Positions 1-64,000 of a stretch of DNA of 64,000 nt are shown here, piece after piece. How positions within the stretch are numbered: the stretch's first letter is position 1; every line of letters starts with the position of its first letter. Source of the DNA: Bacteroides uniformis (GTDB lineage Bacteria > Bacteroidota > Bacteroidia > Bacteroidales > Bacteroidaceae). The translations under genes were made by a program, and so were the position numbers. The notes under the pieces were generated by a model that was given only the letters and a program-made list of their open reading frames with translations, did no database searches and had not been told where the DNA came from. The stretch is taken from the NCBI RefSeq assembly GCF_025147485.1, contig NZ_CP102263.1, positions 2,307,501 to 2,371,500 on the forward strand, in the 5' to 3' direction.

Positions 1-90
1 TTTACCTTCACGCTGTTTGCCACCATTCCGGCGTTCCTCATTACGTACTTCATACCATTTACGTATGCCGATGAGAAGAAACAACAATAA
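1..90 (+). CDS. C-terminal end of a membrane transporter (probably MFS)
   Basis: Reading frame 1 is open from the window edge to a TAA at 88-90. It encodes about 29 residues: a hydrophobic helix (FATIPAFLITYFIPF) and a short polar tail ending DEKKQQ. This looks like the last membrane segment and cytoplasmic tail of a transporter. It lies 23 bp upstream of the GH130 gene on the same strand. In Bacteroides N-glycan loci of the BT1033 type an MFS-type sugar transporter sits beside GH130 and GH92, so that is the inferred identity; the visible sequence alone does not prove it. Confidence 0.45.
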   Translation, partial: FTFTLFATIPAFLITYFIPFTYADEKKQQ

Positions 91-113
91 CCAATTAATA
101 ATATAGAGCAATT

Positions 114-1085
114 ATGAGCAACAAAATCACAATGCCTTGGGAAGAACGGCCGGCAGGCTGTAAGGATGTAATGTGGCGTTATTCGGAGAATCCCGTAATA
201 GACCGCTACCATATTCCGTCGTCGAACAGCATTTTCAACAGTGCGGTGGTTCCGTTTAAGGATGGTTATGCCGGTGTGTTCCGTTGTGACAACCGGGCGG
301 TGCAGATGAATATCTTTGCCGGTTTCAGCAAGGACGGCATCCACTGGGAAATAGAGCATGAGCCAATCAAGTTCAAGGCCGGGAATACGGACATGATAGA
401 GTCCGAATATAAATACGATCCGCGCGTGACATGGATTGAGGACCGCTACTGGATTACGTGGTGCAACGGCTACTACGGCCCCACCATCGGCATCGGCTAT
501 ACTTTCGATTTCAAGGAGTTCTTCCAGTGCGAGAATGCTTTCTTGCCTTTCAACCGCAACGGTGTGTTGTTGCCTCAGAAGTTCGATGGCAAATATGCGC
601 TCTTGAGCCGTCCCAGCGATAGCGGACATACTCCTTTTGGCGACATCTACATTAGCTTCAGCCCTGACATGAAATTCTGGGGCGAACACCGCCATGTGAT
701 GGCTCCTACGCCTTTCCCCGAAAGTGCCTGGCAGTGTACCAAGATAGGGGCAGGTTCGGTACCGTTCCTCACGGACGAGGGTTGGCTGATGTTCTATCAT
801 GGCGTGATAACCACTTGTAACGGTTTCCGTTACTCCATGGGAGCAGCTATTCTGGATAAGGACAATCCTGCCAAGTTGCTCTACCGCACCCGTGAGTATC
901 TGCTTGCGCCTGCTGCTCCTTATGAGTTGCAAGGTGATGTTCCCAACGTGGTGTTCCCTTGCGCAGCGTTGCAAGATGGAGAACGTGTAGCTGTATACTA
1001 CGGTGCAGCCGATACGGTAGTGGGGCTTGCCTTTGGGTATATCCGCGAGATTCTGGAGTTCACGAAGCGCACAAGTATTTTGTAA
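114..1085 (+). CDS. GH130 family beta-mannoside phosphorylase, probably Man-beta-1,4-GlcNAc phosphorylase
   Basis: The 323-residue protein has the GH130 five-bladed propeller style: repeated Trp/Asp-rich strands such as [17 protein letters not shown] (about 100-116), the phosphate-site type segment [15 protein letters not shown] (about 163-177) and LMFYHGV (about 227). No signal peptide is visible, so it is cytoplasmic. GH130 enzymes phosphorolyse beta-mannosides to alpha-mannose-1-phosphate. The pairing with a GH92 alpha-mannosidase and an apparent transporter matches the Bacteroides N-glycan core pathway (BT1033/UhgbMP type, acting on Man-GlcNAc). Exact substrate is inferred from context; mannosylglucose is the main alternative. 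Confidence 0.82.
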
Positions 1086-1158
1086 GTACCAAGCAGTTGG
1101 CAGGCGCTCGGTATTGCTGAAAAGCGCCTGCCGTAACTGCTTTATACTTAGTGTAATA

Positions 1159-1324
1159 TCACTGCAAAGATACTGCATGCTTTTTGCAGTGCTACTGCAA
1201 AGCCGTTGCAGCGCCACTGCAAAGCTGATGCAGCGTCACTGCAAAACTGTTGCAGTGCTACTGCAAAGTAGTTTGCAGTGTCACTGCAGACCGTTTGCAA
1301 TAACTTTGCAGAGTGCATGCAATG
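1159..1324. repeat. Seven degenerate 22-23 bp repeats, each an inverted repeat around TGCA
   Basis: Between the GH130 and GH92 genes, units begin at 1159, 1192, 1214, 1236, 1258, 1281 and 1303. The consensus is roughly YCACTGCAAAGCNGTTGCAG plus YG; the first unit is longer (33 bp). Each unit carries CTGCAAA near its left end and TTGCAG near its right end, so each can fold on itself and also pair with its neighbours. The last two units are the most decayed. No promoter was identified inside. Function unknown; mRNA processing or attenuation between the two genes, or a protein-binding array, are possible. Confidence 0.8.
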
Positions 1325-1380
1325 ACACCGGCATGGGTAGCGTGCTCACTAACTAATAAAGAACAAATCCTTACTATATT

Positions 1381-3624
1381 ATGAAACGACTGATTACTTT
1401 CTGTATCATCTCCTTTGGAATGCTCACGGCATCTATGGCTGCGGAGAAACAGCCGACGGACTATGTGAATCCTTTTATTGGTACCACCAACTTCGGCACT
1501 ACGAATCCGGGAGCCGTCTGTCCCAACGGAATGATGTCCGTAGTGCCCTTCAACGTGATGGGCTCGGAGGACAACAAATACGATAAAGATGCCCGCTGGT
1601 GGTCCACTCCCTATGAGTATCACAATTGTTTCTTCACCGGATATTCGCATGTCAATTTGAGCGGTGTGGGCTGTCCGGAATTGGGCTCTTTGCTGCTGAT
1701 GCCCACTACGGGAGAGCTGTCCGTGGATTACAAGGAGTATGGAAGCCGCTATAAGGACGAGCAGGCATCTCCTGGATATTACAGCAACTTCCTGACTCGC
1801 TACAATGTGAAGACGGAAGTGACGGCAACTCCCCGCACGGGTGTGGCGCGTTTCACTTTTCCTGCAGGACAAAGCCATGTGCTGCTGAACCTGGGCGAAG
1901 GCCTGACTAATGAATCGGGAGCTTTTCTGCGCCGGACGGGTGAGTGCGAGTTTGAAGGTATGAAGCTGCTGGGTACTTTCTGCTACAACCCGCAGGCCGT
2001 TTTCCCCATCTACTTTGTGATGCGTGTCAACAAGCAGCCTGCCGCTTCGGGCTACTGGAAGAAGCAACGCCCCATGACCGGTGTGGAGGCTGAATGGGAT
2101 CCCGATAACGGACGCTACAAACTTTACACCGGCTACGGGAAAGAGCTGGCAGGAGATGACATCGGCGCTTACCTTACATTCCATACCGAAGAGGGCGAGC
2201 AAGTGGAAGTACAGATGGGAGTCTCTTTTGTGAGTATAGAGAATGCCAGGCTCAATCTGGATACCGAGCAGCAGGGAAAGAATTTCAGCCAAGTGCTGGA
2301 GGAAGCCCGTCGCCGCTGGAACGATGACCTCTCGCGCATCCTTGTGGAAGGAGGTACGGAAGAGCAGAAAACCGTCTTTTATACGGCACTCTATCATACG
2401 CTGATACATCCCAATATCCTGCAAGATGTGAACGGGGAATATCCTGCTATGGAGAGTGACAAAATTCTGACCACCAAAGGAGACCGTTATACCGTCTTTT
2501 CCTTGTGGGACACTTACCGCAATGTGCACCAGCTTCTTACGCTGGTATATCCCGAACGGCAATTGCAGATGGTGCGCTCCATGCTCGACATGTACCGCGA
2601 ACACGGCTGGCTTCCCAAATGGGAACTCTACGGACGTGAGACGCTGACCATGGAAGGCGACCCTTCCATTCCCGTCATCGTCGACACCTGGCTGAAAGGT
2701 CTGCGCGACTTTGATATAGAACTGGCCTACGAGGCCATGCGCAAGGGAGCCACCCTGCCGGGAGCGGAGAACCTGCTCCGTCCGGACAATGACGACTACG
2801 TGTCATTGGGATATGTGCCCCTGCGGGAGCAGTATGACAATTCCGTTTCACATGCCCTGGAATACTATATAGCCGACAATGCCTTGTCGCGCATAGCTGC
2901 TGCGCTTGGCAAGAAGGAGGATGCCCGTCTGTTCCACGAACGTTCGCTGGGCTACAAGCATTATTACTGTAAGGAGTACGGTACTTTCCGTCCTATCCTG
3001 CCTAACGGTGAATTCTATGCTCCTTTCGACCCGAGGCAGGGAGAGAACTTTGAGCCGAACCCCGGATTTCACGAAGGTTGTGCCTGGAACTATACTTTCT
3101 ATGTTCCCCACGATGTGAAAGGGCTTGCCCGGCTCATGGGTGGAAAGAAGCCGTTCGTAGACAAGCTTCAGCGTGTGTTCGACGAAGGACTGTACGACCC
3201 TGCCAACGAACCGGACATTGCATACGCCCATCTTTTTTCTTATTTCAAGGGTGAGGAGTGGCGCACGCAGAAAGAGCTGCACCGCCTTTTGCAGAAGTAT
3301 TTCAAGAATGCCCCCGACGGAATTCCCGGCAATGATGATACCGGAACGATGTCCGCTTGGGCTATCTTCAATATGATGGGCTTTTATCCGGATTGTCCCG
3401 GAGAACCGGCTTATACGCTGTCTACTCCGGTATTTGATAAGGTGACCATAAAGCTCGACCCTAAGTATTGGGGACGCGACCAACTGGTGATAGAGACGGA
3501 ACGCCCGTCGGCAGAGTCGCTTTATATCCGTGAAATGGAACTGGGAGGAAAAAAACTGTCCCGATATCGTATCACTCATGAAGAACTGGTGCAGAGTGGA
3601 AAACTGCGATTTAGGCTTCGATAG
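1381..3624 (+). CDS. GH92 family exo-alpha-mannosidase
   Basis: The 747-residue protein has an N-terminal signal peptide (about 1-20, ending SMAA) and starts the mature part with DYVNPFIGTTNFGTTNPGA, a classic GH92 opening. Later family motifs include VFSLWDTYRN (about 372), LPKWEL (about 414), GCAWNYTFYVPHD (about 568) and the C-terminal GNDDTGTMSAWAIFNMMGFYP (about 649). GH92 enzymes are calcium-dependent alpha-mannosidases with a beta-sandwich and an (alpha/alpha)6 barrel; they trim mannose from N-glycans in the periplasm or at the surface. The gene follows GH130 and is followed by a terminator at 3664-3702, so the two probably form the end of an N-glycan operon. Linkage specificity (1,2 most common) cannot be read from the sequence. 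Confidence 0.9.
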   Translation: MKRLITFCIISFGMLTASMAAEKQPTDYVNPFIGTTNFGTTNPGAVCPNGMMSVVPFNVMGSEDNKYDKDARWWSTPYEYHNCFFTGYSHVNLSGVGCPELGSLLLMPTTGELSVDYKEYGSRYKDEQASPGYYSNFLTRYNVKTEVTATPRTGVARFTFPAGQSHVLLNLGEGLTNESGAFLRRTGECEFEGMKLLGTFCYNPQAVFPIYFVMRVNKQPAASGYWKKQRPMTGVEAEWDPDNGRYKLYTGYGKELAGDDIGAYLTFHTEEGEQVEVQMGVSFVSIENARLNLDTEQQGKNFSQVLEEARRRWNDDLSRILVEGGTEEQKTVFYTALYHTLIHPNILQDVNGEYPAMESDKILTTKGDRYTVFSLWDTYRNVHQLLTLVYPERQLQMVRSMLDMYREHGWLPKWELYGRETLTMEGDPSIPVIVDTWLKGLRDFDIELAYEAMRKGATLPGAENLLRPDNDDYVSLGYVPLREQYDNSVSHALEYYIADNALSRIAAALGKKEDARLFHERSLGYKHYYCKEYGTFRPILPNGEFYAPFDPRQGENFEPNPGFHEGCAWNYTFYVPHDVKGLARLMGGKKPFVDKLQRVFDEGLYDPANEPDIAYAHLFSYFKGEEWRTQKELHRLLQKYFKNAPDGIPGNDDTGTMSAWAIFNMMGFYPDCPGEPAYTLSTPVFDKVTIKLDPKYWGRDQLVIETERPSAESLYIREMELGGKKLSRYRITHEELVQSGKLRFRLR

Positions 3625-3663
3625 GTATTGTGAGTCAGGATAGCATCGGTGATGGTTTAGGTT

Positions 3664-3702
3664 GCCCGTCGTTGACAGAGTTCATGTCAGTGGCGGGCTT
3701 TT
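3664..3702 (+). terminator. Rho-independent terminator after the GH92 gene
   Basis: GCCCG at 3664-3668 pairs with CGGGC at 3694-3698, with an internal TTGACA/TGTCA pairing, and is followed by TTTT. It lies between two convergent genes (GH92 on +, histidine kinase on -). Confidence 0.6.
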
Positions 3703-5229
3703 CTATGCAGGTTGGCTTCCGGCAGGCTGATAGGGTATTTCGAACCAGAATTCGGAACCTTTCCCCGGAATAGAGCTGACGCCCACTTTTCCGTTCATTT
3801 TCTCGGCAATCATGGTGCAGATGGAGAGTCCGAGGCCCGTGCCTTGTTTAAAGCTGTTTAGCTTGACAAAGCGTTCGAATACATCCTTTTGCTTTTCAGG
3901 AGGAATGCCGCAACCGGTATCACGGACAAAGAAGCGAATCCTGTCTTCTTGCGGCAGGTGATAACCAATGTCGATGAAACCTTCTTCCGTATGCTTGAGG
4001 GCGTTTGACAGATAGTTGTTCAGTACTTGTCTTACCCGTTTGGGGACTGTGTGAATAATACAGTAATCCGCACCGGGCAGGAGACGTATACTGACTTCGG
4101 ACGGAAGTTTCAGTTTTGCCATCGTCTGCATTTCATCAAGCGTCTTGTTTACATCCATATCTCCTTCTGTGAATTCGAGAATGCCAGCTTCGATGCGTGA
4201 CAGGTCGAGAATATCATTAATCAGTTGCAGCAGCAGTTGGGTGTTTTCTTCGATGATATGTATGTATTCCTTTGTATCTTCGTCTTGTATATAATCGGAA
4301 AGTATGGAGGAGAATCCGACGATGGCGTTTAGCGGAGTACGTATCTCGTGGCTCATGTTGGCGAGAAAAGCCGATTTCAGGCGGTTGGCTTCTTCTGCTT
4401 TCTCTTTGGCTGCCAGCAGTTCGGTGATGTCCAGTGCAGAACTGACAATCCACCTCTCTTTCCCTTTGTTGTAGGACACCAGCGTTTTGTGAAACGACAG
4501 AATATACTCTCTGCCTTTGGGATTGACAAAGTGTTTGATGTAGGACTGGGGAATTTCCGACTCTTCAACTTCTTTGTCTGTCTCCTGAATGAAATTATCT
4601 TGCATTAGGGGGTTGAACTCCTCTTCATAGTGTCCCACAATATCCTCAGCGGGGACTTCCATCATCTCTGCCGCTTTTTTGTTCCATATCAGGTAACGTC
4701 CTTCATCGTTTTTATCTTTTACTGTAGTGGCGATGGGGAGGTTCTCCAGAATACTTTCAAGGAAGAAACGGTATTTTTCGTTTTCCCGGCGTTGGACTTC
4801 ATCTTCCGTAATGTCGCGTATGAAGGCTATGACATAATTTCTGTTGAGGTAGACCATGCGCACTGCGATATATAGTTTCTCACCACTTTCTATTCTTATC
4901 TTTAGGGTCAGGCTGTCCGAAGTGCGGGTATTCAGTACGCGTAACAGCGACGTCATGTATTTCCGGCATTCATCGGCGTCTGTCACTAAATTATTGATAT
5001 TTAGAACTCCCGGATTCAGGAACGGAAGTCTGTTTGCCTTTTCGGTAGGTGTATTAAGTAGTTTTACGACAATACCTTGTCTGTTCAGCAGATATACTGG
5101 AATGTCTATTGCCCGGATAATCTGTCTGTTCAGACTTTTGTATTTATGATTTATCCAGTATAGAAAGCTTGCAGATGTAACGGCAATTAACAGAAATAAC
5201 TGTACTTCTCCAAATAATGTAAGATGCAT
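3703..5229 (-). CDS. Membrane-anchored PAS-domain sensor histidine kinase
   Basis: The 508-residue protein has one N-terminal membrane helix (about 8-25), two PAS-like regions (about 40-145 and 155-280), and a short coiled linker. A HisKA domain follows, with the H-box NMSHEIRTPLNAIVGF (phosphoacceptor His about 294), then a HATPase_c domain with N-box NYLSNALKHT, G1 DTGCGIP and G2 GTGLGLSI. There is no receiver domain and no adjacent response regulator, so it is an orphan kinase whose partner is elsewhere. It reads toward GH92 and lies just downstream of the 6S-like RNA on the same strand. The signal sensed is not predictable. Confidence 0.88.
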   Translation of the reverse strand: MHLTLFGEVQLFLLIAVTSASFLYWINHKYKSLNRQIIRAIDIPVYLLNRQGIVVKLLNTPTEKANRLPFLNPGVLNINNLVTDADECRKYMTSLLRVLNTRTSDSLTLKIRIESGEKLYIAVRMVYLNRNYVIAFIRDITEDEVQRRENEKYRFFLESILENLPIATTVKDKNDEGRYLIWNKKAAEMMEVPAEDIVGHYEEEFNPLMQDNFIQETDKEVEESEIPQSYIKHFVNPKGREYILSFHKTLVSYNKGKERWIVSSALDITELLAAKEKAEEANRLKSAFLANMSHEIRTPLNAIVGFSSILSDYIQDEDTKEYIHIIEENTQLLLQLINDILDLSRIEAGILEFTEGDMDVNKTLDEMQTMAKLKLPSEVSIRLLPGADYCIIHTVPKRVRQVLNNYLSNALKHTEEGFIDIGYHLPQEDRIRFFVRDTGCGIPPEKQKDVFERFVKLNSFKQGTGLGLSICTMIAEKMNGKVGVSSIPGKGSEFWFEIPYQPAGSQPA

Positions 5230-5277
5230 ACGCGGTGTCTTTCATTTCGTCTGTCCCCATTGACGAAGGTTATTATA

Positions 5278-5480
5278 TAAAAAGCGCGAGGACTGTTATT
5301 GCCTATCTGCATTCGAGGCTCTGGAAAATGCCCACGTCATAAATAGACAACAGTCCCCACGCCTAAGTATATAATAACATAGACGTGAAGAAACTGTTGC
5401 TATCATCCCATGACGTTTATTGAATTTTCCAGATTCCGAATAGGCAGGGATAATAACTTTCGCTTCTTGCGTTCTTATCG
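5278..5480 (-). ncRNA. 6S-like (SsrS / Bacteroidales-1 type) long-hairpin RNA
   Basis: About 200 nt fold into one long interrupted hairpin. On the minus strand, segments pair in nested order: GCGAAAGTTATT with the region near 5287-5300, GCCTAT with ATAGGC, CTGGAAAAT with ATTTTCCAG, ATGACGT with ACGTCAT, and CAACAGT with ACTGTTG, separated by bulges. This rod with internal bubbles is the architecture of 6S RNA. The strand is chosen because the minus copy ends GCGCTTTTTA (terminator-like), and a promoter-like CTTG-N20-CATTTTTG lies just upstream (-7 box 5489-5496). The family assignment is inference from shape and size; the structured RNA itself is well supported. Confidence 0.6.
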
Positions 5481-5589
5481 AATCAAGTCAAAAATGGCCG
5501 TTATCACTATAACTGCCAAGACTTTGGTGCAAAAGTAGTATATTTTTTTGGATGTACGGTATGATGAGGAGAATAAAGTGTATATGCAA

Positions 5590-5624
5590 ACAAAGCGTGA
5601 TGGTATTTGACCGTCACGCTTTGT
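5590..5624. terminator. Hairpin downstream of the TraB/GumN gene
   Basis: ACAAAGCGTGA and TCACGCTTTGT form an 11-bp stem, extended inward by GGT/ACC. It lies after the minus-strand TraB/GumN gene and before the 6S-like RNA. The T-run on the minus side is weak (TTTGTTTGC), so termination is likely but not certain. Confidence 0.5.
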
Positions 5625-5667
5625 ATAGCTTGCCATTAAAAATTGTTAGAGAGAATTGTTAGAGGAT

Positions 5668-6552
5668 TTATTTCATGGCTTCTATAGTGTATCCTTGTTG
5701 CTTCAGAAGGTTCAACACTCCATTGTCTCCGGGCAGGTGTCCGGCGCCGACTACGAAAAGGGTAGGGGCTTCTGTCATGATAGCAGGCATCTTTTCAACC
5801 CATGCCTTGTTGCGGTTGTCCAGCATGGCTTCCATCTCTCCGGGCAGCGGGTCGCATGAATTGCCGTCGCGCTCTTCCATCAGTTGCAGCATGGCATCCA
5901 GGTCCTGCTTTTCATAAGCGGCAATCAGGCGCTTGCTTTGCTCGATACCTTTCTCGATGTCACTGATAGCGCAGTAGAGGAGGTTTGCCTGGCGTTGCAG
6001 CGTCTGGCTGTTGAACAGAATGTCTATTTGTGACTGGGCTGTTTCCAGACCGCCAACTTTCTTGCCTTGCTGTCCGGCCTGCTGCTGGAAGTAAGTGTCG
6101 AGCTGTTCTTGCGGGTTGAAGCCCGGAGTGTGTTTCATGTAGAGCAGGACGACAAGCTGCTGGTTGATGGCAGCCGGTTTCAGTTGTGCCAGCATGGCAA
6201 TGTCCACCATCATGTTTTCCTTGATGGCTTTGCCTACTTCTTCGTATTGTTCGGGAGTAAAGAGGCTTTGCAGCGTGGTGTCTTTGGGCATCATCATCTG
6301 CTGTTGCATGCTTTGCATGAAGGCGGGAGTCGCCATTTCGCTCATCACAACTTCCCCGTAGACTTGGGCGGTTTCGCTCATGGCCTGCGGCATGGCGGCA
6401 ATGCTGTCCTTTATACTGAGTGGAGAGAGGTGATAAGTACCGAAAATATAGGATGGTTTCTCTAATCCTTTACCGGATACTTTCCATAAAAGTTGTGCAT
6501 TGGCGCTCAGCGCAATGCTGATGAATAAGAGGATGCCTAAAAGTTTCTTCAT
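5668..6552 (-). CDS. TraB/GumN family protein
   Basis: The 294-residue protein starts with a clear signal peptide (about 1-19, LLGILLFISIALSANA). It then has the family opening LLWKVSGKGLEKPSYIFGTYH with the GTYH motif, and a second conserved site near the C-terminus, LFVVGAGHLPGDNGV, with GxGHLxG. These paired motifs define the TraB/GumN (Tiki-like) fold, whose members are thought to be metal-dependent proteases; in Bacteroides the role is unknown. Predicted periplasmic or surface protein. It stands alone on the minus strand, with the NlpC/P60 gene upstream. Confidence 0.85.
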   Translation of the reverse strand: MKKLLGILLFISIALSANAQLLWKVSGKGLEKPSYIFGTYHLSPLSIKDSIAAMPQAMSETAQVYGEVVMSEMATPAFMQSMQQQMMMPKDTTLQSLFTPEQYEEVGKAIKENMMVDIAMLAQLKPAAINQQLVVLLYMKHTPGFNPQEQLDTYFQQQAGQQGKKVGGLETAQSQIDILFNSQTLQRQANLLYCAISDIEKGIEQSKRLIAAYEKQDLDAMLQLMEERDGNSCDPLPGEMEAMLDNRNKAWVEKMPAIMTEAPTLFVVGAGHLPGDNGVLNLLKQQGYTIEAMK

Positions 6553-6629
6553 TGTTTTCTTCTTTTAATAGTTTCTGGACTATCAGTCGGGACAGAGTAA
6601 AGAAAATCACAAGAAGGGAAAAATTAGTA

Positions 6630-7142
6630 TTATTTTATTCTTCCTCCGCAGAGCCAGTGTTGGGTGTAATATTTTTCCCGGAGGTTGCTGACTATGACTC
6701 CCTGGCTGGTGCTGGCATGTATAAACTTGCCGTCCTTGAGGTAGATGCCTACGTGTGCCACTTTTTTGCGGGAAGCACGGCTGGTGAAGAACACCAAATC
6801 TCCCTCACGCAAGTTGCGGCGGGAGATTTTACTGCTCTCTTTCAGTTGCCCGTCTGTGCTTCTCGACAGACGGGTGTGGTAAACTTTCTTATACAGTTGC
6901 GATACCAGTCCGGAGCAGTCCGTTCCACGTTTGCTGTCGCCACCTGCGCGATAGGGGGTGCCTATCCATTCGGAGGCATGGATGTACAGCTTGTGGTTGT
7001 CCTGCAGTTCAATATCCACCCCCAAACGGACGGATGCTTGCGCCAGGGCTTTGTAGTCCAGGCGTGGCGCGGAAGTATGGCAGGAACTTAAGCCTATCAA
7101 TATGATGGTAAGAGCTACTATATAAGAAAGATATTTTTTCAT
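6630..7142 (-). CDS. NlpC/P60 family cell-wall peptidase, lipoprotein
   Basis: The 170-residue protein has a lipoprotein signal with lipobox LSSC (Cys about 21), then an NlpC/P60 domain. The catalytic Cys lies in RGTDCSGLVSQLY (about 74), followed by GDLVFF and HVGIYLKDGKFIHAS with the catalytic His. These enzymes cleave gamma-D-Glu-meso-DAP or related bonds in murein stem peptides. Its ATG overlaps the stop of the upstream ABC ATPase by 4 bases (ATGA), so the two are translationally coupled and share an operon with the permease gene. Confidence 0.9.
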   Translation of the reverse strand: MKKYLSYIVALTIILIGLSSCHTSAPRLDYKALAQASVRLGVDIELQDNHKLYIHASEWIGTPYRAGGDSKRGTDCSGLVSQLYKKVYHTRLSRSTDGQLKESSKISRRNLREGDLVFFTSRASRKKVAHVGIYLKDGKFIHASTSQGVIVSNLREKYYTQHWLCGGRIK

Positions 7143-7942
7143 GCTTCCGAATTTTTTTCTTCTACCGTTTTATCTTCTTTTTCCGTTATTTCTTCTACGG
7201 CTGCTTCTACTACTGTTTCTTCTACCACGGCTTCTTCCTCCACACCGACGTTGAAGTAAGCTTCCAATTCCTGCTCGGCAGAGTTGTTCTCATTTCGTAT
7301 ATCGCGGATAATAACACCGTTTTCTAACAATGCAATACGTGGACAAACGTCCACTGTGTGATTCAGGTTATGGCTGGAAATGATGACGGTGGCTCCGTGC
7401 TCTTCATTGTATCTTTTCAGCAAGTGTTTGATTACAGACTGTGAACTGGGGTCAAGGAAGTTGAACGGTTCATCCAGAATCAACAGTTGCGGGTGATGTA
7501 GCATAGCGGAGATGATGCCGATTTTCTGCTTGTTTCCGGCAGAATAGTTGCGGATGAATTTTTTCTGCCCCATCACTTCGCCGTTCATGAAGCGTTCGAA
7601 GGGAAGCAGGCGTTCGTCTACCTCCTCTTTCTTCAGACCGTACATCTTGCCGATGAAATAGAAGTATTCTTCGGGAGTGAGGTAGTCTATCAGGAAACCG
7701 TCGTCTATAAAGGCTCCCGTGAAGTTCTTCCAGTCCTCACTTTTGCTGACGTCAATGTCATTGATGGTTACATTGCCCCGGTCTGCCTGTAGCAAGTCAA
7801 GAATAAGGCGGAAGAGGGTGGTCTTGCCTGCACCGTTGTTGCCTACCAGTCCCAGCATATCGCCTTGCCCGATGGTGTAGTTCTCTATATCTACGGCTTT
7901 TTTTGTGCCGAAATTCTTCTGTAAATTATTGATGCGTATCAT
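7139..7942 (-). CDS. ABC transporter ATP-binding protein
   Basis: The 267-residue protein has Walker A GLVGNNGAGKTTLF (about 32-45), signature-like NYSAGNKQKIGI, Walker B QLLILDEPFNFLD and a switch His in VIISSHNL. The last 40 residues are a strongly acidic tail rich in Glu and Val (VEEEAVVEETVVEAA), which is unusual for ABC ATPases and not part of the fold. It lies 25 bp downstream of the DUF5687 membrane protein, which is its probable permease partner. Substrate unknown. Confidence 0.88.
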   Translation of the reverse strand: MIRINNLQKNFGTKKAVDIENYTIGQGDMLGLVGNNGAGKTTLFRLILDLLQADRGNVTINDIDVSKSEDWKNFTGAFIDDGFLIDYLTPEEYFYFIGKMYGLKKEEVDERLLPFERFMNGEVMGQKKFIRNYSAGNKQKIGIISAMLHHPQLLILDEPFNFLDPSSQSVIKHLLKRYNEEHGATVIISSHNLNHTVDVCPRIALLENGVIIRDIRNENNSAEQELEAYFNVGVEEEAVVEETVVEAAVEEITEKEDKTVEEKNSEA

Positions 7943-7967
7943 GTTAGTGATTGATGTTTAATGATTT

Positions 7968-9455
7968 CTATTTCTGTCTACTGTCCCTGAAGCCTTCCAT
8001 ATTCTTGTAGCGGCGTTTCATGAGCCGGTGATATACATTCATCAGCCAGAATTTGGAAGTGGCGATGAATGTCACGCCGATGCCGATAAGTATCCAGGGG
8101 GTGACCTCTTTGCCAAAGATGGCATTCAGTGCAAAAAGCAGCAGTAAAGGTATGCCGAAAGCACCTCCTGAAATCAGATTCTGCAGACCGGTGCCTATAT
8201 TCTGCCGGCTGGTCATCTTTGAATTCAGGTCGGTAGTCTTGTTGTTGTAGACTGCCAGTTGGAACAGACAGCAGTATACGGCTCCCGGAATGAATATCAG
8301 CCATGCGATGCAACCGAGTACGGATACCTTCCCGGTAACCATACCGGGAATCATCAGAATCGTAGGAATGAGCAATGCAATGCTGTACAGTATGTATTTG
8401 GCACGCAGCAGCGAGTAGATAGATTCCTTGCGGCTCATCAGTCCGTCAATGTAATTGCCTTCGTAACCCATCAGTGTGCTGAGGAACATGATGCCGAAGA
8501 TAATGTAATTATAAAGGACGAAGAAATCTCTCAGACCTCCGTCATACACATCGGAAAAGCTAATGATACTACTGAACATTATCACTACACCGGTGATGGA
8601 ATAGAGCGAACGCTTACAAATCTTGTTGCGTAGCAATAACTTGAGTTCCAGTCTCATGTATTCGCCTATTTCGCCGTAGCGGTCGAGGAATTTGTATTCG
8701 GATACATGTTTTATCCGTGTATCTTCCACTTTGTTCAGTTCATTGTAGATGAGTTTCTGCATCAGGGTGCGGTTGATGAACCACATGAGGGCGATGGCAG
8801 CCAGTACACCGATGAATGACAGTATATTGCCGGTGATGAACCCTTCTCCCAGATTGACAAAACAGTCGAAAAGCGGACTGTTGTCCGGAATGAATAGTGC
8901 GGCGGCAATGCCACCATATACTACTACCGGTAGTGCCAGCCACCAGATGCGCTCACCCATCAGTGTGCGGCACAACAAGAACCAGTAGTTATTGAATACC
9001 ATCAGCAGCCAGATGCCAATGCAATAGGTCAGCACACCACTGATTCCATAGAATTTGGTGACGGTGATGATGGAAAACGGAACAAACAGAAACAGCCAGA
9101 ACAGATTGAAGCCATCCAGTCCGGAACGGATCAGCAGGAAGTCGATAAGACGGTTCCGCTTGATGGGAAGCAGCAGGTAGGGCTTCACTTCCTGGGTGGG
9201 TGTTTTTTGGAAAGGCAGGCGTATCAGGAAATCCAGCACAAGGACAAATATCAATCCGGAATTCATTACGTGATAGGCTTCTGTGGCACCGCCGTCAAAG
9301 GCGAATGCAAAGGTCGTACCGAAGAATATCAGGTAACCGGCCCAGAAGACAAACATGAAGTACATCCAGAATTTTCCGAATTTACTTTTTTCGTACATCG
9401 GATTTCGTTTTTCTGCCAGTTTTCCGTGCTTGCGCAAATCTAAGAAAAGACTCAT
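7968..9455 (-). CDS. DUF5687 family membrane protein, probable ABC permease
   Basis: About 495 residues from the chosen start (MSLFLDLRKHGK). The frame is open further upstream to 9512, but that extension would overlap a strong terminator hairpin at 9482-9519, so 9455 is preferred. The protein has roughly ten to twelve hydrophobic helices in two halves, separated by a soluble segment near the middle (about 250-275). This is the Bacteroidetes DUF5687 permease type that pairs with a single ABC ATPase, here the next gene. Function and substrate are not known. Confidence 0.78.
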   Translation of the reverse strand: MSLFLDLRKHGKLAEKRNPMYEKSKFGKFWMYFMFVFWAGYLIFFGTTFAFAFDGGATEAYHVMNSGLIFVLVLDFLIRLPFQKTPTQEVKPYLLLPIKRNRLIDFLLIRSGLDGFNLFWLFLFVPFSIITVTKFYGISGVLTYCIGIWLLMVFNNYWFLLCRTLMGERIWWLALPVVVYGGIAAALFIPDNSPLFDCFVNLGEGFITGNILSFIGVLAAIALMWFINRTLMQKLIYNELNKVEDTRIKHVSEYKFLDRYGEIGEYMRLELKLLLRNKICKRSLYSITGVVIMFSSIISFSDVYDGGLRDFFVLYNYIIFGIMFLSTLMGYEGNYIDGLMSRKESIYSLLRAKYILYSIALLIPTILMIPGMVTGKVSVLGCIAWLIFIPGAVYCCLFQLAVYNNKTTDLNSKMTSRQNIGTGLQNLISGGAFGIPLLLLFALNAIFGKEVTPWILIGIGVTFIATSKFWLMNVYHRLMKRRYKNMEGFRDSRQK

Positions 9456-9481
9456 AGTATTTGTATATATAGAGTTTGTAT

Positions 9482-9519
9482 AAAAAAAGCTGCGCTGCCT
9501 TTCATCGAACAACGCAGCC
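9482..9519 (-). terminator. Rho-independent terminator after the M16 peptidase gene
   Basis: On the minus strand GGCTGCG and CGCAGC form the stem, followed directly by seven T (9488-9482). It is 20 bp after the M16 stop codon and separates that gene from the DUF5687/ABC/NlpC operon. Confidence 0.75.
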
Positions 9520-9538
9520 TTCTGTGTGTATGGCTCTC

Positions 9539-12367
9539 TTATTCTTTGTCAGGAGTTTCAGGACTGATCATTGATACCTCAATCTCGTTCTTCTGCTTGA
9601 ACAAGTCGTCGGTGAACTTCTGGATGTCCTTCACGGTGATGCTGTTGACAATCTGTTCGTAATCCTTTATCGGATTCATACCGGTGAACAGGTATTCGTC
9701 AATGCTTCCCAGCCAGTAGCTGTTCTCCTTCAAGTCTTCGGCATGTTTCTTCAGCATGAACTCCTTCACTTTATTCAAGTCTCCTTCCGACGGACCTGCT
9801 TTGGCGATGTTGTCGAGTTCTGCAAAGATAATCTGCATCAGCTTTTCTCTTTTTGCCGGAGCGGTTTCGAATACAATCTGCAAGAGAGCCTTTTCTTTCG
9901 GATATTTGCTTAATTGGCCGCCTACATATACACCGTAAGTGCCCCCTTCGTCTTCACGTACCTTGGCTGTATAAACCAAGTCGAGAATCTGGCTGGTCAT
10001 ACTCAGCAGGATGTCATTTTTCAGGTCGTACTTGCAGTCACCGTTCAGCAGGACAAAGTTCGACGCTTTGGCAGTTTCCTGCTTCCGTACGAATTCGTTC
10101 TTATAAACTCCCTGGCGCATGTCCACTTTATTGTCCTTGAATGTTTCCTTGCGGTTGATGGCAGGCAGTGAACCCAGGTACTCGGCGATGAGTGGTTTCA
10201 TTTCCTCCACATTCACATTTCCTACAAAGATAAAGGTAAAATCGCTGGCATCTTTGTAGCGGTCTTGATACATGGACAGAATCTTGTCATAATCCATCTT
10301 GTCAATCATGTCCGCCTTTATTCTGGCTCTTCTGGGATGGTGCATGTAAATACCGGCCGAGACAGAGTCACTGAACGCTACCTGGGGATTCATTTCCATA
10401 TTCTGCAAAGCAGCTTTGTTGCGGTTCTTGTAGGATGCGAAGGCATCGTCGTCACGGCGTGGAGCGGTGAACGTCAAGTAAGTGAGCTGCATCATTGTTT
10501 CGAAGTCTTTCGGTGAACAGCTGCCATTGACGGTTTCTGTCTTGTCACCGATACCATAGCTGACGGAAGCTTTCTTGCCGGCCAGAACTTTTTCCAGGTC
10601 TACGGCACTGAAATTACCCAGACCACCGACACTCACTGCATCCAGTCCGTTGATGTTGATGATTTCCGAGTCGGGGAACAGGGAACTACCGCCTAGGCTG
10701 ACTCCCTTCATGCGGATTTCGTCTGCCTTGAAATCTGTCTTCTTGATAATGACCTTGACTCCGTTGGAGAGTGTCAGCGTTGTAGTGCCGAATGTATCAT
10801 CTGTCTGCTCGGATACAATCTTTCCGCCTTTCAGGGCTTCGGCCATCAAAGGTTCATCCGACACCTTGTCTACGTAGGCAGTCAGTTTTTCAGCTTTAAT
10901 ATCTTTCAGAATCTTCTTGATTGCATCTTCTGTCGGCATTTTCAATCCTTCCTTATCCGGACCGAGAATTGCGACTACCTGGTTACTGTCTGTCACGAGG
11001 GCTTGCATCATCTGGTTCAGTGCGGCAACCGGAATGGCGGGAGCTATCTGATTGATGATGGCGTATTCGTTTTCGATGCCCGGAATCGGTTCGTTATCGA
11101 GGAAATGACGGACATATTCATCCACGTACTCTTCATTCTTGCGTTTGTCACGCTCGTTATAAGCAGATTCCAGTTGGCGCAGATATTCGGCACGGGCACG
11201 GTTGTATTCCGTTTCCGTAAAGCCGAATTGGCGGGCGCGTTCTGTTTCGCGCAGGAGAGTGGCTATTCCATTTTCTATGGCATCTTCCTTGCAGACAACG
11301 ACACCGGTGAAGGCATCTTTGGTTTTGGCAACAAAGAAATCATCGTCATAAGTGGCGGCATATATATAAGGAGGATTGGCGGTCTGTACCAATTCGTTCA
11401 GACGCGCATTCAGCATATTGTTGATGAGCGTGGTTGCATAATTCTGTACCAGATAGCCCATGTCGCCTTTCTGCTCGTCAGGAGTGGCTTCGTGCTTGTT
11501 GAAGATGAGGGCTTGTACATTGGACTGTTCCTTGTCCTGATAAACCAATACAATAGGCTCCTTGTTGTCGTTTACCGGATAGTACTCGCGTTTGGCAGCA
11601 TTGGGCTGGGCGGGAATATCAGAAAACATTTTCTTGATTTGGGCTTCGATGGCGTCCACATCTATATCGCCAACTACCACAATACCCTGAAGGTCCGGAC
11701 GGTACCACTTTTCATAGTAGTCTCTCAAAGTTTGCGGTTTGAAGTTCATAACGACCTCCATCGTTCCGATAGGGAAACAAGTGGCATACTTCGTTCCTTC
11801 GAACATGACTGGAAGCATCTTCTCCTGGAAGCGTTGTATGGCGCTCATACGGGTGCGCCATTCTTCGTTGATGACTCCGCGTTCTTTGTCTATTTCCTTC
11901 GGGTCCAGGGTCAAATCGTTACTCCAGTCGTGCAGAATCAGCAGGCAGGAGTCGATGGCTCCCGGAGTAGTGACCGGCACATTGGAAATGTTGTATACGG
12001 TTTCGTCTACGGAAGTATAGGCGTTCAAGTTCTCACCGAATTTCACCCCGATACGCTCCAGGTATTGCTTCAGTGCATCACCGGGGAAGTGGGTCGTTCC
12101 ATTGAAACACATGTGTTCCAGGAAGTGGGCAAGGCCGCGCTGGTCGGCTTCTTCCTGAATGGAGCCTACCTTTTGGGCAATGTAAAAGTCGGCCCGGTTT
12201 GCAGGCTGGCTGTTCTTGCGGATATAATAGGTCAATCCGTTGTCCAACTTTCCGATACGGACATTTTTGTCGACCGGGATAGGCGGCATTTGCTGTGCAA
12301 ATACCTGCTGAAAATTGCAGCAAAGAATTAACGCTACAATCCATAAACCACGTAATAGATGTTTCAT
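9539..12367 (-). CDS. M16 family zinc metallopeptidase (insulinase/pitrilysin type), secreted
   Basis: The 942-residue protein begins with a signal peptide (about 1-24, ending VFAQ). The inverted zinc motif HFLEH is at about 81-85 in GLAHFLEHMCFNGTTHFPG, with the downstream Glu ligand in ERGVINEEWR (about 165). It has the usual four repeats of the M16 fold; the C-terminal half lacks the zinc motif, as expected. The location is probably periplasmic. Members degrade peptides; the substrate is unknown. It lies about 100 bp downstream of kdsA on the same strand and ends at a terminator. Confidence 0.9.
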   Translation of the reverse strand: MKHLLRGLWIVALILCCNFQQVFAQQMPPIPVDKNVRIGKLDNGLTYYIRKNSQPANRADFYIAQKVGSIQEEADQRGLAHFLEHMCFNGTTHFPGDALKQYLERIGVKFGENLNAYTSVDETVYNISNVPVTTPGAIDSCLLILHDWSNDLTLDPKEIDKERGVINEEWRTRMSAIQRFQEKMLPVMFEGTKYATCFPIGTMEVVMNFKPQTLRDYYEKWYRPDLQGIVVVGDIDVDAIEAQIKKMFSDIPAQPNAAKREYYPVNDNKEPIVLVYQDKEQSNVQALIFNKHEATPDEQKGDMGYLVQNYATTLINNMLNARLNELVQTANPPYIYAATYDDDFFVAKTKDAFTGVVVCKEDAIENGIATLLRETERARQFGFTETEYNRARAEYLRQLESAYNERDKRKNEEYVDEYVRHFLDNEPIPGIENEYAIINQIAPAIPVAALNQMMQALVTDSNQVVAILGPDKEGLKMPTEDAIKKILKDIKAEKLTAYVDKVSDEPLMAEALKGGKIVSEQTDDTFGTTTLTLSNGVKVIIKKTDFKADEIRMKGVSLGGSSLFPDSEIININGLDAVSVGGLGNFSAVDLEKVLAGKKASVSYGIGDKTETVNGSCSPKDFETMMQLTYLTFTAPRRDDDAFASYKNRNKAALQNMEMNPQVAFSDSVSAGIYMHHPRRARIKADMIDKMDYDKILSMYQDRYKDASDFTFIFVGNVNVEEMKPLIAEYLGSLPAINRKETFKDNKVDMRQGVYKNEFVRKQETAKASNFVLLNGDCKYDLKNDILLSMTSQILDLVYTAKVREDEGGTYGVYVGGQLSKYPKEKALLQIVFETAPAKREKLMQIIFAELDNIAKAGPSEGDLNKVKEFMLKKHAEDLKENSYWLGSIDEYLFTGMNPIKDYEQIVNSITVKDIQKFTDDLFKQKNEIEVSMISPETPDKE

Positions 12368-12470
12368 ATTATTATGAATTTAAATTGTTCTTGAACTATC
12401 TGTCGGACAGCCCTTGGATAAATCACAACTTCTGTTGTTTTTTTCGGATTCCATTCCGGATAAATGGAAT

Positions 12471-13271
12471 TTATCTGACTGCTTCCCGGATGCGGACCAA
12501 TTTGGTCAGCAGGTCTTCCAGCAGGTCGAGTTTCAGCATGTTGGCGCCGTCACTCTTGGCTACGGCGGGATTTTCGTGGGTTTCGATGAACAGTCCGTCT
12601 ACACCTACGGCAACACCGGCTTTGGCTACGGTCTCGATAAGTTGCGGCATACCTCCCGTGACGCCACTGGTCTGGTTGGGCTGTTGCAAGGAGTGGGTTA
12701 CATCCAGGATGACGGGGAAACCGAAGGTCTGCATTTCGGGGATGCCGCGATAGTCGATGACTAAATCCTGATAACCGAAAGTAGTTCCGCGTTCCGTCAG
12801 CATGACGTTCCTATTGCCTGCTTCCACTACTTTATCAGCCGCAAAGCGCATGGCAAGCGGAGAGAGGAACTGCCCTTTCTTGATGTTGATGGTTTTTCCG
12901 GTTTTGGCGGCGGCTACAAGCAGGTCTGTCTGCCGGCAGAGGAAGGCGGGAATTTGCAGAATATCCACATATTCGGCAGCCATGGTGGCTTCTTCGGCTG
13001 CATGAATGTCGGTCACGGTAGGTACTCCGAAGGTGGTGTGCACTTTTTGCAGTATCTTCAGCGCCTTTTCGTCGCCGATGCCCATAAAGGAATCCAGGCG
13101 GGAGCGGTTGGCTTTGCGGTACGACCCTTTGAATACATAGGGGATTTGCAGTTTTTCGGTGATAGTCACGATACGTTCGGCAATGCGCATTGCCATTTCT
13201 TCTCCTTCGATGACACATGGACCTGCCAGTAGGAAGAAGTTTCCGGCGGGATTATTCTTTAATTCAATCAT
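12471..13271 (-). CDS. kdsA: 3-deoxy-8-phosphooctulonate synthase (KDO-8-phosphate synthase)
   Basis: The 266-residue protein makes KDO-8-phosphate from arabinose-5-phosphate and phosphoenolpyruvate, a step in lipid A core synthesis in the cytoplasm. Visible family signatures are FLLAGPCVIEGEEMAM (13-28), FKGSYRKANRSRLDSF (about 48-63), GVPTVTDIHA, QIPAFLCRQTDLLVAA, KKGQFLSP and DVTHSLQQPN. Length is normal. It ends 104 bp before the M16 gene and begins 23 bp after the diacylglycerol-kinase-like gene, so it is in a minus-strand operon with that gene and probably miaA. Confidence 0.97.
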   Translation of the reverse strand: MIELKNNPAGNFFLLAGPCVIEGEEMAMRIAERIVTITEKLQIPYVFKGSYRKANRSRLDSFMGIGDEKALKILQKVHTTFGVPTVTDIHAAEEATMAAEYVDILQIPAFLCRQTDLLVAAAKTGKTINIKKGQFLSPLAMRFAADKVVEAGNRNVMLTERGTTFGYQDLVIDYRGIPEMQTFGFPVILDVTHSLQQPNQTSGVTGGMPQLIETVAKAGVAVGVDGLFIETHENPAVAKSDGANMLKLDLLEDLLTKLVRIREAVR

Positions 13272-13294
13272 AGGTTGTTACTGATTAAGTATTT

Positions 13295-14221
13295 TCAATT
13301 GGGTATAATCAATGTTATTGCTTCATGCAGTACGCTGATGTCCAGTGGAAAATGACGGTCGAGAATACGTCCGTCCAAATCGACAGAGGCATTTTGCGCA
13401 CGCAGCACTTTTACTTTTTGCGTACGGTAGGGCATCACTACCTTATGGTTCAGAATCCGCCCTTGGATAAGCATCCACAATCCCGACCATAGTTGCAGCA
13501 ATTCGGGACGGTAAATGACGGAAACATCCAGCCAGCCATTATAGGGCACTGCACTAGGCGCTTGTCCGTATCCCCACGCACTGCCTATGCAGACAGTCAT
13601 GATGCGTCCGCGTATATGCTCGCCGTTTATCTTGAGATGCATGCGGTACAGCTTCCGTTCGAAGATAATGGATAGCAGTGCCATGAAGTAAGAGAGGAAC
13701 TTCACTCCCCAGAAACGCTTGCACTGGTCGGTGATTTTCACGATACGGGCTCCCAGGCCTATGTTGATGGCATTGAGAAAGTAGCGTGTCAGATGCTTTT
13801 CACCGTCGTAATAATAGCAGGTACCCACGTCTATTTTCCGGCGGCGGTTGTTGATGATGCAATCCACCGCTTTCTTGTAGTCCGAACTCATTTCCCAATA
13901 GTCGGCAAAGTCATTTCCTATACCATTGGGGATGATGCCGATGGCTATATTCTCCTTGTCCGGTGCATTGGAAAGCATGATGCCGTTAATGACGTCATTC
14001 AGTGCGCCGTCACCGCCTACTACAACAATGGTGCGGTAGCCGTTGTTGGCAAGGATACCTGCCAGACGCTCTACCGAACCGAACCCTTCGGACTGCACAT
14101 AGTCGTAAGGCACACCTTTGCTGTCCATGTATTCTTTGATTTCTTTCCACCGTTTCTGCACTTTCCGTGTTCCGGCTTTGGGGTTGTATATTACTCCCAA
14201 CTTTTCGGGTTCTGCACTCAT
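13295..14221 (-). CDS. Diacylglycerol/lipid kinase family protein (DagK/YegS type)
   Basis: The 308-residue protein has the DAGK catalytic signature: YNPKAGTRK near the N-terminus, VVVGGDGALNDVINGIM (about 70-86) and GIIPNGIGNDFA (about 103-114). It has the C-terminal beta-sandwich with the conserved SVDLDGRI. These enzymes phosphorylate diacylglycerol or related lipids and recycle lipid by-products at the inner membrane. It sits between miaA and kdsA with short gaps, suggesting co-transcription with envelope synthesis genes. Confidence 0.88.
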   Translation of the reverse strand: MSAEPEKLGVIYNPKAGTRKVQKRWKEIKEYMDSKGVPYDYVQSEGFGSVERLAGILANNGYRTIVVVGGDGALNDVINGIMLSNAPDKENIAIGIIPNGIGNDFADYWEMSSDYKKAVDCIINNRRRKIDVGTCYYYDGEKHLTRYFLNAINIGLGARIVKITDQCKRFWGVKFLSYFMALLSIIFERKLYRMHLKINGEHIRGRIMTVCIGSAWGYGQAPSAVPYNGWLDVSVIYRPELLQLWSGLWMLIQGRILNHKVVMPYRTQKVKVLRAQNASVDLDGRILDRHFPLDISVLHEAITLIIPN

Positions 14222-14287
14222 GATTCTATTTACAATTTGACTATTTACTATTTACGATTTAAATCACCCGGTCACTTTATCGTTTCA

Positions 14288-15205
14288 TCATCCTTCCAAC
14301 TTCTTCTTTACAAAAGCTATCTTTTCTTCCATCGGCCACCGGGCATTCATCCAATGGATGGTAAATCCACGCCGTTCCATACCGCGGAACCAGGTCATCT
14401 GGCGTTTGGCAAACTGGTGGATGGCTGTTTCCAGTTGCGTGAACATCTCTTCATAGGTCAACTTGCCGATGAGATAAAGTGTCAGATACTTGTATTCCAG
14501 TCCGTAATAGATGAGGTCATCCGGTTGGATGCCTTGCTCTATCAGAAGGCGCACTTCGTCTATCATTCCTTCTTCCAGGCGCTGGTGCAGGCGGCGGGTG
14601 ATTTTCTCCCGACGCAATTCCCGGTCGATGTCCACACCTATGATGAGACTGTTCATCTGGGGGAAGGAACGTTCGTCTACTGGGGTATGGGCATAATACT
14701 CTTCGATTTCGATGGCTCGTATGGCACGTTTGGCTGTGTCCACGTCCGTGGTATTGTGCAGGCTTTTGTAACCTTTCAGTATGTCGGTCAGTTCTTCCAG
14801 CGATTTGTCTGCCAGACGGGTGCGCAACTCGGGATTCTCGGGTACGGGCAGCAGACGGTAGCCTTTCAGTACTGATTCGAGATACATTCCGGTTCCTCCA
14901 CATACAACGGGCAGGCAACCTTTTTGTTTAATAGTCTCGTAAGCATTCAAGAAATCACGCTGATACTCGAAAACATTGTACTTATAGCCCGGGGCGGCTA
15001 TGTCGATGAGGTGATGGGGAATCTGTTTCCCGTCGACGGTATAGTCAGCAAGGTCTTTGCCGGTGCCTAGGTCCATCCCCCGGTAGATTTGCCGTGAATC
15101 GGCACTGATGATTTCCGTATGGAGTTCGGCGGCCAAGGCGGCTGCAAATGGAGTCTTTCCTGAAGCGGTAGGCCCTAATATGGCGATTAAATCATAGTCT
15201 GGCAT
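14288..15205 (-). CDS. miaA: tRNA dimethylallyltransferase
   Basis: About 305 residues from the chosen start MPDYDLIAILGPTASGKT. The P-loop GPTASGKT, the DSRQIYRGMDLGTGK segment and the CGGTGMYLES motif are all present. MiaA adds dimethylallyl to N6 of A37 in tRNAs reading UNN codons. The frame is open to 15244, but a -7 box (TATCTTTG, minus strand, 15231-15238) lies inside that extension, so transcripts begin downstream and 15205 is the better start. Bacteroides usually have two miaA paralogues; which one this is cannot be told here. Confidence 0.93.
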   Translation of the reverse strand: MPDYDLIAILGPTASGKTPFAAALAAELHTEIISADSRQIYRGMDLGTGKDLADYTVDGKQIPHHLIDIAAPGYKYNVFEYQRDFLNAYETIKQKGCLPVVCGGTGMYLESVLKGYRLLPVPENPELRTRLADKSLEELTDILKGYKSLHNTTDVDTAKRAIRAIEIEEYYAHTPVDERSFPQMNSLIIGVDIDRELRREKITRRLHQRLEEGMIDEVRLLIEQGIQPDDLIYYGLEYKYLTLYLIGKLTYEEMFTQLETAIHQFAKRQMTWFRGMERRGFTIHWMNARWPMEEKIAFVKKKLEG

Positions 15206-15230
15206 ATATAAGTTCTTGTTAATCTCACTA

Positions 15231-15365
15231 CAAAGATAGTGCAAACCGAATGCAGAATAAAATGAACTCGTTCATTTTTTATGCTGAGGTGCAGCTTATC
15301 TTCGTGTTAGTGCAAAGATAATGCAAACTGGGAGTATAATGGAAAGAACTTGCTCATTTTTTTAC
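15231..15365 (-). promoter_or_regulatory. Duplicated promoter-like repeat upstream of miaA
   Basis: Two diverged copies of a roughly 55-bp segment start near 15231 and 15310. Both contain TGCAAA and end in a TCATTTTTT run. Each copy contains the complement of TATCTTTG (15231-15238 and 15313-15320), the Bacteroides -7 consensus on the minus strand. The proximal box fits the miaA start at 15205. The distal box may be a second promoter. Confidence 0.5.
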
Positions 15366-15477
15366 GTGATGCTATACCTTCTTTTCTACTTTGAAGCAGA
15401 AAAAGTGAAAAAGGACGTGAAAACGAGCATTAATCTTATTAAAATGTGTTATGAAACATGCTTTTTTTCTTGGAAAG

Positions 15478-15508
15478 TTTGTCAATGTCCCAAAAGTCCG
15501 TACATTTG
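15478..15508 (+). promoter_or_regulatory. Consensus Bacteroides promoter TTTG-N19-TACATTTG
   Basis: TTTG at 15478-15481, exactly 19 bases, then TACATTTG at 15501-15508. This matches the -33/-7 consensus fully. Transcription should begin near 15514 on the + strand, directly ahead of a short unit ending in a strong terminator. Confidence 0.8.
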
Positions 15509-15513
15509 CAATG

Positions 15514-15577
15514 TGTTTTTCATAGTATTAGATTTAAGGTTAACAAAGGTTGGAGTACAGCGGTACTCCTTTTTTTA
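15514..15577 (+). ncRNA. Small RNA of about 65 nt with its own promoter and terminator
   Basis: A consensus promoter (15478-15508) is followed about 45 nt later by a perfect 7-bp hairpin, GGAGTAC/GTACTCC (15552-15569), and a run of seven T. There is no open reading frame of note and no start codon with a ribosome site, so an sRNA or short untranslated transcript is the simplest reading. The layout resembles the multi-copy paralogous sRNAs known from Bacteroides, but family membership cannot be checked here. Confidence 0.65.
15552..15576 (+). terminator. Strong Rho-independent terminator
   Basis: Stem GGAGTAC (15552-15558) and GTACTCC (15563-15569), loop AGCG, followed by T7. It ends the short transcript from the promoter at 15478. 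Confidence 0.85.
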
Positions 15578-15832
15578 TGCCCTAAACTGAACTTTGGCAC
15601 TTTTTTTCTATATTTTTACACTATATATTGAATGAACAAACATATTCACCTCTTATGAAGCTCTGTATATAGCTACGCTCAACGAATAGCCCTGCTTGAT
15701 AAAGCTATTCAGCTATCTGGCAAACGATGACCCGTTTGCCACAGAGATTGTGTATCCTTTTATTCATGAATTTGCAGGATGGCATGCTGTACTTGTACAG
15801 TGTGTTGTTTTGTGCTATTTTATTGTTGAGCA
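15577..15832. other. Leader region of the MATE gene with two small hairpins
   Basis: The 256-bp gap holds two short inverted repeats: GAATAGC/GCTATTC (15684-15710) and GGCAAAC/GTTTGCC (15719-15740). An overlapping 60-codon frame (15696-15878) has no family features and runs into the MATE gene, so it is not called. The hairpins could be part of an attenuating 5' leader, but no leader peptide or drug-responsive motif is evident. Confidence 0.35.
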
Positions 15833-17125
15833 ATGCATTATACATATAAACAGATATGGCTTATCAACTTTCCGGTAATGATGAGCATTTTGATGGAGCA
15901 GCTGATAAATATAACCGATGCTGTTTTCTTAGGTCACGTTGGCGAGGTGGAATTGGGAGCATCTGCCATTGCGGGGATTTATTATTTGGCGGTCTACATG
16001 CTTGGGTTTGGGTTTAGTATCGGATTGCAGGTGATGATTGCCCGAAGGAATGGAGAATGTGACTATGGTAAGGCTGGGAAGATATTCTTTCAAGGTTTCT
16101 TCTTTTTATCGGGATTGGCCATTTTGCTTTGTCTGCTGATGCAGGCAAGTTCTCCTTTCATATTGGGAAGGTTGATTTCCTCGCCGGAGATTTATCGGGC
16201 TGTAATTCAATATCTGGACTGGCGCAGTTTCGGTTTGCTGTTTTCGTTTCCGTTTTTGGTTATCCGTTCTTTTCTTGTGGGAATAACATGCACTCGGGCA
16301 TTATCGTGGGCTGCTGCCGTTGCAGTAGTGATTAATATTCCTTTGAATTATATTCTGATAATTGTTGGAGGACTGGGAATATCGGGAGCTGCCATTGCTT
16401 CTTCTCTGGCAGAGATGGGTTCTTTGGTGATGCTTCTTTTCTATGTATGGCTGAAAATAGATAAAGGGAAATATGGATTGAAACCGGTATATGACGGAAA
16501 GCTGTTGGTGGATGTGCTGAGCTTGTCGGTATGGAGCATGCTTCATGCCTTTATCAGCGTGGCTCCGTGGTTCTTGTTTTTTGTGGCGGTGGAACATTTG
16601 GGTAAAACGGAATTAGCCATTTCCAATATTACGCGAAGTGTATCTGCTGTCTTTTTTGTAATAGTCAATTCTTTTGCGGTCACTACGGGTTCGCTGGTCA
16701 GTAATGCGATTGGGGCTGGAGAAAGGAGGGCTGTTTTCATTATCTGCCGTAAGATACTGAGGTTGGGCTATTCTGCTGGATTTCCACTGATAGGGGTAGC
16801 TGTATGTTATAATCGCTTGATAATAGGAATCTATACAGATAACGAACTGTTAACAGAGCAGGCTTTCATCCCTTTTGTTGTGACGTTGCTGAATTATACC
16901 TTTGCCTTGCCAGGCTATGTATATCTCAACGCAGTTGGAGGGACCGGTAAAACCCGGATTACTTTTCTTTTCCAAGTGACTACCACTGTCGTGTATCTGG
17001 GGTATCTTTATTGGTTAAGCGCTTGCACTCATGCATCCTTGGCTATTTACTTAACGGCAGAATACCTTTTTGTGATTTTGCTGGCACTGCAATCGGTTTT
17101 CTATTTAAGAAGTAAACAATATTAG
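15833..17125 (+). CDS. MATE family multidrug/cation antiporter
   Basis: The 430-residue protein has twelve predicted membrane helices and the MATE opening [23 protein letters not shown] (about 21-43) with repeat features in the second half ([22 protein letters not shown]). MATE pumps expel organic cations and drugs using Na+ or H+. It lies 14 bp upstream of the hexapeptide acetyltransferase, on the same strand, so the two are probably one operon. Substrate unknown. Confidence 0.92.
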
Positions 17126-17139
17126 AAACATATCGAATT

Positions 17140-17760
17140 ATGATGACTAAAATATATCCGCGTACGGGAGATAAGCAAACCGTATATCTTAATGCTGTTG
17201 TAAAGGATCCTCGAATAGAGGTTGGTGACTATACTATTTATAATGATTTTGTAGCTGACCCTTTGTTGTTCGAGAAAAACAATGTGCTGTATCATTACCC
17301 CATCCATCAGGAGAGGCTGGTTATTGGTAAATTCTGTTCCATTGCTTGCGGTACGAAATTTCTGTTCAACTGTGCCAATCATACGTTGAAATCTCTGTCT
17401 ACTTATACATTTCCTTTATTTTACGAAGAGTGGGGATTGAAGAAATCGGACATAACGGATGCATGGGATGACAAAGGAGATATTATAATAGGTAATGATG
17501 TTTGGATTGGTTATGAAGCGGTGATAATGGCTGGTGTTCATATAGGAGATGGGGCGATTATTGGTGCACGTGCTGTTGTGACTAAAGATGTTCCCCCTTA
17601 TACAATTGTAGGGGGAACTCCTGCCAAAGAAATCAGGAAACGTTTTGATGAGGATGTGGTGAAGAAATTATTGCGGCTGCAATGGTGGGATTGGTCGATT
17701 GATGAGATACGCTGTTACTTGCCGCATCTTGTACAAGGCTGTTGGGATAGATTTCCTTAA
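17140..17760 (+). CDS. Xenobiotic acetyltransferase, Vat/CatB-like hexapeptide protein
   Basis: The 206-residue protein has the XAT layout: an N-terminal [10 protein letters not shown], then [18 protein letters not shown], the [12 protein letters not shown] loop, [36 protein letters not shown] and [14 protein letters not shown]. The catalytic His is in the N-H-T loop (about 86). Vat enzymes acetylate streptogramin A and CatB enzymes acetylate chloramphenicol; chromosomal homologues may act on other substrates. It follows a MATE gene directly, which supports a detoxification pair. Two adjacent ATGs (17140, 17143) make the exact start uncertain by one codon. Confidence 0.82.
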
Positions 17761-17770
17761 TAATCCATCA

Positions 17771-19831
17771 TCAGTGAGTTGCCGGTCTTGCCTCGTGAAA
17801 TGTCAAGGTTAGGCGGTGCATAGCTCTGGTTACAGCTACATAAAGCATACTCTTGTCAATCTCCGAACGGTAATTTCTCTCATCCGTCTGTGGAATAATG
17901 ACTTCGTCAAACTCGAGCCCTTTTGCCATGTGGGCAGAGGTGATGACGATGCCTTGCACAAATGCGGAGCTTTGACTTGATAGGAAGCTGATATCATTGG
18001 CATATGATTTCAGCATGTCTGCCATCTTCCTGGCTTGCTGCTCCGTCTTGCATATGATGCCAAGAGACTTATATCCGGATTTCCGGTAAGTGGAGATTAG
18101 CCCCATAATGCCGGACAGTTCTTCTACGGCACTGCCGAACTGCAGGATTTGTGGCTTTTCTCCATGCCGGGCAACCGGTTCCAGCTCTGCGTTAGGATGA
18201 ATCTTTTGCGCAAAATCCGTAATCTCGAAGGTGGAACGATAACTCTTACACAATTTCATGATTTCACTTGCAGTAAGTGACTTTTGGATAGTTTCTGCTG
18301 TGGATGAACCATAAGGATTCACGGACTGTCCTGCATCGCCCAACACGGTTTTCCGGCATGGAAAGAGTTTCTGTATTACCTTGTACTGTATGGGCGAATA
18401 GTCCTGCATCTCATCTATCAACAGATGTTTGACTCTGAATGGCTGGTTCCCGTTTCCCTCCAATGCCAAGTGTAGGTATGCCAGCGGTGCCAAGTCTGAG
18501 TATTCGAGTGTATGTCCCTTTCGCATTTTGAACATTCCGGGATTATTTGTCCATTTAAAGAAATCTTTGTAGACTTGAATGTCGTTATTGCCTGCAAACA
18601 TTAGTCTGATTTCTTTTTTCAAAAGGTTTCTGCCGGTGGTGGTTACCGTAAAGGTGTATTGTATTTTCAACATATCCAGCATATAATCAGCCATAGCATC
18701 AAATCGTCGGCGTATGGGATAACGGTTGAAACGTAGGTACTGTTCTTCAATAAACGGGGCAGGTATGGTGATGTATTTGGTCAGCTTCACGTCTGCTGCC
18801 TTGAAGTAGGTGTTCTCTATGTGGAGGATAAACTTGTCAAGCTCTGAAATGAAGCCGAAAGAGGCTTTATAGGCTATTCTGTCGATGAGGCTTGAGGATG
18901 GCTTTTCTAACAGTTCATTCACTAGCCCGAAGTATGTTTGGTACTTATATTTGTGTTCCAACACTCCGGAGAGTATTTGTTCCATACTGGTTTCGGGCAC
19001 GGTTTCTTCCCCAAGTTCGGGGAGGACGTTGGAGATATAATCGGAAAACACTTTGTTGGGGGAGATAATCAGAATATCTTTTGATGAGATGCTGTCTCTG
19101 AAGGTATAGAGCAGGTAGGCTATGCGGTGCAGGGCTATGGATGTTTTTCCAGAGCCGGCCACTCCTTGAATAATAAGCGTGCGGATATCTTCGTTGCGGA
19201 TAATCTGGTTCTGTTCCCGTTGGATGGTGGCAACGATATTTTTCATCTTGTCATCTGCATTGGAACTTAACTCTTTTTGCAGAATGTCGTCATGGACGGT
19301 CAGGGCACTTTCAATCATAAATTCCATTTTGCCGCCCCGAATTCTGTATTGGCGTTTTAGGGAAATTACTCCTTTAATCTCTCCCGATGGAGACCGATAG
19401 CCTGCTTCTCCTAATTCATGGTCATAGAACATGCTCGAAACGGGTGCTCGCCAGTCATGGATAAGGGTAGCTCGACTTTCCGGGTCATAGAAGGTATGGA
19501 TACCTATATAGATAGGCATCACTTTGCTGTTTTCTTTCTTTTCCAAAAAATCAATTCGTCCGAAGTAAGGAATGGCAAGTATCTTGGTGAGCCGCTTATG
19601 CTTGTTGATTACACTTTCCCCCAAGGCAAAATGGTTCAGGATGCTTTCGCGCATGGAGCGTATCTCGTGTGGGTCGATGTCTTTGTTGGACCAGATATAG
19701 TCTTTGTATTCTGCCAAGGTGTCGACGTGGTCTTTCACGGATGCGTCGGTATTACCGATAACCTTTTTCAGAAAACTGATTATTTGCTTTAAATATTCTT
19801 TCTCTTGTTTCTCTGTTTGATTGAATGCCAT
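17771..19831 (-). CDS. HelD-like superfamily 1 ATPase (RNA polymerase-associated)
   Basis: The 686-residue protein has the HelD layout: an N-terminal coiled segment, then a 1A domain with IIQGVAGSGKTSIALHRIAYLLY (Walker A, about 224-246). The middle insertion is diverged, then come the Walker B-like LLIDEMQDYSPIQY, GDAGQSVNPYG, SYRSTFEITDFA and C-terminal VITSAHMAKGLEFDEVIIPQ and LYVAVTRAMHRL. HelD proteins remove RNA polymerase from DNA or from rifamycins, while UvrD-type members unwind DNA. The N-terminal segment with IPYFGRIDF and DWRAPVSSMFYDHELG is typical of HelD. It is convergent with the acetyltransferase gene, ending 10 bp from it. Confidence 0.85.
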   Translation of the reverse strand: MAFNQTEKQEKEYLKQIISFLKKVIGNTDASVKDHVDTLAEYKDYIWSNKDIDPHEIRSMRESILNHFALGESVINKHKRLTKILAIPYFGRIDFLEKKENSKVMPIYIGIHTFYDPESRATLIHDWRAPVSSMFYDHELGEAGYRSPSGEIKGVISLKRQYRIRGGKMEFMIESALTVHDDILQKELSSNADDKMKNIVATIQREQNQIIRNEDIRTLIIQGVAGSGKTSIALHRIAYLLYTFRDSISSKDILIISPNKVFSDYISNVLPELGEETVPETSMEQILSGVLEHKYKYQTYFGLVNELLEKPSSSLIDRIAYKASFGFISELDKFILHIENTYFKAADVKLTKYITIPAPFIEEQYLRFNRYPIRRRFDAMADYMLDMLKIQYTFTVTTTGRNLLKKEIRLMFAGNNDIQVYKDFFKWTNNPGMFKMRKGHTLEYSDLAPLAYLHLALEGNGNQPFRVKHLLIDEMQDYSPIQYKVIQKLFPCRKTVLGDAGQSVNPYGSSTAETIQKSLTASEIMKLCKSYRSTFEITDFAQKIHPNAELEPVARHGEKPQILQFGSAVEELSGIMGLISTYRKSGYKSLGIICKTEQQARKMADMLKSYANDISFLSSQSSAFVQGIVITSAHMAKGLEFDEVIIPQTDERNYRSEIDKSMLYVAVTRAMHRLTLTFHEARPATH

Positions 19832-19927
19832 AATTAGTTGTTGCTAAAAGATAAGACAGTGTGCAAAATTAGTGTATTGTATCGGGAAGGGAAATGGCTA
19901 TTTATAGCTATATACTGGGAAGTTTTA

Positions 19928-19935
19928 TATCTTTG
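19928..19935 (+). promoter_or_regulatory. -7 promoter box for the nucleotidyltransferase-like gene
   Basis: TATCTTTG matches TAnnTTTG and lies 24 bp upstream of the ATG at 19959. The -33 element is weak (TTTA-like, near 19904-19907). Confidence 0.5.
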
Positions 19936-19958
19936 CACATTCAAAAAAGTGGAGGTAA

Positions 19959-20543
19959 ATGGACATTCATGAGCTTGCAAGGCAGAATCAGCAATCTGCA
20001 TGGAAAGTATTGGAAGATACCTGTATTATTGAAGCATGGGAGCGCATTGGAGCAACCGTTCGTTTGGTGGGCTCACTCCGTACTGGGCTGTTGGTGAAAA
20101 GTAGGGATATAGATATCCATATTTATACCGATAGGTTGGATGTAGGAGAGAGCTTTTCGGTCATCCGGGAACTTGCGGAACGGTTGCCTTTGCAGGAAAT
20201 ACAATATAGGAACCTTATCCATACGGAGGAAGAGTGCATGGAGTGGCATGCTTTATATAAGGATAGAGAACAGAATACTTGGAAGTTTGATATGATTCAC
20301 ATCCGGAAAGGTTCCAGGTATGATGGTGTTGTAGAAAAGGTGACTGCCGCTATTGCGGAGCGCCTTACTCCTGAAATTAGGAAAACGATATTGCAAATCA
20401 AATTCGATGTGCCGGATGGTGTAACGATTCCAGGTATAGAGATTTATCATGCTGTCTTTACGGGAGGTGTCGGCACTTATAAGGAGCTTGAAGAGTGGCG
20501 CAAAACAAATCAGTTGGCGGATGGTCTCGGTTGGCTTCCGTAA
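19959..20543 (+). CDS. Predicted nucleotidyltransferase-fold protein
   Basis: The 194-residue protein has VGSLRTGLLVKSRDIDIHIYTD (about 37-58), a GS...(D/E)hD pattern characteristic of the pol-beta-type nucleotidyltransferase fold. A third acidic site may lie in WKFDMIHI (about 110). This would fit a minimal nucleotidyltransferase acting on a small molecule, tRNA or protein. No partner gene is visible: upstream is a divergent helicase and downstream a convergent LuxR regulator. Substrate unknown. Confidence 0.65.
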   Translation: MDIHELARQNQQSAWKVLEDTCIIEAWERIGATVRLVGSLRTGLLVKSRDIDIHIYTDRLDVGESFSVIRELAERLPLQEIQYRNLIHTEEECMEWHALYKDREQNTWKFDMIHIRKGSRYDGVVEKVTAAIAERLTPEIRKTILQIKFDVPDGVTIPGIEIYHAVFTGGVGTYKELEEWRKTNQLADGLGWLP

Positions 20544-20545
20544 TC

Positions 20546-21310
20546 TTAGAGGTAGATACCAAGATTTTCTACTATATGGATGGCTTCCATTATATTGTTG
20601 GCATTTAACTTGCTTAGGATGTTTTTCCGGTGATTGTTCACAGTATAGATGCTCACTCCCAGCTGGTAAGCGATTTCCTTGCTTAGAAAACCTTGTCGGA
20701 TGAGTCGTAATATTTCTTTCTCCCGGTTGGATAATTGTTTGTCGGGAGAAACAGTGCATGTTGGAAGCATCTCTCCCGTTTTTCTGTTCACCACCGTCCG
20801 TTTGATTCTTTCGATAGGGGTCTGGTCGGGAAGTATATCCATTACTCCCATAATTATCCAGGCTTTACCATTCCGGTCTGTTTCTATGACTTGTTGCCGG
20901 CTGCTTACATTGATATACTGTTGCCGTGCATTCAACATACGGAATTGAAATATTTGCCGGTAATCATTTCTTTCTTCCGGTGGGAGTGAGTAGATGAACT
21001 GTCCATGCTCGATTTGGCATTCCGTGAGTTGCATTCTGTCATCAGGATGTATTCTCTCTTCCAGTAAATCGCCTTGTTGCCTGATTGTCTTTATCCAAGT
21101 GGGATTGTATCCGAAAAGATGGGCAAAACTGTCGGATGCAAAATCGTATCTCTCTTTAAATACGTCAACTGTAAAAATACAGCTCTGGCTCATTTGTGAG
21201 AACGCTTGCACGGATATTCTTTTCTTGTTCCACAAATCATAGTCCACATCGGGACCGCTAATCTGCTGTCTTGCCCATAATTCTTTGGGAGTTGTCTTGT
21301 TGGTAGTCAT
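20546..21310 (-). CDS. PAS-domain LuxR-type transcriptional regulator
   Basis: The 254-residue protein has an N-terminal PAS-like region (about 30-165; FKERYDFASDSFAHLFGYNP) and a C-terminal LuxR/GerE HTH (about 190-250), LSNREKEILRLIRQGFLSKEIAYQLGV followed by TVNNHRKNILSKL. There is no receiver Asp pocket, so it may sense a ligand through the PAS domain. A perfect -7 box on the minus strand (21315-21322) ends only four bases before the ATG, so the mRNA may be leaderless or use another promoter. It is divergent from the DUF2867 gene. Confidence 0.82.
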   Translation of the reverse strand: MTTNKTTPKELWARQQISGPDVDYDLWNKKRISVQAFSQMSQSCIFTVDVFKERYDFASDSFAHLFGYNPTWIKTIRQQGDLLEERIHPDDRMQLTECQIEHGQFIYSLPPEERNDYRQIFQFRMLNARQQYINVSSRQQVIETDRNGKAWIIMGVMDILPDQTPIERIKRTVVNRKTGEMLPTCTVSPDKQLSNREKEILRLIRQGFLSKEIAYQLGVSIYTVNNHRKNILSKLNANNIMEAIHIVENLGIYL

Positions 21311-21380
21311 GGAACAAAGATAACTGATAATTTTCTTTTGAGCTTTATCTTTTACGGGATAATATTATTTCTAAGAATAT

Positions 21381-21411
21381 GTTGTAGGGTTGGATTAAGT
21401 GGCTACCTTTG
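21381..21411 (+). promoter_or_regulatory. Promoter of the DUF2867 gene
   Basis: GTTG (21381-21384), 19 bases, then TACCTTTG (21404-21411), a close fit to the Bacteroides consensus. It ends 27 bp before the ATG at 21439. Confidence 0.6.
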
Positions 21412-21438
21412 TAGGCCGTGTCATTGGGGACGTCGTGA

Positions 21439-21942
21439 ATGAAAAGCAAACGAGTAATAAATTCAATATGTGATAAGATGAAAGATATACCGGCAGACAG
21501 CTTAATAAAGAATTATTTTCCTGTAGATTATATAGATTCTTTTTCTAAAGTGATGGTCACTGGGCAGGCTTTGACACCGGAAGATTTTCGCAATCTTGCC
21601 TTCAGCCGATTTCCTAAGTGGATTGGTTGGCTCATGAATTTTAGGAATGCGATTGTAAAGCCATTAGGACTGGATACAGCAACTAGATTTACAGATATGG
21701 TCTTGGATAAAAATCTGCATGAAGAAATTCTCGGAATGCCGGATAAGCATCTTGATTTCCATGTGTCCATGTGGTGCGGGGAATATCACGAAGGAAAACA
21801 AGAACTTCGGATTACTACTGTTGTGAAGTACAATAATTGGCTGGGAAGGGCATATTTCTTTATTATCAGACCTTTTCATGGGATAATAGTAAAGTCTATC
21901 TTAAAGCATGTTGCTGGGGATAGGGGGAGTGGGTGTAAATAA
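21439..21942 (+). CDS. DUF2867 family protein
   Basis: The 167-residue protein resembles DUF2867 proteins, with ALTPEDFRNLAFSRFPKWIGWLMNFRNAIVKP (about 43-75) and the C-terminal HVSMWCGEYHEGKQELRITTVVKYNNWLGRAYFFIIRPFHGIIV. The fold is START-like and the role unknown; some members are fused to SDR proteins. It is monocistronic, with its own promoter, and ends at a perfect 18-bp terminator hairpin. It marks the end of the backbone segment before the accessory island. Confidence 0.7.
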   Translation: MKSKRVINSICDKMKDIPADSLIKNYFPVDYIDSFSKVMVTGQALTPEDFRNLAFSRFPKWIGWLMNFRNAIVKPLGLDTATRFTDMVLDKNLHEEILGMPDKHLDFHVSMWCGEYHEGKQELRITTVVKYNNWLGRAYFFIIRPFHGIIVKSILKHVAGDRGSGCK

Positions 21943-21982
21943 ATACTCCCATTGAAATATTATCATTTCAATGGGAGTATTT
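21941..21982. terminator. Perfect 18-bp hairpin after the DUF2867 gene
   Basis: AAATACTCCCATTGAAAT (21941-21958) and its exact complement (21965-21982) around a 6-bp loop, with A/T-rich ends on both sides, so it can terminate in both directions. It overlaps the DUF2867 stop codon. Confidence 0.85.
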
Positions 21983-21990
21983 ATTTGAGT

Positions 21991-22012
21991 GGTGCCACCA
22001 GGAATCGAACCT
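21991..22012 (-). other. tRNA 3'-end fragment (tRNA-Phe-like), probable att site
   Basis: Read on the minus strand, the segment is GGTTCGATTCCTGGTGGCAC plus CA. It has the T-loop TTCGATT, the T-stem strand CCTGG and the acceptor strand TGGCACC with discriminator A. The other half of the tRNA (a GGTGCCA 5' arm, D-arm, anticodon arm) is not found at the right distance. A lone tRNA 3' end at the border of an accessory region is the usual trace of site-specific integration into a tRNA gene. The isotype is from memory of Bacteroides tRNA-Phe and is tentative. Confidence 0.55.
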
Positions 22013-22272
22013 TTTATTTCGGTTTATTCTAAATCCCTGATTGACTGCACATTTACTACTTTGTCTTTTATGAAAGCCATTGAATTAGCACTACACTAAA
22101 TTCATCGCTTTTCGTAATTGTCTTTACAATCATCATCTCTTTGACAACGTAAAGGTAGATAAAAAGTTCGATTTCCGCAAATGTCAATAGGGATTTTTAT
22201 GAAATATTTTTTGCTCAAACCTGATAATGTTCCTAAAAGATGGCTAAGAGCCTGTCTTAATCTTACTCAATT

Positions 22273-23148
22273 CTATTTTGAGAGTTTTATCCAATATCTT
22301 TCAGCCATAGGCTGTAGCCTGTCTCTTATTGCCTTCATCACAGTATCGAAATCAAGTGCCTCTTTCCATTGAATTTTTCTAAGAAAAGCCTTCCAACGGC
22401 TTATGCGTGCCTCGTCTGTAGCAAAACTATCCGTAAACAGTTGCAAATCGGGGTTGTATGCAAGTCTTCGATTGTCGAACGTCGCTTCGATAGCGTCATA
22501 CAAAGCGTCGTCATTCAAATTTCTCTTCGTCAGGAGCTGATAACAGTCAAAGAAATCTTTCATGCGACTGTTGAGGACATCACGATCTATCATCGTATGG
22601 AACTTCTCGGCAATAACGGTTTCTAAAGAATATGCCTGTATATTCACAGAAGGGATATCCGGTAAAAGCAGAGGAAAGTCTATAGTTGTTGGATGTGGAA
22701 TGACGACATCGCCAAAGCCAATATCTACAGACATATTATAAGCTATGGTATCCATATGGACAGTAAAATAGAATCTTGTACCAAAATATTTCTTTTCGAC
22801 TGTAATCGGTTCTATTTTGATACTTCCTGCGTCAAAAGATACCCCATCTTCATGGCATACGATACCCACGATTTCTTGGAATACACGAGCCAGGAAATCC
22901 CTGCCACGACTGATCCTGTCCGCCATAAACCCACATCAACCGTAGGACGAGCCTCAAGTCCATTCATGGCATAAAGCAAAGAACCGCCTTTCAACAAGAA
23001 TTTGTCCTTGTACCGGCTTACAGAAGCCCTGTAAAGCAGTCTCTCGTTGAAGTATCTTGCCAGAAGATACCATGTATTTATAGCCTGTCTCATTCATGAG
23101 GTTGAGCAAGCGTGTCTTTACAGACTTTCCATAGTTTTTCCTTCCCAT
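22273..23148 (-). pseudogene. Frameshifted AbiEii/AbiGii-type toxin (nucleotidyltransferase)
   Basis: One toxin gene is split over three frames. The N-terminus MGRKNYGKSVKTRLLNLMNE starts at 23148. The middle, YFNERLLYRASVSRYKDKFLLKGGSLLYAMNGLEARPTVDV, is in a second frame (about 23080-22930). The C-terminal half (from 22926, SIKIEPITVEKKYFGTRF to the end) is in a third. The KGGSLLYA and RPTVDV motifs belong to the AbiEii nucleotidyltransferase active site. Two frame breaks lie near 23080 and 22930. The antitoxin gene directly upstream (4-bp gap) is intact. Sequencing error cannot be excluded. Confidence 0.75.
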
Positions 23149-23152
23149 TATC

Positions 23153-23734
23153 TTATTCTATTGCGATTTCGAGGTAGTTTTTCAACGTGTTAAACACTCT
23201 TAGGCGCTTGGCGTAATCCTGCAAACGGGCGAGATTACGGTTCGGCTTTTTCAGATAAGTACGTATTACTTCCGCGCAAACGTCCAGACCAATCTTGTTC
23301 CGATACTTCACCGCATCACAAACACTTCGTTCCATATCAGTAATATGAACTTTATATCCCGATATATCCGCATCCATAATCCCAAACTCCAAGTTCTCTT
23401 TTTTCCAATAATAAAGTTCTATAGGCAGGGCGTGTGGAAGCACTACTTTCCTTTTATTGGCAATGGCTATGCAAAAAGCAGGCGGGACTGTCGTAGACAG
23501 TTGATGATATGTCCAGGCATTGTATAGGCATACAACACCATTCGGTATTATCCTCTCCACATCTATCATCGTGTTTAGCAATGCCTCGGGAGCAGCATAT
23601 ACCCCATGACGCAATCTTATCAAATCGCCACGTTCTTTAGCTCGCAACACCTGTTTATATTCCGACAGGTGAGATATATCCGTTGTGGATATAGTCCCTC
23701 CGAGAGACGCAACTTTATTAACTATATCATTCAT
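23153..23734 (-). CDS. AbiEi-type antitoxin (type IV toxin-antitoxin)
   Basis: About 193 residues from ATG 23734 (MNDIVNKVASLGGTISTTDI). An in-frame GTG at 23761 would add nine codons, but AAGGTGG sits at ribosome-site distance before the ATG and the -7 box TATTTTTG (minus, 23766-23773) places transcription start near the GTG. It has an N-terminal winged helix (about 1-60) with RLRHGVYA, and a C-terminal AbiEi domain with NAWTYHQLSTTVPP and ITDMERSVCDAV. AbiEi represses the operon and neutralises AbiEii. Here the toxin is broken, leaving an orphan antitoxin. Confidence 0.82.
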   Translation of the reverse strand: MNDIVNKVASLGGTISTTDISHLSEYKQVLRAKERGDLIRLRHGVYAAPEALLNTMIDVERIIPNGVVCLYNAWTYHQLSTTVPPAFCIAIANKRKVVLPHALPIELYYWKKENLEFGIMDADISGYKVHITDMERSVCDAVKYRNKIGLDVCAEVIRTYLKKPNRNLARLQDYAKRLRVFNTLKNYLEIAIE

Positions 23735-23876
23735 ATAATCCACCTTAGAAGTTCTTTTCACACTACAAAAATACGATTATTTTCCGAATAACAGGTAATA
23801 TTCTACGGTTAATTCGCAAAAACACCGTATAATACTACCAGTATCCGTTTTTCATATCTATAGAAGAAGCCCTGTG

Positions 23877-23910
23877 CCATCTGATGATTTCTGATGACAT
23901 CTGATGCCAT
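23877..23910 (+). repeat. Three 10-bp direct repeats upstream of the truncated primase
   Basis: CTGATGATTT, CTGATGACAT and CTGATGCCAT occur in tandem at 23881-23910. They are the reverse complement of the TCATCAGATG repeats found upstream of two minus-strand operons at 29.5 and 39.8 kb. The orientation relative to the downstream gene is the same in all three cases. Confidence 0.75.
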
Positions 23911-23970
23911 TGCTTTTCATGTTTCAAAGAAAAAGCGGTTCTTTGCCCAAATCCATGAAAATGAGATGTT

Positions 23971-24198
23971 ATGAACATACAGGAAGCAAAGAACATCAGA
24001 CTTGTTGATTTTTTAGCCGGATTCGGATATGAACCGGTAATACAGCGTAGAAACAGCGTGTGGTACAAATCACCTTTTAGGGCGGAAAAGAAGGCCTCTT
24101 TCAAGGTAGACCTTCATAAGGAACTGTGGTATGACTTCGGACTGGCCATGAGGGTTCTGATAATCTCATTCCAATGCATTACATGTATTGCCTATTAA
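23971..24198 (+). pseudogene. Truncated mobile-element primase (CHC2/toprim type)
   Basis: The first 58 codons (MNIQEAKNIRLVDFLAGFGY, then VWYKSPFRAEKKASFKVD and LWYDFGL) match the start of the primases carried by Bacteroides conjugative and mobilizable transposons. After DFGL, where these proteins continue with a Gly-rich GKGGN-like segment, the frame diverges and stops at 24198. The break near 24150 is therefore a junction left by deletion or insertion. Only a fragment remains and it should not be functional. Confidence 0.6.
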
Positions 24199-24336
24199 TG
24201 GTGCTATAATTCTGATATATGATGTCTTGCGCATGGATTTGCCTCAACGAATACGAATCTGTCCTCCGATTACTTACCAATATTCCACTGCTTGAATAAT
24301 ATTATCCCCAATTATAGATGTCCATAATTACTTCTT

Positions 24337-24699
24337 TTATATTAGCTGTTGCGCCACCTGTAAATTCTCTTTTAATATTTTACCGAGACTTTTTGCAAAG
24401 TGTTTGTATGAATTCTTTTCTTTCTCTTTATCATTATCCGATAAATTACTACTATCAATTTCAGAGTGTACAAAACTGACAATACTATCAATTGCATTAT
24501 CTACGGTTTTGCTGCTAATTTTTGATTTATATCCCAATGCATTTATAACACATATATTTACCAGCTCCAATATCTCTGGCGATTTAATAGCTGCTTTTAT
24601 TCGCTCTGCCATTAGTTTTGCACCTTTATCTTGTGATTCTGACAAGATGTCAAGAAAGATATCAGCTAATGTTATTTCCCTATTCTCCATAATCTTCAA
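24337..24699 (-). CDS. Unrecognised 120-residue protein, third gene of the AbiL-like operon
   Basis: No family is recognised. The protein is helical, with a Lys/Glu-rich middle (SDNDKEKEKNSYKHFAKSL, about 86-104) and hydrophobic-spaced helices at ILELVNICVINALGY and DNAIDSIVSFVHSEI. There is no signal peptide. Its ATG lies 1 bp after the RloB-like stop codon, so it is translated with it. A small regulator, immunity factor or third effector subunit of the defence operon would fit, but none is shown by the sequence. An alternative ATG (MENREITL) lies 9 bases downstream. Confidence 0.65.
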   Translation of the reverse strand: MKIMENREITLADIFLDILSESQDKGAKLMAERIKAAIKSPEILELVNICVINALGYKSKISSKTVDNAIDSIVSFVHSEIDSSNLSDNDKEKEKNSYKHFAKSLGKILKENLQVAQQLI

Positions 24700-24700
24700 A

Positions 24701-25243
24701 TTACAAACTTTCCAGCAGTTCTATCATTTTATAGATGGTAGTTGATGGATTATTATATGTATCCAGCATCTTGGCTCTTGCCGTTGCTTCTGATGTTTTT
24801 TCAGACAGTTGCTGTTTCTCATTTAATGCCAAAGTTCCCTTTGTGTAGTGTTCAAGATGTCTTTTCAGTTTCTTGATGCAGACGTTTTGCGTTAGTTCGG
24901 CATGACACTTCTCAAAGTGCAGCAAATACCACAACTCAATACATGGATTCGACACCATCAATATCGCATCTGGAATACTTAGCAGGTGTTCCAGCATTCC
25001 GTCCACATCTAGGTCAAACATTAGGAATGTTTTATCATTTTTGGTTACAACATATTCCCGTTTACAATTCTCTATATACCGAACGGATATGTTCGAATCG
25101 CTCTTTCTTGGGATAATTTGAATAGGCGCACGGTATTGTGAACGGAGGTGGCTGATATAAGCAACCTCAGACTCCCCTTCACAGAAAACAAAGAAGTTCG
25201 GCTTCATTGTTTTGCCTTTGGATTTTCTTATTTGTCGTCCCAT
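24701..25243 (-). CDS. RloB-like TOPRIM-family protein (AbiLii-like)
   Basis: The 180-residue protein begins MGRQIRKSKGKTMKPNFFVF. FCEGESEVAYISHL (about 20-33) carries the TOPRIM-type Glu and FLMFDLDVDG (about 72-81) the acidic DxD pair. NPCIELWYLLHF (about 98-109) is the RloB hallmark. RloB proteins are predicted nucleases paired with an AAA ATPase; the pairing is the AbiL abortive-infection system. It lies 8 bp after the ATPase gene and 1 bp before the small third gene. Confidence 0.82.
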   Translation of the reverse strand: MGRQIRKSKGKTMKPNFFVFCEGESEVAYISHLRSQYRAPIQIIPRKSDSNISVRYIENCKREYVVTKNDKTFLMFDLDVDGMLEHLLSIPDAILMVSNPCIELWYLLHFEKCHAELTQNVCIKKLKRHLEHYTKGTLALNEKQQLSEKTSEATARAKMLDTYNNPSTTIYKMIELLESL

Positions 25244-25251
25244 ATCAGTTT

Positions 25252-26496
25252 CTATTTTAGAAAATTATCCGTCTGTTCGTCAATATACGGGATGGCATCA
25301 AAACGACCTTGCAGATATGCCTTTTCAGCATCCAGCCCGTCACGGAAATCTTTGTAATCAAACAGCGAATACAAATCCGAGGACCCGTCATCCCGTTTGT
25401 TGACAAAATATATCTGATCCTTACGCAACTTGTTGGTATTAAGCAGGTATGTATTGTGTGTAGTATATATCAACTGCGCCGATTCGCTTTTATTGAACAA
25501 ACCGATAATATATTCTACCAGTTTTATATGCAGCTGCGTTTCGATTTCATCTATCAACAAGATTTTATTATTCTTGACGATATCCAGGATTGTCAGCATC
25601 ATATTGAATAAACGCTGTGTTCCATCAGACTCTTCTGCAAAAAAGTTGAAAGGAACATCCGGGTTATTTCTGTGATAGGTCGTAATGACCAACTGTGGTT
25701 TCTGAATATCTTCTACCGACAATATTTGATTGTCTGCAGGGTCAATCACTGCTGTCGAAAATACTTTATTCTCGTGCCTGCTGTCGATTTTGACAATGTC
25801 GCTATCAGCAATTCGCAGCACATTAAGGAACTGTTCTTTGTTCTCATTCAACAAGCGCTCGACAGAGAACGAATTATATCCGAAATAATTCAGAATAAAA
25901 CGCTCATTGAAATATCGAAAAACATCTTTTGCTGTATCTCGATCCATCTGACTGGCGCGTGACACGAAAAGCGTTTTTTTGGATGTATTGGCAGCAACAT
26001 CCATAGGGCGGCGAATCACCGAGCGGAATTCATAGATATTCTTTTTGTCGGGTCCCTTTGTTTCATCACGGGAAAATACCAGTGAACGACGGCCATTCGG
26101 ATAATAGTAAAGTGCCTCTTTCAGTATCTCAACTTTATTGAGTTCAAAAGAATATTCATATTCGATACCTTCAAGGAGGAAGCGAATGAAGAATGTACTT
26201 GGCTTGCCAATGCCTCCGAATTTGAACGGAGTAAAGGCAAATATCGTATTCTCATTGTAATTATGAGATGAGAATATCATTCCCACACAAGCGCGAATAG
26301 CCTTGATAAGGCTGCTCTTTCCTGACGCATTTGCACCATAAATGGCAACAGTTTTAAGCAACCGCTCATCACCGCATACAAATGTATTTTCTTCAAGCTC
26401 CTTTGCCTTTTTTGTCTGTATGCTTGCTGCCTGCATATCCAGTACCACCTCATCTTTAATTGAGAAGAAGTTGCTCAAACGAATTTCAAGTATCAT
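25252..26496 (-). CDS. AAA family ATPase of an AbiL-like defence operon (RloA/AbiLi-like)
   Basis: The 414-residue protein has an SMC/ABC-like ATPase fold: MILEIRLSNFFSIKDE at the N-terminus, Walker A YGANASGKSSLIKAI (about 53-67), a signature-region DGTQRLFNMML, Walker B NKILLIDEIETQLH and a switch His in IYTTHNTYLL. Overcoming-lysogenization-defect (OLD)-like and PARIS AriA ATPases share this plan. With the RloB partner immediately downstream it matches AbiL. A -7 box TATATTTG (minus, 26525-26532) sits 29 bp before the ATG. Confidence 0.85.
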   Translation of the reverse strand: MILEIRLSNFFSIKDEVVLDMQAASIQTKKAKELEENTFVCGDERLLKTVAIYGANASGKSSLIKAIRACVGMIFSSHNYNENTIFAFTPFKFGGIGKPSTFFIRFLLEGIEYEYSFELNKVEILKEALYYYPNGRRSLVFSRDETKGPDKKNIYEFRSVIRRPMDVAANTSKKTLFVSRASQMDRDTAKDVFRYFNERFILNYFGYNSFSVERLLNENKEQFLNVLRIADSDIVKIDSRHENKVFSTAVIDPADNQILSVEDIQKPQLVITTYHRNNPDVPFNFFAEESDGTQRLFNMMLTILDIVKNNKILLIDEIETQLHIKLVEYIIGLFNKSESAQLIYTTHNTYLLNTNKLRKDQIYFVNKRDDGSSDLYSLFDYKDFRDGLDAEKAYLQGRFDAIPYIDEQTDNFLK

Positions 26497-26524
26497 TTCA
26501 TCCCTTAAATTTGTAATTGTTTTG

Positions 26525-26532
26525 CAAATATA
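26525..26532 (-). promoter_or_regulatory. -7 promoter box of the AbiL-like operon
   Basis: TATATTTG on the minus strand matches TAnnTTTG. The -33 element 19 bases upstream is weak (TATG). Confidence 0.5.
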
Positions 26533-27116
26533 GCAAATTAAATGACAAAATCATAATTCGGACAATTTTTAATAGATTAGAGGTAGCCTGCATAAAGTAT
26601 TGTTATATAGGGGGCGTTCGACAAGCCAAAGAATGATGTTTCTATATCTGTGTGTTCATTCACTGCTTGCAACTCATAAACCTTTTTGGCTAACGCAATA
26701 TGACACACTTACAGTGGTTTAACTTTATCTGCCAGTTGCATGGTTGATACGTATTTATCCGCTATACAGCCCGATTGCCAATACCCCGACTGACATTTGT
26801 CATAGGGAGCACTGTTCATACAAGCAGCAAGTTGAAACATGAAAGATTGTCCGAAACGATACAAAAATAGTATGTTCAACGTCTTGAGAACTGCCGTCAG
26901 ACTATCGCAGAAATTACTAGTTATTCGACTCTTTTCATTTGGAACTATTTCGTTTGGATAATTCTCTTCAATTTCTCGTTCTATTCTTGATAAGACTACC
27001 TGTTTGTGAATTTGTCACAATTGGCACCATGTTTTTTAATGAATTCGCAAAGATTCTTGTTTTTACAACAAGCATAGGTTATATATTTATAGTTTATTTT
27101 TTTATCTGGAAGATTG
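26533..27116. other. Gap without a recognisable gene
   Basis: About 580 bp hold no open frame with family features. On the minus strand two short frames (about 26890-26710 and 26710-26585) read like protein (MFQLAACMNSAPYDKC; AKKVYELQAVNEHTD) but are in different frames and small, so they may be the decayed remains of one gene. A + frame at 26939-27220 runs into promoter repeats and is not credible. Confidence 0.4.
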
Positions 27117-27204
27117 TATCCTCTAAAAAATGTGATATTATTCTCAAGTTATCATCGAAAAAGTGTTGTATATATCGGTTTTCATCCTCGAAAAAATGTA
27201 TCTT
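27117..27204 (+). repeat. Three 33-bp direct repeats overlapping the promoter of the DUF4143 ATPase gene
   Basis: Units beginning ATCCTCTAAAAAATGT (27117), ATCATCGAAAAAGTGT (27150) and ATCCTCGAAAAAATGT (27183) are spaced exactly 33 bp apart. The last one runs into TATCTTTG, a -7 box, about 45 bp before the start codon. A regulator binding three helically phased sites over the promoter is a reasonable reading. Confidence 0.65.
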
Positions 27205-27244
27205 TGCAAGAGACAAGTGAATAATTCTTATTTTAAAGGAATCG

Positions 27245-28543
27245 ATGAAACGGAAGATTATACAACAGTTGAAACTTTGGAAAGATAATCCTGCGAGAAA
27301 ACCTTTGATACTGTTGGGTGCTCGTCAGGTTGGTAAAACTTGGGTGATGAAACATTTTGGTCAGACAGAGTTTGAGAATGTAGCCTACATAAACTGTGAT
27401 GTCGAGCCACTGGCCAAGGAGTTATTTGCAGCCGACTATAGCATCCCCCGTATTTTGCTGACACTTCAGGCTATCACAGGAACAAAGATTGAAGCAGGAA
27501 AAACGTTGATTGTATTCGATGAGTTGCAGGAAGTGGAACGGGGATTGCATAGCTTGAAATATTTTCAGGAAAATGCGCCTGAATATCATGTGATGGCGGC
27601 TGGCTCCTTGTTGGGAATTACTTTGGGGAAAGGTCAGTCCTTTCCGGTGGGTAAGGTAAATGTAATGCATCTATATCCGATGGATTTTGAAGAATTTCTG
27701 ATGGCTGCCGGTGAAACTGATTTGTGCGATTTGTTGCATCAGCCCGATTGGGAAATTTTAAAGATTCTCAGTTTAAAATATGTTGATTTGCTTCGCCAAT
27801 ACTATTATGTAGGTGGCATGCCTGAAGTGGTGGATTGTTTCTTTCAGCATCAAAACTTGCAGGAAGTACGTGACAAACAGACTGAAATCCTGGATGCTTA
27901 TCGGCGGGACATCTCCAAGCATACGACAGCTACTGAAAGTATACGTATCGGACAAGTGCTGCAATCCTTGCCTTCGCAGTTGGCCAAGGAGAACAAGAAA
28001 TTCATCTATAATGTGTTGAAGAAAGGAGCCAGAGCTACGGAATATGAACTCGCCATTCAGTGGCTGATGGATGCAGGTCTGGTACATAAAGTCAGCCGGA
28101 TAAAAGAACTGCAGATGCCTGTCAAATTTTATGAAGATCTGGGTGCCTTCAAATTATTCCTGCTTGATTGCGGTCTTTTAGGTTGTATGACCGAGGCACC
28201 CGCCAGCCAAATGCTGGTAGGAGATAATGTATTCAAGGAGTTCAAGGGCGCTTTTACCGAACAGTTTGTCTTGCAGCAATTAGTGGCCCAAGGCTTTTCG
28301 CCCTATTATTGGAGCAGTGACAAAACACCTGCGGAGATTGACTTTGTGGTACAGACGGAGCATCGCGTGATACCGGTGGAAGTGAAAGCCGAAGAGAATG
28401 TACGTGCGCGTTCCATGTCGGAATATATTAAAAACCATCCCGATTATCAGTTGAAAGGATTGCGCATCTCCATGATGGGGTATCAAGATCAGGAATGGAT
28501 GGAGAATATTCCGTTATTTGCCATTACGAAGTTCTTTGGATAA
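27245..28543 (+). CDS. AAA ATPase with DUF4143 domain
   Basis: The 432-residue protein has an N-terminal AAA_14 domain with Walker A LLGARQVGKTWVMKHF (about 23-38) and Walker B LIVFDELQEV, and a C-terminal DUF4143 domain (about 210-400) ending in a restriction-nuclease-like IDFVVQTEHRVIPVEVKAE (about 368-386), with D-(17)-E-x-K spacing. These proteins are very common in Bacteroidales as single genes; their role is unknown, though defence or stress roles are suspected. It stands alone, preceded by triple promoter repeats and followed by a strong terminator. Confidence 0.9.
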   Translation: MKRKIIQQLKLWKDNPARKPLILLGARQVGKTWVMKHFGQTEFENVAYINCDVEPLAKELFAADYSIPRILLTLQAITGTKIEAGKTLIVFDELQEVERGLHSLKYFQENAPEYHVMAAGSLLGITLGKGQSFPVGKVNVMHLYPMDFEEFLMAAGETDLCDLLHQPDWEILKILSLKYVDLLRQYYYVGGMPEVVDCFFQHQNLQEVRDKQTEILDAYRRDISKHTTATESIRIGQVLQSLPSQLAKENKKFIYNVLKKGARATEYELAIQWLMDAGLVHKVSRIKELQMPVKFYEDLGAFKLFLLDCGLLGCMTEAPASQMLVGDNVFKEFKGAFTEQFVLQQLVAQGFSPYYWSSDKTPAEIDFVVQTEHRVIPVEVKAEENVRARSMSEYIKNHPDYQLKGLRISMMGYQDQEWMENIPLFAITKFFG

Positions 28544-28613
28544 ATGGCACTTTCATGGATATGAGATACACATATGAAGAACTTTGGAAGTCATGGGTGT
28601 ATAAAAACAAAAA

Positions 28614-28656
28614 GCTCGCCAAATCCCTATTCTCGGATTTGGCGAACTCATTTTTT
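28614..28656 (+). terminator. Strong Rho-independent terminator
   Basis: GCTCGCCAAATCC (28614-28626) pairs with GGATTTGGCGAAC (28635-28647) with one mismatch, followed by TTTTTT at 28651-28656. It ends the DUF4143 ATPase transcript. Confidence 0.8.
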
Positions 28657-28699
28657 AGGACTCAATCGAAAGAGATCTGAAAAAGTTCTTATTTTTCAG

Positions 28700-28790
28700 T
28701 GCCCTCGCGAAGTGAGGATGATTTTTTCTGCAACCGGTCCAAAGGACCGCCTTGCGCAACCGGGGCAAAAGGTGGCCTTTGCGGGTAAGA
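28700..28790. repeat. Second, partial copy of the non-coding palindromic element
   Basis: AGTGAGGATGATTTTTTCTG and, further on, CCAAAGGACCGCCTTGCG and GGCCTTTGCGGGTAAG match in order the right half of the palindrome at 35461-35586. The left arm is largely missing here. It lies between the DUF4143 terminator and the HTH genes. Confidence 0.55.
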
Positions 28791-28824
28791 AATAGGAATA
28801 CTACACTAGTGGCCACAGACAGGA

Positions 28825-29127
28825 TCATCTATAATCAAAAGCCTCCATCCTGTTTCTTTCCAACAGCACGAGGATGTCCTTTTCCTTGTACAATAATTTG
28901 CCTCCCACTTTGTAATAAGGCAGTTTACCTGTTATCCTGTACTCAGCCAGTGTCCTCCGTGTCAGTTTCAGGTGTCCGGCCAGCTCGCTGTCGGTCATAT
29001 AACGTTCGCCGTTCAGGACCGGCCGCATCTTTTCCGCCTGTGTGTCCAGTATTTCGGACAGGCTCTCAATATTCCGGAAAAAGCGTATGATTTCCGGGCT
29101 TTCCTTGGTCAGCATGGATTGGATCAT
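28825..29127 (-). CDS. Helix-turn-helix protein, excisionase/MerR-like
   Basis: The 100-residue protein has a winged HTH in its C-terminal half: MTDSELAGHLKLTRRTLAEYRITGKLPYYKVGGKLLYKEKDI (about 44-85). This is the DNA-binding fold of the small HTH proteins that accompany Bacteroides mobile elements. Its ATG overlaps the stop codon of the upstream HTH gene by 4 bases, so the two are one operon. The name excisionase would imply a function not shown here. Confidence 0.75.
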   Translation of the reverse strand: MIQSMLTKESPEIIRFFRNIESLSEILDTQAEKMRPVLNGERYMTDSELAGHLKLTRRTLAEYRITGKLPYYKVGGKLLYKEKDILVLLERNRMEAFDYR

Positions 29128-29423
29128 ATCATTCGATTTTGAGGTGTCACCCGATGAATTTCCGCCTCCATAAAGCGGATGATATCCTGCCGTTTGTAAT
29201 ATACTTTACGGTCTATGTAACTGTAGGGGACGGACCCGCTTCTCCGGAGTTGTAACATTTTCCTTGGCGAGACATCCATAAGCGTACATGCCTCCTGGTT
29301 GTCGATCCACTCATCCATGCCCCGCGTGCTTCCTCCGCATGTCTCATGCACTCTTCTGGCGATGGCTTCCAGGGCCTCGTTCATTTCCATGAATGTCTTG
29401 GCCTCGATACACACAAATTCCAT
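29124..29423 (-). CDS. Helix-turn-helix protein, excisionase/MerR-like
   Basis: About 99 residues from MEFVCIEAKTFMEMNEAL. The frame is open to 29501, but the promoter's -7 box (TACTTTCG, minus, 29450-29457) lies inside the longer version, so 29423 is preferred; AAGGAAAG precedes it as a ribosome site. The HTH is in WIDNQEACTLMDVSPRKMLQLRRSGSVPYSYIDRKVYYKRQDI. It is the first gene of a two-gene operon behind the 10-bp repeat array at 29497-29524. Confidence 0.75.
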   Translation of the reverse strand: MEFVCIEAKTFMEMNEALEAIARRVHETCGGSTRGMDEWIDNQEACTLMDVSPRKMLQLRRSGSVPYSYIDRKVYYKRQDIIRFMEAEIHRVTPQNRMI

Positions 29424-29449
29424 AAGTCTTTCCTTTTTTCGATTTGATA

Positions 29450-29481
29450 CGAAAGTATGGAGAGGGGGACTCATATCCAAA
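29450..29481 (-). promoter_or_regulatory. Promoter of the two-gene HTH operon
   Basis: On the minus strand TTTG, 20 bases, then TACTTTCG (29457-29450), which differs from TAnnTTTG by one base. It is downstream of the 10-bp repeats. Confidence 0.5.
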
Positions 29482-29496
29482 AAGGTGTCCGCAAAC

Positions 29497-29524
29497 GTCA
29501 TCAGATGTCATCAGATGTCAGATA
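29497..29524 (+). repeat. 10-bp direct repeats upstream of the HTH operon
   Basis: TCAGATGTCA is repeated at 29501-29510 and 29511-29520, with a partial unit on either side. The preceding CAAAAAGGTGTC is also shared with the array at 39.8 kb, so the two regulatory regions are homologous. Confidence 0.75.
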
Positions 29525-29832
29525 TACATTGGTTTATGATATTTTTAGCCTGTTCCCCGGAAAGATAAGGCATGGTGGTAACGGATGGCCGGTAATATGT
29601 AAAGTTTACAATCCGTATTTTACAGTTTTACACTTTACCTGTTTACACCTGTTACATTCGAAAAGGAAGAAAAATATACTTTATATCTAATTATCAATAT
29701 GTTATATTGCTGTTTTAAAAGACATAAAGGAGGTATGGCATACATTTTTCATAATAAAATGGTATATACTCTTACAGTGCGCACCGAGGGTATTTCAGTA
29801 ATAACCTTTAAAAAATACAGGAGATACATGCC
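29525..29832. other. Gap between divergent HTH genes with TTTACA-type repeats
   Basis: Between 29598 and 29657 the short motif TTTACA or a close variant occurs about six times (for example GTTTACAA, TTTTACAG, TTTTACAC, GTTTACAC, GTTACATT), the first within the palindrome GTAAAGTTTAC. The rest is A/T-rich and holds no gene. The cluster could be an operator or a replication-type iteron set. Confidence 0.4.
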
Positions 29833-30126
29833 ATGATGTATATAGATAATGAAGTGCTCGAGAAAATGATAATGACCATAGTGGAAGGATTTGAGCGCAT
29901 AGAGAAGAAACTGGATAGGATGGGCCGTGTGAAGGAGTTCTTGAACGGTGACGAGCTTTTGGACAACTATGACATAGCCAGGCTGCTCAACGTGTCGCTT
30001 CGGACCGTGGCCCGTTACCGGGAAAAAGGACTGATCCGTTATTACCAGACGGATGAGAACGGCAAGAATTTCTACAGGAGTTCGGATATACAGGATTTTT
30101 TGCAAAAACGGGGAAAGAAAAACTGA
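29833..30126 (+). CDS. Helix-turn-helix protein
   Basis: The 97-residue protein has an N-terminal coiled segment (IMTIVEGFERIEKKLDRM, about 13-30) and a C-terminal MerR/excisionase-like HTH: LLDNYDIARLLNVSLRTVARYREKGLIRYYQ (about 42-72) followed by FYRSSDIQDFLQKRG. It lies 57 bp upstream of the NYN-domain gene on the same strand. A second ATG is adjacent (29836). Confidence 0.75.
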   Translation: MMYIDNEVLEKMIMTIVEGFERIEKKLDRMGRVKEFLNGDELLDNYDIARLLNVSLRTVARYREKGLIRYYQTDENGKNFYRSSDIQDFLQKRGKKN

Positions 30127-30182
30127 ACGGGGCAATGTGGATATGCGGAAGTTATGCTAACTTTGTCTTATAAACGGTTGTT

Positions 30183-30905
30183 ATGAAGACAAATACCAAT
30201 TCAAAATATCTCATTGCGGTTCTGATTGACGGTGACAACGTGTCCTTTGAGAGGATGGAGGATATCATGGGCTTTGTTTCCCGTTATGGGGATGCCGTTA
30301 TCAGACGGATATACGGGGACTGGACGAGGAAAGCTCTTTCCGGATGGAAGGAGACCGCCCGGGAATATGGGTTCAGGTTGGTGCAGGCCTCCTCCTATGC
30401 TTCAGGAAAGAACACTACGGATATCGCGTTGGTCATAGACGCCATGGACATCCTCCGTGACGGCCGGGTGGACTGTTTCTGTCTGGTCGCCAGTGACGGT
30501 GACTACAACCCGTTGGCGCAACGGATACGGGAGGCGGGATTGAAGGTACTGGGATATGGGGAGGGCAAGACTCCCGTATCGCTGATACGCTCCTGTTCCG
30601 TATTCCTGTATGCCGACCGTAAGGAAAACAAGACCTTGGAGAACACCCCGGATTTTTTTATCCGAAGGGATATGGAGTTTTTTGACAAGGCTTTCCAGCA
30701 GGCGGCTGACGGCAAGGAGGAGGTCTCCCTTTCCCTGATAGGCGGCTCGTTGAAGAAAATGATGCCCAAATTCAAGGTCAAGAGATACGGATGCAAGACA
30801 TTGGGCAAGCTCTATGAAAGGTTGGAACGGTACGAGCTGGTCATGACGGAAAAGGGAGTGGCGAGTGCCGTACGGATGAAAGGTCGGACCGTACGGCAGG
30901 AATGA
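30183..30905 (+). CDS. NYN-domain (PIN-like RNase) protein with C-terminal LOTUS/OST-HTH-like domain
   Basis: The 240-residue protein has IAVLIDGDNVSFERMEDIM (about 10-28) with the first catalytic Asp residues, NTTDIALVIDAMDIL (about 77-91) and CLVASDGDYNPLAQRIREAG (about 100-119), the acidic constellation of NYN ribonucleases. The C-terminal 75 residues (SLIGGSLKKMMPKFKVKRYG to the end) resemble an OST-HTH/LOTUS RNA-binding domain. Likely a single-strand RNA nuclease. It is the only + strand enzyme gene within the PRTRC island, and it follows an HTH gene. Confidence 0.82.
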   Translation: MKTNTNSKYLIAVLIDGDNVSFERMEDIMGFVSRYGDAVIRRIYGDWTRKALSGWKETAREYGFRLVQASSYASGKNTTDIALVIDAMDILRDGRVDCFCLVASDGDYNPLAQRIREAGLKVLGYGEGKTPVSLIRSCSVFLYADRKENKTLENTPDFFIRRDMEFFDKAFQQAADGKEEVSLSLIGGSLKKMMPKFKVKRYGCKTLGKLYERLERYELVMTEKGVASAVRMKGRTVRQE

Positions 30906-30927
30906 CCGGGAATAAATCCACGTCCGT

Positions 30928-31719
30928 TTATACCGGAATGGGATTTACCCGTAGCGTGTCAAGGTTGAGATAGGCCCCCCGGTAGAATGTCCTCCCTTCT
31001 CTGAACATGCACCAGAGGATGTCGCAACCGATTTGTGCCAGCATGGAGTTGATGAACAGGTCCTGCTTGCGCAACGCCTCCGCGAGCGAGCAACTCGGGC
31101 CTGAGTCCTCCTCCCGGATGGTGGAGTAGCTGACCTCCTCGGTGATGACATTCATCCTGGGCATGGGAAGGTATTCGCTGGATGCGGGCTGGCTTATTTT
31201 GCTCCGGATATTGCCTATCAGGACTTGCCCGGTGGTTTGGGCGTTCCCGAAATCCATCCAGTATATCGGCGCTTTCTCATCGTTCTTTTTATATTCCCTG
31301 TATTTCTTCAGGAACCGCCACAGGTCGAGCCGGGAACGGGTGTTGTCCGTACAGGTGATGATGATGTTCGCCAGCGGGACGCTTTTATCCCCTTCTTTGG
31401 TTATGATCGGATAGCGGCATTCCCTGGCCTCCCACGCATAACCGAAAAAACGGTTGACGCGGGTGACAAGCGCCGTCGCCTTGTTCAACCCCAGTTCCGT
31501 CTCGCTGAACAGCTGGCGGCCGATGTTTGCTTCCGTGACAGTGTCGGGGTCGAAAGCCGTCAGGTGCAGCCCCGGATGTCCCAGAGCCTGTAATGCCACG
31601 CTCATGCGTGCCAGGCTGGTTATTACCTGCGAGCCGGTTCCACCCGCCCCGGCTACCAGGACGGTTACGGGGTGATAGGGACTGAGCAGGTACTTGTCTG
31701 TGAAATGGATCTTTCTCAT
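30928..31719 (-). CDS. PRTRC system ThiF-family protein
   Basis: The 263-residue protein has a Rossmann-type E1/ThiF fold: VTVLVAGAGGTGSQVITSLA (about 18-37), FDPDTVTEANIGRQLF (about 55-70) and IIITCTDNTRSR (about 118-129). ThiF-like proteins adenylate a C-terminal glycine of a partner. In the PRTRC cassette (ParB-related, ThiF-related) of plasmids and integrative elements its partner is unknown. Its start overlaps the PRTRC B stop by 4 bases. It is the last gene of the minus-strand cassette. Confidence 0.88.
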   Translation of the reverse strand: MRKIHFTDKYLLSPYHPVTVLVAGAGGTGSQVITSLARMSVALQALGHPGLHLTAFDPDTVTEANIGRQLFSETELGLNKATALVTRVNRFFGYAWEARECRYPIITKEGDKSVPLANIIITCTDNTRSRLDLWRFLKKYREYKKNDEKAPIYWMDFGNAQTTGQVLIGNIRSKISQPASSEYLPMPRMNVITEEVSYSTIREEDSGPSCSLAEALRKQDLFINSMLAQIGCDILWCMFREGRTFYRGAYLNLDTLRVNPIPV

Positions 31720-32417
31720 GGCAGGATGTCTTTCAATCGTTTGTTGATCGGTTGGAGTTCGTCGTTGTCGAACGGCTGTTCACGCATCCGCTCAGTAACC
31801 AGGACCAGATTGTTTCTTGTCGGGTTCTTCCCTCCTCCAAGATGGGAAAATTCACTGAGCCAGAAACGTTTCTCCCAATATTCCAACAGGGTGTGAAAAT
31901 CCAGGCTCTCCGGTTTCTCCAGTGTGGAGTTTCCCAGGCATACGTTTCCACCGGTCACGTTGAAAAAAGGGGCCAGATAGAGCGGTGTCCTCCCGTCCGG
32001 TTTTTTCCCCTTGTAGGCGAAGATGTCCATCCTTTCATTTTTAATGATATAAATGACTCCCGGCACGTGGAACATTCCATCCCCGATGTTCAGGTCGTTC
32101 TTGAAAAACATCCGCCGTTTTCCCGGCGGATTATACCACACATAGCTTTCATGCCCCCTGCGGGTATCGCACCACAGCATGTTGGGTGGCAGCCACCCGT
32201 GCGGGATACGCCGGTTCCCGTCCGAATAGGATTCCACCAGGGAGTCCATGAATTCATATGTAACCGGAATGCCGGCTTCCATTCTTCCCTTTTTGTTGAT
32301 AGGGCGTAGTTCCAGGTAGTGACTTCCGCTTGCGTAGTGACCTTCCTGGTACTCATAGGCGATCAGCGCCGCTTTGGGCACCATTATCTCTTGCAGTTGC
32401 TTGGTAAGTTCGTTCAT
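31716..32417 (-). CDS. PRTRC system protein B
   Basis: The 233-residue protein matches the PRTRC B type, with a central WYNPPGKRRMFFKNDLNI (about 103-120), VPGVIYIIKNERMDIFAYKG and the C-terminal LVLVTERMREQPFDNDELQP. Biochemical function is unknown. It is translationally coupled to the ThiF gene and follows PRTRC F by 31 bp. Confidence 0.85.
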   Translation of the reverse strand: MNELTKQLQEIMVPKAALIAYEYQEGHYASGSHYLELRPINKKGRMEAGIPVTYEFMDSLVESYSDGNRRIPHGWLPPNMLWCDTRRGHESYVWYNPPGKRRMFFKNDLNIGDGMFHVPGVIYIIKNERMDIFAYKGKKPDGRTPLYLAPFFNVTGGNVCLGNSTLEKPESLDFHTLLEYWEKRFWLSEFSHLGGGKNPTRNNLVLVTERMREQPFDNDELQPINKRLKDILP

Positions 32418-32448
32418 ATCCTGTATTTTTTTGTTTTCGTTTCTTTAT

Positions 32449-33614
32449 TTATTGGGAAACGGGCACTTTAAAATGCCAGTTTATGCATTGCGTGAATCGT
32501 TCCATCCATCCGGACAGTCTCTCCGGATAGTCGTCCATCCGGAACAGTCTGTCCGTCTCAGGTGTCAGGTACATGCTTGTGACCGGGGTGATGGCATACG
32601 TCTCCCGGTAGTCCGAGTTGAAATAGCATTCCATGTTCTCCGTAAGGGTGTCATTGTTGGAATATGCCAGCATGATCTGACAGTCCAGGTCGATCGGGGG
32701 GAAATCCGGTGATCTTTCATACGCCCAATCGTAACCGTATTGCATGATGCACGGATTTCCTGGGGTAATCAGTCCCATCCCTTCCCGTATCAGTTCCAAA
32801 AGCTCCCGTTCCTCCTTCACTGCCGCCCGGTATTTCCGGACCTTTTCTTCCAGATCGGTACAGAACGGTTTCCCTTCCATTCGTTTAAGTGTTTTTGCGA
32901 TTTTCCCGGATTGGTAGGATTCCGCCAGGCGTTTGTATTTACGGATTGTCTGAGGGGAAGCCTCGGGATCGCGGTTCTTCCAGTCATCCAGTTCCTCCAC
33001 CGCCAGCTCATAATACCATGTTTCCGTGACGGCGTTCAACCCGTGGTAACGTACGAACTGCCGTATGAATTCCCGGACGATACGCCGTAACGGTACAGGA
33101 AGGTTCTCCGTGAAATCGACGGGTAGCCAGAACAGGGTATGGTCCGGCCAGTCATGGAACCTGTACAGGCAGAAATGGAGCCTCCCGGCCCTTTCCTCCA
33201 GATTGACATGTTCCGGCAAGGTCTCGTCCAGGGCCTTGTATAAGGCGGTGATGTTGATGCGGGGACCGCTCCCTTTCCTCGCGCGGAAAGGGAGCCTGAC
33301 ATTCATGAGATCGGCATATCGCAGGGCGGACCGGTATAGATAGTCAAAGTTTTCGGACGTGGTCAGGTTGACGCATGCCCCTCCCGTTTCGTCCTCCACC
33401 AGATAGTCCGCCGCGATGGGGAGGAATCTGCCTGTCAAAAAAGCGTTACGCTCCCCGGTGGCGGCAGTCTTCTTTTTTCCCGGCCCATCGTACCCCGTCC
33501 GATGTACGAGAGGTCGGCGGCCCTGATGATCAATACGGCCAGTCCCGCCATTTGTGATTCTGATAGCGTTTTGCATGTATCCTCCTTTTTTTTGATGGAA
33601 ATTCTCTTTGCCAT
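32449..33614 (-). pseudogene. PRTRC system protein F, frameshifted at an A6 run
   Basis: Two frames join to give one protein. The N-terminus MAKRISIKKKEDTCKTLSES starts at 33614, 4 bp after the PRTRC C stop, and reads to MGREK. The rest (KTAATGERNAFLTGRFLPI, about 370 residues to 32449) is in the -1 frame. The switch point is the A6 run at 33478-33473 on the minus strand. In the longer frame the region before this point reads as nonsense, which supports a true frame break. It may be a mutation, an error, or slippage expression. Function of PRTRC F is unknown. Confidence 0.7.
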
Positions 33615-33618
33615 ATAT

Positions 33619-33840
33619 CTACCCTTTTGTTCCGATGGTCGTCTTGAACCGGTAGACCACGCTGTCATCCTCGCATTCCGGACCGTGTACGCTCGCCGTG
33701 GTCAGTTCCGGATAGGTCATGGAATAGAAATCCATCACCTCGTTCGGGGACAGGCTGTTGTCCGGATCGGCCAGCTCTATTTCCGACGAGCCTTTCCTGA
33801 TTTTGAAAACTCTCTGCAATCCTTTAATTTCTAGTGCCAT
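33619..33840 (-). CDS. PRTRC system protein C
   Basis: The 73-residue protein fits the short PRTRC C family: MALEIKGLQRVFKIRKGSSE, then PNEVMDFYSMTYPELTTASV and YRFKTTIGTKG. A small beta-rich protein whose length suggests a ubiquitin-like partner for the ThiF protein; it does not end in GG, though, and that role is only a guess. It sits between PRTRC E and F with short gaps. Confidence 0.85.
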   Translation of the reverse strand: MALEIKGLQRVFKIRKGSSEIELADPDNSLSPNEVMDFYSMTYPELTTASVHGPECEDDSVVYRFKTTIGTKG

Positions 33841-33859
33841 AATTGTATTTTTATAGGGT

Positions 33860-34930
33860 TTAACAACATATCATTTCCATTTGTGCCTCGTCTTTCATGC
33901 GGTATTCCTCCGGGAAGTCGAGATATTCCGCGTAAGGGTCCTCACGCAGGAGCTCCCTGTCATGCTCGTCGTCCTTGTCGAAGCCGTACTGTCCCATGTC
34001 CTGCGCTCGTGCCCCGTATTCGCTTTCCCCTTTGTTATCGGGAACGGTTTGCGTGGAAGCCGTTTGCGGTTGCGAAGGGACGGGTTGCAGCCATTGACCG
34101 TCGTATACCTGTGATTGCGGCATCTGTACCGGCTGGTGGAATTGTATGGTCTGCGGTCGGTTCACGGGCTGCTGACAGCCGGCCGGTGTACCATCCGCTC
34201 CTGGTCGTGAAGCCGCCTGTCCGTGTGGAACCTGTTGTGGTCGCGTGCCTTGTACCGACCGCGGAATCTGGTGGGGAGATTGGCGGGACGGTTGTTCGGG
34301 TGCGAACATCCGTATCTGTTCCCCTCCCTGATATCGGGGGGCATGACCGGGTACCGGTTGCGGCGCCACCGGTTGGATAACCTGCGCGGGCTGTGGTTCC
34401 GGCATTACCGGTTCCGCTCCGAAGAGACTGCCCTCGGACGCTTTTTTCTGTACCTCCGCTATCTTCACGTCAATCTCCTTCTGCTTGTCCGGCATGGCCA
34501 GCCGTTTTGCCTGTCTGAGCCAGGTCAACGCCTCGGAATAGCGTTTGCCGCCTGTGGCGTCCTCCGCCTTTTTAAGCAGCTTTTCCATCTTCTCCCGTTT
34601 CTCGCGTACCTCTTTTGATTCCTTCTCAGCTACGGACTTGGCCGCCTTGCTTTGTGATACGGCCTGTTCCGCTTGTTTCTCGAATGTTTCCAGGTTGGTA
34701 AGGATGCCCTGCGCCTTCTGTACGGGCGCGGTGATCGCTCCCAGGAATTCCATGTCCAGCTCTTCCGGGGTACCGTTCAATACCAGCGGGACGATTTGTT
34801 CCCCGGCCTCGTCTTTCAGTCCCGCACGCCGGGGCATGACGGCCACGGTCAGTTTGTCATTCACTTGTCTGATGTTGATACTCAGGTCTGTGCCTGCCGT
34901 AATCATTCGGTTGATCGTTTGAAAAAACAT
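33860..34930 (-). CDS. PRTRC system protein E
   Basis: About 356 residues from MFFQTINRMITAGTDLSINI. The frame is open to 35113, but that extension reads through the upstream small gene and has no family likeness. The N-terminal 90 residues are the PRTRC E domain (VAVMPRRAGLKDEA, LVLNGTPEELDMEF). A Lys/Glu coiled coil follows (about 100-175), then a long Pro/Gln-rich linker (about 180-320) and an acidic tail. The linker suggests a scaffold. It precedes PRTRC C by 19 bp. Confidence 0.85.
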   Translation of the reverse strand: MFFQTINRMITAGTDLSINIRQVNDKLTVAVMPRRAGLKDEAGEQIVPLVLNGTPEELDMEFLGAITAPVQKAQGILTNLETFEKQAEQAVSQSKAAKSVAEKESKEVREKREKMEKLLKKAEDATGGKRYSEALTWLRQAKRLAMPDKQKEIDVKIAEVQKKASEGSLFGAEPVMPEPQPAQVIQPVAPQPVPGHAPRYQGGEQIRMFAPEQPSRQSPHQIPRSVQGTRPQQVPHGQAASRPGADGTPAGCQQPVNRPQTIQFHQPVQMPQSQVYDGQWLQPVPSQPQTASTQTVPDNKGESEYGARAQDMGQYGFDKDDEHDRELLREDPYAEYLDFPEEYRMKDEAQMEMICC

Positions 34931-34950
34931 AATGGTAAAATATTTGTAAG

Positions 34951-35160
34951 TTATACATAAGTTTCTTGGAAAAACTCTTTCAGGAGTCTCTGCCTGTCGG
35001 GATTGGACGCGATGTCCTTTAATGGCTCCAGGTAGTGGCCTATTGTTTTCGGTTCGTCCAATATGCAGGGGAACCGTTTTTTGACAGGTTTTATGCGCTT
35101 TGTGACGGGCCATGCGACCGGCATGACCGGGGCTGAGGGGGTGGATGTCGCGGTTCTCAT
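34951..35160 (-). CDS. Small basic protein of unknown function
   Basis: The 69-residue protein has a Thr/Pro-rich N-terminus and a charged C-terminus (TIGHYLEPLKDIASNPDRQRLLKEFFQETYV). It lies 20 bp upstream of the PRTRC E start and 19 bp downstream of the small membrane protein, with a GGAG-like ribosome site. No family recognised. Position in a tight operon is the main support. Confidence 0.55.
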   Translation of the reverse strand: MRTATSTPSAPVMPVAWPVTKRIKPVKKRFPCILDEPKTIGHYLEPLKDIASNPDRQRLLKEFFQETYV

Positions 35161-35179
35161 GTTTTTTGTATTTTAGGAG

Positions 35180-35392
35180 TTATGCAAGCATGCCCATGAC
35201 GGACAGGATAAGGATGACTTTTATCACAAGGAGGAATGCCCTGAAGAGGAATCCTATGATTGTTCCCGATAAAAGGAACAGGACGATCAGGTACACGGGA
35301 ATGATTCCCTTGCTGTAGAGCAGGCATATTCCCGTAAGCAGGACCAGTGAGACCACTCGCTTGCAGATGTTTTCGATGAGTCGCAGTTTCAT
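35180..35392 (-). CDS. Small membrane protein of unknown function
   Basis: The 70-residue protein has two hydrophobic helices: VVSLVLLTGICLLY (about 13-26) and a second long one covering VYLIVLFLLSGTIIGFLF through VILILSVMGMLA (about 33-69). No family recognised. It is the first gene of the PRTRC operon after a non-coding gap that contains a long palindrome. Confidence 0.55.
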   Translation of the reverse strand: MKLRLIENICKRVVSLVLLTGICLLYSKGIIPVYLIVLFLLSGTIIGFLFRAFLLVIKVILILSVMGMLA

Positions 35393-35460
35393 ATCTTTAA
35401 ATTTTTAAGAATGAATAATCCCATCGGGATATGTTTTCCCGATTTTATAGGCCTCCGGCC

Positions 35461-35586
35461 CTTGGATTGCCTTTTTGCGCAAGGCTTGGCAAAAGAAAAT
35501 ACCGCAGCGTAGCGAGGATGATTTTCTTTTGACCAACCAAGCCCCCAAAGGGGGCCGCCTTGCGGCAAAAACGAGGCAATCCAAGA
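35461..35586. repeat. Long non-coding palindrome between topoisomerase and PRTRC genes
   Basis: Left arm 35461-35500 (CTTGGATTGCCT, TTTTGCGCAAGGC, TTGG, CAAAAGAAAAT in order) pairs with right arm 35521-35586, which has the same blocks inverted plus two insertions, one a GGCCCCCTTTGGGGGC mini-hairpin. The central 20 bp (35501-35520, ACCGCAGCGTAGCGAGGATG) stay unpaired. It folds as a large hairpin on either strand. A related partial copy is at 28700. Terminator, transfer or single-strand origin are possible roles. Confidence 0.7.
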
Positions 35587-35703
35587 CCTTTGCCGGTTAA
35601 AAGCGGAAAAACTATCCAATCTCCCATGAAAAAAGGAGTACGGCATTGAAAGCCTGTACTCCCTGCTCTTTTGAGAATCGTCCCGTGCCGGTGGCGTAAT
35701 ATC

Positions 35704-37464
35704 CTACGGGTTGTTTTTAGCCTGATAGATCCGGAATATCTCACCGGTCACCTCCTTCACCTGTTCCAGTACCCCTCCCAGGAACTCCTCTTGCGTGAGT
35801 TTTCCCTGTTCTATCCGTGCCACTTCCGCTTCCCATCCGGAAGTGAGGGAGGTGTCGGCCACTTTCATCCCACGTACCGTTTCATAGAAGAAAAGCCCTT
35901 TTGGGGTGGGGATGACATATTTGCCTGAATAGCGGATATATTTACGCTCCAGCAGTGTGCGGATGATATTGGTACGCGTGGAGACGGTCCCTAATCCGCT
36001 CCGGTCCATATAGCCGACCAGCTCCTCATCCGTATAGGGGGATACCGGAAGTGTTCTCTTGCGGACGATATTGCATCCGCTTACCGGTACCGGCTCTCCC
36101 GGGGAGAAATCTGGTAGCGCGGAACAGGGCATACCCCCCCTTGCGATAAGATGTTCCCGCCCGAAGATGCTGAGCCACCCCTTTTTCAGGACGCGGTACG
36201 TTTGGACGCTGAACTTCCGTGCGGCACATACTACGTCGATGGTCGTATATTCCACCCGGCAGGATGGCATGAAGGCTTCGAGTGTCCTGCCGAGAATGAG
36301 CGTATAGACCAGTTGTTCCTCCTTGTTCAATGTTCCGGGGGGCATGCCGGTGACAATGATCGCGTGGTGATCTGTCGTCTCCTGTGCGCTGATGTCGCTT
36401 GGCGGCGCGGCAAAGTCCGTCATTTTGGCGTATTGGCGGAATTCCTTGCGGGAAAGAATCTTTTCCATGACAGCGGGCAACGTGTCATATACGTCCCTTG
36501 TCAGCAGGCGGCTGGCGGTACGCGGATAGGAGATCAGTTTCTTTTCGTACAGGCCTTGGGTGATATCCTGTACCTGTATGGCTGTCAGGTTGTGGTAACG
36601 GTTCGCGTCCTTCTGAAGTTCGGTCAGGTTGTAGGGAGCCGGTGCCCGGATGTCCTCGCTCTCGCGGCTGACCGTCGCGATACGTGCGTTCCGTACCGCC
36701 TTGCAGTCACCGTACAGTTCTGACGCGTACCGGTACTCCTGAAAATCTTCCGTGTGGCGCAGTTTTATGATTTGTCGGTCCTTGCAGAGACTGACGAATA
36801 CCGGCCAGCTGTCGGCTGGCAGGAAATTCTCCCTCTCCCGGTACCGTCTGCATATCTCCGCCAGTACGGGGGTCTGTACCCTGCCCAGCGAATTGTTCCC
36901 GAAGCTTACCGCCTTACAGATGGCATAGCTTGAATTGACCCCCAGGAGCCAGTCCGCCCGGTTACGGCTGTCCGCCGCAAGGAACAGGTTGTCGAACCGA
37001 TCACATGGAAGGAGGTTCGCCATACCTTCCGTGATGGCCTCGTCCGTCAGAGACGAGATCCAGAGGCGGAGGCAGGGTTGTTTACATCCCAGAAAACCGT
37101 AAAGATGGCGGAACAGCATCTCTCCCTCTCGGGAGGCATCGGTTGCCGCGATAATGGTGTCGCATGCGTTGAGCACCTTGGCAATCACTTTCAACTGGAG
37201 CACCGCATTGATGTCGGGATTCCACCCGGTATCCGTCTTCACGTGCCTTACTGTCAGGAAGGAAGGCGGCAGCAGAGGAAAGTCCTTCCACTCCACATGG
37301 GCTGTTCCTGAATCCTTCGGCATTGCAAGGGAAAGCATATTGCCGTATGTCCATGTCACCATGTAGCCGTTCCCGGTCATATAACCGTTCTCTTTTCTGC
37401 CGGCTCCCAACACTCTTGCTATCTCTCTGCCCACGTTGGGCCTGTCAGTCACTATTGCGATCAT
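35704..37464 (-). CDS. topB: DNA topoisomerase III (type IA)
   Basis: The 586-residue protein has the toprim start MIAIVTDRPNVGREIARVL, the acidic ATDASREGE (about 107-115) and SLGRVQTP (about 192-199). The catalytic Tyr is about residue 313 in KLISYPRTASRLLT. It lacks the long zinc-finger C-terminus of chromosomal TopA. Small TopB versions like this are carried by Bacteroides conjugative transposons, where they help transfer or resolve replicated DNA. It is followed by a palindrome and the PRTRC operon. Confidence 0.93.
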   Translation of the reverse strand: MIAIVTDRPNVGREIARVLGAGRKENGYMTGNGYMVTWTYGNMLSLAMPKDSGTAHVEWKDFPLLPPSFLTVRHVKTDTGWNPDINAVLQLKVIAKVLNACDTIIAATDASREGEMLFRHLYGFLGCKQPCLRLWISSLTDEAITEGMANLLPCDRFDNLFLAADSRNRADWLLGVNSSYAICKAVSFGNNSLGRVQTPVLAEICRRYRERENFLPADSWPVFVSLCKDRQIIKLRHTEDFQEYRYASELYGDCKAVRNARIATVSRESEDIRAPAPYNLTELQKDANRYHNLTAIQVQDITQGLYEKKLISYPRTASRLLTRDVYDTLPAVMEKILSRKEFRQYAKMTDFAAPPSDISAQETTDHHAIIVTGMPPGTLNKEEQLVYTLILGRTLEAFMPSCRVEYTTIDVVCAARKFSVQTYRVLKKGWLSIFGREHLIARGGMPCSALPDFSPGEPVPVSGCNIVRKRTLPVSPYTDEELVGYMDRSGLGTVSTRTNIIRTLLERKYIRYSGKYVIPTPKGLFFYETVRGMKVADTSLTSGWEAEVARIEQGKLTQEEFLGGVLEQVKEVTGEIFRIYQAKNNP

Positions 37465-37537
37465 ATTCTTTTTCTTTTTGATGCCCCGTACCGGATTGGG
37501 CAGTACAGGGACAGGTTAAACTTATTTTATTTTTTTG

Positions 37538-37813
37538 TTATTTCTTTGGAGATTCCTCCTGACGGATGCCGTTGATTTCCATGATTGTCCTGTTGTTGTC
37601 ACCGGGTACCAGTTTGAGTGTAGCGTCCATGGTCAGGCTGATTACCGGGGTACAGAGTTTCAACGGGATGATTTCCGACTCCTTGCCTTGCAACAACAGG
37701 TCAAGGTTGCCGTCCGCTTCCAGTTGCTCCTTGCTGATACCCACGGCCTTCAGACCGGGCCAATCAATATCTTTTACATTATAATTATAAGGGATGTTCC
37801 GATTCGTATTCAT
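37538..37813 (-). CDS. Short DUF4099 protein
   Basis: About 91 residues from MNTNRNIPYNYNVKDIDWPG; an upstream ATG at 37846 would add eleven residues. The whole length (IDWPGLKAVGISKEQLEADGNLDLLLQGKESEIIPLKL) matches the DUF4099 unit that also occurs inside the next gene (about 190-270 there: MIDWEGLDKIGISKATLEQQ). It looks like a duplicated or detached copy of that domain. Function unknown; seen in mobile elements together with TopB. Confidence 0.75.
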   Translation of the reverse strand: MNTNRNIPYNYNVKDIDWPGLKAVGISKEQLEADGNLDLLLQGKESEIIPLKLCTPVISLTMDATLKLVPGDNNRTIMEINGIRQEESPKK

Positions 37814-37867
37814 ACGGTTTGGGGATTTGATGTTTGTAAAATTCATTTTGTTTCTCTCTGATTGGGG

Positions 37868-39703
37868 TTATACCGCTTGTTTTGCGCCCTTCTTTTGTTC
37901 CTGCTGCTGGCCTTGGGCGGTATCCGCCTGTGCTGCACGACGGGAAGTATCCCTGCGAATATCAGGGTTCTCTTGGAAATACTGCAACTGTCCGGAATAA
38001 GGGTTTACTTTCAGGTAGGAACTGAACGTTTGCCCGTTGTTTTTCAGTCCTTCGACCAGGAGGGTCTTCCCGTCCTGGAGGTTCGCCTTTTCCTGCGCCG
38101 TGAATACATGGCCGTAAACCTCCGCCGGGATACGTGGTGCCTGCTGCTCGTTGAACCCATCCGGCGTGCGTGAGTACATCGTCCTGCCGGTATTCATGTC
38201 CAGCTTGACAAATGCGGAGAATTCCTCTCCCTTACGGTTGATCATGTTTTCCAGATAGACGGCCTGCCCCTTGCGCAGGACCTCCTTGTCCTCGGCTGTC
38301 AGCTGCACGTTGCAGATTTCCTTTGGAATATAGATTTCTCCGGTTTCCGGATTATGACGGGTGTAATTCGGCCGTCCCGTCGTCTGGTCTATCGTGACAA
38401 ACGCGGAGAAAGCTCCATCCCTGTTCTTGAACTTCATGTCCTCGACCAGGATGGTATGTCCCTCGCTGAGCATCTTTATCTGGGTGGGCGAGAGTGGCAC
38501 GCCCCCGATGGACTTCTCGTTGAATACCTGGTTCTTCGGGAAGATGAACTCCAACCCCCTGCGCTCGGCACTGTATTGAAGCGTGGCGTCAAACTCCTTC
38601 CCCGCCTTGGAGGTCATCCCCTCCACCTTGACGGGTTGTCCCTCCTTCAGCAGTCTGATCTCCTCGTCCGTAAGTCTTACCCCGCTCACTTCCTGCGGGA
38701 TGTAGACATGTTCCTGCCGGACGGCGACCAGCTCGTTGGTGTTTTTGTCGATGGAGATCAGGCAGGGGGTGTACTCGCTGCCACGCAGGTTGAGTTCCAC
38801 CGCACGTCCCATGTTGCCGGTCTCACGCAGGTTCTTCTTGTCTTCCTCGCTAAAGTTAAACCCGAAATAAGGGCGTTCCAGTTGCGGTTCCTTGCGTATA
38901 CCGTGAACGGCCAGCCCCACCTGCCCGTTCTCTTGCGGTATGAGCGAGAGCCTCGCATCCAGTTTGGCTGTCAGCACGCCGGGAATGTTAAGTGTCAGCG
39001 GCACCAGCTTGTTGGTCTTGTAACCTCTCAGCATGGAGTCAAGAAGTCCTTGCTGTTCGAGTGTCGCCTTTGAGATACCGATCTTGTCCAATCCCTCCCA
39101 GTCGATCATGTTCTCATTGTAACGATAGCGCGGGCCTTGCGGCTCTTGTGGCACCTGCTGTGCCTGCGGTTGCTGTTGTTGCTGGGATGCTTGTTGTACC
39201 TCACTCTGTTGCAGGGGTTCCTGCGGTTGCGTTTCTTTTTTTGCCATGGCTGTCTCTTGTTTATTCATGTTTTGTTCCTCTTTGTTCTCTCTCGGACGGA
39301 TCTCGTAGCGTTTGAGGAACTCCTTCACCACGTCCGTCTTTTTCCCTTCCGCCAGGTCCTTGATCGCCTGCTTGTTCACCTTGTAGTCGTGGAAGGTCAT
39401 GCGGAGCAGGCGGAAATGGGTCGGTTCCTTGAACTGGCTCCAGAAATTCTTGATGAAGTTTTCGAGTATGCTCGAGTTCTTGTCGAATTTCAGGAATGAG
39501 TTTTCATTCTTCTCGTCCGCTGGAACCGTCTTGACCTTCCCGTCCTTGTCGATCTCGCTGACCACTTGTACACCGGCTTTCGGATCGCTCTTGTTATGAA
39601 TCATCATCAGCTCGGTGATCTGTTCCACCAAAGGGGCATCGTTCATGACCTTCGGTTTCCGGGGCCGTCCAGGCTTCTCGTTTGGGCTCTTTTCTTGTGC
39701 CAT
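37868..39703 (-). CDS. DUF4099/DUF3945 repeat protein of Bacteroides mobile elements
   Basis: About 611 residues from MAQEKSPNEKPGRPRKPKV; an earlier in-frame ATG (39745) lies upstream of the -7 box. The parts are: a basic N-terminus, a helical region (about 20-140), a Gln-rich linker (about 150-190, poly-Q), one DUF4099 unit, then at least four DUF3945-type repeats of about 60-80 residues, each with (V/I)xLTxEExxxLxxGxxVxVExM. Such proteins are widespread in conjugative elements; their role is unknown. It is the first gene of an operon behind the 10-bp repeats at 39791. Confidence 0.85.
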   Translation of the reverse strand: MAQEKSPNEKPGRPRKPKVMNDAPLVEQITELMMIHNKSDPKAGVQVVSEIDKDGKVKTVPADEKNENSFLKFDKNSSILENFIKNFWSQFKEPTHFRLLRMTFHDYKVNKQAIKDLAEGKKTDVVKEFLKRYEIRPRENKEEQNMNKQETAMAKKETQPQEPLQQSEVQQASQQQQQPQAQQVPQEPQGPRYRYNENMIDWEGLDKIGISKATLEQQGLLDSMLRGYKTNKLVPLTLNIPGVLTAKLDARLSLIPQENGQVGLAVHGIRKEPQLERPYFGFNFSEEDKKNLRETGNMGRAVELNLRGSEYTPCLISIDKNTNELVAVRQEHVYIPQEVSGVRLTDEEIRLLKEGQPVKVEGMTSKAGKEFDATLQYSAERRGLEFIFPKNQVFNEKSIGGVPLSPTQIKMLSEGHTILVEDMKFKNRDGAFSAFVTIDQTTGRPNYTRHNPETGEIYIPKEICNVQLTAEDKEVLRKGQAVYLENMINRKGEEFSAFVKLDMNTGRTMYSRTPDGFNEQQAPRIPAEVYGHVFTAQEKANLQDGKTLLVEGLKNNGQTFSSYLKVNPYSGQLQYFQENPDIRRDTSRRAAQADTAQGQQQEQKKGAKQAV

Positions 39704-39742
39704 ACCTTTTCTTTTTGGGGTTAATAAATTGCTTTGACACTT

Positions 39743-39750
39743 CAAAAATA
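39743..39750 (-). promoter_or_regulatory. -7 promoter box of the DUF3945-topB operon
   Basis: TATTTTTG on the minus strand, 40 bp before the ATG at 39703, matches TAnnTTTG. The -33 element is weak (TGTTTT). Confidence 0.5.
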
Positions 39751-39790
39751 TGGGCTAAATCCGAATAAAACACTGATTTTCAAAAAGGTG

Positions 39791-39820
39791 TCATCAGATG
39801 TCATCAGATGTCGTCAAATG
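39791..39820 (+). repeat. Three 10-bp direct repeats upstream of the DUF3945 operon
   Basis: TCATCAGATG twice (39791-39810) and TCGTCAAATG (39811-39820). The exact 10-bp spacing places each unit on the same face of the helix. It is the third array of its kind in the island. Confidence 0.8.
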
Positions 39821-40555
39821 TCCGAAAGACTGGTTTTCCGTGAGAGAAACATGCCGTGAAAACAAGGATATGGTATGCGGAGGAAGGGCGAAGAAGCCGG
39901 CACGGGCGCAAAGGGAGGATTATGCAGAGCAGAGGGAGCTGAAGTCCCTGTCTTCTCATGGGGCGGCGTTTTTTTCATAAGACATTGCAGGTCTGCCCAT
40001 ATATCCCGTACTTCCTGCCGAATTTATTAGGGATATAAAGGAGGCCCTCCTTTTTTCATCAATGACACGGTCATGCGTCGCGTCGGTCGCAGTGAGTCCC
40101 TATAATCTTTCCCGAAATCAAAACCATTGTCCGGGCGTTTGTTTCCATGTGTATTTTCCGCGACTTGTCGCAAGGAAAATACTCATGGAAAGCGAAGCCG
40201 GAACGCCCGTGACAATACGGTTTTGATTTATCTTTGATTATAGGGAACTCGCTGGTATCCGTCTGTTTTTACGAATTTCCCAGAAAACATATACTGTCTT
40301 GTTGTTTATGCGATATAAATATTTCTAGACTTGTTCCACGGAAAAAACGTCGCTTTTCATTTTCGGACTTTGATTCTTTACGAGGCTATTTGGACTGTCT
40401 TTCAAGAAGATTTACAGAGTTTGGCATCGGCATCAGGTGATATTCGGTGTTCCAAGTGGAGAAGCGGAATCCATGACTAAATATTTTCTTCCTTCAACAA
40501 TATAGCCCACGGGTTGTATCTATGTACCTATTATTCATCATAAAACAGACTATAT
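39821..40555. other. Gap between the DUF3945 operon and the recombinase gene
   Basis: A 60-codon frame (39798-39980) and a 68-codon frame (40234-40440) are open but have no family features and overlap repeats, so neither is called. The main content is the 157-bp palindrome described separately. The last 300 bp before the recombinase is A/T-rich and probably holds its promoter. Confidence 0.5.
40094..40250. repeat. 157-bp near-perfect palindrome
   Basis: Matching blocks in order on the left arm are GAGTCCCTATAATC, AAATCAAAACC, TTGTC, GGGCGTT, TTCCATG, GTATTTTCC and CGAC; their complements occur in reverse order on the right arm, ending GATTATAGGGAACTC at 40236-40250. The centre is CGACTTGTCG near 40165. 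Arms are about 75 bp with a few mismatches. It would extrude as a cruciform or fold when single-stranded. No gene overlaps it. A transfer or single-strand replication origin, or a recombinase-related site, are possible. Confidence 0.8.
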
Positions 40556-41770
40556 ATGGCTACCATTAAATTAAAATTCCGTCCGTCGACGGTACAGGGT
40601 AAGGCCGGCACGCTCTGTTACCAGCTTTGCCACCGTCAGGAGAACAGGCAGATTACCACCGACATGAGGATATTTCCCGAGTGGTGGAATGAGACGAAAC
40701 GTGAGCTTGTCGCTGTCCCCGGCAATGAGAGGGTCCTGACCGCCTACCGGAAACGGGCGGAAAAGGAGATGCGTGACATCCGTGAGATTATCCGCGAGCT
40801 GGACTGTAGCGGAGAAACATACACCTTGTCGGAAATACTCAACCGCTATCGCTCCCTGCCTTCCGAGCCCGGTTTCCTGTACTACATGAAAAAAGAGATG
40901 GAAACGCTTTGGGAGAATGGCCAATACGGCACCTCTCGTAATTACCGGCGTGCACTGAACAGCTTTTCCGCTTTCCTGGACGGTGACGACATTCCTTTTT
41001 CATCGTTGGATTCCGCCCTGGCGTGTCGGTATGAGTCATGGTTGTGGCAACAAAAGGTAGCGAGAAACAGCAGCTCGTTCTATATGCGGATTCTGCGTGC
41101 CGTCTATAACAAGGCCGTAAAGCAAGGTCTTGCGGTGCAGACCTTTCCGTTTCGTGAGGTTTATACAGGAGTGGCTCGCACATCGAAGCGTGCCGTGGAT
41201 GAGGAAACCATTCGGAAGTTACAGCGGCTTGACCTATCCGGATCACCGGCTCTGGCACTTTCAAGAGATATGTTCGTGTTCAGCTATTGCGCCCGTGGGA
41301 TGGCGTTTGTGGATATGGCCTATTTGAAAAAAGAGGATGTAGGTGGAGGACGAATCACCTATTATCGTCATAAGACCGGGCAATACCTGACACTCCGCAT
41401 AGAGCCGTGTATGGTAACGATATTGGAACGGTATGGGCGGACTTGTCCGGAAAGTCCATATCTTTTCCCCATCCTTACCGATGAACAGCCGGAGCTGGCT
41501 TACCGTCAATATCGGACCGGATTGAACTACCATAACCGAAAGTTGAAACGGTTGGGCAAATTGCTTGGCGAACCATTACCTTTGTCCTCATATACGCCAC
41601 GCCACAGCTGGGCTACCGCCGCACGCAACCACGACGTACCGATTGCCGTCATCAGTGCGGGGATGGGACACAGCAGCGAAAGGACTACGCTTATTTACTT
41701 GGATTCTTTGGACAATGCCATAATAGATAATGCGAACGAGAAGATTTTGAACGATACCATTTCTATGTAA
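40556..41770 (+). CDS. Tyrosine site-specific recombinase, probable invertase of the CPS promoter
   Basis: The 404-residue protein has a SAM-like core-binding domain (about 110-205) and a catalytic domain with Arg about 247 (SYCARGMAF), Arg349/His350 (YTPRHSWATAA), His372 (GMGHSS) and the nucleophile Tyr381 (TLIYLDSLD). All key residues are present. Its last codons (ACC ATT TCT ATG TAA) are the left arm of the 24-bp inverted repeat that bounds the upxY promoter segment. Bacteroides CPS loci often carry such a recombinase beside their invertible promoter. An integrase of the adjacent island is the alternative. Confidence 0.88.
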   Translation: MATIKLKFRPSTVQGKAGTLCYQLCHRQENRQITTDMRIFPEWWNETKRELVAVPGNERVLTAYRKRAEKEMRDIREIIRELDCSGETYTLSEILNRYRSLPSEPGFLYYMKKEMETLWENGQYGTSRNYRRALNSFSAFLDGDDIPFSSLDSALACRYESWLWQQKVARNSSSFYMRILRAVYNKAVKQGLAVQTFPFREVYTGVARTSKRAVDEETIRKLQRLDLSGSPALALSRDMFVFSYCARGMAFVDMAYLKKEDVGGGRITYYRHKTGQYLTLRIEPCMVTILERYGRTCPESPYLFPILTDEQPELAYRQYRTGLNYHNRKLKRLGKLLGEPLPLSSYTPRHSWATAARNHDVPIAVISAGMGHSSERTTLIYLDSLDNAIIDNANEKILNDTISM

Positions 41771-41982
41771 GAGAGGGTACACATGTTGTTTTTTTTCTGA
41801 TAATCAAGAATATACATTGCTATAAAAGTACATTTTTGCTCGGTTTGCTCGGTTTTAGACTCGAAAATACGCTCGAATGGAAAATGCAACGTTCTCCTTT
41901 TATTTTATATTCTTATTACGGCACTATTTTGATTCATATTAAATTAGTAATATAAATTATTGATAATCAGCTGTTTGTAAAT

Positions 41983-41992
41983 GGGGGGGGGG
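41983..41992 (+). repeat. G10 tract inside the invertible segment
   Basis: Ten consecutive G flanked by TTTGTAAAT and TAAA, about 31 bp upstream of the -33 box of the upxY promoter. The same 23-bp sequence, flanks included, occurs at 58997-59019 inside an acyltransferase gene. Length changes would alter spacing upstream of the promoter. Confidence 0.85.
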
Positions 41993-42023
41993 TAAAATAA
42001 GGAAATAAAAACGTTTATTTTAC

Positions 42024-42054
42024 TTTTCAGTTTTACTGAGAATCATTACCTTTG
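42024..42054 (+). promoter_or_regulatory. Promoter of the CPS operon, ON orientation
   Basis: TTTT (42024-42027), exactly 19 bases, then TACCTTTG (42047-42054), a good fit to the Bacteroides consensus. Transcription would start near 42061, just before the right inverted-repeat arm, and run to upxY through a leader of about 205 nt. Confidence 0.75.
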
Positions 42055-42266
42055 CAGTGTGTTTTTACCCTCTCTTACATAGAAACGGTACGAATACGGG
42101 GTTACGGTATCCGCTCACTGTAGTCAGGAGCGGCCCGCATTCCGGAAGTCCTATGAAGGAAAAAACCGGATTAACCTTGATTGCTGTATCTTCCTTATTT
42201 GAAAAAGCAGAAGGTGCAGGAATGGAAATTATATCCTTTTTATCAACCCGGTAACATTACTTTTCG

Positions 42267-42815
42267 TTGAACATAGAAACACACACACACGAACATTGGT
42301 TCGCCCTAAAAGTATTTTATAACAAAGTTTTCGAGATTGAGGATATATTGAAAAAAGACAAGATCGAGACTTACATTCCTTGTGAGGAAACCTTGATGGA
42401 ACGTAACGGCATAAAGAAGAAACTCCGTCGTCCGGTCATTAATTCGCTTATGTTCTTCCGTTCAACCGTTTGTCGTGCTTTGGAAGTACAGCGACAATTC
42501 ACCAATAAGGTAATCCTATATACAAGACAGAAGGGATTGAAAAGACTTCCCCTTGCCATTCCTGATCGGGAAATGAACATTTTCATGCTGGTCACCTCGT
42601 CCGGCGAGCAGGGAATGGAATATTTCGGGGAGGACAATTCCAAGTTTCAACAGGGAGAACGTGTACGGGTCATTGACGGAAAGTTCAAGGGAGCGGAAGG
42701 GGTTATCTGCCGGATTAGGAAGAATCGCCGTTTGGTGGTCACCGTCCAAGGCGTATGCGCCGTGGCTACTTCCTATATTCCACAAGCCTTTCTACAACGG
42801 ATAGGGCAAGATTAA
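42267..42815 (+). CDS. upxY: UpxY-type NusG-like transcription antiterminator
   Basis: The 182-residue protein has an N-terminal NGN domain beginning HWFALKVFYNKVFEIEDILK and a C-terminal KOW domain (FQQGERVRVIDGKFKGAEGVICRI, about 127-150). UpxY proteins bind RNA polymerase in the leader of their own capsule operon and prevent early termination. In this frame a TAA at 42252 is followed only by TTG at 42267 as a start; the next ATG is at residue 43, inside the NGN domain, so TTG is taken. No upxZ follows, unlike many Bacteroides capsule loci. Confidence 0.9.
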   Translation: MNIETHTHEHWFALKVFYNKVFEIEDILKKDKIETYIPCEETLMERNGIKKKLRRPVINSLMFFRSTVCRALEVQRQFTNKVILYTRQKGLKRLPLAIPDREMNIFMLVTSSGEQGMEYFGEDNSKFQQGERVRVIDGKFKGAEGVICRIRKNRRLVVTVQGVCAVATSYIPQAFLQRIGQD

Positions 42816-42839
42816 GAAAATCATCAAAAGAATCATATA

Positions 42840-43946
42840 GTGGACATTCTTCATTTTATCGAATTTGCCTTTATAGTCATAGTCGGCTGGACATTGAGTG
42901 CGATGGTCCTGCCTCGCATTTCGTTGGTCTCTTTCCGACGTCGCCTGTTCGACTCAGTGGACGAACGTAAGTTGCATACTGCCCATATACCAAGGTTAGG
43001 CGGTATCGCCTTTTTCCCTTGTATCACAGTTACGGTTTCGCTTGCCATTATCGGTTACAACCTTTGGCAGGGCTATAACATACTCGACATGGACTTGACG
43101 AACCGTCTGCTTTCCATGCTCTGTTGTCTGTTCATACTTTATCTTATAGGTATGATGGATGACCTTATCGGTGTACGTTACCGTTCCAAATTTGTAGTGC
43201 AAATACTTTGTGGCATACTGTTGGTGATTTCCGGGTTATGCTTCGACAACCTATACGGGTTGTTCGGTATTTATGTCATACCTTATTACATAGGAGTGCC
43301 GTTCACAGTATTCGTCATCGTCTATATCCTGAACGCCATCAATTTGATAGACGGCATTGACGGACTTGCCTCTGGGTTGAGTATTATCTCATTCCTCGCT
43401 TTCAGCTGCATGTTCATCCATTTGCAATGGTGGATGTATGCCTTTATCAGTCTAGCTGCTTTCAGTGTGTTATTGCCGTTCTTTTATTATAACGTATACG
43501 GTAAGATATATCGGGGACGCAAGATCTTTATGGGTGATACCGGTTCGCTCACTATCGGGATGCTGCTGGCAGTGATGGTCATCCGTCTGAGTATGTCCGA
43601 TCCAGTGAAAGAGAGTGCCTTTCCCGGTAGCATTGTGATAGCTTTTTCTTTTTTGATTGTACCAATGTTTGATGTGATACGTGTGGTTATTCACCGGTTG
43701 CGTAACGGTAAAAATCCATTTCTTCCAGACCGGAATCATATCCACCATAAATTTATAGCCTTAGGAATGTCCCAACGTAAAGCTATGGTAAGCATTATTA
43801 TTATGGCAGCTTTTTTTGCATTGGGAAATTGTTTTTTGATTCATTGCCTTTCCGTAACAAACTTGTTTCTGTTGGATGTGGCTGTTTGGACGGTGATTCA
43901 TTGCTACATAACTATGAAAATCAAACGAAAACATAAAGTAGAATAA
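42840..43946 (+). CDS. WecA/MraY-family undecaprenyl-phosphate sugar-1-phosphate transferase
   Basis: The 368-residue protein starts with GTG and has about eleven membrane helices. Family motifs are present: LHTAHIPRLGG (about 44-54), MMDDLIGVRYRSKF (about 103-116), NAINLIDGIDGLASGLS (about 163-179), FMGDTGSLTIGM (about 225-236) and the His-rich DRNHIHHKFIALG (about 293-305). It loads the first sugar phosphate (GlcNAc-type) on undecaprenyl phosphate and so starts the capsule repeat unit. It follows upxY by 24 bp. Confidence 0.92.
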   Translation: MDILHFIEFAFIVIVGWTLSAMVLPRISLVSFRRRLFDSVDERKLHTAHIPRLGGIAFFPCITVTVSLAIIGYNLWQGYNILDMDLTNRLLSMLCCLFILYLIGMMDDLIGVRYRSKFVVQILCGILLVISGLCFDNLYGLFGIYVIPYYIGVPFTVFVIVYILNAINLIDGIDGLASGLSIISFLAFSCMFIHLQWWMYAFISLAAFSVLLPFFYYNVYGKIYRGRKIFMGDTGSLTIGMLLAVMVIRLSMSDPVKESAFPGSIVIAFSFLIVPMFDVIRVVIHRLRNGKNPFLPDRNHIHHKFIALGMSQRKAMVSIIIMAAFFALGNCFLIHCLSVTNLFLLDVAVWTVIHCYITMKIKRKHKVE

Positions 43947-43972
43947 TTAACTGTACAGAAAAAAAATCAGAT

Positions 43973-44767
43973 ATGAAATTTCATTTAATTAAATTATGTT
44001 TCTTGTGTGTCTTATTGGTGTCCTGCAATACCTCCAAAGAAATTGTCTATTTTCAAGATATCGTAGTTAATCAACCCGAGGCGATTATCGGGGCACGGGA
44101 TATTACCGTACAACCCAAAGACCAGATTTCCATTATGGTGTCCAGTAAGGATCCGCAATTGGCGGCTCTGTTTAATTTGACACGGGTGCAATACCGTGCC
44201 GGATCTTCTGATTTACGTTCTGGCAACATCAATGGAGAAATATCAGGTTACACATTGGATGATAAGGGGAACATTGATTTTCCTGTTGTCGGAACATTGC
44301 ATATTGCTGGTATGACCAAGAGCCAGATTGCCACCCTGGTAAAAAAAAGGCTGATGGAAGAGAATCTGGTAAACGATCCGGTAGTTACAGTTGAGTTTAT
44401 GAACCTTTATTTCTCCGTGTTGGGCGAGGTGAAAACTCCAGGTAAATATGCCATTACAAAAGATCAGATTACCCTTTTGGAAGCCATCAGTATGGCGGGT
44501 GACCTAAGCATCTACGGAAAGCGAGATGCGATATTTGTCATCCGTGAAGAAAACGGCGAGCGTGTAACCCATTGGGTGGATATCCGCTCGAAAGATCTGT
44601 TTAATTCACCGGTGTATTATCTGAAACAGAATGATGTGGTGTATGTACAGCCCAACAAGGTACGTGCCGGACAAAGCACCATTAATGAGAACAGTGTAAA
44701 ATCGGTATCGTTGTGGATCAGTATCGGTTCGCTCCTATCCTCGCTGGGTGTTTTGCTGTTCAAGTAA
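43973..44767 (+). CDS. Wza-type polysaccharide export lipoprotein
   Basis: The 264-residue protein has a lipoprotein signal with lipobox LVSC (Cys about 18). It then has a Poly_export domain (DITVQPKDQISIMVSSKDPQ, about 43-62), an SLBB-like segment (FSVLGEVKTPGKYAITKDQITLLEAI, about 147-172), and a C-terminal membrane helix (LWISIGSLLSSLGVLLF). It would form the outer-membrane export channel together with the Wzc protein encoded next. Confidence 0.93.
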   Translation: MKFHLIKLCFLCVLLVSCNTSKEIVYFQDIVVNQPEAIIGARDITVQPKDQISIMVSSKDPQLAALFNLTRVQYRAGSSDLRSGNINGEISGYTLDDKGNIDFPVVGTLHIAGMTKSQIATLVKKRLMEENLVNDPVVTVEFMNLYFSVLGEVKTPGKYAITKDQITLLEAISMAGDLSIYGKRDAIFVIREENGERVTHWVDIRSKDLFNSPVYYLKQNDVVYVQPNKVRAGQSTINENSVKSVSLWISIGSLLSSLGVLLFK

Positions 44768-44808
44768 TGTATTGAATTTTATTTTATAAGATATTAAAGA
44801 GAGCCAAA

Positions 44809-47187
44809 ATGATAAAGAATAGAACGAACACAGGCAAACCTACCGATGATTTTATACGGATACAAGATTTATGGGGTATGTTTATCCCGAAATGGTATTG
44901 GTTTGCCACTTCCTTGTTCGTTGCGTTGGCAACGGCATCATTATATTTGTTGAGTACTCCTAATGTCTATACCCGGACGGCTGCCATTTTAATTAAGGAT
45001 GACTCCAAGAACAATTCTCCGGCAAGTGCAATGAATGAGTTTGCAGATATGGGTATTTTTAAATCAAACACCAATATCAACAACGAACTGCTCACCTTGA
45101 AATCCCCTACGCTGATGACAGAGGTGGTGAAGCGTTTGGGGCTAAATGAGATATATACTATTCGTAGGGGCTTAAAAAGAATAGAATTATATAAATCAAG
45201 CCCGATATTGGTGACTTATCTTTTTGATAATAAAAAAAGTGTAAGTTTTGATATAGAAGTTGGTGCACAAAACAAGTTTTATCTTTCAAACTTTATCGTT
45301 GCTGGAGAAGAAACTGGGGAACGGTTTGAAGGAATTATAGGAGATTCCATTCAAACATCAGCAGGAACATTGGCCATCAGCTTAACTTCTCAATATGAGA
45401 ATTTTTTTACAGGCAGCACTATTCAATATAGTAAAGAACCGGCTGATATGGTGGCAGACAGCTATACGCAAAAATTGTGGGCTGAATTAGGCAATGAAGA
45501 TGCCACCATTATTAATTTGAGCATTGATGATGCTTCTGTACAAAAGGCAGAAGATATATTAAATACATTGATTGAGGTTTATAACGAGAAATGGATCCAG
45601 GACAAGAACCAGATAGCAGTAAGTACCTCACGGTTTATCGGTGAACGTTTGGGCGTGATTGAAAACGAATTGGGTCATGTGGATGAGAACATCTCCAGCT
45701 ACAAGAGTGAACATCTGTTGCCGGACGTACAAGCCGCATCCAATCTGTATATGAGCCAGTCAGCTGAGAATAAAAAAGAAATTCAAGCACTCACCAATCA
45801 GCTTACCACGGCCCAGTATATTCGTCGCGAACTGAACAGCAAGGAAATGAACCAGCCATTGCCAACCAACTCCGGTATAGCTAACGTAAATATCGAAAGT
45901 CAAATCGGAGAATACAACAAGATTGTGTTGGATCGTAACCGGTTGATAGCTAACAGTAGCGAGAAGAACCCGTTGGTGAAAGATTTGGGAAACTCTATGC
46001 AGAGTATGAAGCGTACCATTTTGCAATCAGTTGATAATCTGATTGTATCACTGAATACCCAGATACGCAGTATTCGTCAACAGGAAGTGGCGACCACTCA
46101 ACAGTTAGCTTCTAATCCGAGTCAGGCCAAATACTTGTTATCGGTAGAACGTCAACAAAAAGTAAAGGAAGAGTTGTACCTGTATCTGCTCCAGAAGCGT
46201 GAAGAGAACGAACTGTCCCAAGCGTTTACCGCTTATAATACGCGAGTGATTACAGCTCCACGTGGCAGTGCTTTACCAATGGCACCGAATAAGAAAAACA
46301 TTTTGTTGGTGGCTTTTGCTCTCGGGCTTTTAGTACCGGCAGTCATTATCTTTATGCAAGAAAACATGAACACCAAAGTTCGGGGTAAGAAAGATTTGGA
46401 GAACTTGAGTGTGCCCTATTTGGGTGAAATACCATTATATTCCAATAACAAGAAAAAGAAGAACAAATCTCAGGAAAAAACAATCGTGGTGGAAGAAGGC
46501 AATCGCAACATCATCAACGAAGCTTTTCGTGTACTTCGCTCCAACGTGGACTTTATGAAAAACAAGAATACCGATCAGAAAGTATTTGTGATTACCTCTT
46601 TCAATCCGGGTAGTGGAAAGAGTTTCTTTTCGGTGAACATAGCCACGAGCTTTGCCATTAAAGGGAAAAAAGTATTGGTGATAGATGGAGATTTGCGACG
46701 AGGATCCATTTCTGCTTATGTGGGGTCGCCTAAGAAAGGTCTGAGTGACTATTTGGGTAATCGGGTGGCTAATTGGAATGAAGCGCTTGTAATAGATAAG
46801 AAACATGCCAATTTGCATGTTCTTCCTGTGGGGACCATTCCCCCGAATCCGACGGAACTGCTGGAAGATGAAAAATTTGCAACCTTGATGCAAATCTTGC
46901 GCAATGAATACGATTATATCTTTGTGGATTGTCCGCCGATAGATATCGTGGCAGACACACAAATCATAGAGCAATATGCCGACCGGACACTCTTTGTGGT
47001 ACGGGCGGGATTATTGGACCGCTCACTGTTATCTGAATTGGAAAGTATTTATCTAGAAAAGCGGTTCAAAAACCTTTCGGTAATTTTGAATGGGACGGAA
47101 AGTACTGGTGGACGCTATAGTTATCGATATGGTTACAGTTATGGTTACCACAATGGGTATACCTCTTATTACGGCAACTCAAAATAA
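44809..47187 (+). CDS. Wzc-type capsule chain-length regulator and tyrosine autokinase
   Basis: The 792-residue protein has an N-terminal Wzz domain with one helix (about 30-50), a long periplasmic coiled coil (about 260-480) and a second helix (about 505-525). A cytoplasmic BY-kinase domain follows: Walker A SFNPGSGKSFFSVNIA (about 602-617), Walker A' VLVIDGDLRRG and Walker B YIFVDCPP. The tail is a tyrosine cluster (YSYRYGYSYGYHNGY), the autophosphorylation site. It controls polymer length with Wza, Wzy and the phosphatase encoded next. Confidence 0.94.
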   Translation: MIKNRTNTGKPTDDFIRIQDLWGMFIPKWYWFATSLFVALATASLYLLSTPNVYTRTAAILIKDDSKNNSPASAMNEFADMGIFKSNTNINNELLTLKSPTLMTEVVKRLGLNEIYTIRRGLKRIELYKSSPILVTYLFDNKKSVSFDIEVGAQNKFYLSNFIVAGEETGERFEGIIGDSIQTSAGTLAISLTSQYENFFTGSTIQYSKEPADMVADSYTQKLWAELGNEDATIINLSIDDASVQKAEDILNTLIEVYNEKWIQDKNQIAVSTSRFIGERLGVIENELGHVDENISSYKSEHLLPDVQAASNLYMSQSAENKKEIQALTNQLTTAQYIRRELNSKEMNQPLPTNSGIANVNIESQIGEYNKIVLDRNRLIANSSEKNPLVKDLGNSMQSMKRTILQSVDNLIVSLNTQIRSIRQQEVATTQQLASNPSQAKYLLSVERQQKVKEELYLYLLQKREENELSQAFTAYNTRVITAPRGSALPMAPNKKNILLVAFALGLLVPAVIIFMQENMNTKVRGKKDLENLSVPYLGEIPLYSNNKKKKNKSQEKTIVVEEGNRNIINEAFRVLRSNVDFMKNKNTDQKVFVITSFNPGSGKSFFSVNIATSFAIKGKKVLVIDGDLRRGSISAYVGSPKKGLSDYLGNRVANWNEALVIDKKHANLHVLPVGTIPPNPTELLEDEKFATLMQILRNEYDYIFVDCPPIDIVADTQIIEQYADRTLFVVRAGLLDRSLLSELESIYLEKRFKNLSVILNGTESTGGRYSYRYGYSYGYHNGYTSYYGNSK

Positions 47188-47200
47188 ATAGTCAACAGGA

Positions 47201-47905
47201 ATGTGGCTTTTTCGACAGAAAAAAACATTAGCGGAAAGCGGTTTTTTCCGTGGTTTCACCGATTGCCATAGTCACTTGTTGCCAGGTATTGATGATGGAG
47301 TAAAAACAGAAGAAGAAACATGGAGAATTTTGGATGAGATGGAGCGGCAAGGAGTGCGGAAAATATGGCTTACCCCTCACGTCATGGAAGACATGTCCAA
47401 TAAAACTGTTACATTACAACAAAAATTTTTGAGCTTAAAACAAAAATATCAAGGGAAGGTGGAATTGGCTTTGGCTGCGGAATATATGTTGGATAACCTT
47501 TTTGAGGAACGGTTGGAAAAGGATGACCTGTTACCCCTTGAGGAGGGAAAACGTTATCTGTTAGTGGAAACTTCTTATTTCAATCCACCAATGGGATTAC
47601 TGTCTATTTTGCAACGCATCCAAAAGAAAGGTTATCATCCTTTGTTGGCCCATCCGGAACGATATGAGTATATGCAAATGATGGATTATAAAACGTTAAA
47701 AAAGAACCAAATTTCTTTTCAATTAAATATACCGTCATTAGTCGGAATGTATGGTAAGCACATAGAGAAGAAAGCGAAGATATTATTAAAAGCAGGAATG
47801 TATGATTTAGGAGGAAATGATGTTCACTCCCTTATTTTTTATGTGACAACTTGTAAGCAAAAAATAGACAATCTGTCTTTCTTGAAAAATGTGTGTAAAA
47901 TATAG
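47201..47905 (+). CDS. CpsB/CapC-type (PHP fold) tyrosine-protein phosphatase
   Basis: The 234-residue protein has DCHSHLLPGIDDGVKTEEET (about 21-40), the metal site of PHP phosphatases. It also has WLTPHVMEDM, LAAEYMLD, LLVETSYFNPP, PLLAHPERYEYM and GGNDVHS, each carrying conserved metal ligands. It removes phosphate from the Wzc tyrosine cluster. It follows wzc by 13 bp, the usual arrangement. Confidence 0.92.
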   Translation: MWLFRQKKTLAESGFFRGFTDCHSHLLPGIDDGVKTEEETWRILDEMERQGVRKIWLTPHVMEDMSNKTVTLQQKFLSLKQKYQGKVELALAAEYMLDNLFEERLEKDDLLPLEEGKRYLLVETSYFNPPMGLLSILQRIQKKGYHPLLAHPERYEYMQMMDYKTLKKNQISFQLNIPSLVGMYGKHIEKKAKILLKAGMYDLGGNDVHSLIFYVTTCKQKIDNLSFLKNVCKI

Positions 47906-47986
47906 CGTATTTACATTCGGGAAGACTTTGCCCTAATATGTGTTTTTTTATGTAAATGAATGATTTAATATTTAATACAAAGATAA

Positions 47987-49192
47987 ATGAAAGCATGTTT
48001 CATGGGCTTGGGTTACATCGGACTACCTACAGCCATTATTGCCGCAAAGCACGGCATTCAAATAACAGGAGTTGACATTAATCCTCATGTAGTGAAAATG
48101 ACCAATGCGGGACATTTGCACATCATTGAACCTGGCATGGAGGAAATGTTACAGGAAGTAGTGAAAGCTGGCATGTTGAAGGCTTCGGTTACACCGGAAG
48201 TCAGCGATGCATACTTCATGGTGGTCCCAACCCCGTTCAAGGGAAACCACGAGCCGGATGTGAGTTACGTGGAAGCGGCTACACGTGCCGTATTGCCGTT
48301 ACTGAAAGAAGGGGATCTTTATGTAATAGAATCCACTTCACCTGTAGGAACTACAGAGGCTATGGCACGCATCATTTTTGGTGAACGTCCGGAATTGGAA
48401 AGTAAGATTTTCATAGCCTATTGCCCGGAGCGTGTATTGCCAGGTAATGTGATCTATGAATTGGTACACAACGATCGGGTCATCGGTGGTTTGAATCCTG
48501 AATCTACCGAAAAGGCAATAGCATTCTATTCGCAATTTGTGCAGGGCACACTTCACAAGACTAACTGCCGTACAGCGGAAATGTGTAAGCTGACGGAGAA
48601 CTCCAGTCGCGATGTACAGATAGCTTTTGCCAATGAACTTTCGCTTATCTGCGACAAGGCTGGTATCAATGTTTGGGAACTTATTAACCTTGCCAACAAG
48701 CATCCGCGTGTAAATATCCTGCAACCCGGTTGCGGTGTAGGAGGTCATTGTATTGCGGTAGATCCATACTTTATCACTGCTGATTTCCCGGCAGAAAGCA
48801 AGTTAATCAGCGATGCACGTGATATTAACAACTACAAGAGTTTCTGGTGTGCTGAAAAGGTGAAGAACGCCATGTTGAAGTTTGAGTTGAAGAATCATCG
48901 TAAACCAGTTATAGCCATGATGGGATTGGCATTCAAACCAAATATTGACGATTTGCGTGAAAGTCCGGCGAAGTATATTACCACGAAAGTGATGCAGAGC
49001 TGCAACAATGCCGACATTTTGGTCGTAGAACCGAATGTAAAAGAGCACAACGTGTTTAAGCTGACTAACTACTGCGAAGCCTACGACAAGGCAGACATCG
49101 TGGTGTTCCTTACGGCTCACAACGAGTTTAAAGAGCTATCTTGGAGGAAGGATAAAATGATATTGGACTTTTGTGGAATATTCAAGAAATAA
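47987..49192 (+). CDS. wecC: UDP-N-acetyl-D-mannosamine dehydrogenase
   Basis: The 401-residue protein has MKACFMGLGYIGLPTAIIAA (NAD-binding Rossmann start), PTPFKGNHEPDVSYV, the STSPVGTTE segment and YCPERVLPGN. The catalytic Cys is in NILQPGCGVGGHCIAVDPYF (about 245-264). The C-terminal domain begins GLAFKPNIDDLRESPA. WecC oxidises UDP-ManNAc to UDP-ManNAcA in two steps. Its substrate is made by the WecB homologue at 62238. Confidence 0.92.
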   Translation: MKACFMGLGYIGLPTAIIAAKHGIQITGVDINPHVVKMTNAGHLHIIEPGMEEMLQEVVKAGMLKASVTPEVSDAYFMVVPTPFKGNHEPDVSYVEAATRAVLPLLKEGDLYVIESTSPVGTTEAMARIIFGERPELESKIFIAYCPERVLPGNVIYELVHNDRVIGGLNPESTEKAIAFYSQFVQGTLHKTNCRTAEMCKLTENSSRDVQIAFANELSLICDKAGINVWELINLANKHPRVNILQPGCGVGGHCIAVDPYFITADFPAESKLISDARDINNYKSFWCAEKVKNAMLKFELKNHRKPVIAMMGLAFKPNIDDLRESPAKYITTKVMQSCNNADILVVEPNVKEHNVFKLTNYCEAYDKADIVVFLTAHNEFKELSWRKDKMILDFCGIFKK

Positions 49193-50010
49193 TGGATATT
49201 TCTAAATAAGTGCAAATACAATTATCACCGAAACTAATGAAAATTGCACATAAAATAGTTCAAGTACCGGAAATGAAATTTTTATTAAGACCTTTTATAC
49301 ACAATGTAAAAAGGAATAATCAAAATATACATGAGATTTTCCAGGAAAAATCTCATGTATATTTTCGGAGTTTGATAAGATTTTGCCACAAAACAATATC
49401 TTTTGCAGCGTATTTACCAATATATTATTGGGGGCGGTTCGTAAAAAAATATCAAAAGCGTTTCGATATAATAATCACCAGTGCCTGATACAAGAATTAT
49501 GCATCCAAATTAAAATATATACTCGAAAAAATAGGAATTTATGTTTATCCGAAGATTTGAAGTGTTAGCTGGAAATAAGACTTGTGAAGAAACATACAGG
49601 AAACGTCATATCGACATAGAATATATCTTACATATATGAAGACTATCCATCATGTCTGTGTGATTTTGGTTACGTTGACGGTACGGTATCGCATTTAGAA
49701 TTGATGAAAAAAATTCGGTTGGGCAAAATTGGAAGAATCGAATTCCCTATCAGTCACGAAATAACACATTTTTTCGAAAACATAGAATCAACGTATTGGC
49801 TAATACAAATGAATGGATCTTGCAAGATATGAACTACTATATAACTTCCTATTCAGACTTTCACGACGATGACACAAAGCCAAGGATGTTTGAATAGAAA
49901 GAGGGTAAGGCGATATTAATGCATAGTGAGTATGAGGAGAAGTGGAATATTATTCCTGTATAAAATTCTTTTAGATAATCCTATTATTAGGTGATTTTAG
50001 GTTTCAAGAT
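49193..50010 (+). pseudogene. Decayed coding region between wecC and wzx
   Basis: Several short frames in sequence read as protein: MQIQLSPKLMKIAHKIVQVP (49210-49488), then KLKYILEKIGIYVYP, GNKTCEETYRKRHIDIEYI, FGYVDGTVSHLELMKKIRLG, and NYYITSYSDFHDDDTKP near 49850. All three forward frames are used, with stops between. This is the pattern of a gene broken by several indels. The family is not identified; a glycosyltransferase-like capsule gene is a guess from position. Confidence 0.55.
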
Positions 50011-51354
50011 ATGAAAGGGTTGAGTTTTATTAAGTCATCTTCAGGCAGAACTCAAAAGGCACAAAAGAATATTTTGGGGATGTTGCTCATAAAAATTTGC
50101 AACATCATTATTAATTTGGCTTATGTTCCATTGTTGATTAATAGTTTGAATCAAGATAGATATGGAATATGGTTGACAATTACTACAATTGTTTCTTGGA
50201 TTGCATTTTTTGACATTGGGTTAGGTAATGGTCTGAGAAATAAATTGGCGGAATCAATTGCTTGTAAAGATGAAATAAATGCTCGAAAATATGTGAGTAC
50301 TACTTATGGTGCAATGGGAATCTTATGTTTCTTGTTCTTTATCATAGAGGCCTGCATTGTTCCATTTTGCAATTGGAATAGTCTGCTAAACGCTCATTCG
50401 ATTCCTAATGGTGAACTTACATTATTAATGTTATGGGTTCTTTCAAGTTTAGCATTTCAAATGCTACTAAAACTTCTAAATTCTGTATTGTACGCTTTAC
50501 AAAAGCCGGCATTATCCTCATTGATATTGATGCTTAGTCAATTGTTCGCTTTCATTGGAATTTTTATTTATACAAATGTTTGCAATGAAGTTTCTCTTTT
50601 GAAATTGGGAATGATTATATCAATGGCTCCAGTCGTTGTATTGATGATTTTTTCATTGATACTGTTTAGAAAAATGATACCCCAATATATGCCAACCCCC
50701 TCTTTCTTTGAGCGTTCTAAAATAAAAGAGATTGTTATTCTTGGGAGTAAATTCTTTTGGATTCAATTGACGACTTTATTATTATTTCAGTCAAACAACT
50801 TGATAATCGCCCATACTTGTGGAAATACTTCTGTGGCTGAGTATAATATTGCCTACAAATACATTGGTTTGATAGAGATGGCCTTTATGATTATCATGAC
50901 TCCTTTTTGGTCTGCTGCCACTGATGCTTATGCGAGAAAGGATTATCAATGGATTAAAGGAATATTAAAAAAACTACAATTCATTTCATATATAATGATT
51001 GCCGCTGGAGGAGTTTTGATTTTATTATCAGATTTTGTATACAAATGGTGGTTATCATCAACTATCAAACCCGATAAATCATTAATGTTTCTTCTATTAT
51101 TGTATTTCTGCATCCAATTATCATGGGCTAGATATGGGAGCATAATCAATGGTATTGGGTGTGTAAAGCTCCAATTCTATATTACAATGATAGAGGCTTT
51201 TGTGCATATTCCATTGGCTTTATTGCTTGGTACTTATTGGGGTGTAAAAGGAGTAATTATTTCACTTATTATATCAACATTTGCCAATACTATTTGGCCT
51301 AAGATACAGATCAAAAATATTTTTTTAGGAAAACGAAGTATATGGGTAAAGTAA
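50011..51354 (+). CDS. Wzx-type oligosaccharide flippase
   Basis: The 447-residue protein has about twelve to fourteen membrane helices and the polysaccharide-synthase opening (about 20-70, YVPLLINSLNQDRYGIWLTI and WIAFFDIGLGNGLRNKLAES). It moves undecaprenyl-linked repeat units across the inner membrane. The sequence is A/T-rich compared with the sugar-nucleotide genes. It overlaps the next gene by 13 bp. Confidence 0.9.
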   Translation: MKGLSFIKSSSGRTQKAQKNILGMLLIKICNIIINLAYVPLLINSLNQDRYGIWLTITTIVSWIAFFDIGLGNGLRNKLAESIACKDEINARKYVSTTYGAMGILCFLFFIIEACIVPFCNWNSLLNAHSIPNGELTLLMLWVLSSLAFQMLLKLLNSVLYALQKPALSSLILMLSQLFAFIGIFIYTNVCNEVSLLKLGMIISMAPVVVLMIFSLILFRKMIPQYMPTPSFFERSKIKEIVILGSKFFWIQLTTLLLFQSNNLIIAHTCGNTSVAEYNIAYKYIGLIEMAFMIIMTPFWSAATDAYARKDYQWIKGILKKLQFISYIMIAAGGVLILLSDFVYKWWLSSTIKPDKSLMFLLLLYFCIQLSWARYGSIINGIGCVKLQFYITMIEAFVHIPLALLLGTYWGVKGVIISLIISTFANTIWPKIQIKNIFLGKRSIWVK

Positions 51355-52544
51355 ATTCTATTACAAAGCTAGAAATAGCGATATTTGTTTTTCTCACTAT
51401 GATGATATCAGGAGCATCGTCCATTGCTAGTAATGATTTTATTAGAATTATAGTTGTGGGATTATTAGCTCTTTATAGCTTTATAAATCATAAGAATTTA
51501 TATAATAATATTCTTTTTTATTTATTAAGTGGATGGATTTTAATAAACCTAATATCCTCATTATATTTTGGTAAAAATATAGATTTTTTTCCTTTTATAG
51601 GGAAAATTGTTTTGATCTATCTTGCATATTTATGTTTATCTTGTTGCAAGGATAACTTTTGGGATAAATATGAGCAATTTTTGTATAAACTGGCGTTAAT
51701 TTCTACAATATTTTATATCTTATCCTTGTTCTTTCCCAGTATGTTTAATAGCCTTACTTCTGTATTCCGTCCTTTTACCGCTGATATTTTTTATCAGAAG
51801 GAGTCTCAGAAATACTATTTCTATGCTTTCTTTTTTACATATATGGGTAATGGAAACTTCAGGAATAGTGGTTTTATGTGGGAACCGGGTGCATATGCGA
51901 TGATTTTAAATATCTTGATTGCATATAATATATGTCGACAAGGTTTTCAATTGAATAGACACATTAAGGTATATACTATAATCCTTTTAACTACATTTTC
52001 CACAGCAGGATATTTGGCATTTTTTATCATTTTGCTACTGTTTCTTTTGAAAGGACAAAATATTTATATAAAAGCACTTATTCTTATCTGTACTGCTTTT
52101 TCAATAGGTTGGTTGATGAATGCAGACTTCCTTCTTCCAAAAATCGAAGAATTTATATCCTCCGCACAAAAGGGAATAGTACACCATCAAGGTTACAGGA
52201 AACTATATGAAGCCAATAGAATCCTTTCTTTCAAATTGTTGACGGATAAATTTTTGATGTTTCCAATAGGTTGGGGTTGCGTCCAAGATACAACTTCATA
52301 TATGGCTTTGAAACATATTGTTACTGTTAATGGCTTGGGAAACACATTAGTGACATGGGGTATTTTCGCATTCTCTTTTTTTATGTACTCGATTGGTAAT
52401 TTTTTCTATCAATATAGGCAGTCAATTATTATTGTTACACTTTCATTATTAGTAGTATGTATTAGTTTTTTTAGTAATCCTATAGAAAATAACATACTAC
52501 TCTATTTGTTAATTTTATCTCCTTATATCGTAGAATTTAATTGA
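51342..52544 (+). CDS. Wzy-type polysaccharide polymerase
   Basis: The 400-residue protein has ten or more membrane helices and a long periplasmic loop (about 140-190) containing GNGNFRNSGFMWEPGAYAMI, typical of O-antigen ligase/polymerase-like proteins. Such proteins join repeat units in the periplasm and show little sequence conservation, so the call rests on topology, this motif and the position beside Wzx. It overlaps wzx and is A/T-rich. Confidence 0.82.
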   Translation: MGKVNSITKLEIAIFVFLTMMISGASSIASNDFIRIIVVGLLALYSFINHKNLYNNILFYLLSGWILINLISSLYFGKNIDFFPFIGKIVLIYLAYLCLSCCKDNFWDKYEQFLYKLALISTIFYILSLFFPSMFNSLTSVFRPFTADIFYQKESQKYYFYAFFFTYMGNGNFRNSGFMWEPGAYAMILNILIAYNICRQGFQLNRHIKVYTIILLTTFSTAGYLAFFIILLLFLLKGQNIYIKALILICTAFSIGWLMNADFLLPKIEEFISSAQKGIVHHQGYRKLYEANRILSFKLLTDKFLMFPIGWGCVQDTTSYMALKHIVTVNGLGNTLVTWGIFAFSFFMYSIGNFFYQYRQSIIIVTLSLLVVCISFFSNPIENNILLYLLILSPYIVEFN

Positions 52545-52550
52545 TAAAAC

Positions 52551-53720
52551 ATGAATATTGGCATTATTTGTAAATACCCTATTCCGTATGGAATGGCAGC
52601 CACAACACGTATCTTCTCATATTCTAAGGGCTTATTAGAATGTGGTGATAAAGTTGATGTATGGTCAATTGCACCTAATAATTTTAACGCGAATAATAAT
52701 AATGAAGGCGTTTTTAATGGTATATCATATTTTTATTCATTCAGAAGCAAACGATTTAGTAATAAGCTATTCCATGCATATGAAATGATTTATTCTCTTT
52801 TTATCTTAGGTGTAAAATTACATAAAAGAGATAAAATTAGAAGATATGACGTGTTTATTATAAGCTCAGATAGTCTCATTTGCCTGCTGTATATGAGGGT
52901 ATTAAATATATTATTTAAGAGAAAACTTATTTTTATTTTTGATGAGTATCCAACACCTATTAGAGGTAAATTAAAGAATAAAATACCATTTTGGAAAGAA
53001 GTGATTTATCGTGTTATTTTAAGTAAATATTCAGGATATATTTCCATGACCGAAAATTTATTGAAATATTATAAAAAAATCACAGACAATCCAGGTATTA
53101 TAATTTCATCCATTACCGATGTCAATCGATTCCATAATATAATAAAAAAGCCTATAAATAAAACTAAGAAATTAATTTATATGGGAAATATGGAATTATC
53201 AAAAGATAATGTAGACAATATTTTGTACGCTTTATCTATCTTGCTAAGAGATAATTATGATGTTCATTTGTATCTTTTTGGAAAACCAAATTTAAAAGAT
53301 AAATCTATATTGGAAAGGATTATTGAGCAAGAGGGATTAGCAAACAACACAAGTTTTAGATTTGCTCAATATAATGATGTTCCAAAGATTCTATCAGAAG
53401 CAGACATTTTAGTTTCCTCCCAACCTGTGACTGTTCGTGCAGACGGAGGATTCCCAACTAAATTGGGAGAATATTTAATGTCGGGTACTCCTGTATTATC
53501 AACCAATGTTGGAGAAACATCAAAATACTTTAAGGATGGCGAACATATGTATTTTGCAAAACCAGAATCGCCATTGGATTATGCTAACAAGCTCAAATAT
53601 ATCATAGATAATTATGAGAAAGCATTAGCTGTTGCTAAAAAAGGGAAAATGCTAATAGAGCAATCGTATTCTCATATATCTGCTGGAGAAAAGATGCATA
53701 AATTTTTAAAATCATTATAA
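52551..53720 (+). CDS. GT4-type glycosyltransferase
   Basis: The 389-residue protein has a GT-B fold: N-terminal IGIICKYPIPYGMAATTRIF, and a C-terminal UDP-sugar site LVSSQPVTVRADGGFPTKLGEYLMSGTPVLSTNVGE (about 283-318) with the E-x7-E-like region. It adds one sugar of the repeat unit at the cytoplasmic face. The donor and linkage are not predictable. It lies 6 bp after wzy and is A/T-rich like its two upstream neighbours. Confidence 0.85.
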   Translation: MNIGIICKYPIPYGMAATTRIFSYSKGLLECGDKVDVWSIAPNNFNANNNNEGVFNGISYFYSFRSKRFSNKLFHAYEMIYSLFILGVKLHKRDKIRRYDVFIISSDSLICLLYMRVLNILFKRKLIFIFDEYPTPIRGKLKNKIPFWKEVIYRVILSKYSGYISMTENLLKYYKKITDNPGIIISSITDVNRFHNIIKKPINKTKKLIYMGNMELSKDNVDNILYALSILLRDNYDVHLYLFGKPNLKDKSILERIIEQEGLANNTSFRFAQYNDVPKILSEADILVSSQPVTVRADGGFPTKLGEYLMSGTPVLSTNVGETSKYFKDGEHMYFAKPESPLDYANKLKYIIDNYEKALAVAKKGKMLIEQSYSHISAGEKMHKFLKSL

Positions 53721-53725
53721 ATAGT

Positions 53726-54799
53726 ATGTCAGTATTCAAAGACAAAGTCCTGTTAATTACAGGCGGTACGGGTTCCTTTGGGAATGCTGTGCTACGTCGT
53801 TTTCTTGACAGCGACATCAAGGAAATCAGAATTTTCAGTCGTGATGAGAAGAAGCAGGACGATATGCGTCACCGCTTGCAGAATTCTAAGGTGAAGTTCT
53901 ATATCGGTAATGTCCGCAACAAGACTTCTGTAGATATTGCTATGCGTGGTGTTGACTACGTTTTTGCCGCCGCCGCTCTCAAGCAGGTGCCGAGTTGTGA
54001 GTTTTTCCCTATGGAGGCTACTCGCACTAATGTTCTCGGTACTGGAAACGTTCTTCTTTCTGCTATCGAGCATGGGGTAAAAAATGTTGTGGTCCTTTCT
54101 ACTGATAAGGCAGCTTATCCTATCAATGCTATGGGTATCAGCAAAGCACTTATGGAGAAGGTTGCGATTGCTAAGGGTCGTGAACTTGGCGAGGGTGCGG
54201 CTACTACCATTTGTTGTACTCGTTATGGTAACGTTATGGCAAGCCGCGGTTCTGTTATCCCTTTGTGGGTTGAGCAGATGATAGAGGGTAATCCTATTAC
54301 TATCACTGATCCGAATATGACCCGCTTTATGATGACTCTTGATGATGCTGTTGACTTGGTTATATACGCGTTTACCCATGGTCATAATGGTGATCTTTTT
54401 GTCCAAAAGGCTCCTGCCGCTACTTTGGAGACTCTTGCTACCGCACTGAAGGAAATATATTCTAAGGTTGATCCGAAATATGGAGATACTGAGGTTCGCG
54501 TTATTGGTACTCGCCACGGTGAGAAACTTTATGAGACTCTTGTCACTCGCGAGGAGATGGCTAAGGCTATTGATATGGGCAATTATTACCGTATTCCTTG
54601 TGATAACCGTGACTTAAATTATGACAAGTTCTTCTCTGAGGGTGATGAGGTGGTTTCTCGTATTGAGGATTATCATAGCCACAATACTCAGCGCCTTGAT
54701 GTTGAGGGTATGAAGAAGCAGTTGATGCGTCTGCGCTTTATTCAGGAGGATTTGGGCTTGATTGAGAAGGCAAAGGCGCGCGAAATCCGTTCCGAATAG
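53726..54799 (+). CDS. UDP-GlcNAc 4,6-dehydratase/epimerase (CapE/FnlA type)
   Basis: The 357-residue SDR protein has LLITGGTGSFGNAVLRRFL (about 9-27), FAAAALKQVPSCEFFPMEA (about 80-98), and a modified active site VLSTDKAAYPINAMGISKALMEK (about 123-145), with MGxxK replacing YxxxK as in the CapE/FlaA1 group. CapE makes the 4-keto-6-deoxy sugar that starts UDP-L-FucNAc synthesis. A small hairpin GCCGGT/ACCGGC (54801-54820) follows the gene. Codon use is more G/C-rich than in the preceding three genes, consistent with modular origin. Confidence 0.88.
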   Translation: MSVFKDKVLLITGGTGSFGNAVLRRFLDSDIKEIRIFSRDEKKQDDMRHRLQNSKVKFYIGNVRNKTSVDIAMRGVDYVFAAAALKQVPSCEFFPMEATRTNVLGTGNVLLSAIEHGVKNVVVLSTDKAAYPINAMGISKALMEKVAIAKGRELGEGAATTICCTRYGNVMASRGSVIPLWVEQMIEGNPITITDPNMTRFMMTLDDAVDLVIYAFTHGHNGDLFVQKAPAATLETLATALKEIYSKVDPKYGDTEVRVIGTRHGEKLYETLVTREEMAKAIDMGNYYRIPCDNRDLNYDKFFSEGDEVVSRIEDYHSHNTQRLDVEGMKKQLMRLRFIQEDLGLIEKAKAREIRSE

Positions 54800-54973
54800 C
54801 CGGTGTGTGAAAACCGGCAATCTACTGCGTTACCATCGACTTCGCAAAGTATTTTTTTTGGGGGGGGAACAATTATTCAAAGTGTTCCCGCTATTGAGAA
54901 ATCACCAATAGGAAATCTTTTACACACAGGAAGACATTATCTTTCTTTTCCATCATAATTAAATTTTATCTCA
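54800..54973 (+). other. Non-coding gap with T8G8 tract and hairpin
   Basis: T8 (54852-54859) joins G8 (54860-54867). GGGAACA (54865-54871) pairs with TGTTCCC (54883-54889), so tract length changes would alter the base of this hairpin. The gap lies between capE and capF, where the operon otherwise has almost no spacing. Confidence 0.6.
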
Positions 54974-56128
54974 ATGAAAATATTAGTTACCGGAGCCAAG
55001 GGCTTTGTCGGTCGAAATCTTGTTTCGCAACTTTACAATATCCGCGATGGCAAAGCTCGCAATTACGGCATTGACAGTGAGGACTTGGCCGTTTATGAAT
55101 ATGATATTGACAGTGACCCTGCCGACCTTGAGGAATATTGCAAGAATGCAGACTTTGTTTTCAATCTTGCCGGTGTTAACCGCCCGAAGGACAATTCTGA
55201 GTTTCTGAAGGGCAATTTCGGCTTTGCGTCGGTGCTTCTTGACACTTTGAAGAAGTATGGAAACACTTGCCCTGTTATGATTTCATCATCTATTCAGGCG
55301 GTTCTTGACAATCCTTACGGTGAGTCGAAGCGTGCTGGCGAGCAGTTGATGTTTGAATATTCGGCGGAAACTGGAGCGAAAGTGCTTGTCTACCGCTTCC
55401 CGAACGTTTTCGGAAAGTGGTGTCGTCCAAACTATAATAGTGCCATTGCAACTTTCTGCAACAATATAGCGAATGATCTTCCTATTAGCGTCAATGACCC
55501 GAGCATTGTTATGAATCTTGTTTATATAGACGACGTTGTTGATGAGATGATAGCGGCACTTAACGGCAACGAGCATTGCAATGAAAACTTCTGTGAAGTT
55601 CCAGTCACTCATACCCGCACACTTGGCGAGATTGTTGAGATTATCCGCTCGTTTAAGGATATGCCAGCAAATCTCGGCGTTGCAGATATGGGCGACGGTT
55701 TGGCTAAGAAACTCTATTCAACATACCTTACTTATCTGCCGAAGGAGCGTTTTGCGTATCCTTTGAAAATGAACGTCGACGAGCGCGGCAGTTTTACTGA
55801 ATTTATCAGGACAGCCGATCGTGGTCAGGTTGCGGTGAATATATCCAAACCGGGTATTACCAAAGGTGAGCACTGGCACCATACAAAGGTGGAGAAATTC
55901 GTTGTAGTCAGCGGTCACGGCCTTATTCAGATGCGTAAGGTCGATTCAGACGAGGTCGTCAATTTTGAGGTTTCCGGCGATAAAATCGAGGTTGTTGAGA
56001 CTATCCCGGGATACACTCATAACATTGTAAACCTTTCAGAAACAGAGAATCTTGTAACTCTGATTTGGTGTAACGAGTGCTTTGACCCGAACCGCCCAGA
56101 TACTTATTTCGATAAAGTAGTAAAATAG
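54974..56128 (+). CDS. CapF/FnlB-type bifunctional UDP-sugar reductase/epimerase
   Basis: The 384-residue protein has an N-terminal SDR domain (MKILVTGAKGFVGRNLVSQL; NPYGESKRAGEQL about 116-128 with YxxxK) and a C-terminal cupin (about 255-375; ISKPGITKGEHWHHTKVEKF with metal-binding His residues). CapF uses its cupin for C3 epimerisation and its SDR part for C4 reduction of the CapE product, giving the UDP-6-deoxy-L-talose-type intermediate. The next genes continue the pathway. Confidence 0.9.
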   Translation: MKILVTGAKGFVGRNLVSQLYNIRDGKARNYGIDSEDLAVYEYDIDSDPADLEEYCKNADFVFNLAGVNRPKDNSEFLKGNFGFASVLLDTLKKYGNTCPVMISSSIQAVLDNPYGESKRAGEQLMFEYSAETGAKVLVYRFPNVFGKWCRPNYNSAIATFCNNIANDLPISVNDPSIVMNLVYIDDVVDEMIAALNGNEHCNENFCEVPVTHTRTLGEIVEIIRSFKDMPANLGVADMGDGLAKKLYSTYLTYLPKERFAYPLKMNVDERGSFTEFIRTADRGQVAVNISKPGITKGEHWHHTKVEKFVVVSGHGLIQMRKVDSDEVVNFEVSGDKIEVVETIPGYTHNIVNLSETENLVTLIWCNECFDPNRPDTYFDKVVK

Positions 56129-56134
56129 CAGGTT

Positions 56135-56533
56135 ATGTTGGTTATCGACAAAGAATTGCTTGACGGGGTAACGGCACAGGCAAAGGCGAGTCCCCGTTTG
56201 CGGATGAACTACAATCTGCATGACAGTCTTGAGGCAAAGGCGCAGAGACTGATGAACGCTATGGAACCCGGAACCGATTTGCCGATTCACCGCCATACCC
56301 ATACTGCAGAAACGTATTTCGTTCTACGCGGTAGAATCAACGTGCTGTTTTACGGTGAAGATGGTCAGTTGGAAGAAAGCCGTGAACTTGACCCCTTGAA
56401 AGGATGTTACGGCGTTCAGATTCCTATCGGTCAATGGCATACGATTGAGGTCCTTGAAAGCGGAACGGTAATCTTTGAAGTTAAGGATGGACCGTACACA
56501 CCACTTACTCCTAAAAATACAATGACAAAATAA
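56135..56533 (+). CDS. WbuC-family cupin metalloprotein
   Basis: The 132-residue protein has MEPGTDLPIHRHTHTAETYFVLRG (about 48-71), a cupin metal site with three His and one Glu, and the following YGVQIPIGQWHTIEVL. WbuC genes occur beside FnlABC genes in other bacteria; their role is not settled. It lies 6 bp after capF and 6 bp before capG, so its link with the L-FucNAc pathway is firm by position. Confidence 0.88.
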   Translation: MLVIDKELLDGVTAQAKASPRLRMNYNLHDSLEAKAQRLMNAMEPGTDLPIHRHTHTAETYFVLRGRINVLFYGEDGQLEESRELDPLKGCYGVQIPIGQWHTIEVLESGTVIFEVKDGPYTPLTPKNTMTK

Positions 56534-56539
56534 AATATT

Positions 56540-57721
56540 ATGGAATTAAAAACTGACTATTCAGATATAAAATTTGCGGAAAACGGCAAGTTGAAACTTT
56601 TGATAATTGTAGGAACAAGACCTGAAATTATCCGCCTTGCAGCCGTTATCAGTAAGTGCCGCATCTATTTCGACACAATCCTTGCTCATACAGGCCAGAA
56701 CTATGACTATAACTTGAACGGCATCTTTTTCAAAGACCTGAAGTTGAAAGAACCAGAAGTGTATATGGATGCCGTTGGCGATGACCTCGGTTCAACAATG
56801 GGAAATATCATAAGTGCTTCCTATAAACTCATGTCGCAGGTAAAGCCCGATGCTGTACTTGTTCTTGGCGATACAAACTCATGCCTGTCAGTTATCGGAG
56901 CAAAGCGTCTGCACATACCTATCTTCCACATGGAAGCAGGTAATAGATGCAAGGATGAGAACCTTCCGGAAGAGACAAACCGCCGTATCGTCGATATCAT
57001 CAGTGACGTCAACCTTGCCTATAGCGAGCATGCTCGCCGCTATCTTGCAGAATGCGGATTGCCGAAGGAGAGGACATACGTTACCGGTTCACCAATGGCG
57101 GAAGTCCTTCATAATAATCTTGAAGAGATTGAGGCAAGCGACATTCATAACCGTCTCGGCCTTGAAAAGGGCAAATATATCCTTCTTAGCGCCCACCGTG
57201 AGGAGAATATCGACTCAGAAAAGAACTTCACTTCATTGTTCCGGGCAATCAATGCGATGGCAGAGAAGTACGATATGCCGGTGCTTTATAGTTGCCACCC
57301 AAGAAGCCGCAAACGCCTTGCCGCAAACGGATTCCAATTAGACAAAAGAGTAATTCAGCACGAGCCTCTCGGATTTCATGATTATAACTGTCTCCAGATG
57401 AACGCATTTGCCGTTGTCAGCGACAGTGGAACATTGCCAGAGGAGAGTTCATTCTTCACATCAGTAGGCCATTCGTTCCCGGCAATCTGCATCCGCACGA
57501 GCACAGAGCGTCCGGAAGCCCTCGACAAGGCATGCTTCATATTGGCAGGCATTGACGAAAAATCATTGCTTCAGGCGGTTGATACAGCCGTAGAGATGAA
57601 CAAGAATCAAGATAACGGCATTCCAGTGCCAAACTATGTTGATGAGAACGTATCAACAAAGACCGTTAAACTCATCCAAAGTTACACCGGCGTTGTCAAT
57701 AAAATGATATGGAGAAAATAA
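56540..57721 (+). CDS. CapG/FnlC-type non-hydrolysing UDP-sugar 2-epimerase
   Basis: The 393-residue protein has LLIIVGTRPEIIRLAAVISK (about 19-38), LVLGDTNSCLSVIGAKRLHIPIFHMEAGNRC (about 106-136), AHREENID and SDSGTLPEESSFF, the hallmarks of the epimerase family. The long N-terminus and the motif GNRCKDENLPEETNRRI are of the CapG/FnlC type rather than WecB (compare GLRTHNIYSPWPEE in the other copy at 62238). It completes UDP-L-FucNAc. Confidence 0.9.
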   Translation: MELKTDYSDIKFAENGKLKLLIIVGTRPEIIRLAAVISKCRIYFDTILAHTGQNYDYNLNGIFFKDLKLKEPEVYMDAVGDDLGSTMGNIISASYKLMSQVKPDAVLVLGDTNSCLSVIGAKRLHIPIFHMEAGNRCKDENLPEETNRRIVDIISDVNLAYSEHARRYLAECGLPKERTYVTGSPMAEVLHNNLEEIEASDIHNRLGLEKGKYILLSAHREENIDSEKNFTSLFRAINAMAEKYDMPVLYSCHPRSRKRLAANGFQLDKRVIQHEPLGFHDYNCLQMNAFAVVSDSGTLPEESSFFTSVGHSFPAICIRTSTERPEALDKACFILAGIDEKSLLQAVDTAVEMNKNQDNGIPVPNYVDENVSTKTVKLIQSYTGVVNKMIWRK

Positions 57722-57752
57722 TTAAGAATTTTACCTAAATCATCAATAAATA

Positions 57753-58934
57753 ATGAAAGTTCTTTATTCTCATCATGGCATGAAAGGAAAAAATGGATGG
57801 GGACGAACCTTTTATATGGCACAAGGATTAGCAGATTTAGGACATGATGTGACCTTATTAACAATCAATCCTAAATGTTCATTCTTTAAGATAAATACTA
57901 TTATCTATCAAGGTGTTAAAATAAAAGTACTACCAGACTTTTTTCCTGCCAAAATGAAATCCTCAGGTTTTGCTATTTGGAGTACTTTATTTGGATTGAT
58001 ATACTCGATGTTCCATAAATTTGAAATATGTATAGCAGATTGTGGACATAGATTTACTTCCTTACCTTGTAAATTAAATAGATTTATTTATCATTCTGTT
58101 TATATTTCTGAGTGGTGGGATTTCTTTGGTAAAGGAGGTTATATTAAAAAGAAAAGTAGATTGTTTAGGTTAACATACGGTAGACTGGAATGCTATAATG
58201 AACTCAACGATAAAAGAAAAGCTGATGCTATAGTCGTATTATCTACTTTTATGAAAGATAGGGCTGTTGAAAATGGAATTGACTCAGAAAAAATTTTTAT
58301 TGTTCCTGGTGGGTCTATAGTGAAAGATGTAAAGCCGTTATATCCATCCTATTCATCTGTTGAAAAACGAAAAATAAATATAGCATACATTGGCATTAAT
58401 AATCACGAAATTGATTTGATAGCTCCGTTTATAGAAGCATTGAAATGTGAAAATGTTAAAAACAGTTACAGGTTGATTCTATATGGGAATACTATCTCAA
58501 ACGAAAAGTGGAATCAATTAGGATTGTCTGAAATTGCTGAATATAGAGGATGGTTAGATTATTCTAAAGATGTTTCTACCTTAAAAGATATAGATGTGTT
58601 TTTGCAATTATTAGATGACAACAATGTTTCTAAAGCTGGATGGCCTAATAAATTAGGTGATTATTTAGCATTTGGGAAGCCCGTTATATTGTCACCTTAT
58701 GGTGATATAATTGATTTTGTAAAAAATGAAAAAGGTTTTTTTATAGTAGAATACAATAAATACTCGATATTAAAAATTTTACAAGAAATTAAAGATATAC
58801 CTTATAGCGATTTAAAGACCATGGGGTACGCTAATAGGCAATTAGCGGAAAAAATCTCATGGAAAAATAGAGCAAAAAATATAGAATATATATGCAATAA
58901 AATTAGATTTAATAATGAAACTGTCAAGAATTAA
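57753..58934 (+). CDS. GT4-type glycosyltransferase, WbuB-like (possible L-FucNAc transferase)
   Basis: The 393-residue protein has a GT-B fold with N-terminal SHHGMKGKNGWGRTFYMAQGL and a C-terminal site KAGWPNKLGDYLAFGKPVILSPYGD (about 293-317). In other bacteria a WbuB transferase follows the fnlABC genes and WbuC, so an L-FucNAc transferase role is inferred from position. It is A/T-rich. Its last 20 bases overlap the start of the G10 acyltransferase. Confidence 0.82.
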   Translation: MKVLYSHHGMKGKNGWGRTFYMAQGLADLGHDVTLLTINPKCSFFKINTIIYQGVKIKVLPDFFPAKMKSSGFAIWSTLFGLIYSMFHKFEICIADCGHRFTSLPCKLNRFIYHSVYISEWWDFFGKGGYIKKKSRLFRLTYGRLECYNELNDKRKADAIVVLSTFMKDRAVENGIDSEKIFIVPGGSIVKDVKPLYPSYSSVEKRKINIAYIGINNHEIDLIAPFIEALKCENVKNSYRLILYGNTISNEKWNQLGLSEIAEYRGWLDYSKDVSTLKDIDVFLQLLDDNNVSKAGWPNKLGDYLAFGKPVILSPYGDIIDFVKNEKGFFIVEYNKYSILKILQEIKDIPYSDLKTMGYANRQLAEKISWKNRAKNIEYICNKIRFNNETVKN

Positions 58935-59344
58935 AAAACTTGTCTTCCTTCATTTACAGCATTTGCCAATGAAGTCAAGGGGTTGGAGACCAACGCTTTG
59001 TAAATGGGGGGGGGGTAAACATCAAATGCCCTAAAAAGACCTTCATCGGAGAGGACGTTATTTTCGACACAAATTATCCCGAAGATATTGTCATTGAAGA
59101 GGGCGTGCGCCTGACTGTCGGCGTCCGGATTGTAACGCATTTCATGAACCCGAAGACAGGCAGTTATGACCGCGGTCAAGTGCATGTTGGCAAAGGAGCC
59201 TACATTGGCATGGGAACAATGGTTGTCAAGCCGGTCACAATCGGAGAAGGGGCAATCGTAGGCGCCGGGGCAATAGTGACGAAAGATATACCGTCAAACG
59301 AAGTATGGGCAGGAAACCCCGCCCGCTTTATCAGAAAACGATAA
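58915..59344 (+). pseudogene. Hexapeptide acyltransferase, out of frame at a G10 tract (phase OFF)
   Basis: ATG 58915 opens a frame encoding MKLSRIKKLVFLHLQHLPMK to TLCKW, then meets G10 at 59006-59015 and stops after about ten codons. In the frame one base later the protein continues IKCPKKTFIGEDVIFDTNYP, HVGKGAYIGMGTMVVKPVTI and IVTKDIPSNEVWAGNPARFI to 59344, a complete left-handed beta-helix acyltransferase (about 143 residues). G11 or G8 would restore one frame. N-terminal and C-terminal parts both match the family, so the tract is the only lesson in the gene. A phase-variable O- or N-acetyltransferase is inferred. Confidence 0.82.
59006..59015 (+). repeat. G10 tract in an acyltransferase coding region
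   Basis: Ten G directly after AAAT, in codons for Trp-Gly-Gly-Gly. Flanking TTTGTAAAT and TAAA are identical to those of the tract at 41983. The count puts the gene out of frame. Confidence 0.9.
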
Positions 59345-59348
59345 AATT

Positions 59349-59846
59349 ATGCCAAACGCAATATTTTTTTACAGAATACAGAGGTGGTTATACTTACACC
59401 ACATTCCATTTTTACCTAAATTAATTCAACTATTAATTTTTCTGATTTACAACACTAAAATTACTGCTGATTCAAAAATCGGTAAAGGATCTTATTTTGT
59501 TTGTAAAGGAATTAGCACTGTACTAATCCCAGGAACGGAAATTGGAGAAAACTGCGTATTAGGTTTACGATTCTCAACAGTAAGAAAATTTCCATATAAA
59601 AACGTTCCTAAAATTGGCAATAACGTTTTTATCGGTCCAAACGTTGTAATCTGTGGACCAGTAGAAATTGGTGATAACTGTATTGTTGCAGCTAATTCGT
59701 TTGTTGATAAATCATTAAGGGGGGGGGTAATTGTTGCAGGCTCTCCTGCTAAAATAATCGGATATACTAAAGACTTAAACTATAATATTTCTTCAAATCA
59801 AAAAGATTTAGATGGAATAGCATCATATCTGCAACCAAAAGAGTAA
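59349..59846 (+). CDS. Hexapeptide acyltransferase with in-frame G9 tract (phase ON)
   Basis: The 165-residue protein resembles serine-acetyltransferase-like capsule enzymes: FYRIQRWLYLHHIPFLPKL N-terminus, KIGKGSYFVCKG, TEIGENCVLG, KIGNNVFIGPNVVICGPVEI and VIVAGSPAKIIGYT. Nine G (59719-59727) code for Arg-Gly-Gly-Val in the last helix turn; loss or gain of one would truncate the C-terminal 40 residues. It is a close paralogue of the next gene (same FYR-RWLYLHHIP-LPKL opening). It starts 4 bp after the G10 gene. Confidence 0.85.
   Translation: MPNAIFFYRIQRWLYLHHIPFLPKLIQLLIFLIYNTKITADSKIGKGSYFVCKGISTVLIPGTEIGENCVLGLRFSTVRKFPYKNVPKIGNNVFIGPNVVICGPVEIGDNCIVAANSFVDKSLRGGVIVAGSPAKIIGYTKDLNYNISSNQKDLDGIASYLQPKE
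59719..59727 (+). repeat. G9 tract in an acyltransferase coding region
   Basis: Nine G read as AGG GGG GGG G(TA). In frame at this length. Confidence 0.9.
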
Positions 59847-59888
59847 ATCAAAAGTTGCAATCGGATATAGTTTTAAAAGGATAAAACT

Positions 59889-60315
59889 ATGTTGAATGCA
59901 ATCTCTTTTTATCGGGTATCAAGGTGGCTGTACTTGCACCACATTCCTGTACTGCCAAAATTGATAACATTGCTTATTTTCCTAATTTACAACAGCAAGA
60001 TTCCATACCAGGCAAAGATTGGCAGAGGGTCAACTTTTGGATACGGAGGTATGGGTGTTGTTATCCATTCTAAATCAATTATAGGGGTAAACTGCACTAT
60101 ATGTCAGCAAGTTTCCATAGGGGGGTAATTCAAGATTTCCGGAAGTACCAGTGATAGGTAATAATGTTTATATTGCGAAAGGTTCTATCGTTATGGGTGG
60201 TATAACAATCGGAAACAATGTTACAATAGGAGCAAACGCAGTCGTAACCAAACCAATTCCCGATAATGCTATCGTTGCAGGCGTACCCACCAAAATTCTA
60301 AGGACTAAAGAATAA
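59889..60315 (+). pseudogene. Serine-acetyltransferase-like hexapeptide protein, out of frame at a G6 tract (phase OFF)
   Basis: ATG 59889 reads 79 codons (MLNAISFYRVSRWLYLHHIP to NCTICQQVSIGG) and stops at 60128, directly after G6 (60120-60125). With five G the frame would continue NSRFPEVPVIGNNVYIAKGS, TIGNNVTIGANAVVTKPI and IVAGVPTKILRTKE to a TAA at 60315, a full family-length protein of about 142 residues. The lesion is exactly at the G run. The gene starts 42 bp after its paralogue and ends 6 bp before the next gene. Confidence 0.82.
60120..60125 (+). repeat. G6 tract in an acyltransferase coding region
   Basis: Six G after ATA; five would keep the frame. A G4 tract with similar context (ATAGGGGTAA) lies 36 bp upstream in the same gene. 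Confidence 0.85.
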
Positions 60316-60321
60316 CATAAT

Positions 60322-61515
60322 ATGCATAAAGTTATCAACTCTTTTCGCTTGCTGAAGGAGTATTGCGAGAATGAGGGGTTCAAGGGTTGGGATCCCTATG
60401 ACGGACTTAACTCGAAGGTTTTTCAGGCGTTGCCGTTCCTGAAGAAGTCGGCAATCTGCCGCCTGGTTGTTATCCAAGGATTTAAGCGCTGCCCAGTCAA
60501 TCTCCGCAGGCTTGCGCTTGTCCCCAAGGAATATAATGCCAAGGGCATCGGGCTTTTCCTTTCCGGTTACTGCAACCTATATAATGCGGTTAAGGCAAAC
60601 CCCAAACTTGCGGAAAGCCTCGGCTCTCCCGATTCCCTGAAATCACGGATTAACGAACTGGCTGAACTGTTGATCTCTCTACAATCAAAAGGTTACAGCG
60701 GTGCTTGCTGGGGATATAACTTTGACTGGCAGGCTCGCAGACTTTTCCTTTTCCCAAAGTTTACTCCAACCGTTGTTGCGAGCAATTTCTGTGCAACCGC
60801 TCTTATGGAAGCATACGAAATTACCAGAGAGAAAAGGTTTCTTGAAATCGCTCTCAGTGCGGCACATTTCGTTATCAACGACCTTCACCGCACGGAATAT
60901 AAGGACGGATTCCTATTCTCTTACAGCCCGTTGCAGGGAAACGACACTGTCTTTAACGCCTCACTGCTCGGCTCAAGGCTGCTTAGTTTTTGCTACAAGT
61001 ACACAGGCAACGAGGAATACTGCGAACTTGCAGAGCAAAGCATAAAGGCATGCTGCTCAGGTCAAAAGCCAAACGGTGCATGGGTATATGGCATGCTACC
61101 CGTTCAGAGTTGGGTTGACAGTTTTCATACAGGCTATAACCTTGATGCGCTTATTGCATATCAGGAGCTGACAGGCGACAATAAGTATCGCAAATATATT
61201 GAGAAGGGCTTTGAATATTATATTCAAAACTTCTTTGAAGCCAACGGAATGCCAAAATACTACGACAACCGCACTTATCCCATCGACATTCACTGCCCGG
61301 GGCAGTTGCTCGTAACGCTCGCAAGGTTGCACAAGATCGAAGAATACAAGGAAATTGCAGAAAAGGTCATTGATTGGACTATCCGCAATATGCAAGACCG
61401 GAAAGGCTATTTCTACTACCAGTTAAAGCCGGGGATAAGTTCAAAAATATCATATATGCGTTGGAGCAATGCGTTTATATTTAATGCTATGAGCCATTAT
61501 TTACTTGCCGAATAA
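60322..61515 (+). CDS. Unassigned capsule-locus protein with (alpha/alpha)-toroid features
   Basis: The 397-residue protein has no signal peptide. It shows repeated helix pairs with aromatic Gly-rich turns: GACWGYNFDWQARRLF (about 127-142), SVNFCATALMEAY-like (about 152-165), GNDTVFNASLLGSRLL, NGAWVYGM, DSFHTGYNLDALIAYQ and IDIHCPGQLLVTLARL. This pattern is that of six-hairpin glycosidase-like or epimerase-like toroids. It lies between the acyltransferases and WecG. A role in modifying or trimming capsule sugar is plausible but unproven. Confidence 0.6.
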   Translation: MHKVINSFRLLKEYCENEGFKGWDPYDGLNSKVFQALPFLKKSAICRLVVIQGFKRCPVNLRRLALVPKEYNAKGIGLFLSGYCNLYNAVKANPKLAESLGSPDSLKSRINELAELLISLQSKGYSGACWGYNFDWQARRLFLFPKFTPTVVASNFCATALMEAYEITREKRFLEIALSAAHFVINDLHRTEYKDGFLFSYSPLQGNDTVFNASLLGSRLLSFCYKYTGNEEYCELAEQSIKACCSGQKPNGAWVYGMLPVQSWVDSFHTGYNLDALIAYQELTGDNKYRKYIEKGFEYYIQNFFEANGMPKYYDNRTYPIDIHCPGQLLVTLARLHKIEEYKEIAEKVIDWTIRNMQDRKGYFYYQLKPGISSKISYMRWSNAFIFNAMSHYLLAE

Positions 61516-61527
61516 TATTTTAATCTT

Positions 61528-62226
61528 ATGGATAAAGTTTCATTAAACGGGGTCGAAATATTCCCTTTCGACTCCGAACAGCAACTATTGCATTATGTGG
61601 ACACGCATAAGGGCATATTGGTAGCGATCAATGCAGAAAAGATATTGCATGCCACGGAACAGACACGTGCCATTATCAATCGAAATATTGGGTATTGTGA
61701 TGGAGCCGGTGCACAAATGGCTTTAAAGCAGAAAGGTTATAAAGATGCCTGTAAGATTCCCGGATGTGAACTATGGCTAAAGATTATTACTCGCTTTTAC
61801 AAGGAAAAGACATTCTATCTGGTTGGTGGAAAACCGCAAATCGTAAATGAGACCGTAGAGAAACTGTGTTCTGAATATCAGGATATCCGAATAGTGGGTT
61901 ATCGTAACGGCTATATCAAGACGGATGAAGAGAAACGACGATTGATAGACGATATTGTGGAGAAGAAACCGGATGTGGTATTCGTGGCTATGGGGTCGCC
62001 AAAGCAGGAATTGCTGATGGAGGAGATACAGCAACGGCATCGCGCTATCTTCCAAGGATTGGGTGGCAGTTTCGATGTCTATACAGGTCATGTGCAGCGC
62101 GCACCGAAATGGTGGGTGGAGCATAATCTGGAATTTGCTTATCGCTTGATAAAAGAACCCAAAAGAATTAAACGTCAGATCCACTTGGTGAAGTATGCTT
62201 GGTGGCTGATGAAGAAAAAATTATAA
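61528..62226 (+). CDS. WecG/TagA/CpsF family (GT26) glycosyltransferase
   Basis: The 232-residue protein has VAINAEKILHATEQTRAIIN, GYCDGAGAQMALKQKGY and KIPGCELWLKII (about 77-88) in its N-terminal half, then FYLVGGKPQIVNETVEKL, VFVAMGSPKQELLMEE (about 151-166) and GSFDVYTGHVQRAPKWW (about 179-195). Members transfer ManNAc or ManNAcA to a lipid-linked GlcNAc. With WecA-, WecB- and WecC-like proteins in the same locus, transfer of ManNAcA as second sugar is a natural inference. Confidence 0.92.
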   Translation: MDKVSLNGVEIFPFDSEQQLLHYVDTHKGILVAINAEKILHATEQTRAIINRNIGYCDGAGAQMALKQKGYKDACKIPGCELWLKIITRFYKEKTFYLVGGKPQIVNETVEKLCSEYQDIRIVGYRNGYIKTDEEKRRLIDDIVEKKPDVVFVAMGSPKQELLMEEIQQRHRAIFQGLGGSFDVYTGHVQRAPKWWVEHNLEFAYRLIKEPKRIKRQIHLVKYAWWLMKKKL

Positions 62227-62237
62227 ACAGAGGAAAT

Positions 62238-63398
62238 ATGAAGAAAGTGATGTTGGTCTTCGGCACCCGTCCGGAGGCAATCAAGATGGCTCCGCTGGTG
62301 AAAGAATTCCAGAAACAGCCAAAACGGGTAGAGACTGTGGTGTGCGTAACCGGACAGCATCGGGAAATGCTGGATCAGGTGTTGAAGATATTCGACATCA
62401 AACCGGATTATGATTTGAATATCATGAAGCAGGGACAGGATCTGTATGATGTGACCGCTCGTGTGCTGACCGGTATGCGTGATGTACTGAAAGAGGTAAA
62501 GCCCGATGTGGTATTGGTACATGGGGATACTACCACTTCTACAGCTGCAGCTTTGGCTGCTTTTTATCAACAGATACCGGTGGGACATGTGGAAGCTGGT
62601 TTGCGTACACATAATATTTATAGCCCATGGCCGGAGGAGATGAATCGGTTGTTGACGGGGCGTCTGGCGACCTATCATTTTTCTCCCACTCCGTTAAGTC
62701 GTAATAATCTGATTAAAGAGAGCGTTGATGACCGCAATATCATTATAACTGGTAACACAGTGATTGATGCACTTTATTGGGTAGTGGATAAAATCAAGAA
62801 CAACAAGGAGCTAGATAATGAATTGGAAGATATATTGAGCAAAGCGGGTTATGATGTAAACCGCTTGAACAATGGCAAGAAGCTGGTATTGATTACAGGG
62901 CATCGTCGTGAGAATTTTGGTGACGGATTTATCAATATGTGTACAGCTATTAAAGATTTGACGGTTAAATATCCAGATTTGGATTTTGTTTATCCTATGC
63001 ACTTGAATCCTAATGTACGCAAGCCGATTCATGAGGTGTTCGGGGAGAATCTGTCCGGCTTAAAAAATATGTTCTTCATTGAACCATTGGAGTATTTGAG
63101 TTTTGTGTATCTAATGGAGAAGAGCAGCATCGTATTGACAGATAGCGGTGGCATTCAAGAGGAAGCTCCGGGACTGGGTAAACCGGTATTGGTGATGCGT
63201 GATACCACGGAGCGACCAGAAGCATTAGATGCCGGAACGGTGAAACTGGTAGGTACGGACTATAATAAGATTGTAAACGAAGTATCATCTTTGATTGATG
63301 ATAAAGCAGCTTATGAAAAAATGAGTAAGGCTGTAAATCCGTACGGTGACGGATTAGCCTGCGGACGTATTGTAAATGCATTGTTATATAGGATATAA
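62238..63398 (+). CDS. wecB: UDP-N-acetylglucosamine 2-epimerase (non-hydrolysing)
   Basis: About 386 residues from MKKVMLVFGTRPEAIKMAPL. An earlier in-frame ATG at 62199 lies inside wecG and lacks likeness; GAGGAAAT precedes the chosen start. Family motifs are VHGDTTTSTAAALAAFYQ, VEAGLRTHNIYSPWPEEMNR, TGHRRENFG and LTDSGGIQEEAP. It makes UDP-ManNAc for WecC. It is the last intact gene of the capsule locus in the window. Confidence 0.94.
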   Translation: MKKVMLVFGTRPEAIKMAPLVKEFQKQPKRVETVVCVTGQHREMLDQVLKIFDIKPDYDLNIMKQGQDLYDVTARVLTGMRDVLKEVKPDVVLVHGDTTTSTAAALAAFYQQIPVGHVEAGLRTHNIYSPWPEEMNRLLTGRLATYHFSPTPLSRNNLIKESVDDRNIIITGNTVIDALYWVVDKIKNNKELDNELEDILSKAGYDVNRLNNGKKLVLITGHRRENFGDGFINMCTAIKDLTVKYPDLDFVYPMHLNPNVRKPIHEVFGENLSGLKNMFFIEPLEYLSFVYLMEKSSIVLTDSGGIQEEAPGLGKPVLVMRDTTERPEALDAGTVKLVGTDYNKIVNEVSSLIDDKAAYEKMSKAVNPYGDGLACGRIVNALLYRI

Positions 63399-63406
63399 GC
63401 TGAGCT

Positions 63407-63589
63407 ATGAAGCTGATACTGAAAAATATTTTTACAAATCGAAATACTTGTTATTACTTATGGTTTGCATTACCAAGAGCTAATAAACTTAAAGTGAAAG
63501 TTTTTTCTGGAGTTGAACTTCATTATCGGGACTTGTTTCATGGTAAGATATACGAATTGTTGCAAAACCTAACATCGGGTATAAAATGA
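63407..63589 (+). CDS. Short ORF, possible gene fragment
   Basis: Sixty codons (MKLILKNIFTNRNTCYYLWF to NLTSGIK) start 8 bp after wecB. LKVKVFSGVELHYRDLFHGKIYELLQN has the look of a real protein, but no family is recognised and the length suggests a fragment. It overlaps the next gene start by 4 bases. Treat as uncertain. Confidence 0.35.
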   Translation: MKLILKNIFTNRNTCYYLWFALPRANKLKVKVFSGVELHYRDLFHGKIYELLQNLTSGIK

Positions 63590-64000
63590 AGAATGATAAA
63601 CGAAAAAAAGAAATTTTTCGGTGGATATTCCTCGGAGGACTTTTGTTGTTTGTGACTTTTCCTGTTTTTACGCAGTAAATACAAGAATGAGTGGATTGAT
63701 TTATGTGCCGAGCACGGACATAGATGATGGAGGAAAAACTCGCATAGGTGGTCACTTTTTCAGAAAAGAGTTCCTGCCCGATGTCAGCTTGAATTCGTTA
63801 GGAAAGTGGATGTATCATACAGGCAATCATTTTTTGAGCATCATTCCTTTTTCATAGATTGAGCTGGAATTATTTGTACTATACAGAAAAAATTAAAAGA
63901 CAGCAATATAGATAATATGGATTTTGATCACAAGAATTGATATTTATCTAAAAGAATCAGGCCTATCAAAGAAAACGAATGATGATCATGTATTGCTATT
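63586..64000 (+). pseudogene. Decayed YjbH-like outer-membrane protein gene, continues past the window
   Basis: ATG 63586 opens a signal-peptide-like start (MKNDKRKKEIFRWIFLGGLL, ending VFTQ) that stops at about 63678. In the next frame VNTRMSGLIYVPSTDIDDGG, then RKEFLPDVSLNS and YHTGNHFLSIIPFS read on to a TAG at 63855, and the frame beyond still reads IELELFVLYRKN. Together they resemble the N-terminus of YjbH-type porin-like proteins often found at the end of exopolysaccharide loci in Bacteroides. A frameshift and a nonsense codon break it; the rest is outside. Confidence 0.55.

What the first reader, a model, noticed from the sequence alone, without database searches (positions are those of the whole stretch)
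58915..60315. Three consecutive capsule acyltransferase genes each carry a poly-G tract; two are OFF, one is ON
Seen directly: G10 (59006-59015), G9 (59719-59727) and G6 (60120-60125) lie inside the coding regions of three adjacent hexapeptide acyltransferases. The G10 gene is out of frame (G11 or G8 restores it), the G9 gene is in frame, the G6 gene is out of frame (G5 restores it). In each broken gene the protein on either side of the tract is intact and family-like, so the tract is the only lesion. Known: G tracts cause slipped-strand phase variation in Campylobacter, Neisseria and Helicobacter; Bacteroides capsule variation is known mainly through DNA inversion. Inference: an eight-state acetylation switch on one capsule.
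Basis: partly seen in the sequence, partly recalled or inferred. Interest (0 to 1): 0.87.

Follow-up and report, generated by a model that had tools for sequence, protein, structure and literature searches.

The report
Slippery poly-G switches in capsule acyltransferases
In a gut Bacteroides, neighbouring genes that probably decorate the bacterial capsule contain runs of G whose length differs between near-identical copies of the locus in other species, so that one gene is open in one copy and closed in others: apparently a fine-tuning switch beneath the known flipping of the capsule's main promoter.

Summary
The locus recurs almost unchanged in two other species, one of another genus. Against the nearest copy, 30,619 aligned columns hold 9 mismatches and 3 indels, at tract A, tract B and one T/G tract. 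B is open in the window and closed in three relative copies. A's tract also varies (10/8/8/8), but A is closed from its conserved start in all four; the claim that G8 restores it is not borne out. C's G6 is invariant and closed in all four, so an eight-state switch is not shown. C's family is nevertheless frame-hypervariable at this very site: of 120 listed relatives 57 leave the frame there, in both wrong frames, and only 2 break elsewhere. The genome's 4 coding G>=9 tracts all lie in acyltransferase genes; another species has G9, G13 and G12 in three adjacent genes. Best reading: slipped-strand phase variation of capsule acylation, under an invertible promoter that itself holds a variable poly-G. 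Switching within a clone is unproven; no reads were available.

The parts
40556..41770 (+). tyrosine recombinase (phage integrase family) beside the invertible segment
   Evidence: PF00589, PF13102
41755..41779 (+). left inverted repeat of the invertible promoter
   Evidence: 25 nt, 96% complementary to 42066-42090, 286 nt between arms
41780..42065 (.). invertible promoter segment; opposite orientation in the three other copies
41983..41992 (+). G10 tract in the invertible segment; 9 in G119, 11 and 10 in the two P. vulgatus copies
42066..42090 (-). right inverted repeat
42267..42815 (+). UpxY-family antiterminator, first gene of the capsule locus
   Evidence: NF033644 152.9 bits, cutoff 100
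54852..54867 (+). T8G8 tract between two glycan genes; T10G8 in G119, T7G9 (a substitution) in both P. vulgatus copies
57753..58934 (+). glycosyltransferase, overlaps the start of gene A
   Evidence: PF13439
58915..59034 (+). gene A, upstream part: 39 aa from the conserved start, then stop (closed)
59006..59015 (+). tract A, G10 (8 in the three relative copies)
59018..59344 (+). gene A, downstream part: hexapeptide acyltransferase, in another frame
   Evidence: PF00132
59349..59846 (+). gene B, hexapeptide acyltransferase, 165 aa, open
   Evidence: PF00132, PF14602
59719..59727 (+). tract B, G9 (7 in G119, 8 in both P. vulgatus copies, where B is closed)
59889..60128 (+). gene C, upstream part, 79 aa then stop (closed)
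60120..60125 (+). tract C, G6, invariant in the four near-identical copies
60127..60315 (+). gene C, downstream part: hexapeptide acyltransferase, in another frame
   Evidence: PF00132

Best explanation
Genes A, B and C encode capsule-modifying (probably O-acetylating) enzymes. At a Gly-Gly(-Gly) site each protein is encoded by a run of G. Replication slippage changes the run length, so single cells gain or lose the enzyme's reading frame and with it one decoration of the polysaccharide. Shown: the tracts, their length differences between near-identical copies (A and B), open and closed natural forms of B, and recurrent frame breaks at the same site in C's family (weaker evidence for A's). Inferred: slippage within one clone, acyl transfer, and selection (phage or antibody pressure). 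This fine switch sits under a coarse one, an invertible promoter that turns the whole locus on or off. C is at present probably locked off, because its tract is short and does not vary in the copies seen; A was not found open from its conserved start.
For: Window against G119: 30,619 columns, 9 mismatches, 3 indels, at tract A, tract B and the T/G tract; the inverted promoter segment adds one T-run and one G-run change. The genomes are different species: 79% (G119) and 69% (P. vulgatus) at a gene outside the block, and P. vulgatus has another genus label (g11 against g1). G/C runs of 9 or more differ in 8 of 9 comparisons (3 tracts x 3 copies: 7 of 7 by flanks, plus one different and one equal); runs of 5-6 in 0 of 30; A/T runs of 6-7 in 1 of 165, a substitution. 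B: 165 aa open in the window, 133/126/126 aa in the relatives; a database form (P0060) leaves at the same site with one Gly more than G119's. C family, 120 listed proteins: 62 in frame across the site, 21 end at it, 36 continue in another frame, 1 ends before it; of the 62, 1 lost the C-terminal motif farther on, so breaks are 57 at the site against 2 elsewhere. G227's C orthologue has G10 at the site and is broken. The 4 coding G>=9 tracts of the genome lie in acyltransferase genes; with 25 to 40 such genes in an assumed 3,700 the hypergeometric chance is 1.6e-9 to 1.2e-8 (searches give 9 plus 20 gene regions).
Against: No read data, so no mixture within a clone is shown. A is closed from its conserved start in 4 of 4 copies, and no full-length near-identical A was among the best 120 of 510 database matches. 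C does not vary in 4 of 4 copies. A/T runs of 8 also differ in 5 of 9 comparisons, so part of this may be general long-homopolymer instability or assembly error. The P. vulgatus copies, less alike, have other indels too (7 and 8 in all, 2 each at tracts A and B), and are not independent of each other at A and B. Long G runs are common in the genus (91 of 95 genomes have one of 9 or more) and many lie in unrelated genes. The acyltransferase class was chosen after seeing the tracts, and neighbouring genes are not independent, so the hypergeometric figure is optimistic. One C orthologue (G298, L276) is broken at the same site without a long run. The B-family listing (2 of 120 out of frame) is not a fair control: it was ranked by full-length score, which disfavours shortened proteins.
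Confidence: 0.75

Rival explanations
1. Decaying pseudogenes: long G runs are mutational hot spots, the genes are dispensable, and breaks pile up there without any selected or reversible switch.
For: A (from its conserved start) and C closed in 4 of 4 near-identical copies; no full-length near-identical A among the best 120 of 510 matches; some C-family members are broken at the site with an interrupted Gly run, e.g. P0307 on 294 contigs.
Against: No second lesion in the remaining parts of A or C; 62 of 120 C relatives are in frame; the database cluster of B with 807 member sequences has an intact representative (members not inspected, closed forms may be among them); the genome's coding runs of 9 or more sit in acyltransferase genes.
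Confidence: 0.15
2. Homopolymer miscalls: the length differences are sequencing or assembly errors.
Against: No other indel in 30.6 kb against G119, and no length change at runs of 5-7; the two copies in P. vulgatus ATCC 8482 agree at A and B; closed C alleles recur in many database clusters.
Confidence: 0.07
3. Programmed ribosomal frameshifting at the G run makes a full-length protein from the apparently broken genes.
For: C in the window and its G298 orthologue both meet a stop right after the run, with the rest open in another frame.
Against: The right frame and both wrong frames occur in C's family (62, and 21 plus 36, of 120); a programmed event would be expected to keep one direction.
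Confidence: 0.03

Closest known systems
Homopolymer (poly-G/C) contingency genes of Campylobacter, Neisseria and Helicobacter
   Same: G run in a surface-glycan gene whose length sets the reading frame
   Different: Here in a Bacteroides capsule locus that also has an invertible promoter; few tracts per genome; switching not yet shown in a clone
NeuO, phase-variable capsule O-acetyltransferase of E. coli K1 (abstracts in a search listing)
   Same: phase variation of capsule acetylation by one enzyme
   Different: NeuO is prophage-encoded (abstract); PMC3090145 (passage) speaks of repeats upstream of the gene, whereas here a G run lies inside three neighbouring genes of a chromosomal capsule locus
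Bacteroides fragilis invertible capsule promoters with UpxY antiterminators
   Same: This locus has inverted repeats, a tyrosine recombinase gene and UpxY
   Different: Inversion switches the whole locus; the G tracts would switch single modifying enzymes inside it
Broken acetyltransferase genes of the B. fragilis 638R PSI/9 locus (PMC3090145, passages read)
   Same: One of the two is broken by an extra C in a run of 4; the authors suggest that slippage could vary this polysaccharide
   Different: Comparison of two strains, a short run, no tract family; here long tracts, four near-identical copies and family-wide frame breaks

Membership tests
Simple-sequence-repeat phase-variable (contingency) gene | homopolymer inside the ORF whose length sets the frame | tested here: met
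   A, B, C
Simple-sequence-repeat phase-variable (contingency) gene | length varies between close copies well above background | tested here: met
   A and B: 6 of 6 comparisons differ; runs of 5-6: 0 of 30. Not met for C: 0 of 3
Simple-sequence-repeat phase-variable (contingency) gene | open and closed natural alleles of the same gene | tested here: inconclusive
   Met for B; not met for A from its conserved start; for C met only at family level
Simple-sequence-repeat phase-variable (contingency) gene | reversible switching within one clone | not testable with these tools
   no reads or cultures
Hexapeptide acyltransferase | PF00132 match above curated cutoff | tested here: met
   B and the downstream parts of A and C; C's upstream part alone gave none at E 1e-4
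Hexapeptide acyltransferase | transfers an acyl group to the capsule | not testable with these tools
   needs chemistry
UpxY-type capsule locus with invertible promoter | UpxY antiterminator | tested here: met
   NF033644 above cutoff
UpxY-type capsule locus with invertible promoter | segment between inverted repeats, found in both orientations | tested here: met
   that it holds the promoter is read from its place, not tested
UpxY-type capsule locus with invertible promoter | UpxZ gene | not tested
   no search was made for it
NeuO-type switch | prophage-borne gene with repeats outside the conserved enzyme | tested here: not met
   G run inside the coding region, in a capsule locus
Programmed frameshift gene | one conserved frameshift direction | tested here: not met
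   both wrong frames occur in C's family

The most novel reading that the evidence does not exclude
Bacteroidales capsules carry a second, general layer of variation: several families of modifying acyltransferases encode a Gly run by a G tract and are phase-variable by slippage, stacked beneath the invertible promoter (which itself holds a variable poly-G), and the whole two-layer module travels between species and genera, so that a single 'ON' capsule exists in several acylated forms.
Probability: 0.55. Interest if true: 0.8.

Novelty: new variant of a known kind. Interest (0 to 1): 0.7.

Why it matters
Capsule variation in gut Bacteroides is described mainly as whole-locus inversion. If single decorations also flicker by poly-G slippage, then inversion surveys undercount capsule states, and phage or antibody sensitivity could change while the promoter stays ON. 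The tract lengths are directly countable in existing read sets, so the idea is testable at once.

Tried and rejected
Tract count alone as evidence: rejected, since 91 of 95 genomes of the genus have a G>=9 run and many lie in unrelated genes. C as a switch active in this lineage: set aside on 0 of 3 differences, then reopened at family level. The B-family listing as a control for C's (2 of 120): dropped as unfair, because it is ranked by full-length score; the comparison now used is breaks at the site (57) against elsewhere (2) within the C listing, where only proteins of 66-210 aa were candidates, so earlier breaks are under-seen. Programmed frameshifting: rejected because both wrong frames occur. 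More copies elsewhere: window DNA had no match among plasmids and no exact flank match in viral contigs; P0245 found only distant relatives in viral contigs (6 loci, 43% at best) and plasmids (3 Vibrio records) and none in phages; P0128 found none in viral contigs. An order-wide search with P0245 (393 genomes, 32 with a match) gave outside the window's own genome only relatives of 52% identity or less. The second locus's tracts could not be compared: its best DNA relative among 158 genomes is 69% identical over a part. My first reading of A's upstream part was one base off; one search has the right one. A consensus promoter and terminator scan of 58700-60500 found no more than shuffles do. The genome contigs listing (80 loci kept of 184) held the near-identical locus in P. 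vulgatus alone; the next was 68%.
Full report
What is there. The three runs are at the stated places: G10 59006-59015, G9 59719-59727, G6 60120-60125. They lie in three consecutive genes, called A, B and C here. A starts at 58915, inside the end of a glycosyltransferase gene, and is closed after 39 aa. B is open for 165 aa. C is closed after 79 aa. B and the downstream parts of A and C match the hexapeptide transferase repeat PF00132 above its cutoff; C's upstream part alone had no match at 1e-4. The neighbourhood is a capsule locus: a UpxY antiterminator, a UDP-ManNAc dehydrogenase and a WecB above their NCBIfam cutoffs, and a polysaccharide export protein, a flippase-like protein, glycosyltransferases, sugar epimerases and a WecG-family enzyme by Pfam. 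It starts next to a 286-bp segment between 25-nt inverted repeats, beside a tyrosine recombinase gene, the layout of the B. fragilis invertible capsule promoters (recalled).

More than chance. A dinucleotide Markov model of the window gives 0.23 G/C runs of 9 or more per 64 kb, at most 2 in 300 simulations; 3 are present. GGG is 34 of 298 Gly codons in 12 genes of the locus. A homologue of A (G095, and the Bacteroides ndongoniae record L050) encodes the same Trp-Gly-Gly-Val without a run. In the whole 4.63-Mb genome there are 7 runs of 9 or more: one in the invertible segment, two in A and B, two in a second glycan locus (L012), and two with no ORF of 90 aa or more over them. The two of L012 lie in a hexapeptide gene and at the beginning of an open segment with an Acyl_transf_3 match. 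So 4 of 4 coding runs are in acyltransferase genes, a class of about 29 gene regions (9 Acyl_transf_3 matches; 31 hexapeptide matches in 20 regions). With 25 to 40 such genes in an assumed 3,700 the hypergeometric chance is 1.6e-9 to 1.2e-8. The class was picked after seeing the tracts and the genes come in neighbouring pairs, so the figure is optimistic.

Near-identical copies. Of 158 genomes of the genus searched with the 1.4-kb DNA, only G119 besides the window's own held it whole. Phocaeicola vulgatus ATCC 8482 holds it twice; its genus label differs from the window's (g11 against g1). A gene outside the block is only 79% (G119) and 69% (P. vulgatus) identical, yet the block is 99.95% identical to G119 over 30,619 columns and 98.3% and 98.6% identical to the P. 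vulgatus copies over about 35.9 kb. Against G119 there are 9 mismatches and 3 indels, at tract A, tract B and the T8G8 tract at 54852; the promoter segment, inverted there, adds a T-run change and a G-run change. The P. vulgatus copies have 7 and 8 indels in that stretch, 2 each at tracts A and B, the others near 43967, 47119-47288 and 76927-77395. Observed runs, window / G119 / P. vulgatus copy 1 / copy 2: promoter 10/9/11/10, intergenic T8G8 / T10G8 / T7G9 / T7G9 (the last two by substitution), A 10/8/8/8, B 9/7/8/8, C 6/6/6/6 (promoter of copy 2). In the flank-matched comparison G/C runs of 5-6 are unchanged in 30 of 30, A/T runs of 6-7 in 164 of 165 (the exception is a substitution), A/T runs of 8 differ in 5 of 9, the one G8 comparison that could be matched differs only through its T neighbour, and G/C runs of 9 or more differ in 7 of 7. 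add two more comparisons, one different and one equal, making 8 of 9.

State of the genes. B is open in the window and closed (133, 126, 126 aa) in the three other copies. A is closed from its conserved start in all four (39, 33, 33, 33 aa); in the three relatives an ORF of 112 aa that begins with an ATG abutting the run is open and differs from the database protein P0122 at one residue. Whether that shortened protein works is unknown. C is closed at the same place in all four. The invertible segment is oriented with the locus in the window and against it in the other three.

The families. With the N-terminal part of a C orthologue as query, 532 proteins passed 1e-12 and the best 120, the query among them, were listed. 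Of these 120, 62 run through the Gly site in the right frame, 21 end exactly there, 36 continue in another frame and 1 ends before it. One of the 62 lost its C-terminal motif farther on. So 57 break at the site and 2 elsewhere, within a list that could hold proteins of 66-210 aa. In-frame members differ in the number of Gly residues. The B listing shows 2 of 120 out of frame at its site, P0008 (which by eye continues into C-derived sequence) and P0060 (the script's other 19 misses have Cys in the motif and are in frame), but it is ranked by full-length score and is no fair control. For A, 42 of the 110 listed proteins that have the anchor motif start late, many at or just before Gly-Gly-Val, some with upstream residues that look like another frame (P0176 and P0193, which differ by one Gly); 10 of 120 lacked the anchor and were not counted. 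Late starts may also be gene-caller choices or cut contigs, so this is weaker. At the DNA level, a C orthologue in G227 has G10 at the site and is broken, while one in G298 is broken there without a long run.

Wider sample. 60 stretches holding 62 runs were fetched out of the longer listings (three from P. vulgatus), chosen for their place in the contig. Forty segments over or beside 34 of the 62 runs were scanned. Five of the 62 runs lie in Acyl_transf_3 genes: two in L193 (G030) and one each in L201, L215 and L228. Both sides of the run match the domain in different frames in L201 and, the second side below the cutoff, in L215; in L228 and at L193's G13 one side matches and the frame is broken at the run. 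In L193 three adjacent genes carry G9, G13 and G12; the second and third match Acyl_transf_3, the first had no Pfam match at 1e-4 and looks hexapeptide-like to the eye. Many other runs are in unrelated genes, in frame or at gene ends, so long G runs as such are common in this genus.

Mechanism. The most economical reading is slipped-strand mispairing at G runs that encode Gly sites of capsule acyltransferases, switching single decorations, beneath an invertible promoter that switches the whole locus. Slippage is inferred from length differences, not watched. Acyl transfer is inferred from fold and context. C looks locked at present; A was never seen open from its conserved start. Decay at hot spots and assembly error remain possible for single tracts.

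Literature. Eight searches of the held open-access library listed no title or abstract that describes poly-G phase variation in Bacteroides capsule acyltransferases; most subscription papers are not in it. Nearest is PMC3090145, of which I saw passages: two acetyltransferase-related genes of a B. fragilis polysaccharide locus are disrupted, one by an extra C in a run of four, and the authors suggest slippage as a possible source of variation. The passages of the 2025 review PMC11868660 that name Bacteroides speak of inversion where they give a mechanism. Of PMC12413058 and PMC12118408 I saw passages only, on phase-variable capsules and invertible promoters. NeuO papers were seen in a listing and its abstracts only.

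Verdict.

Noticed in passing
window 41974-41996 and 58997-59019: The invertible promoter's poly-G and gene A's poly-G share an exact 23-base string including flanks; coding constraint could explain A's flank, not the promoter's.
   Followed up: partly
window 54852-54867: T8G8 tract about 107 bases upstream of the gene starting at 54974; T10G8 and T7G9 in relatives; could tune an internal promoter.
   Followed up: partly
window 42066-72682 and beyond: Capsule block shared at 98-99.95% between species of two genera, twice in P. vulgatus ATCC 8482; 25701-41779 (PRTRC protein E, TopB-like genes) is 99.9% identical to one of those copies only, suggesting a conjugative element beside it.
   Followed up: partly
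L012:10724-10732 and 11831-11839: Second glycan locus of the same genome: G9 in a hexapeptide gene (open) and G9 at the beginning of an Acyl_transf_3 segment; from the nearest upstream ATG the reading stops just after the run (by eye).
   Followed up: partly
L193 (G030:C1:3657500-3662500): Three adjacent genes with G9, G13 and G12, two of them Acyl_transf_3; the middle one is broken at its run.
   Followed up: partly
P0307, P0313, P0332 and others: Closed C-family alleles with the Gly run interrupted by Trp, one on 294 contigs: perhaps switches locked OFF.
   Followed up: no
L197, L198, L199 (G044) and L181 (G009): A repeat 100% identical over at least 1.36 kb in three places of G044, with a transposase-like ORF (by eye), ends in G9-G12 with unrelated DNA after it; its last 67 bases before the run recur in G009. 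Perhaps an insertion sequence with a variable poly-G at its junction.
   Followed up: partly
L195 and L214: In-frame G9 runs in shikimate kinase genes of two species, a housekeeping gene with a slippery site.
   Followed up: no
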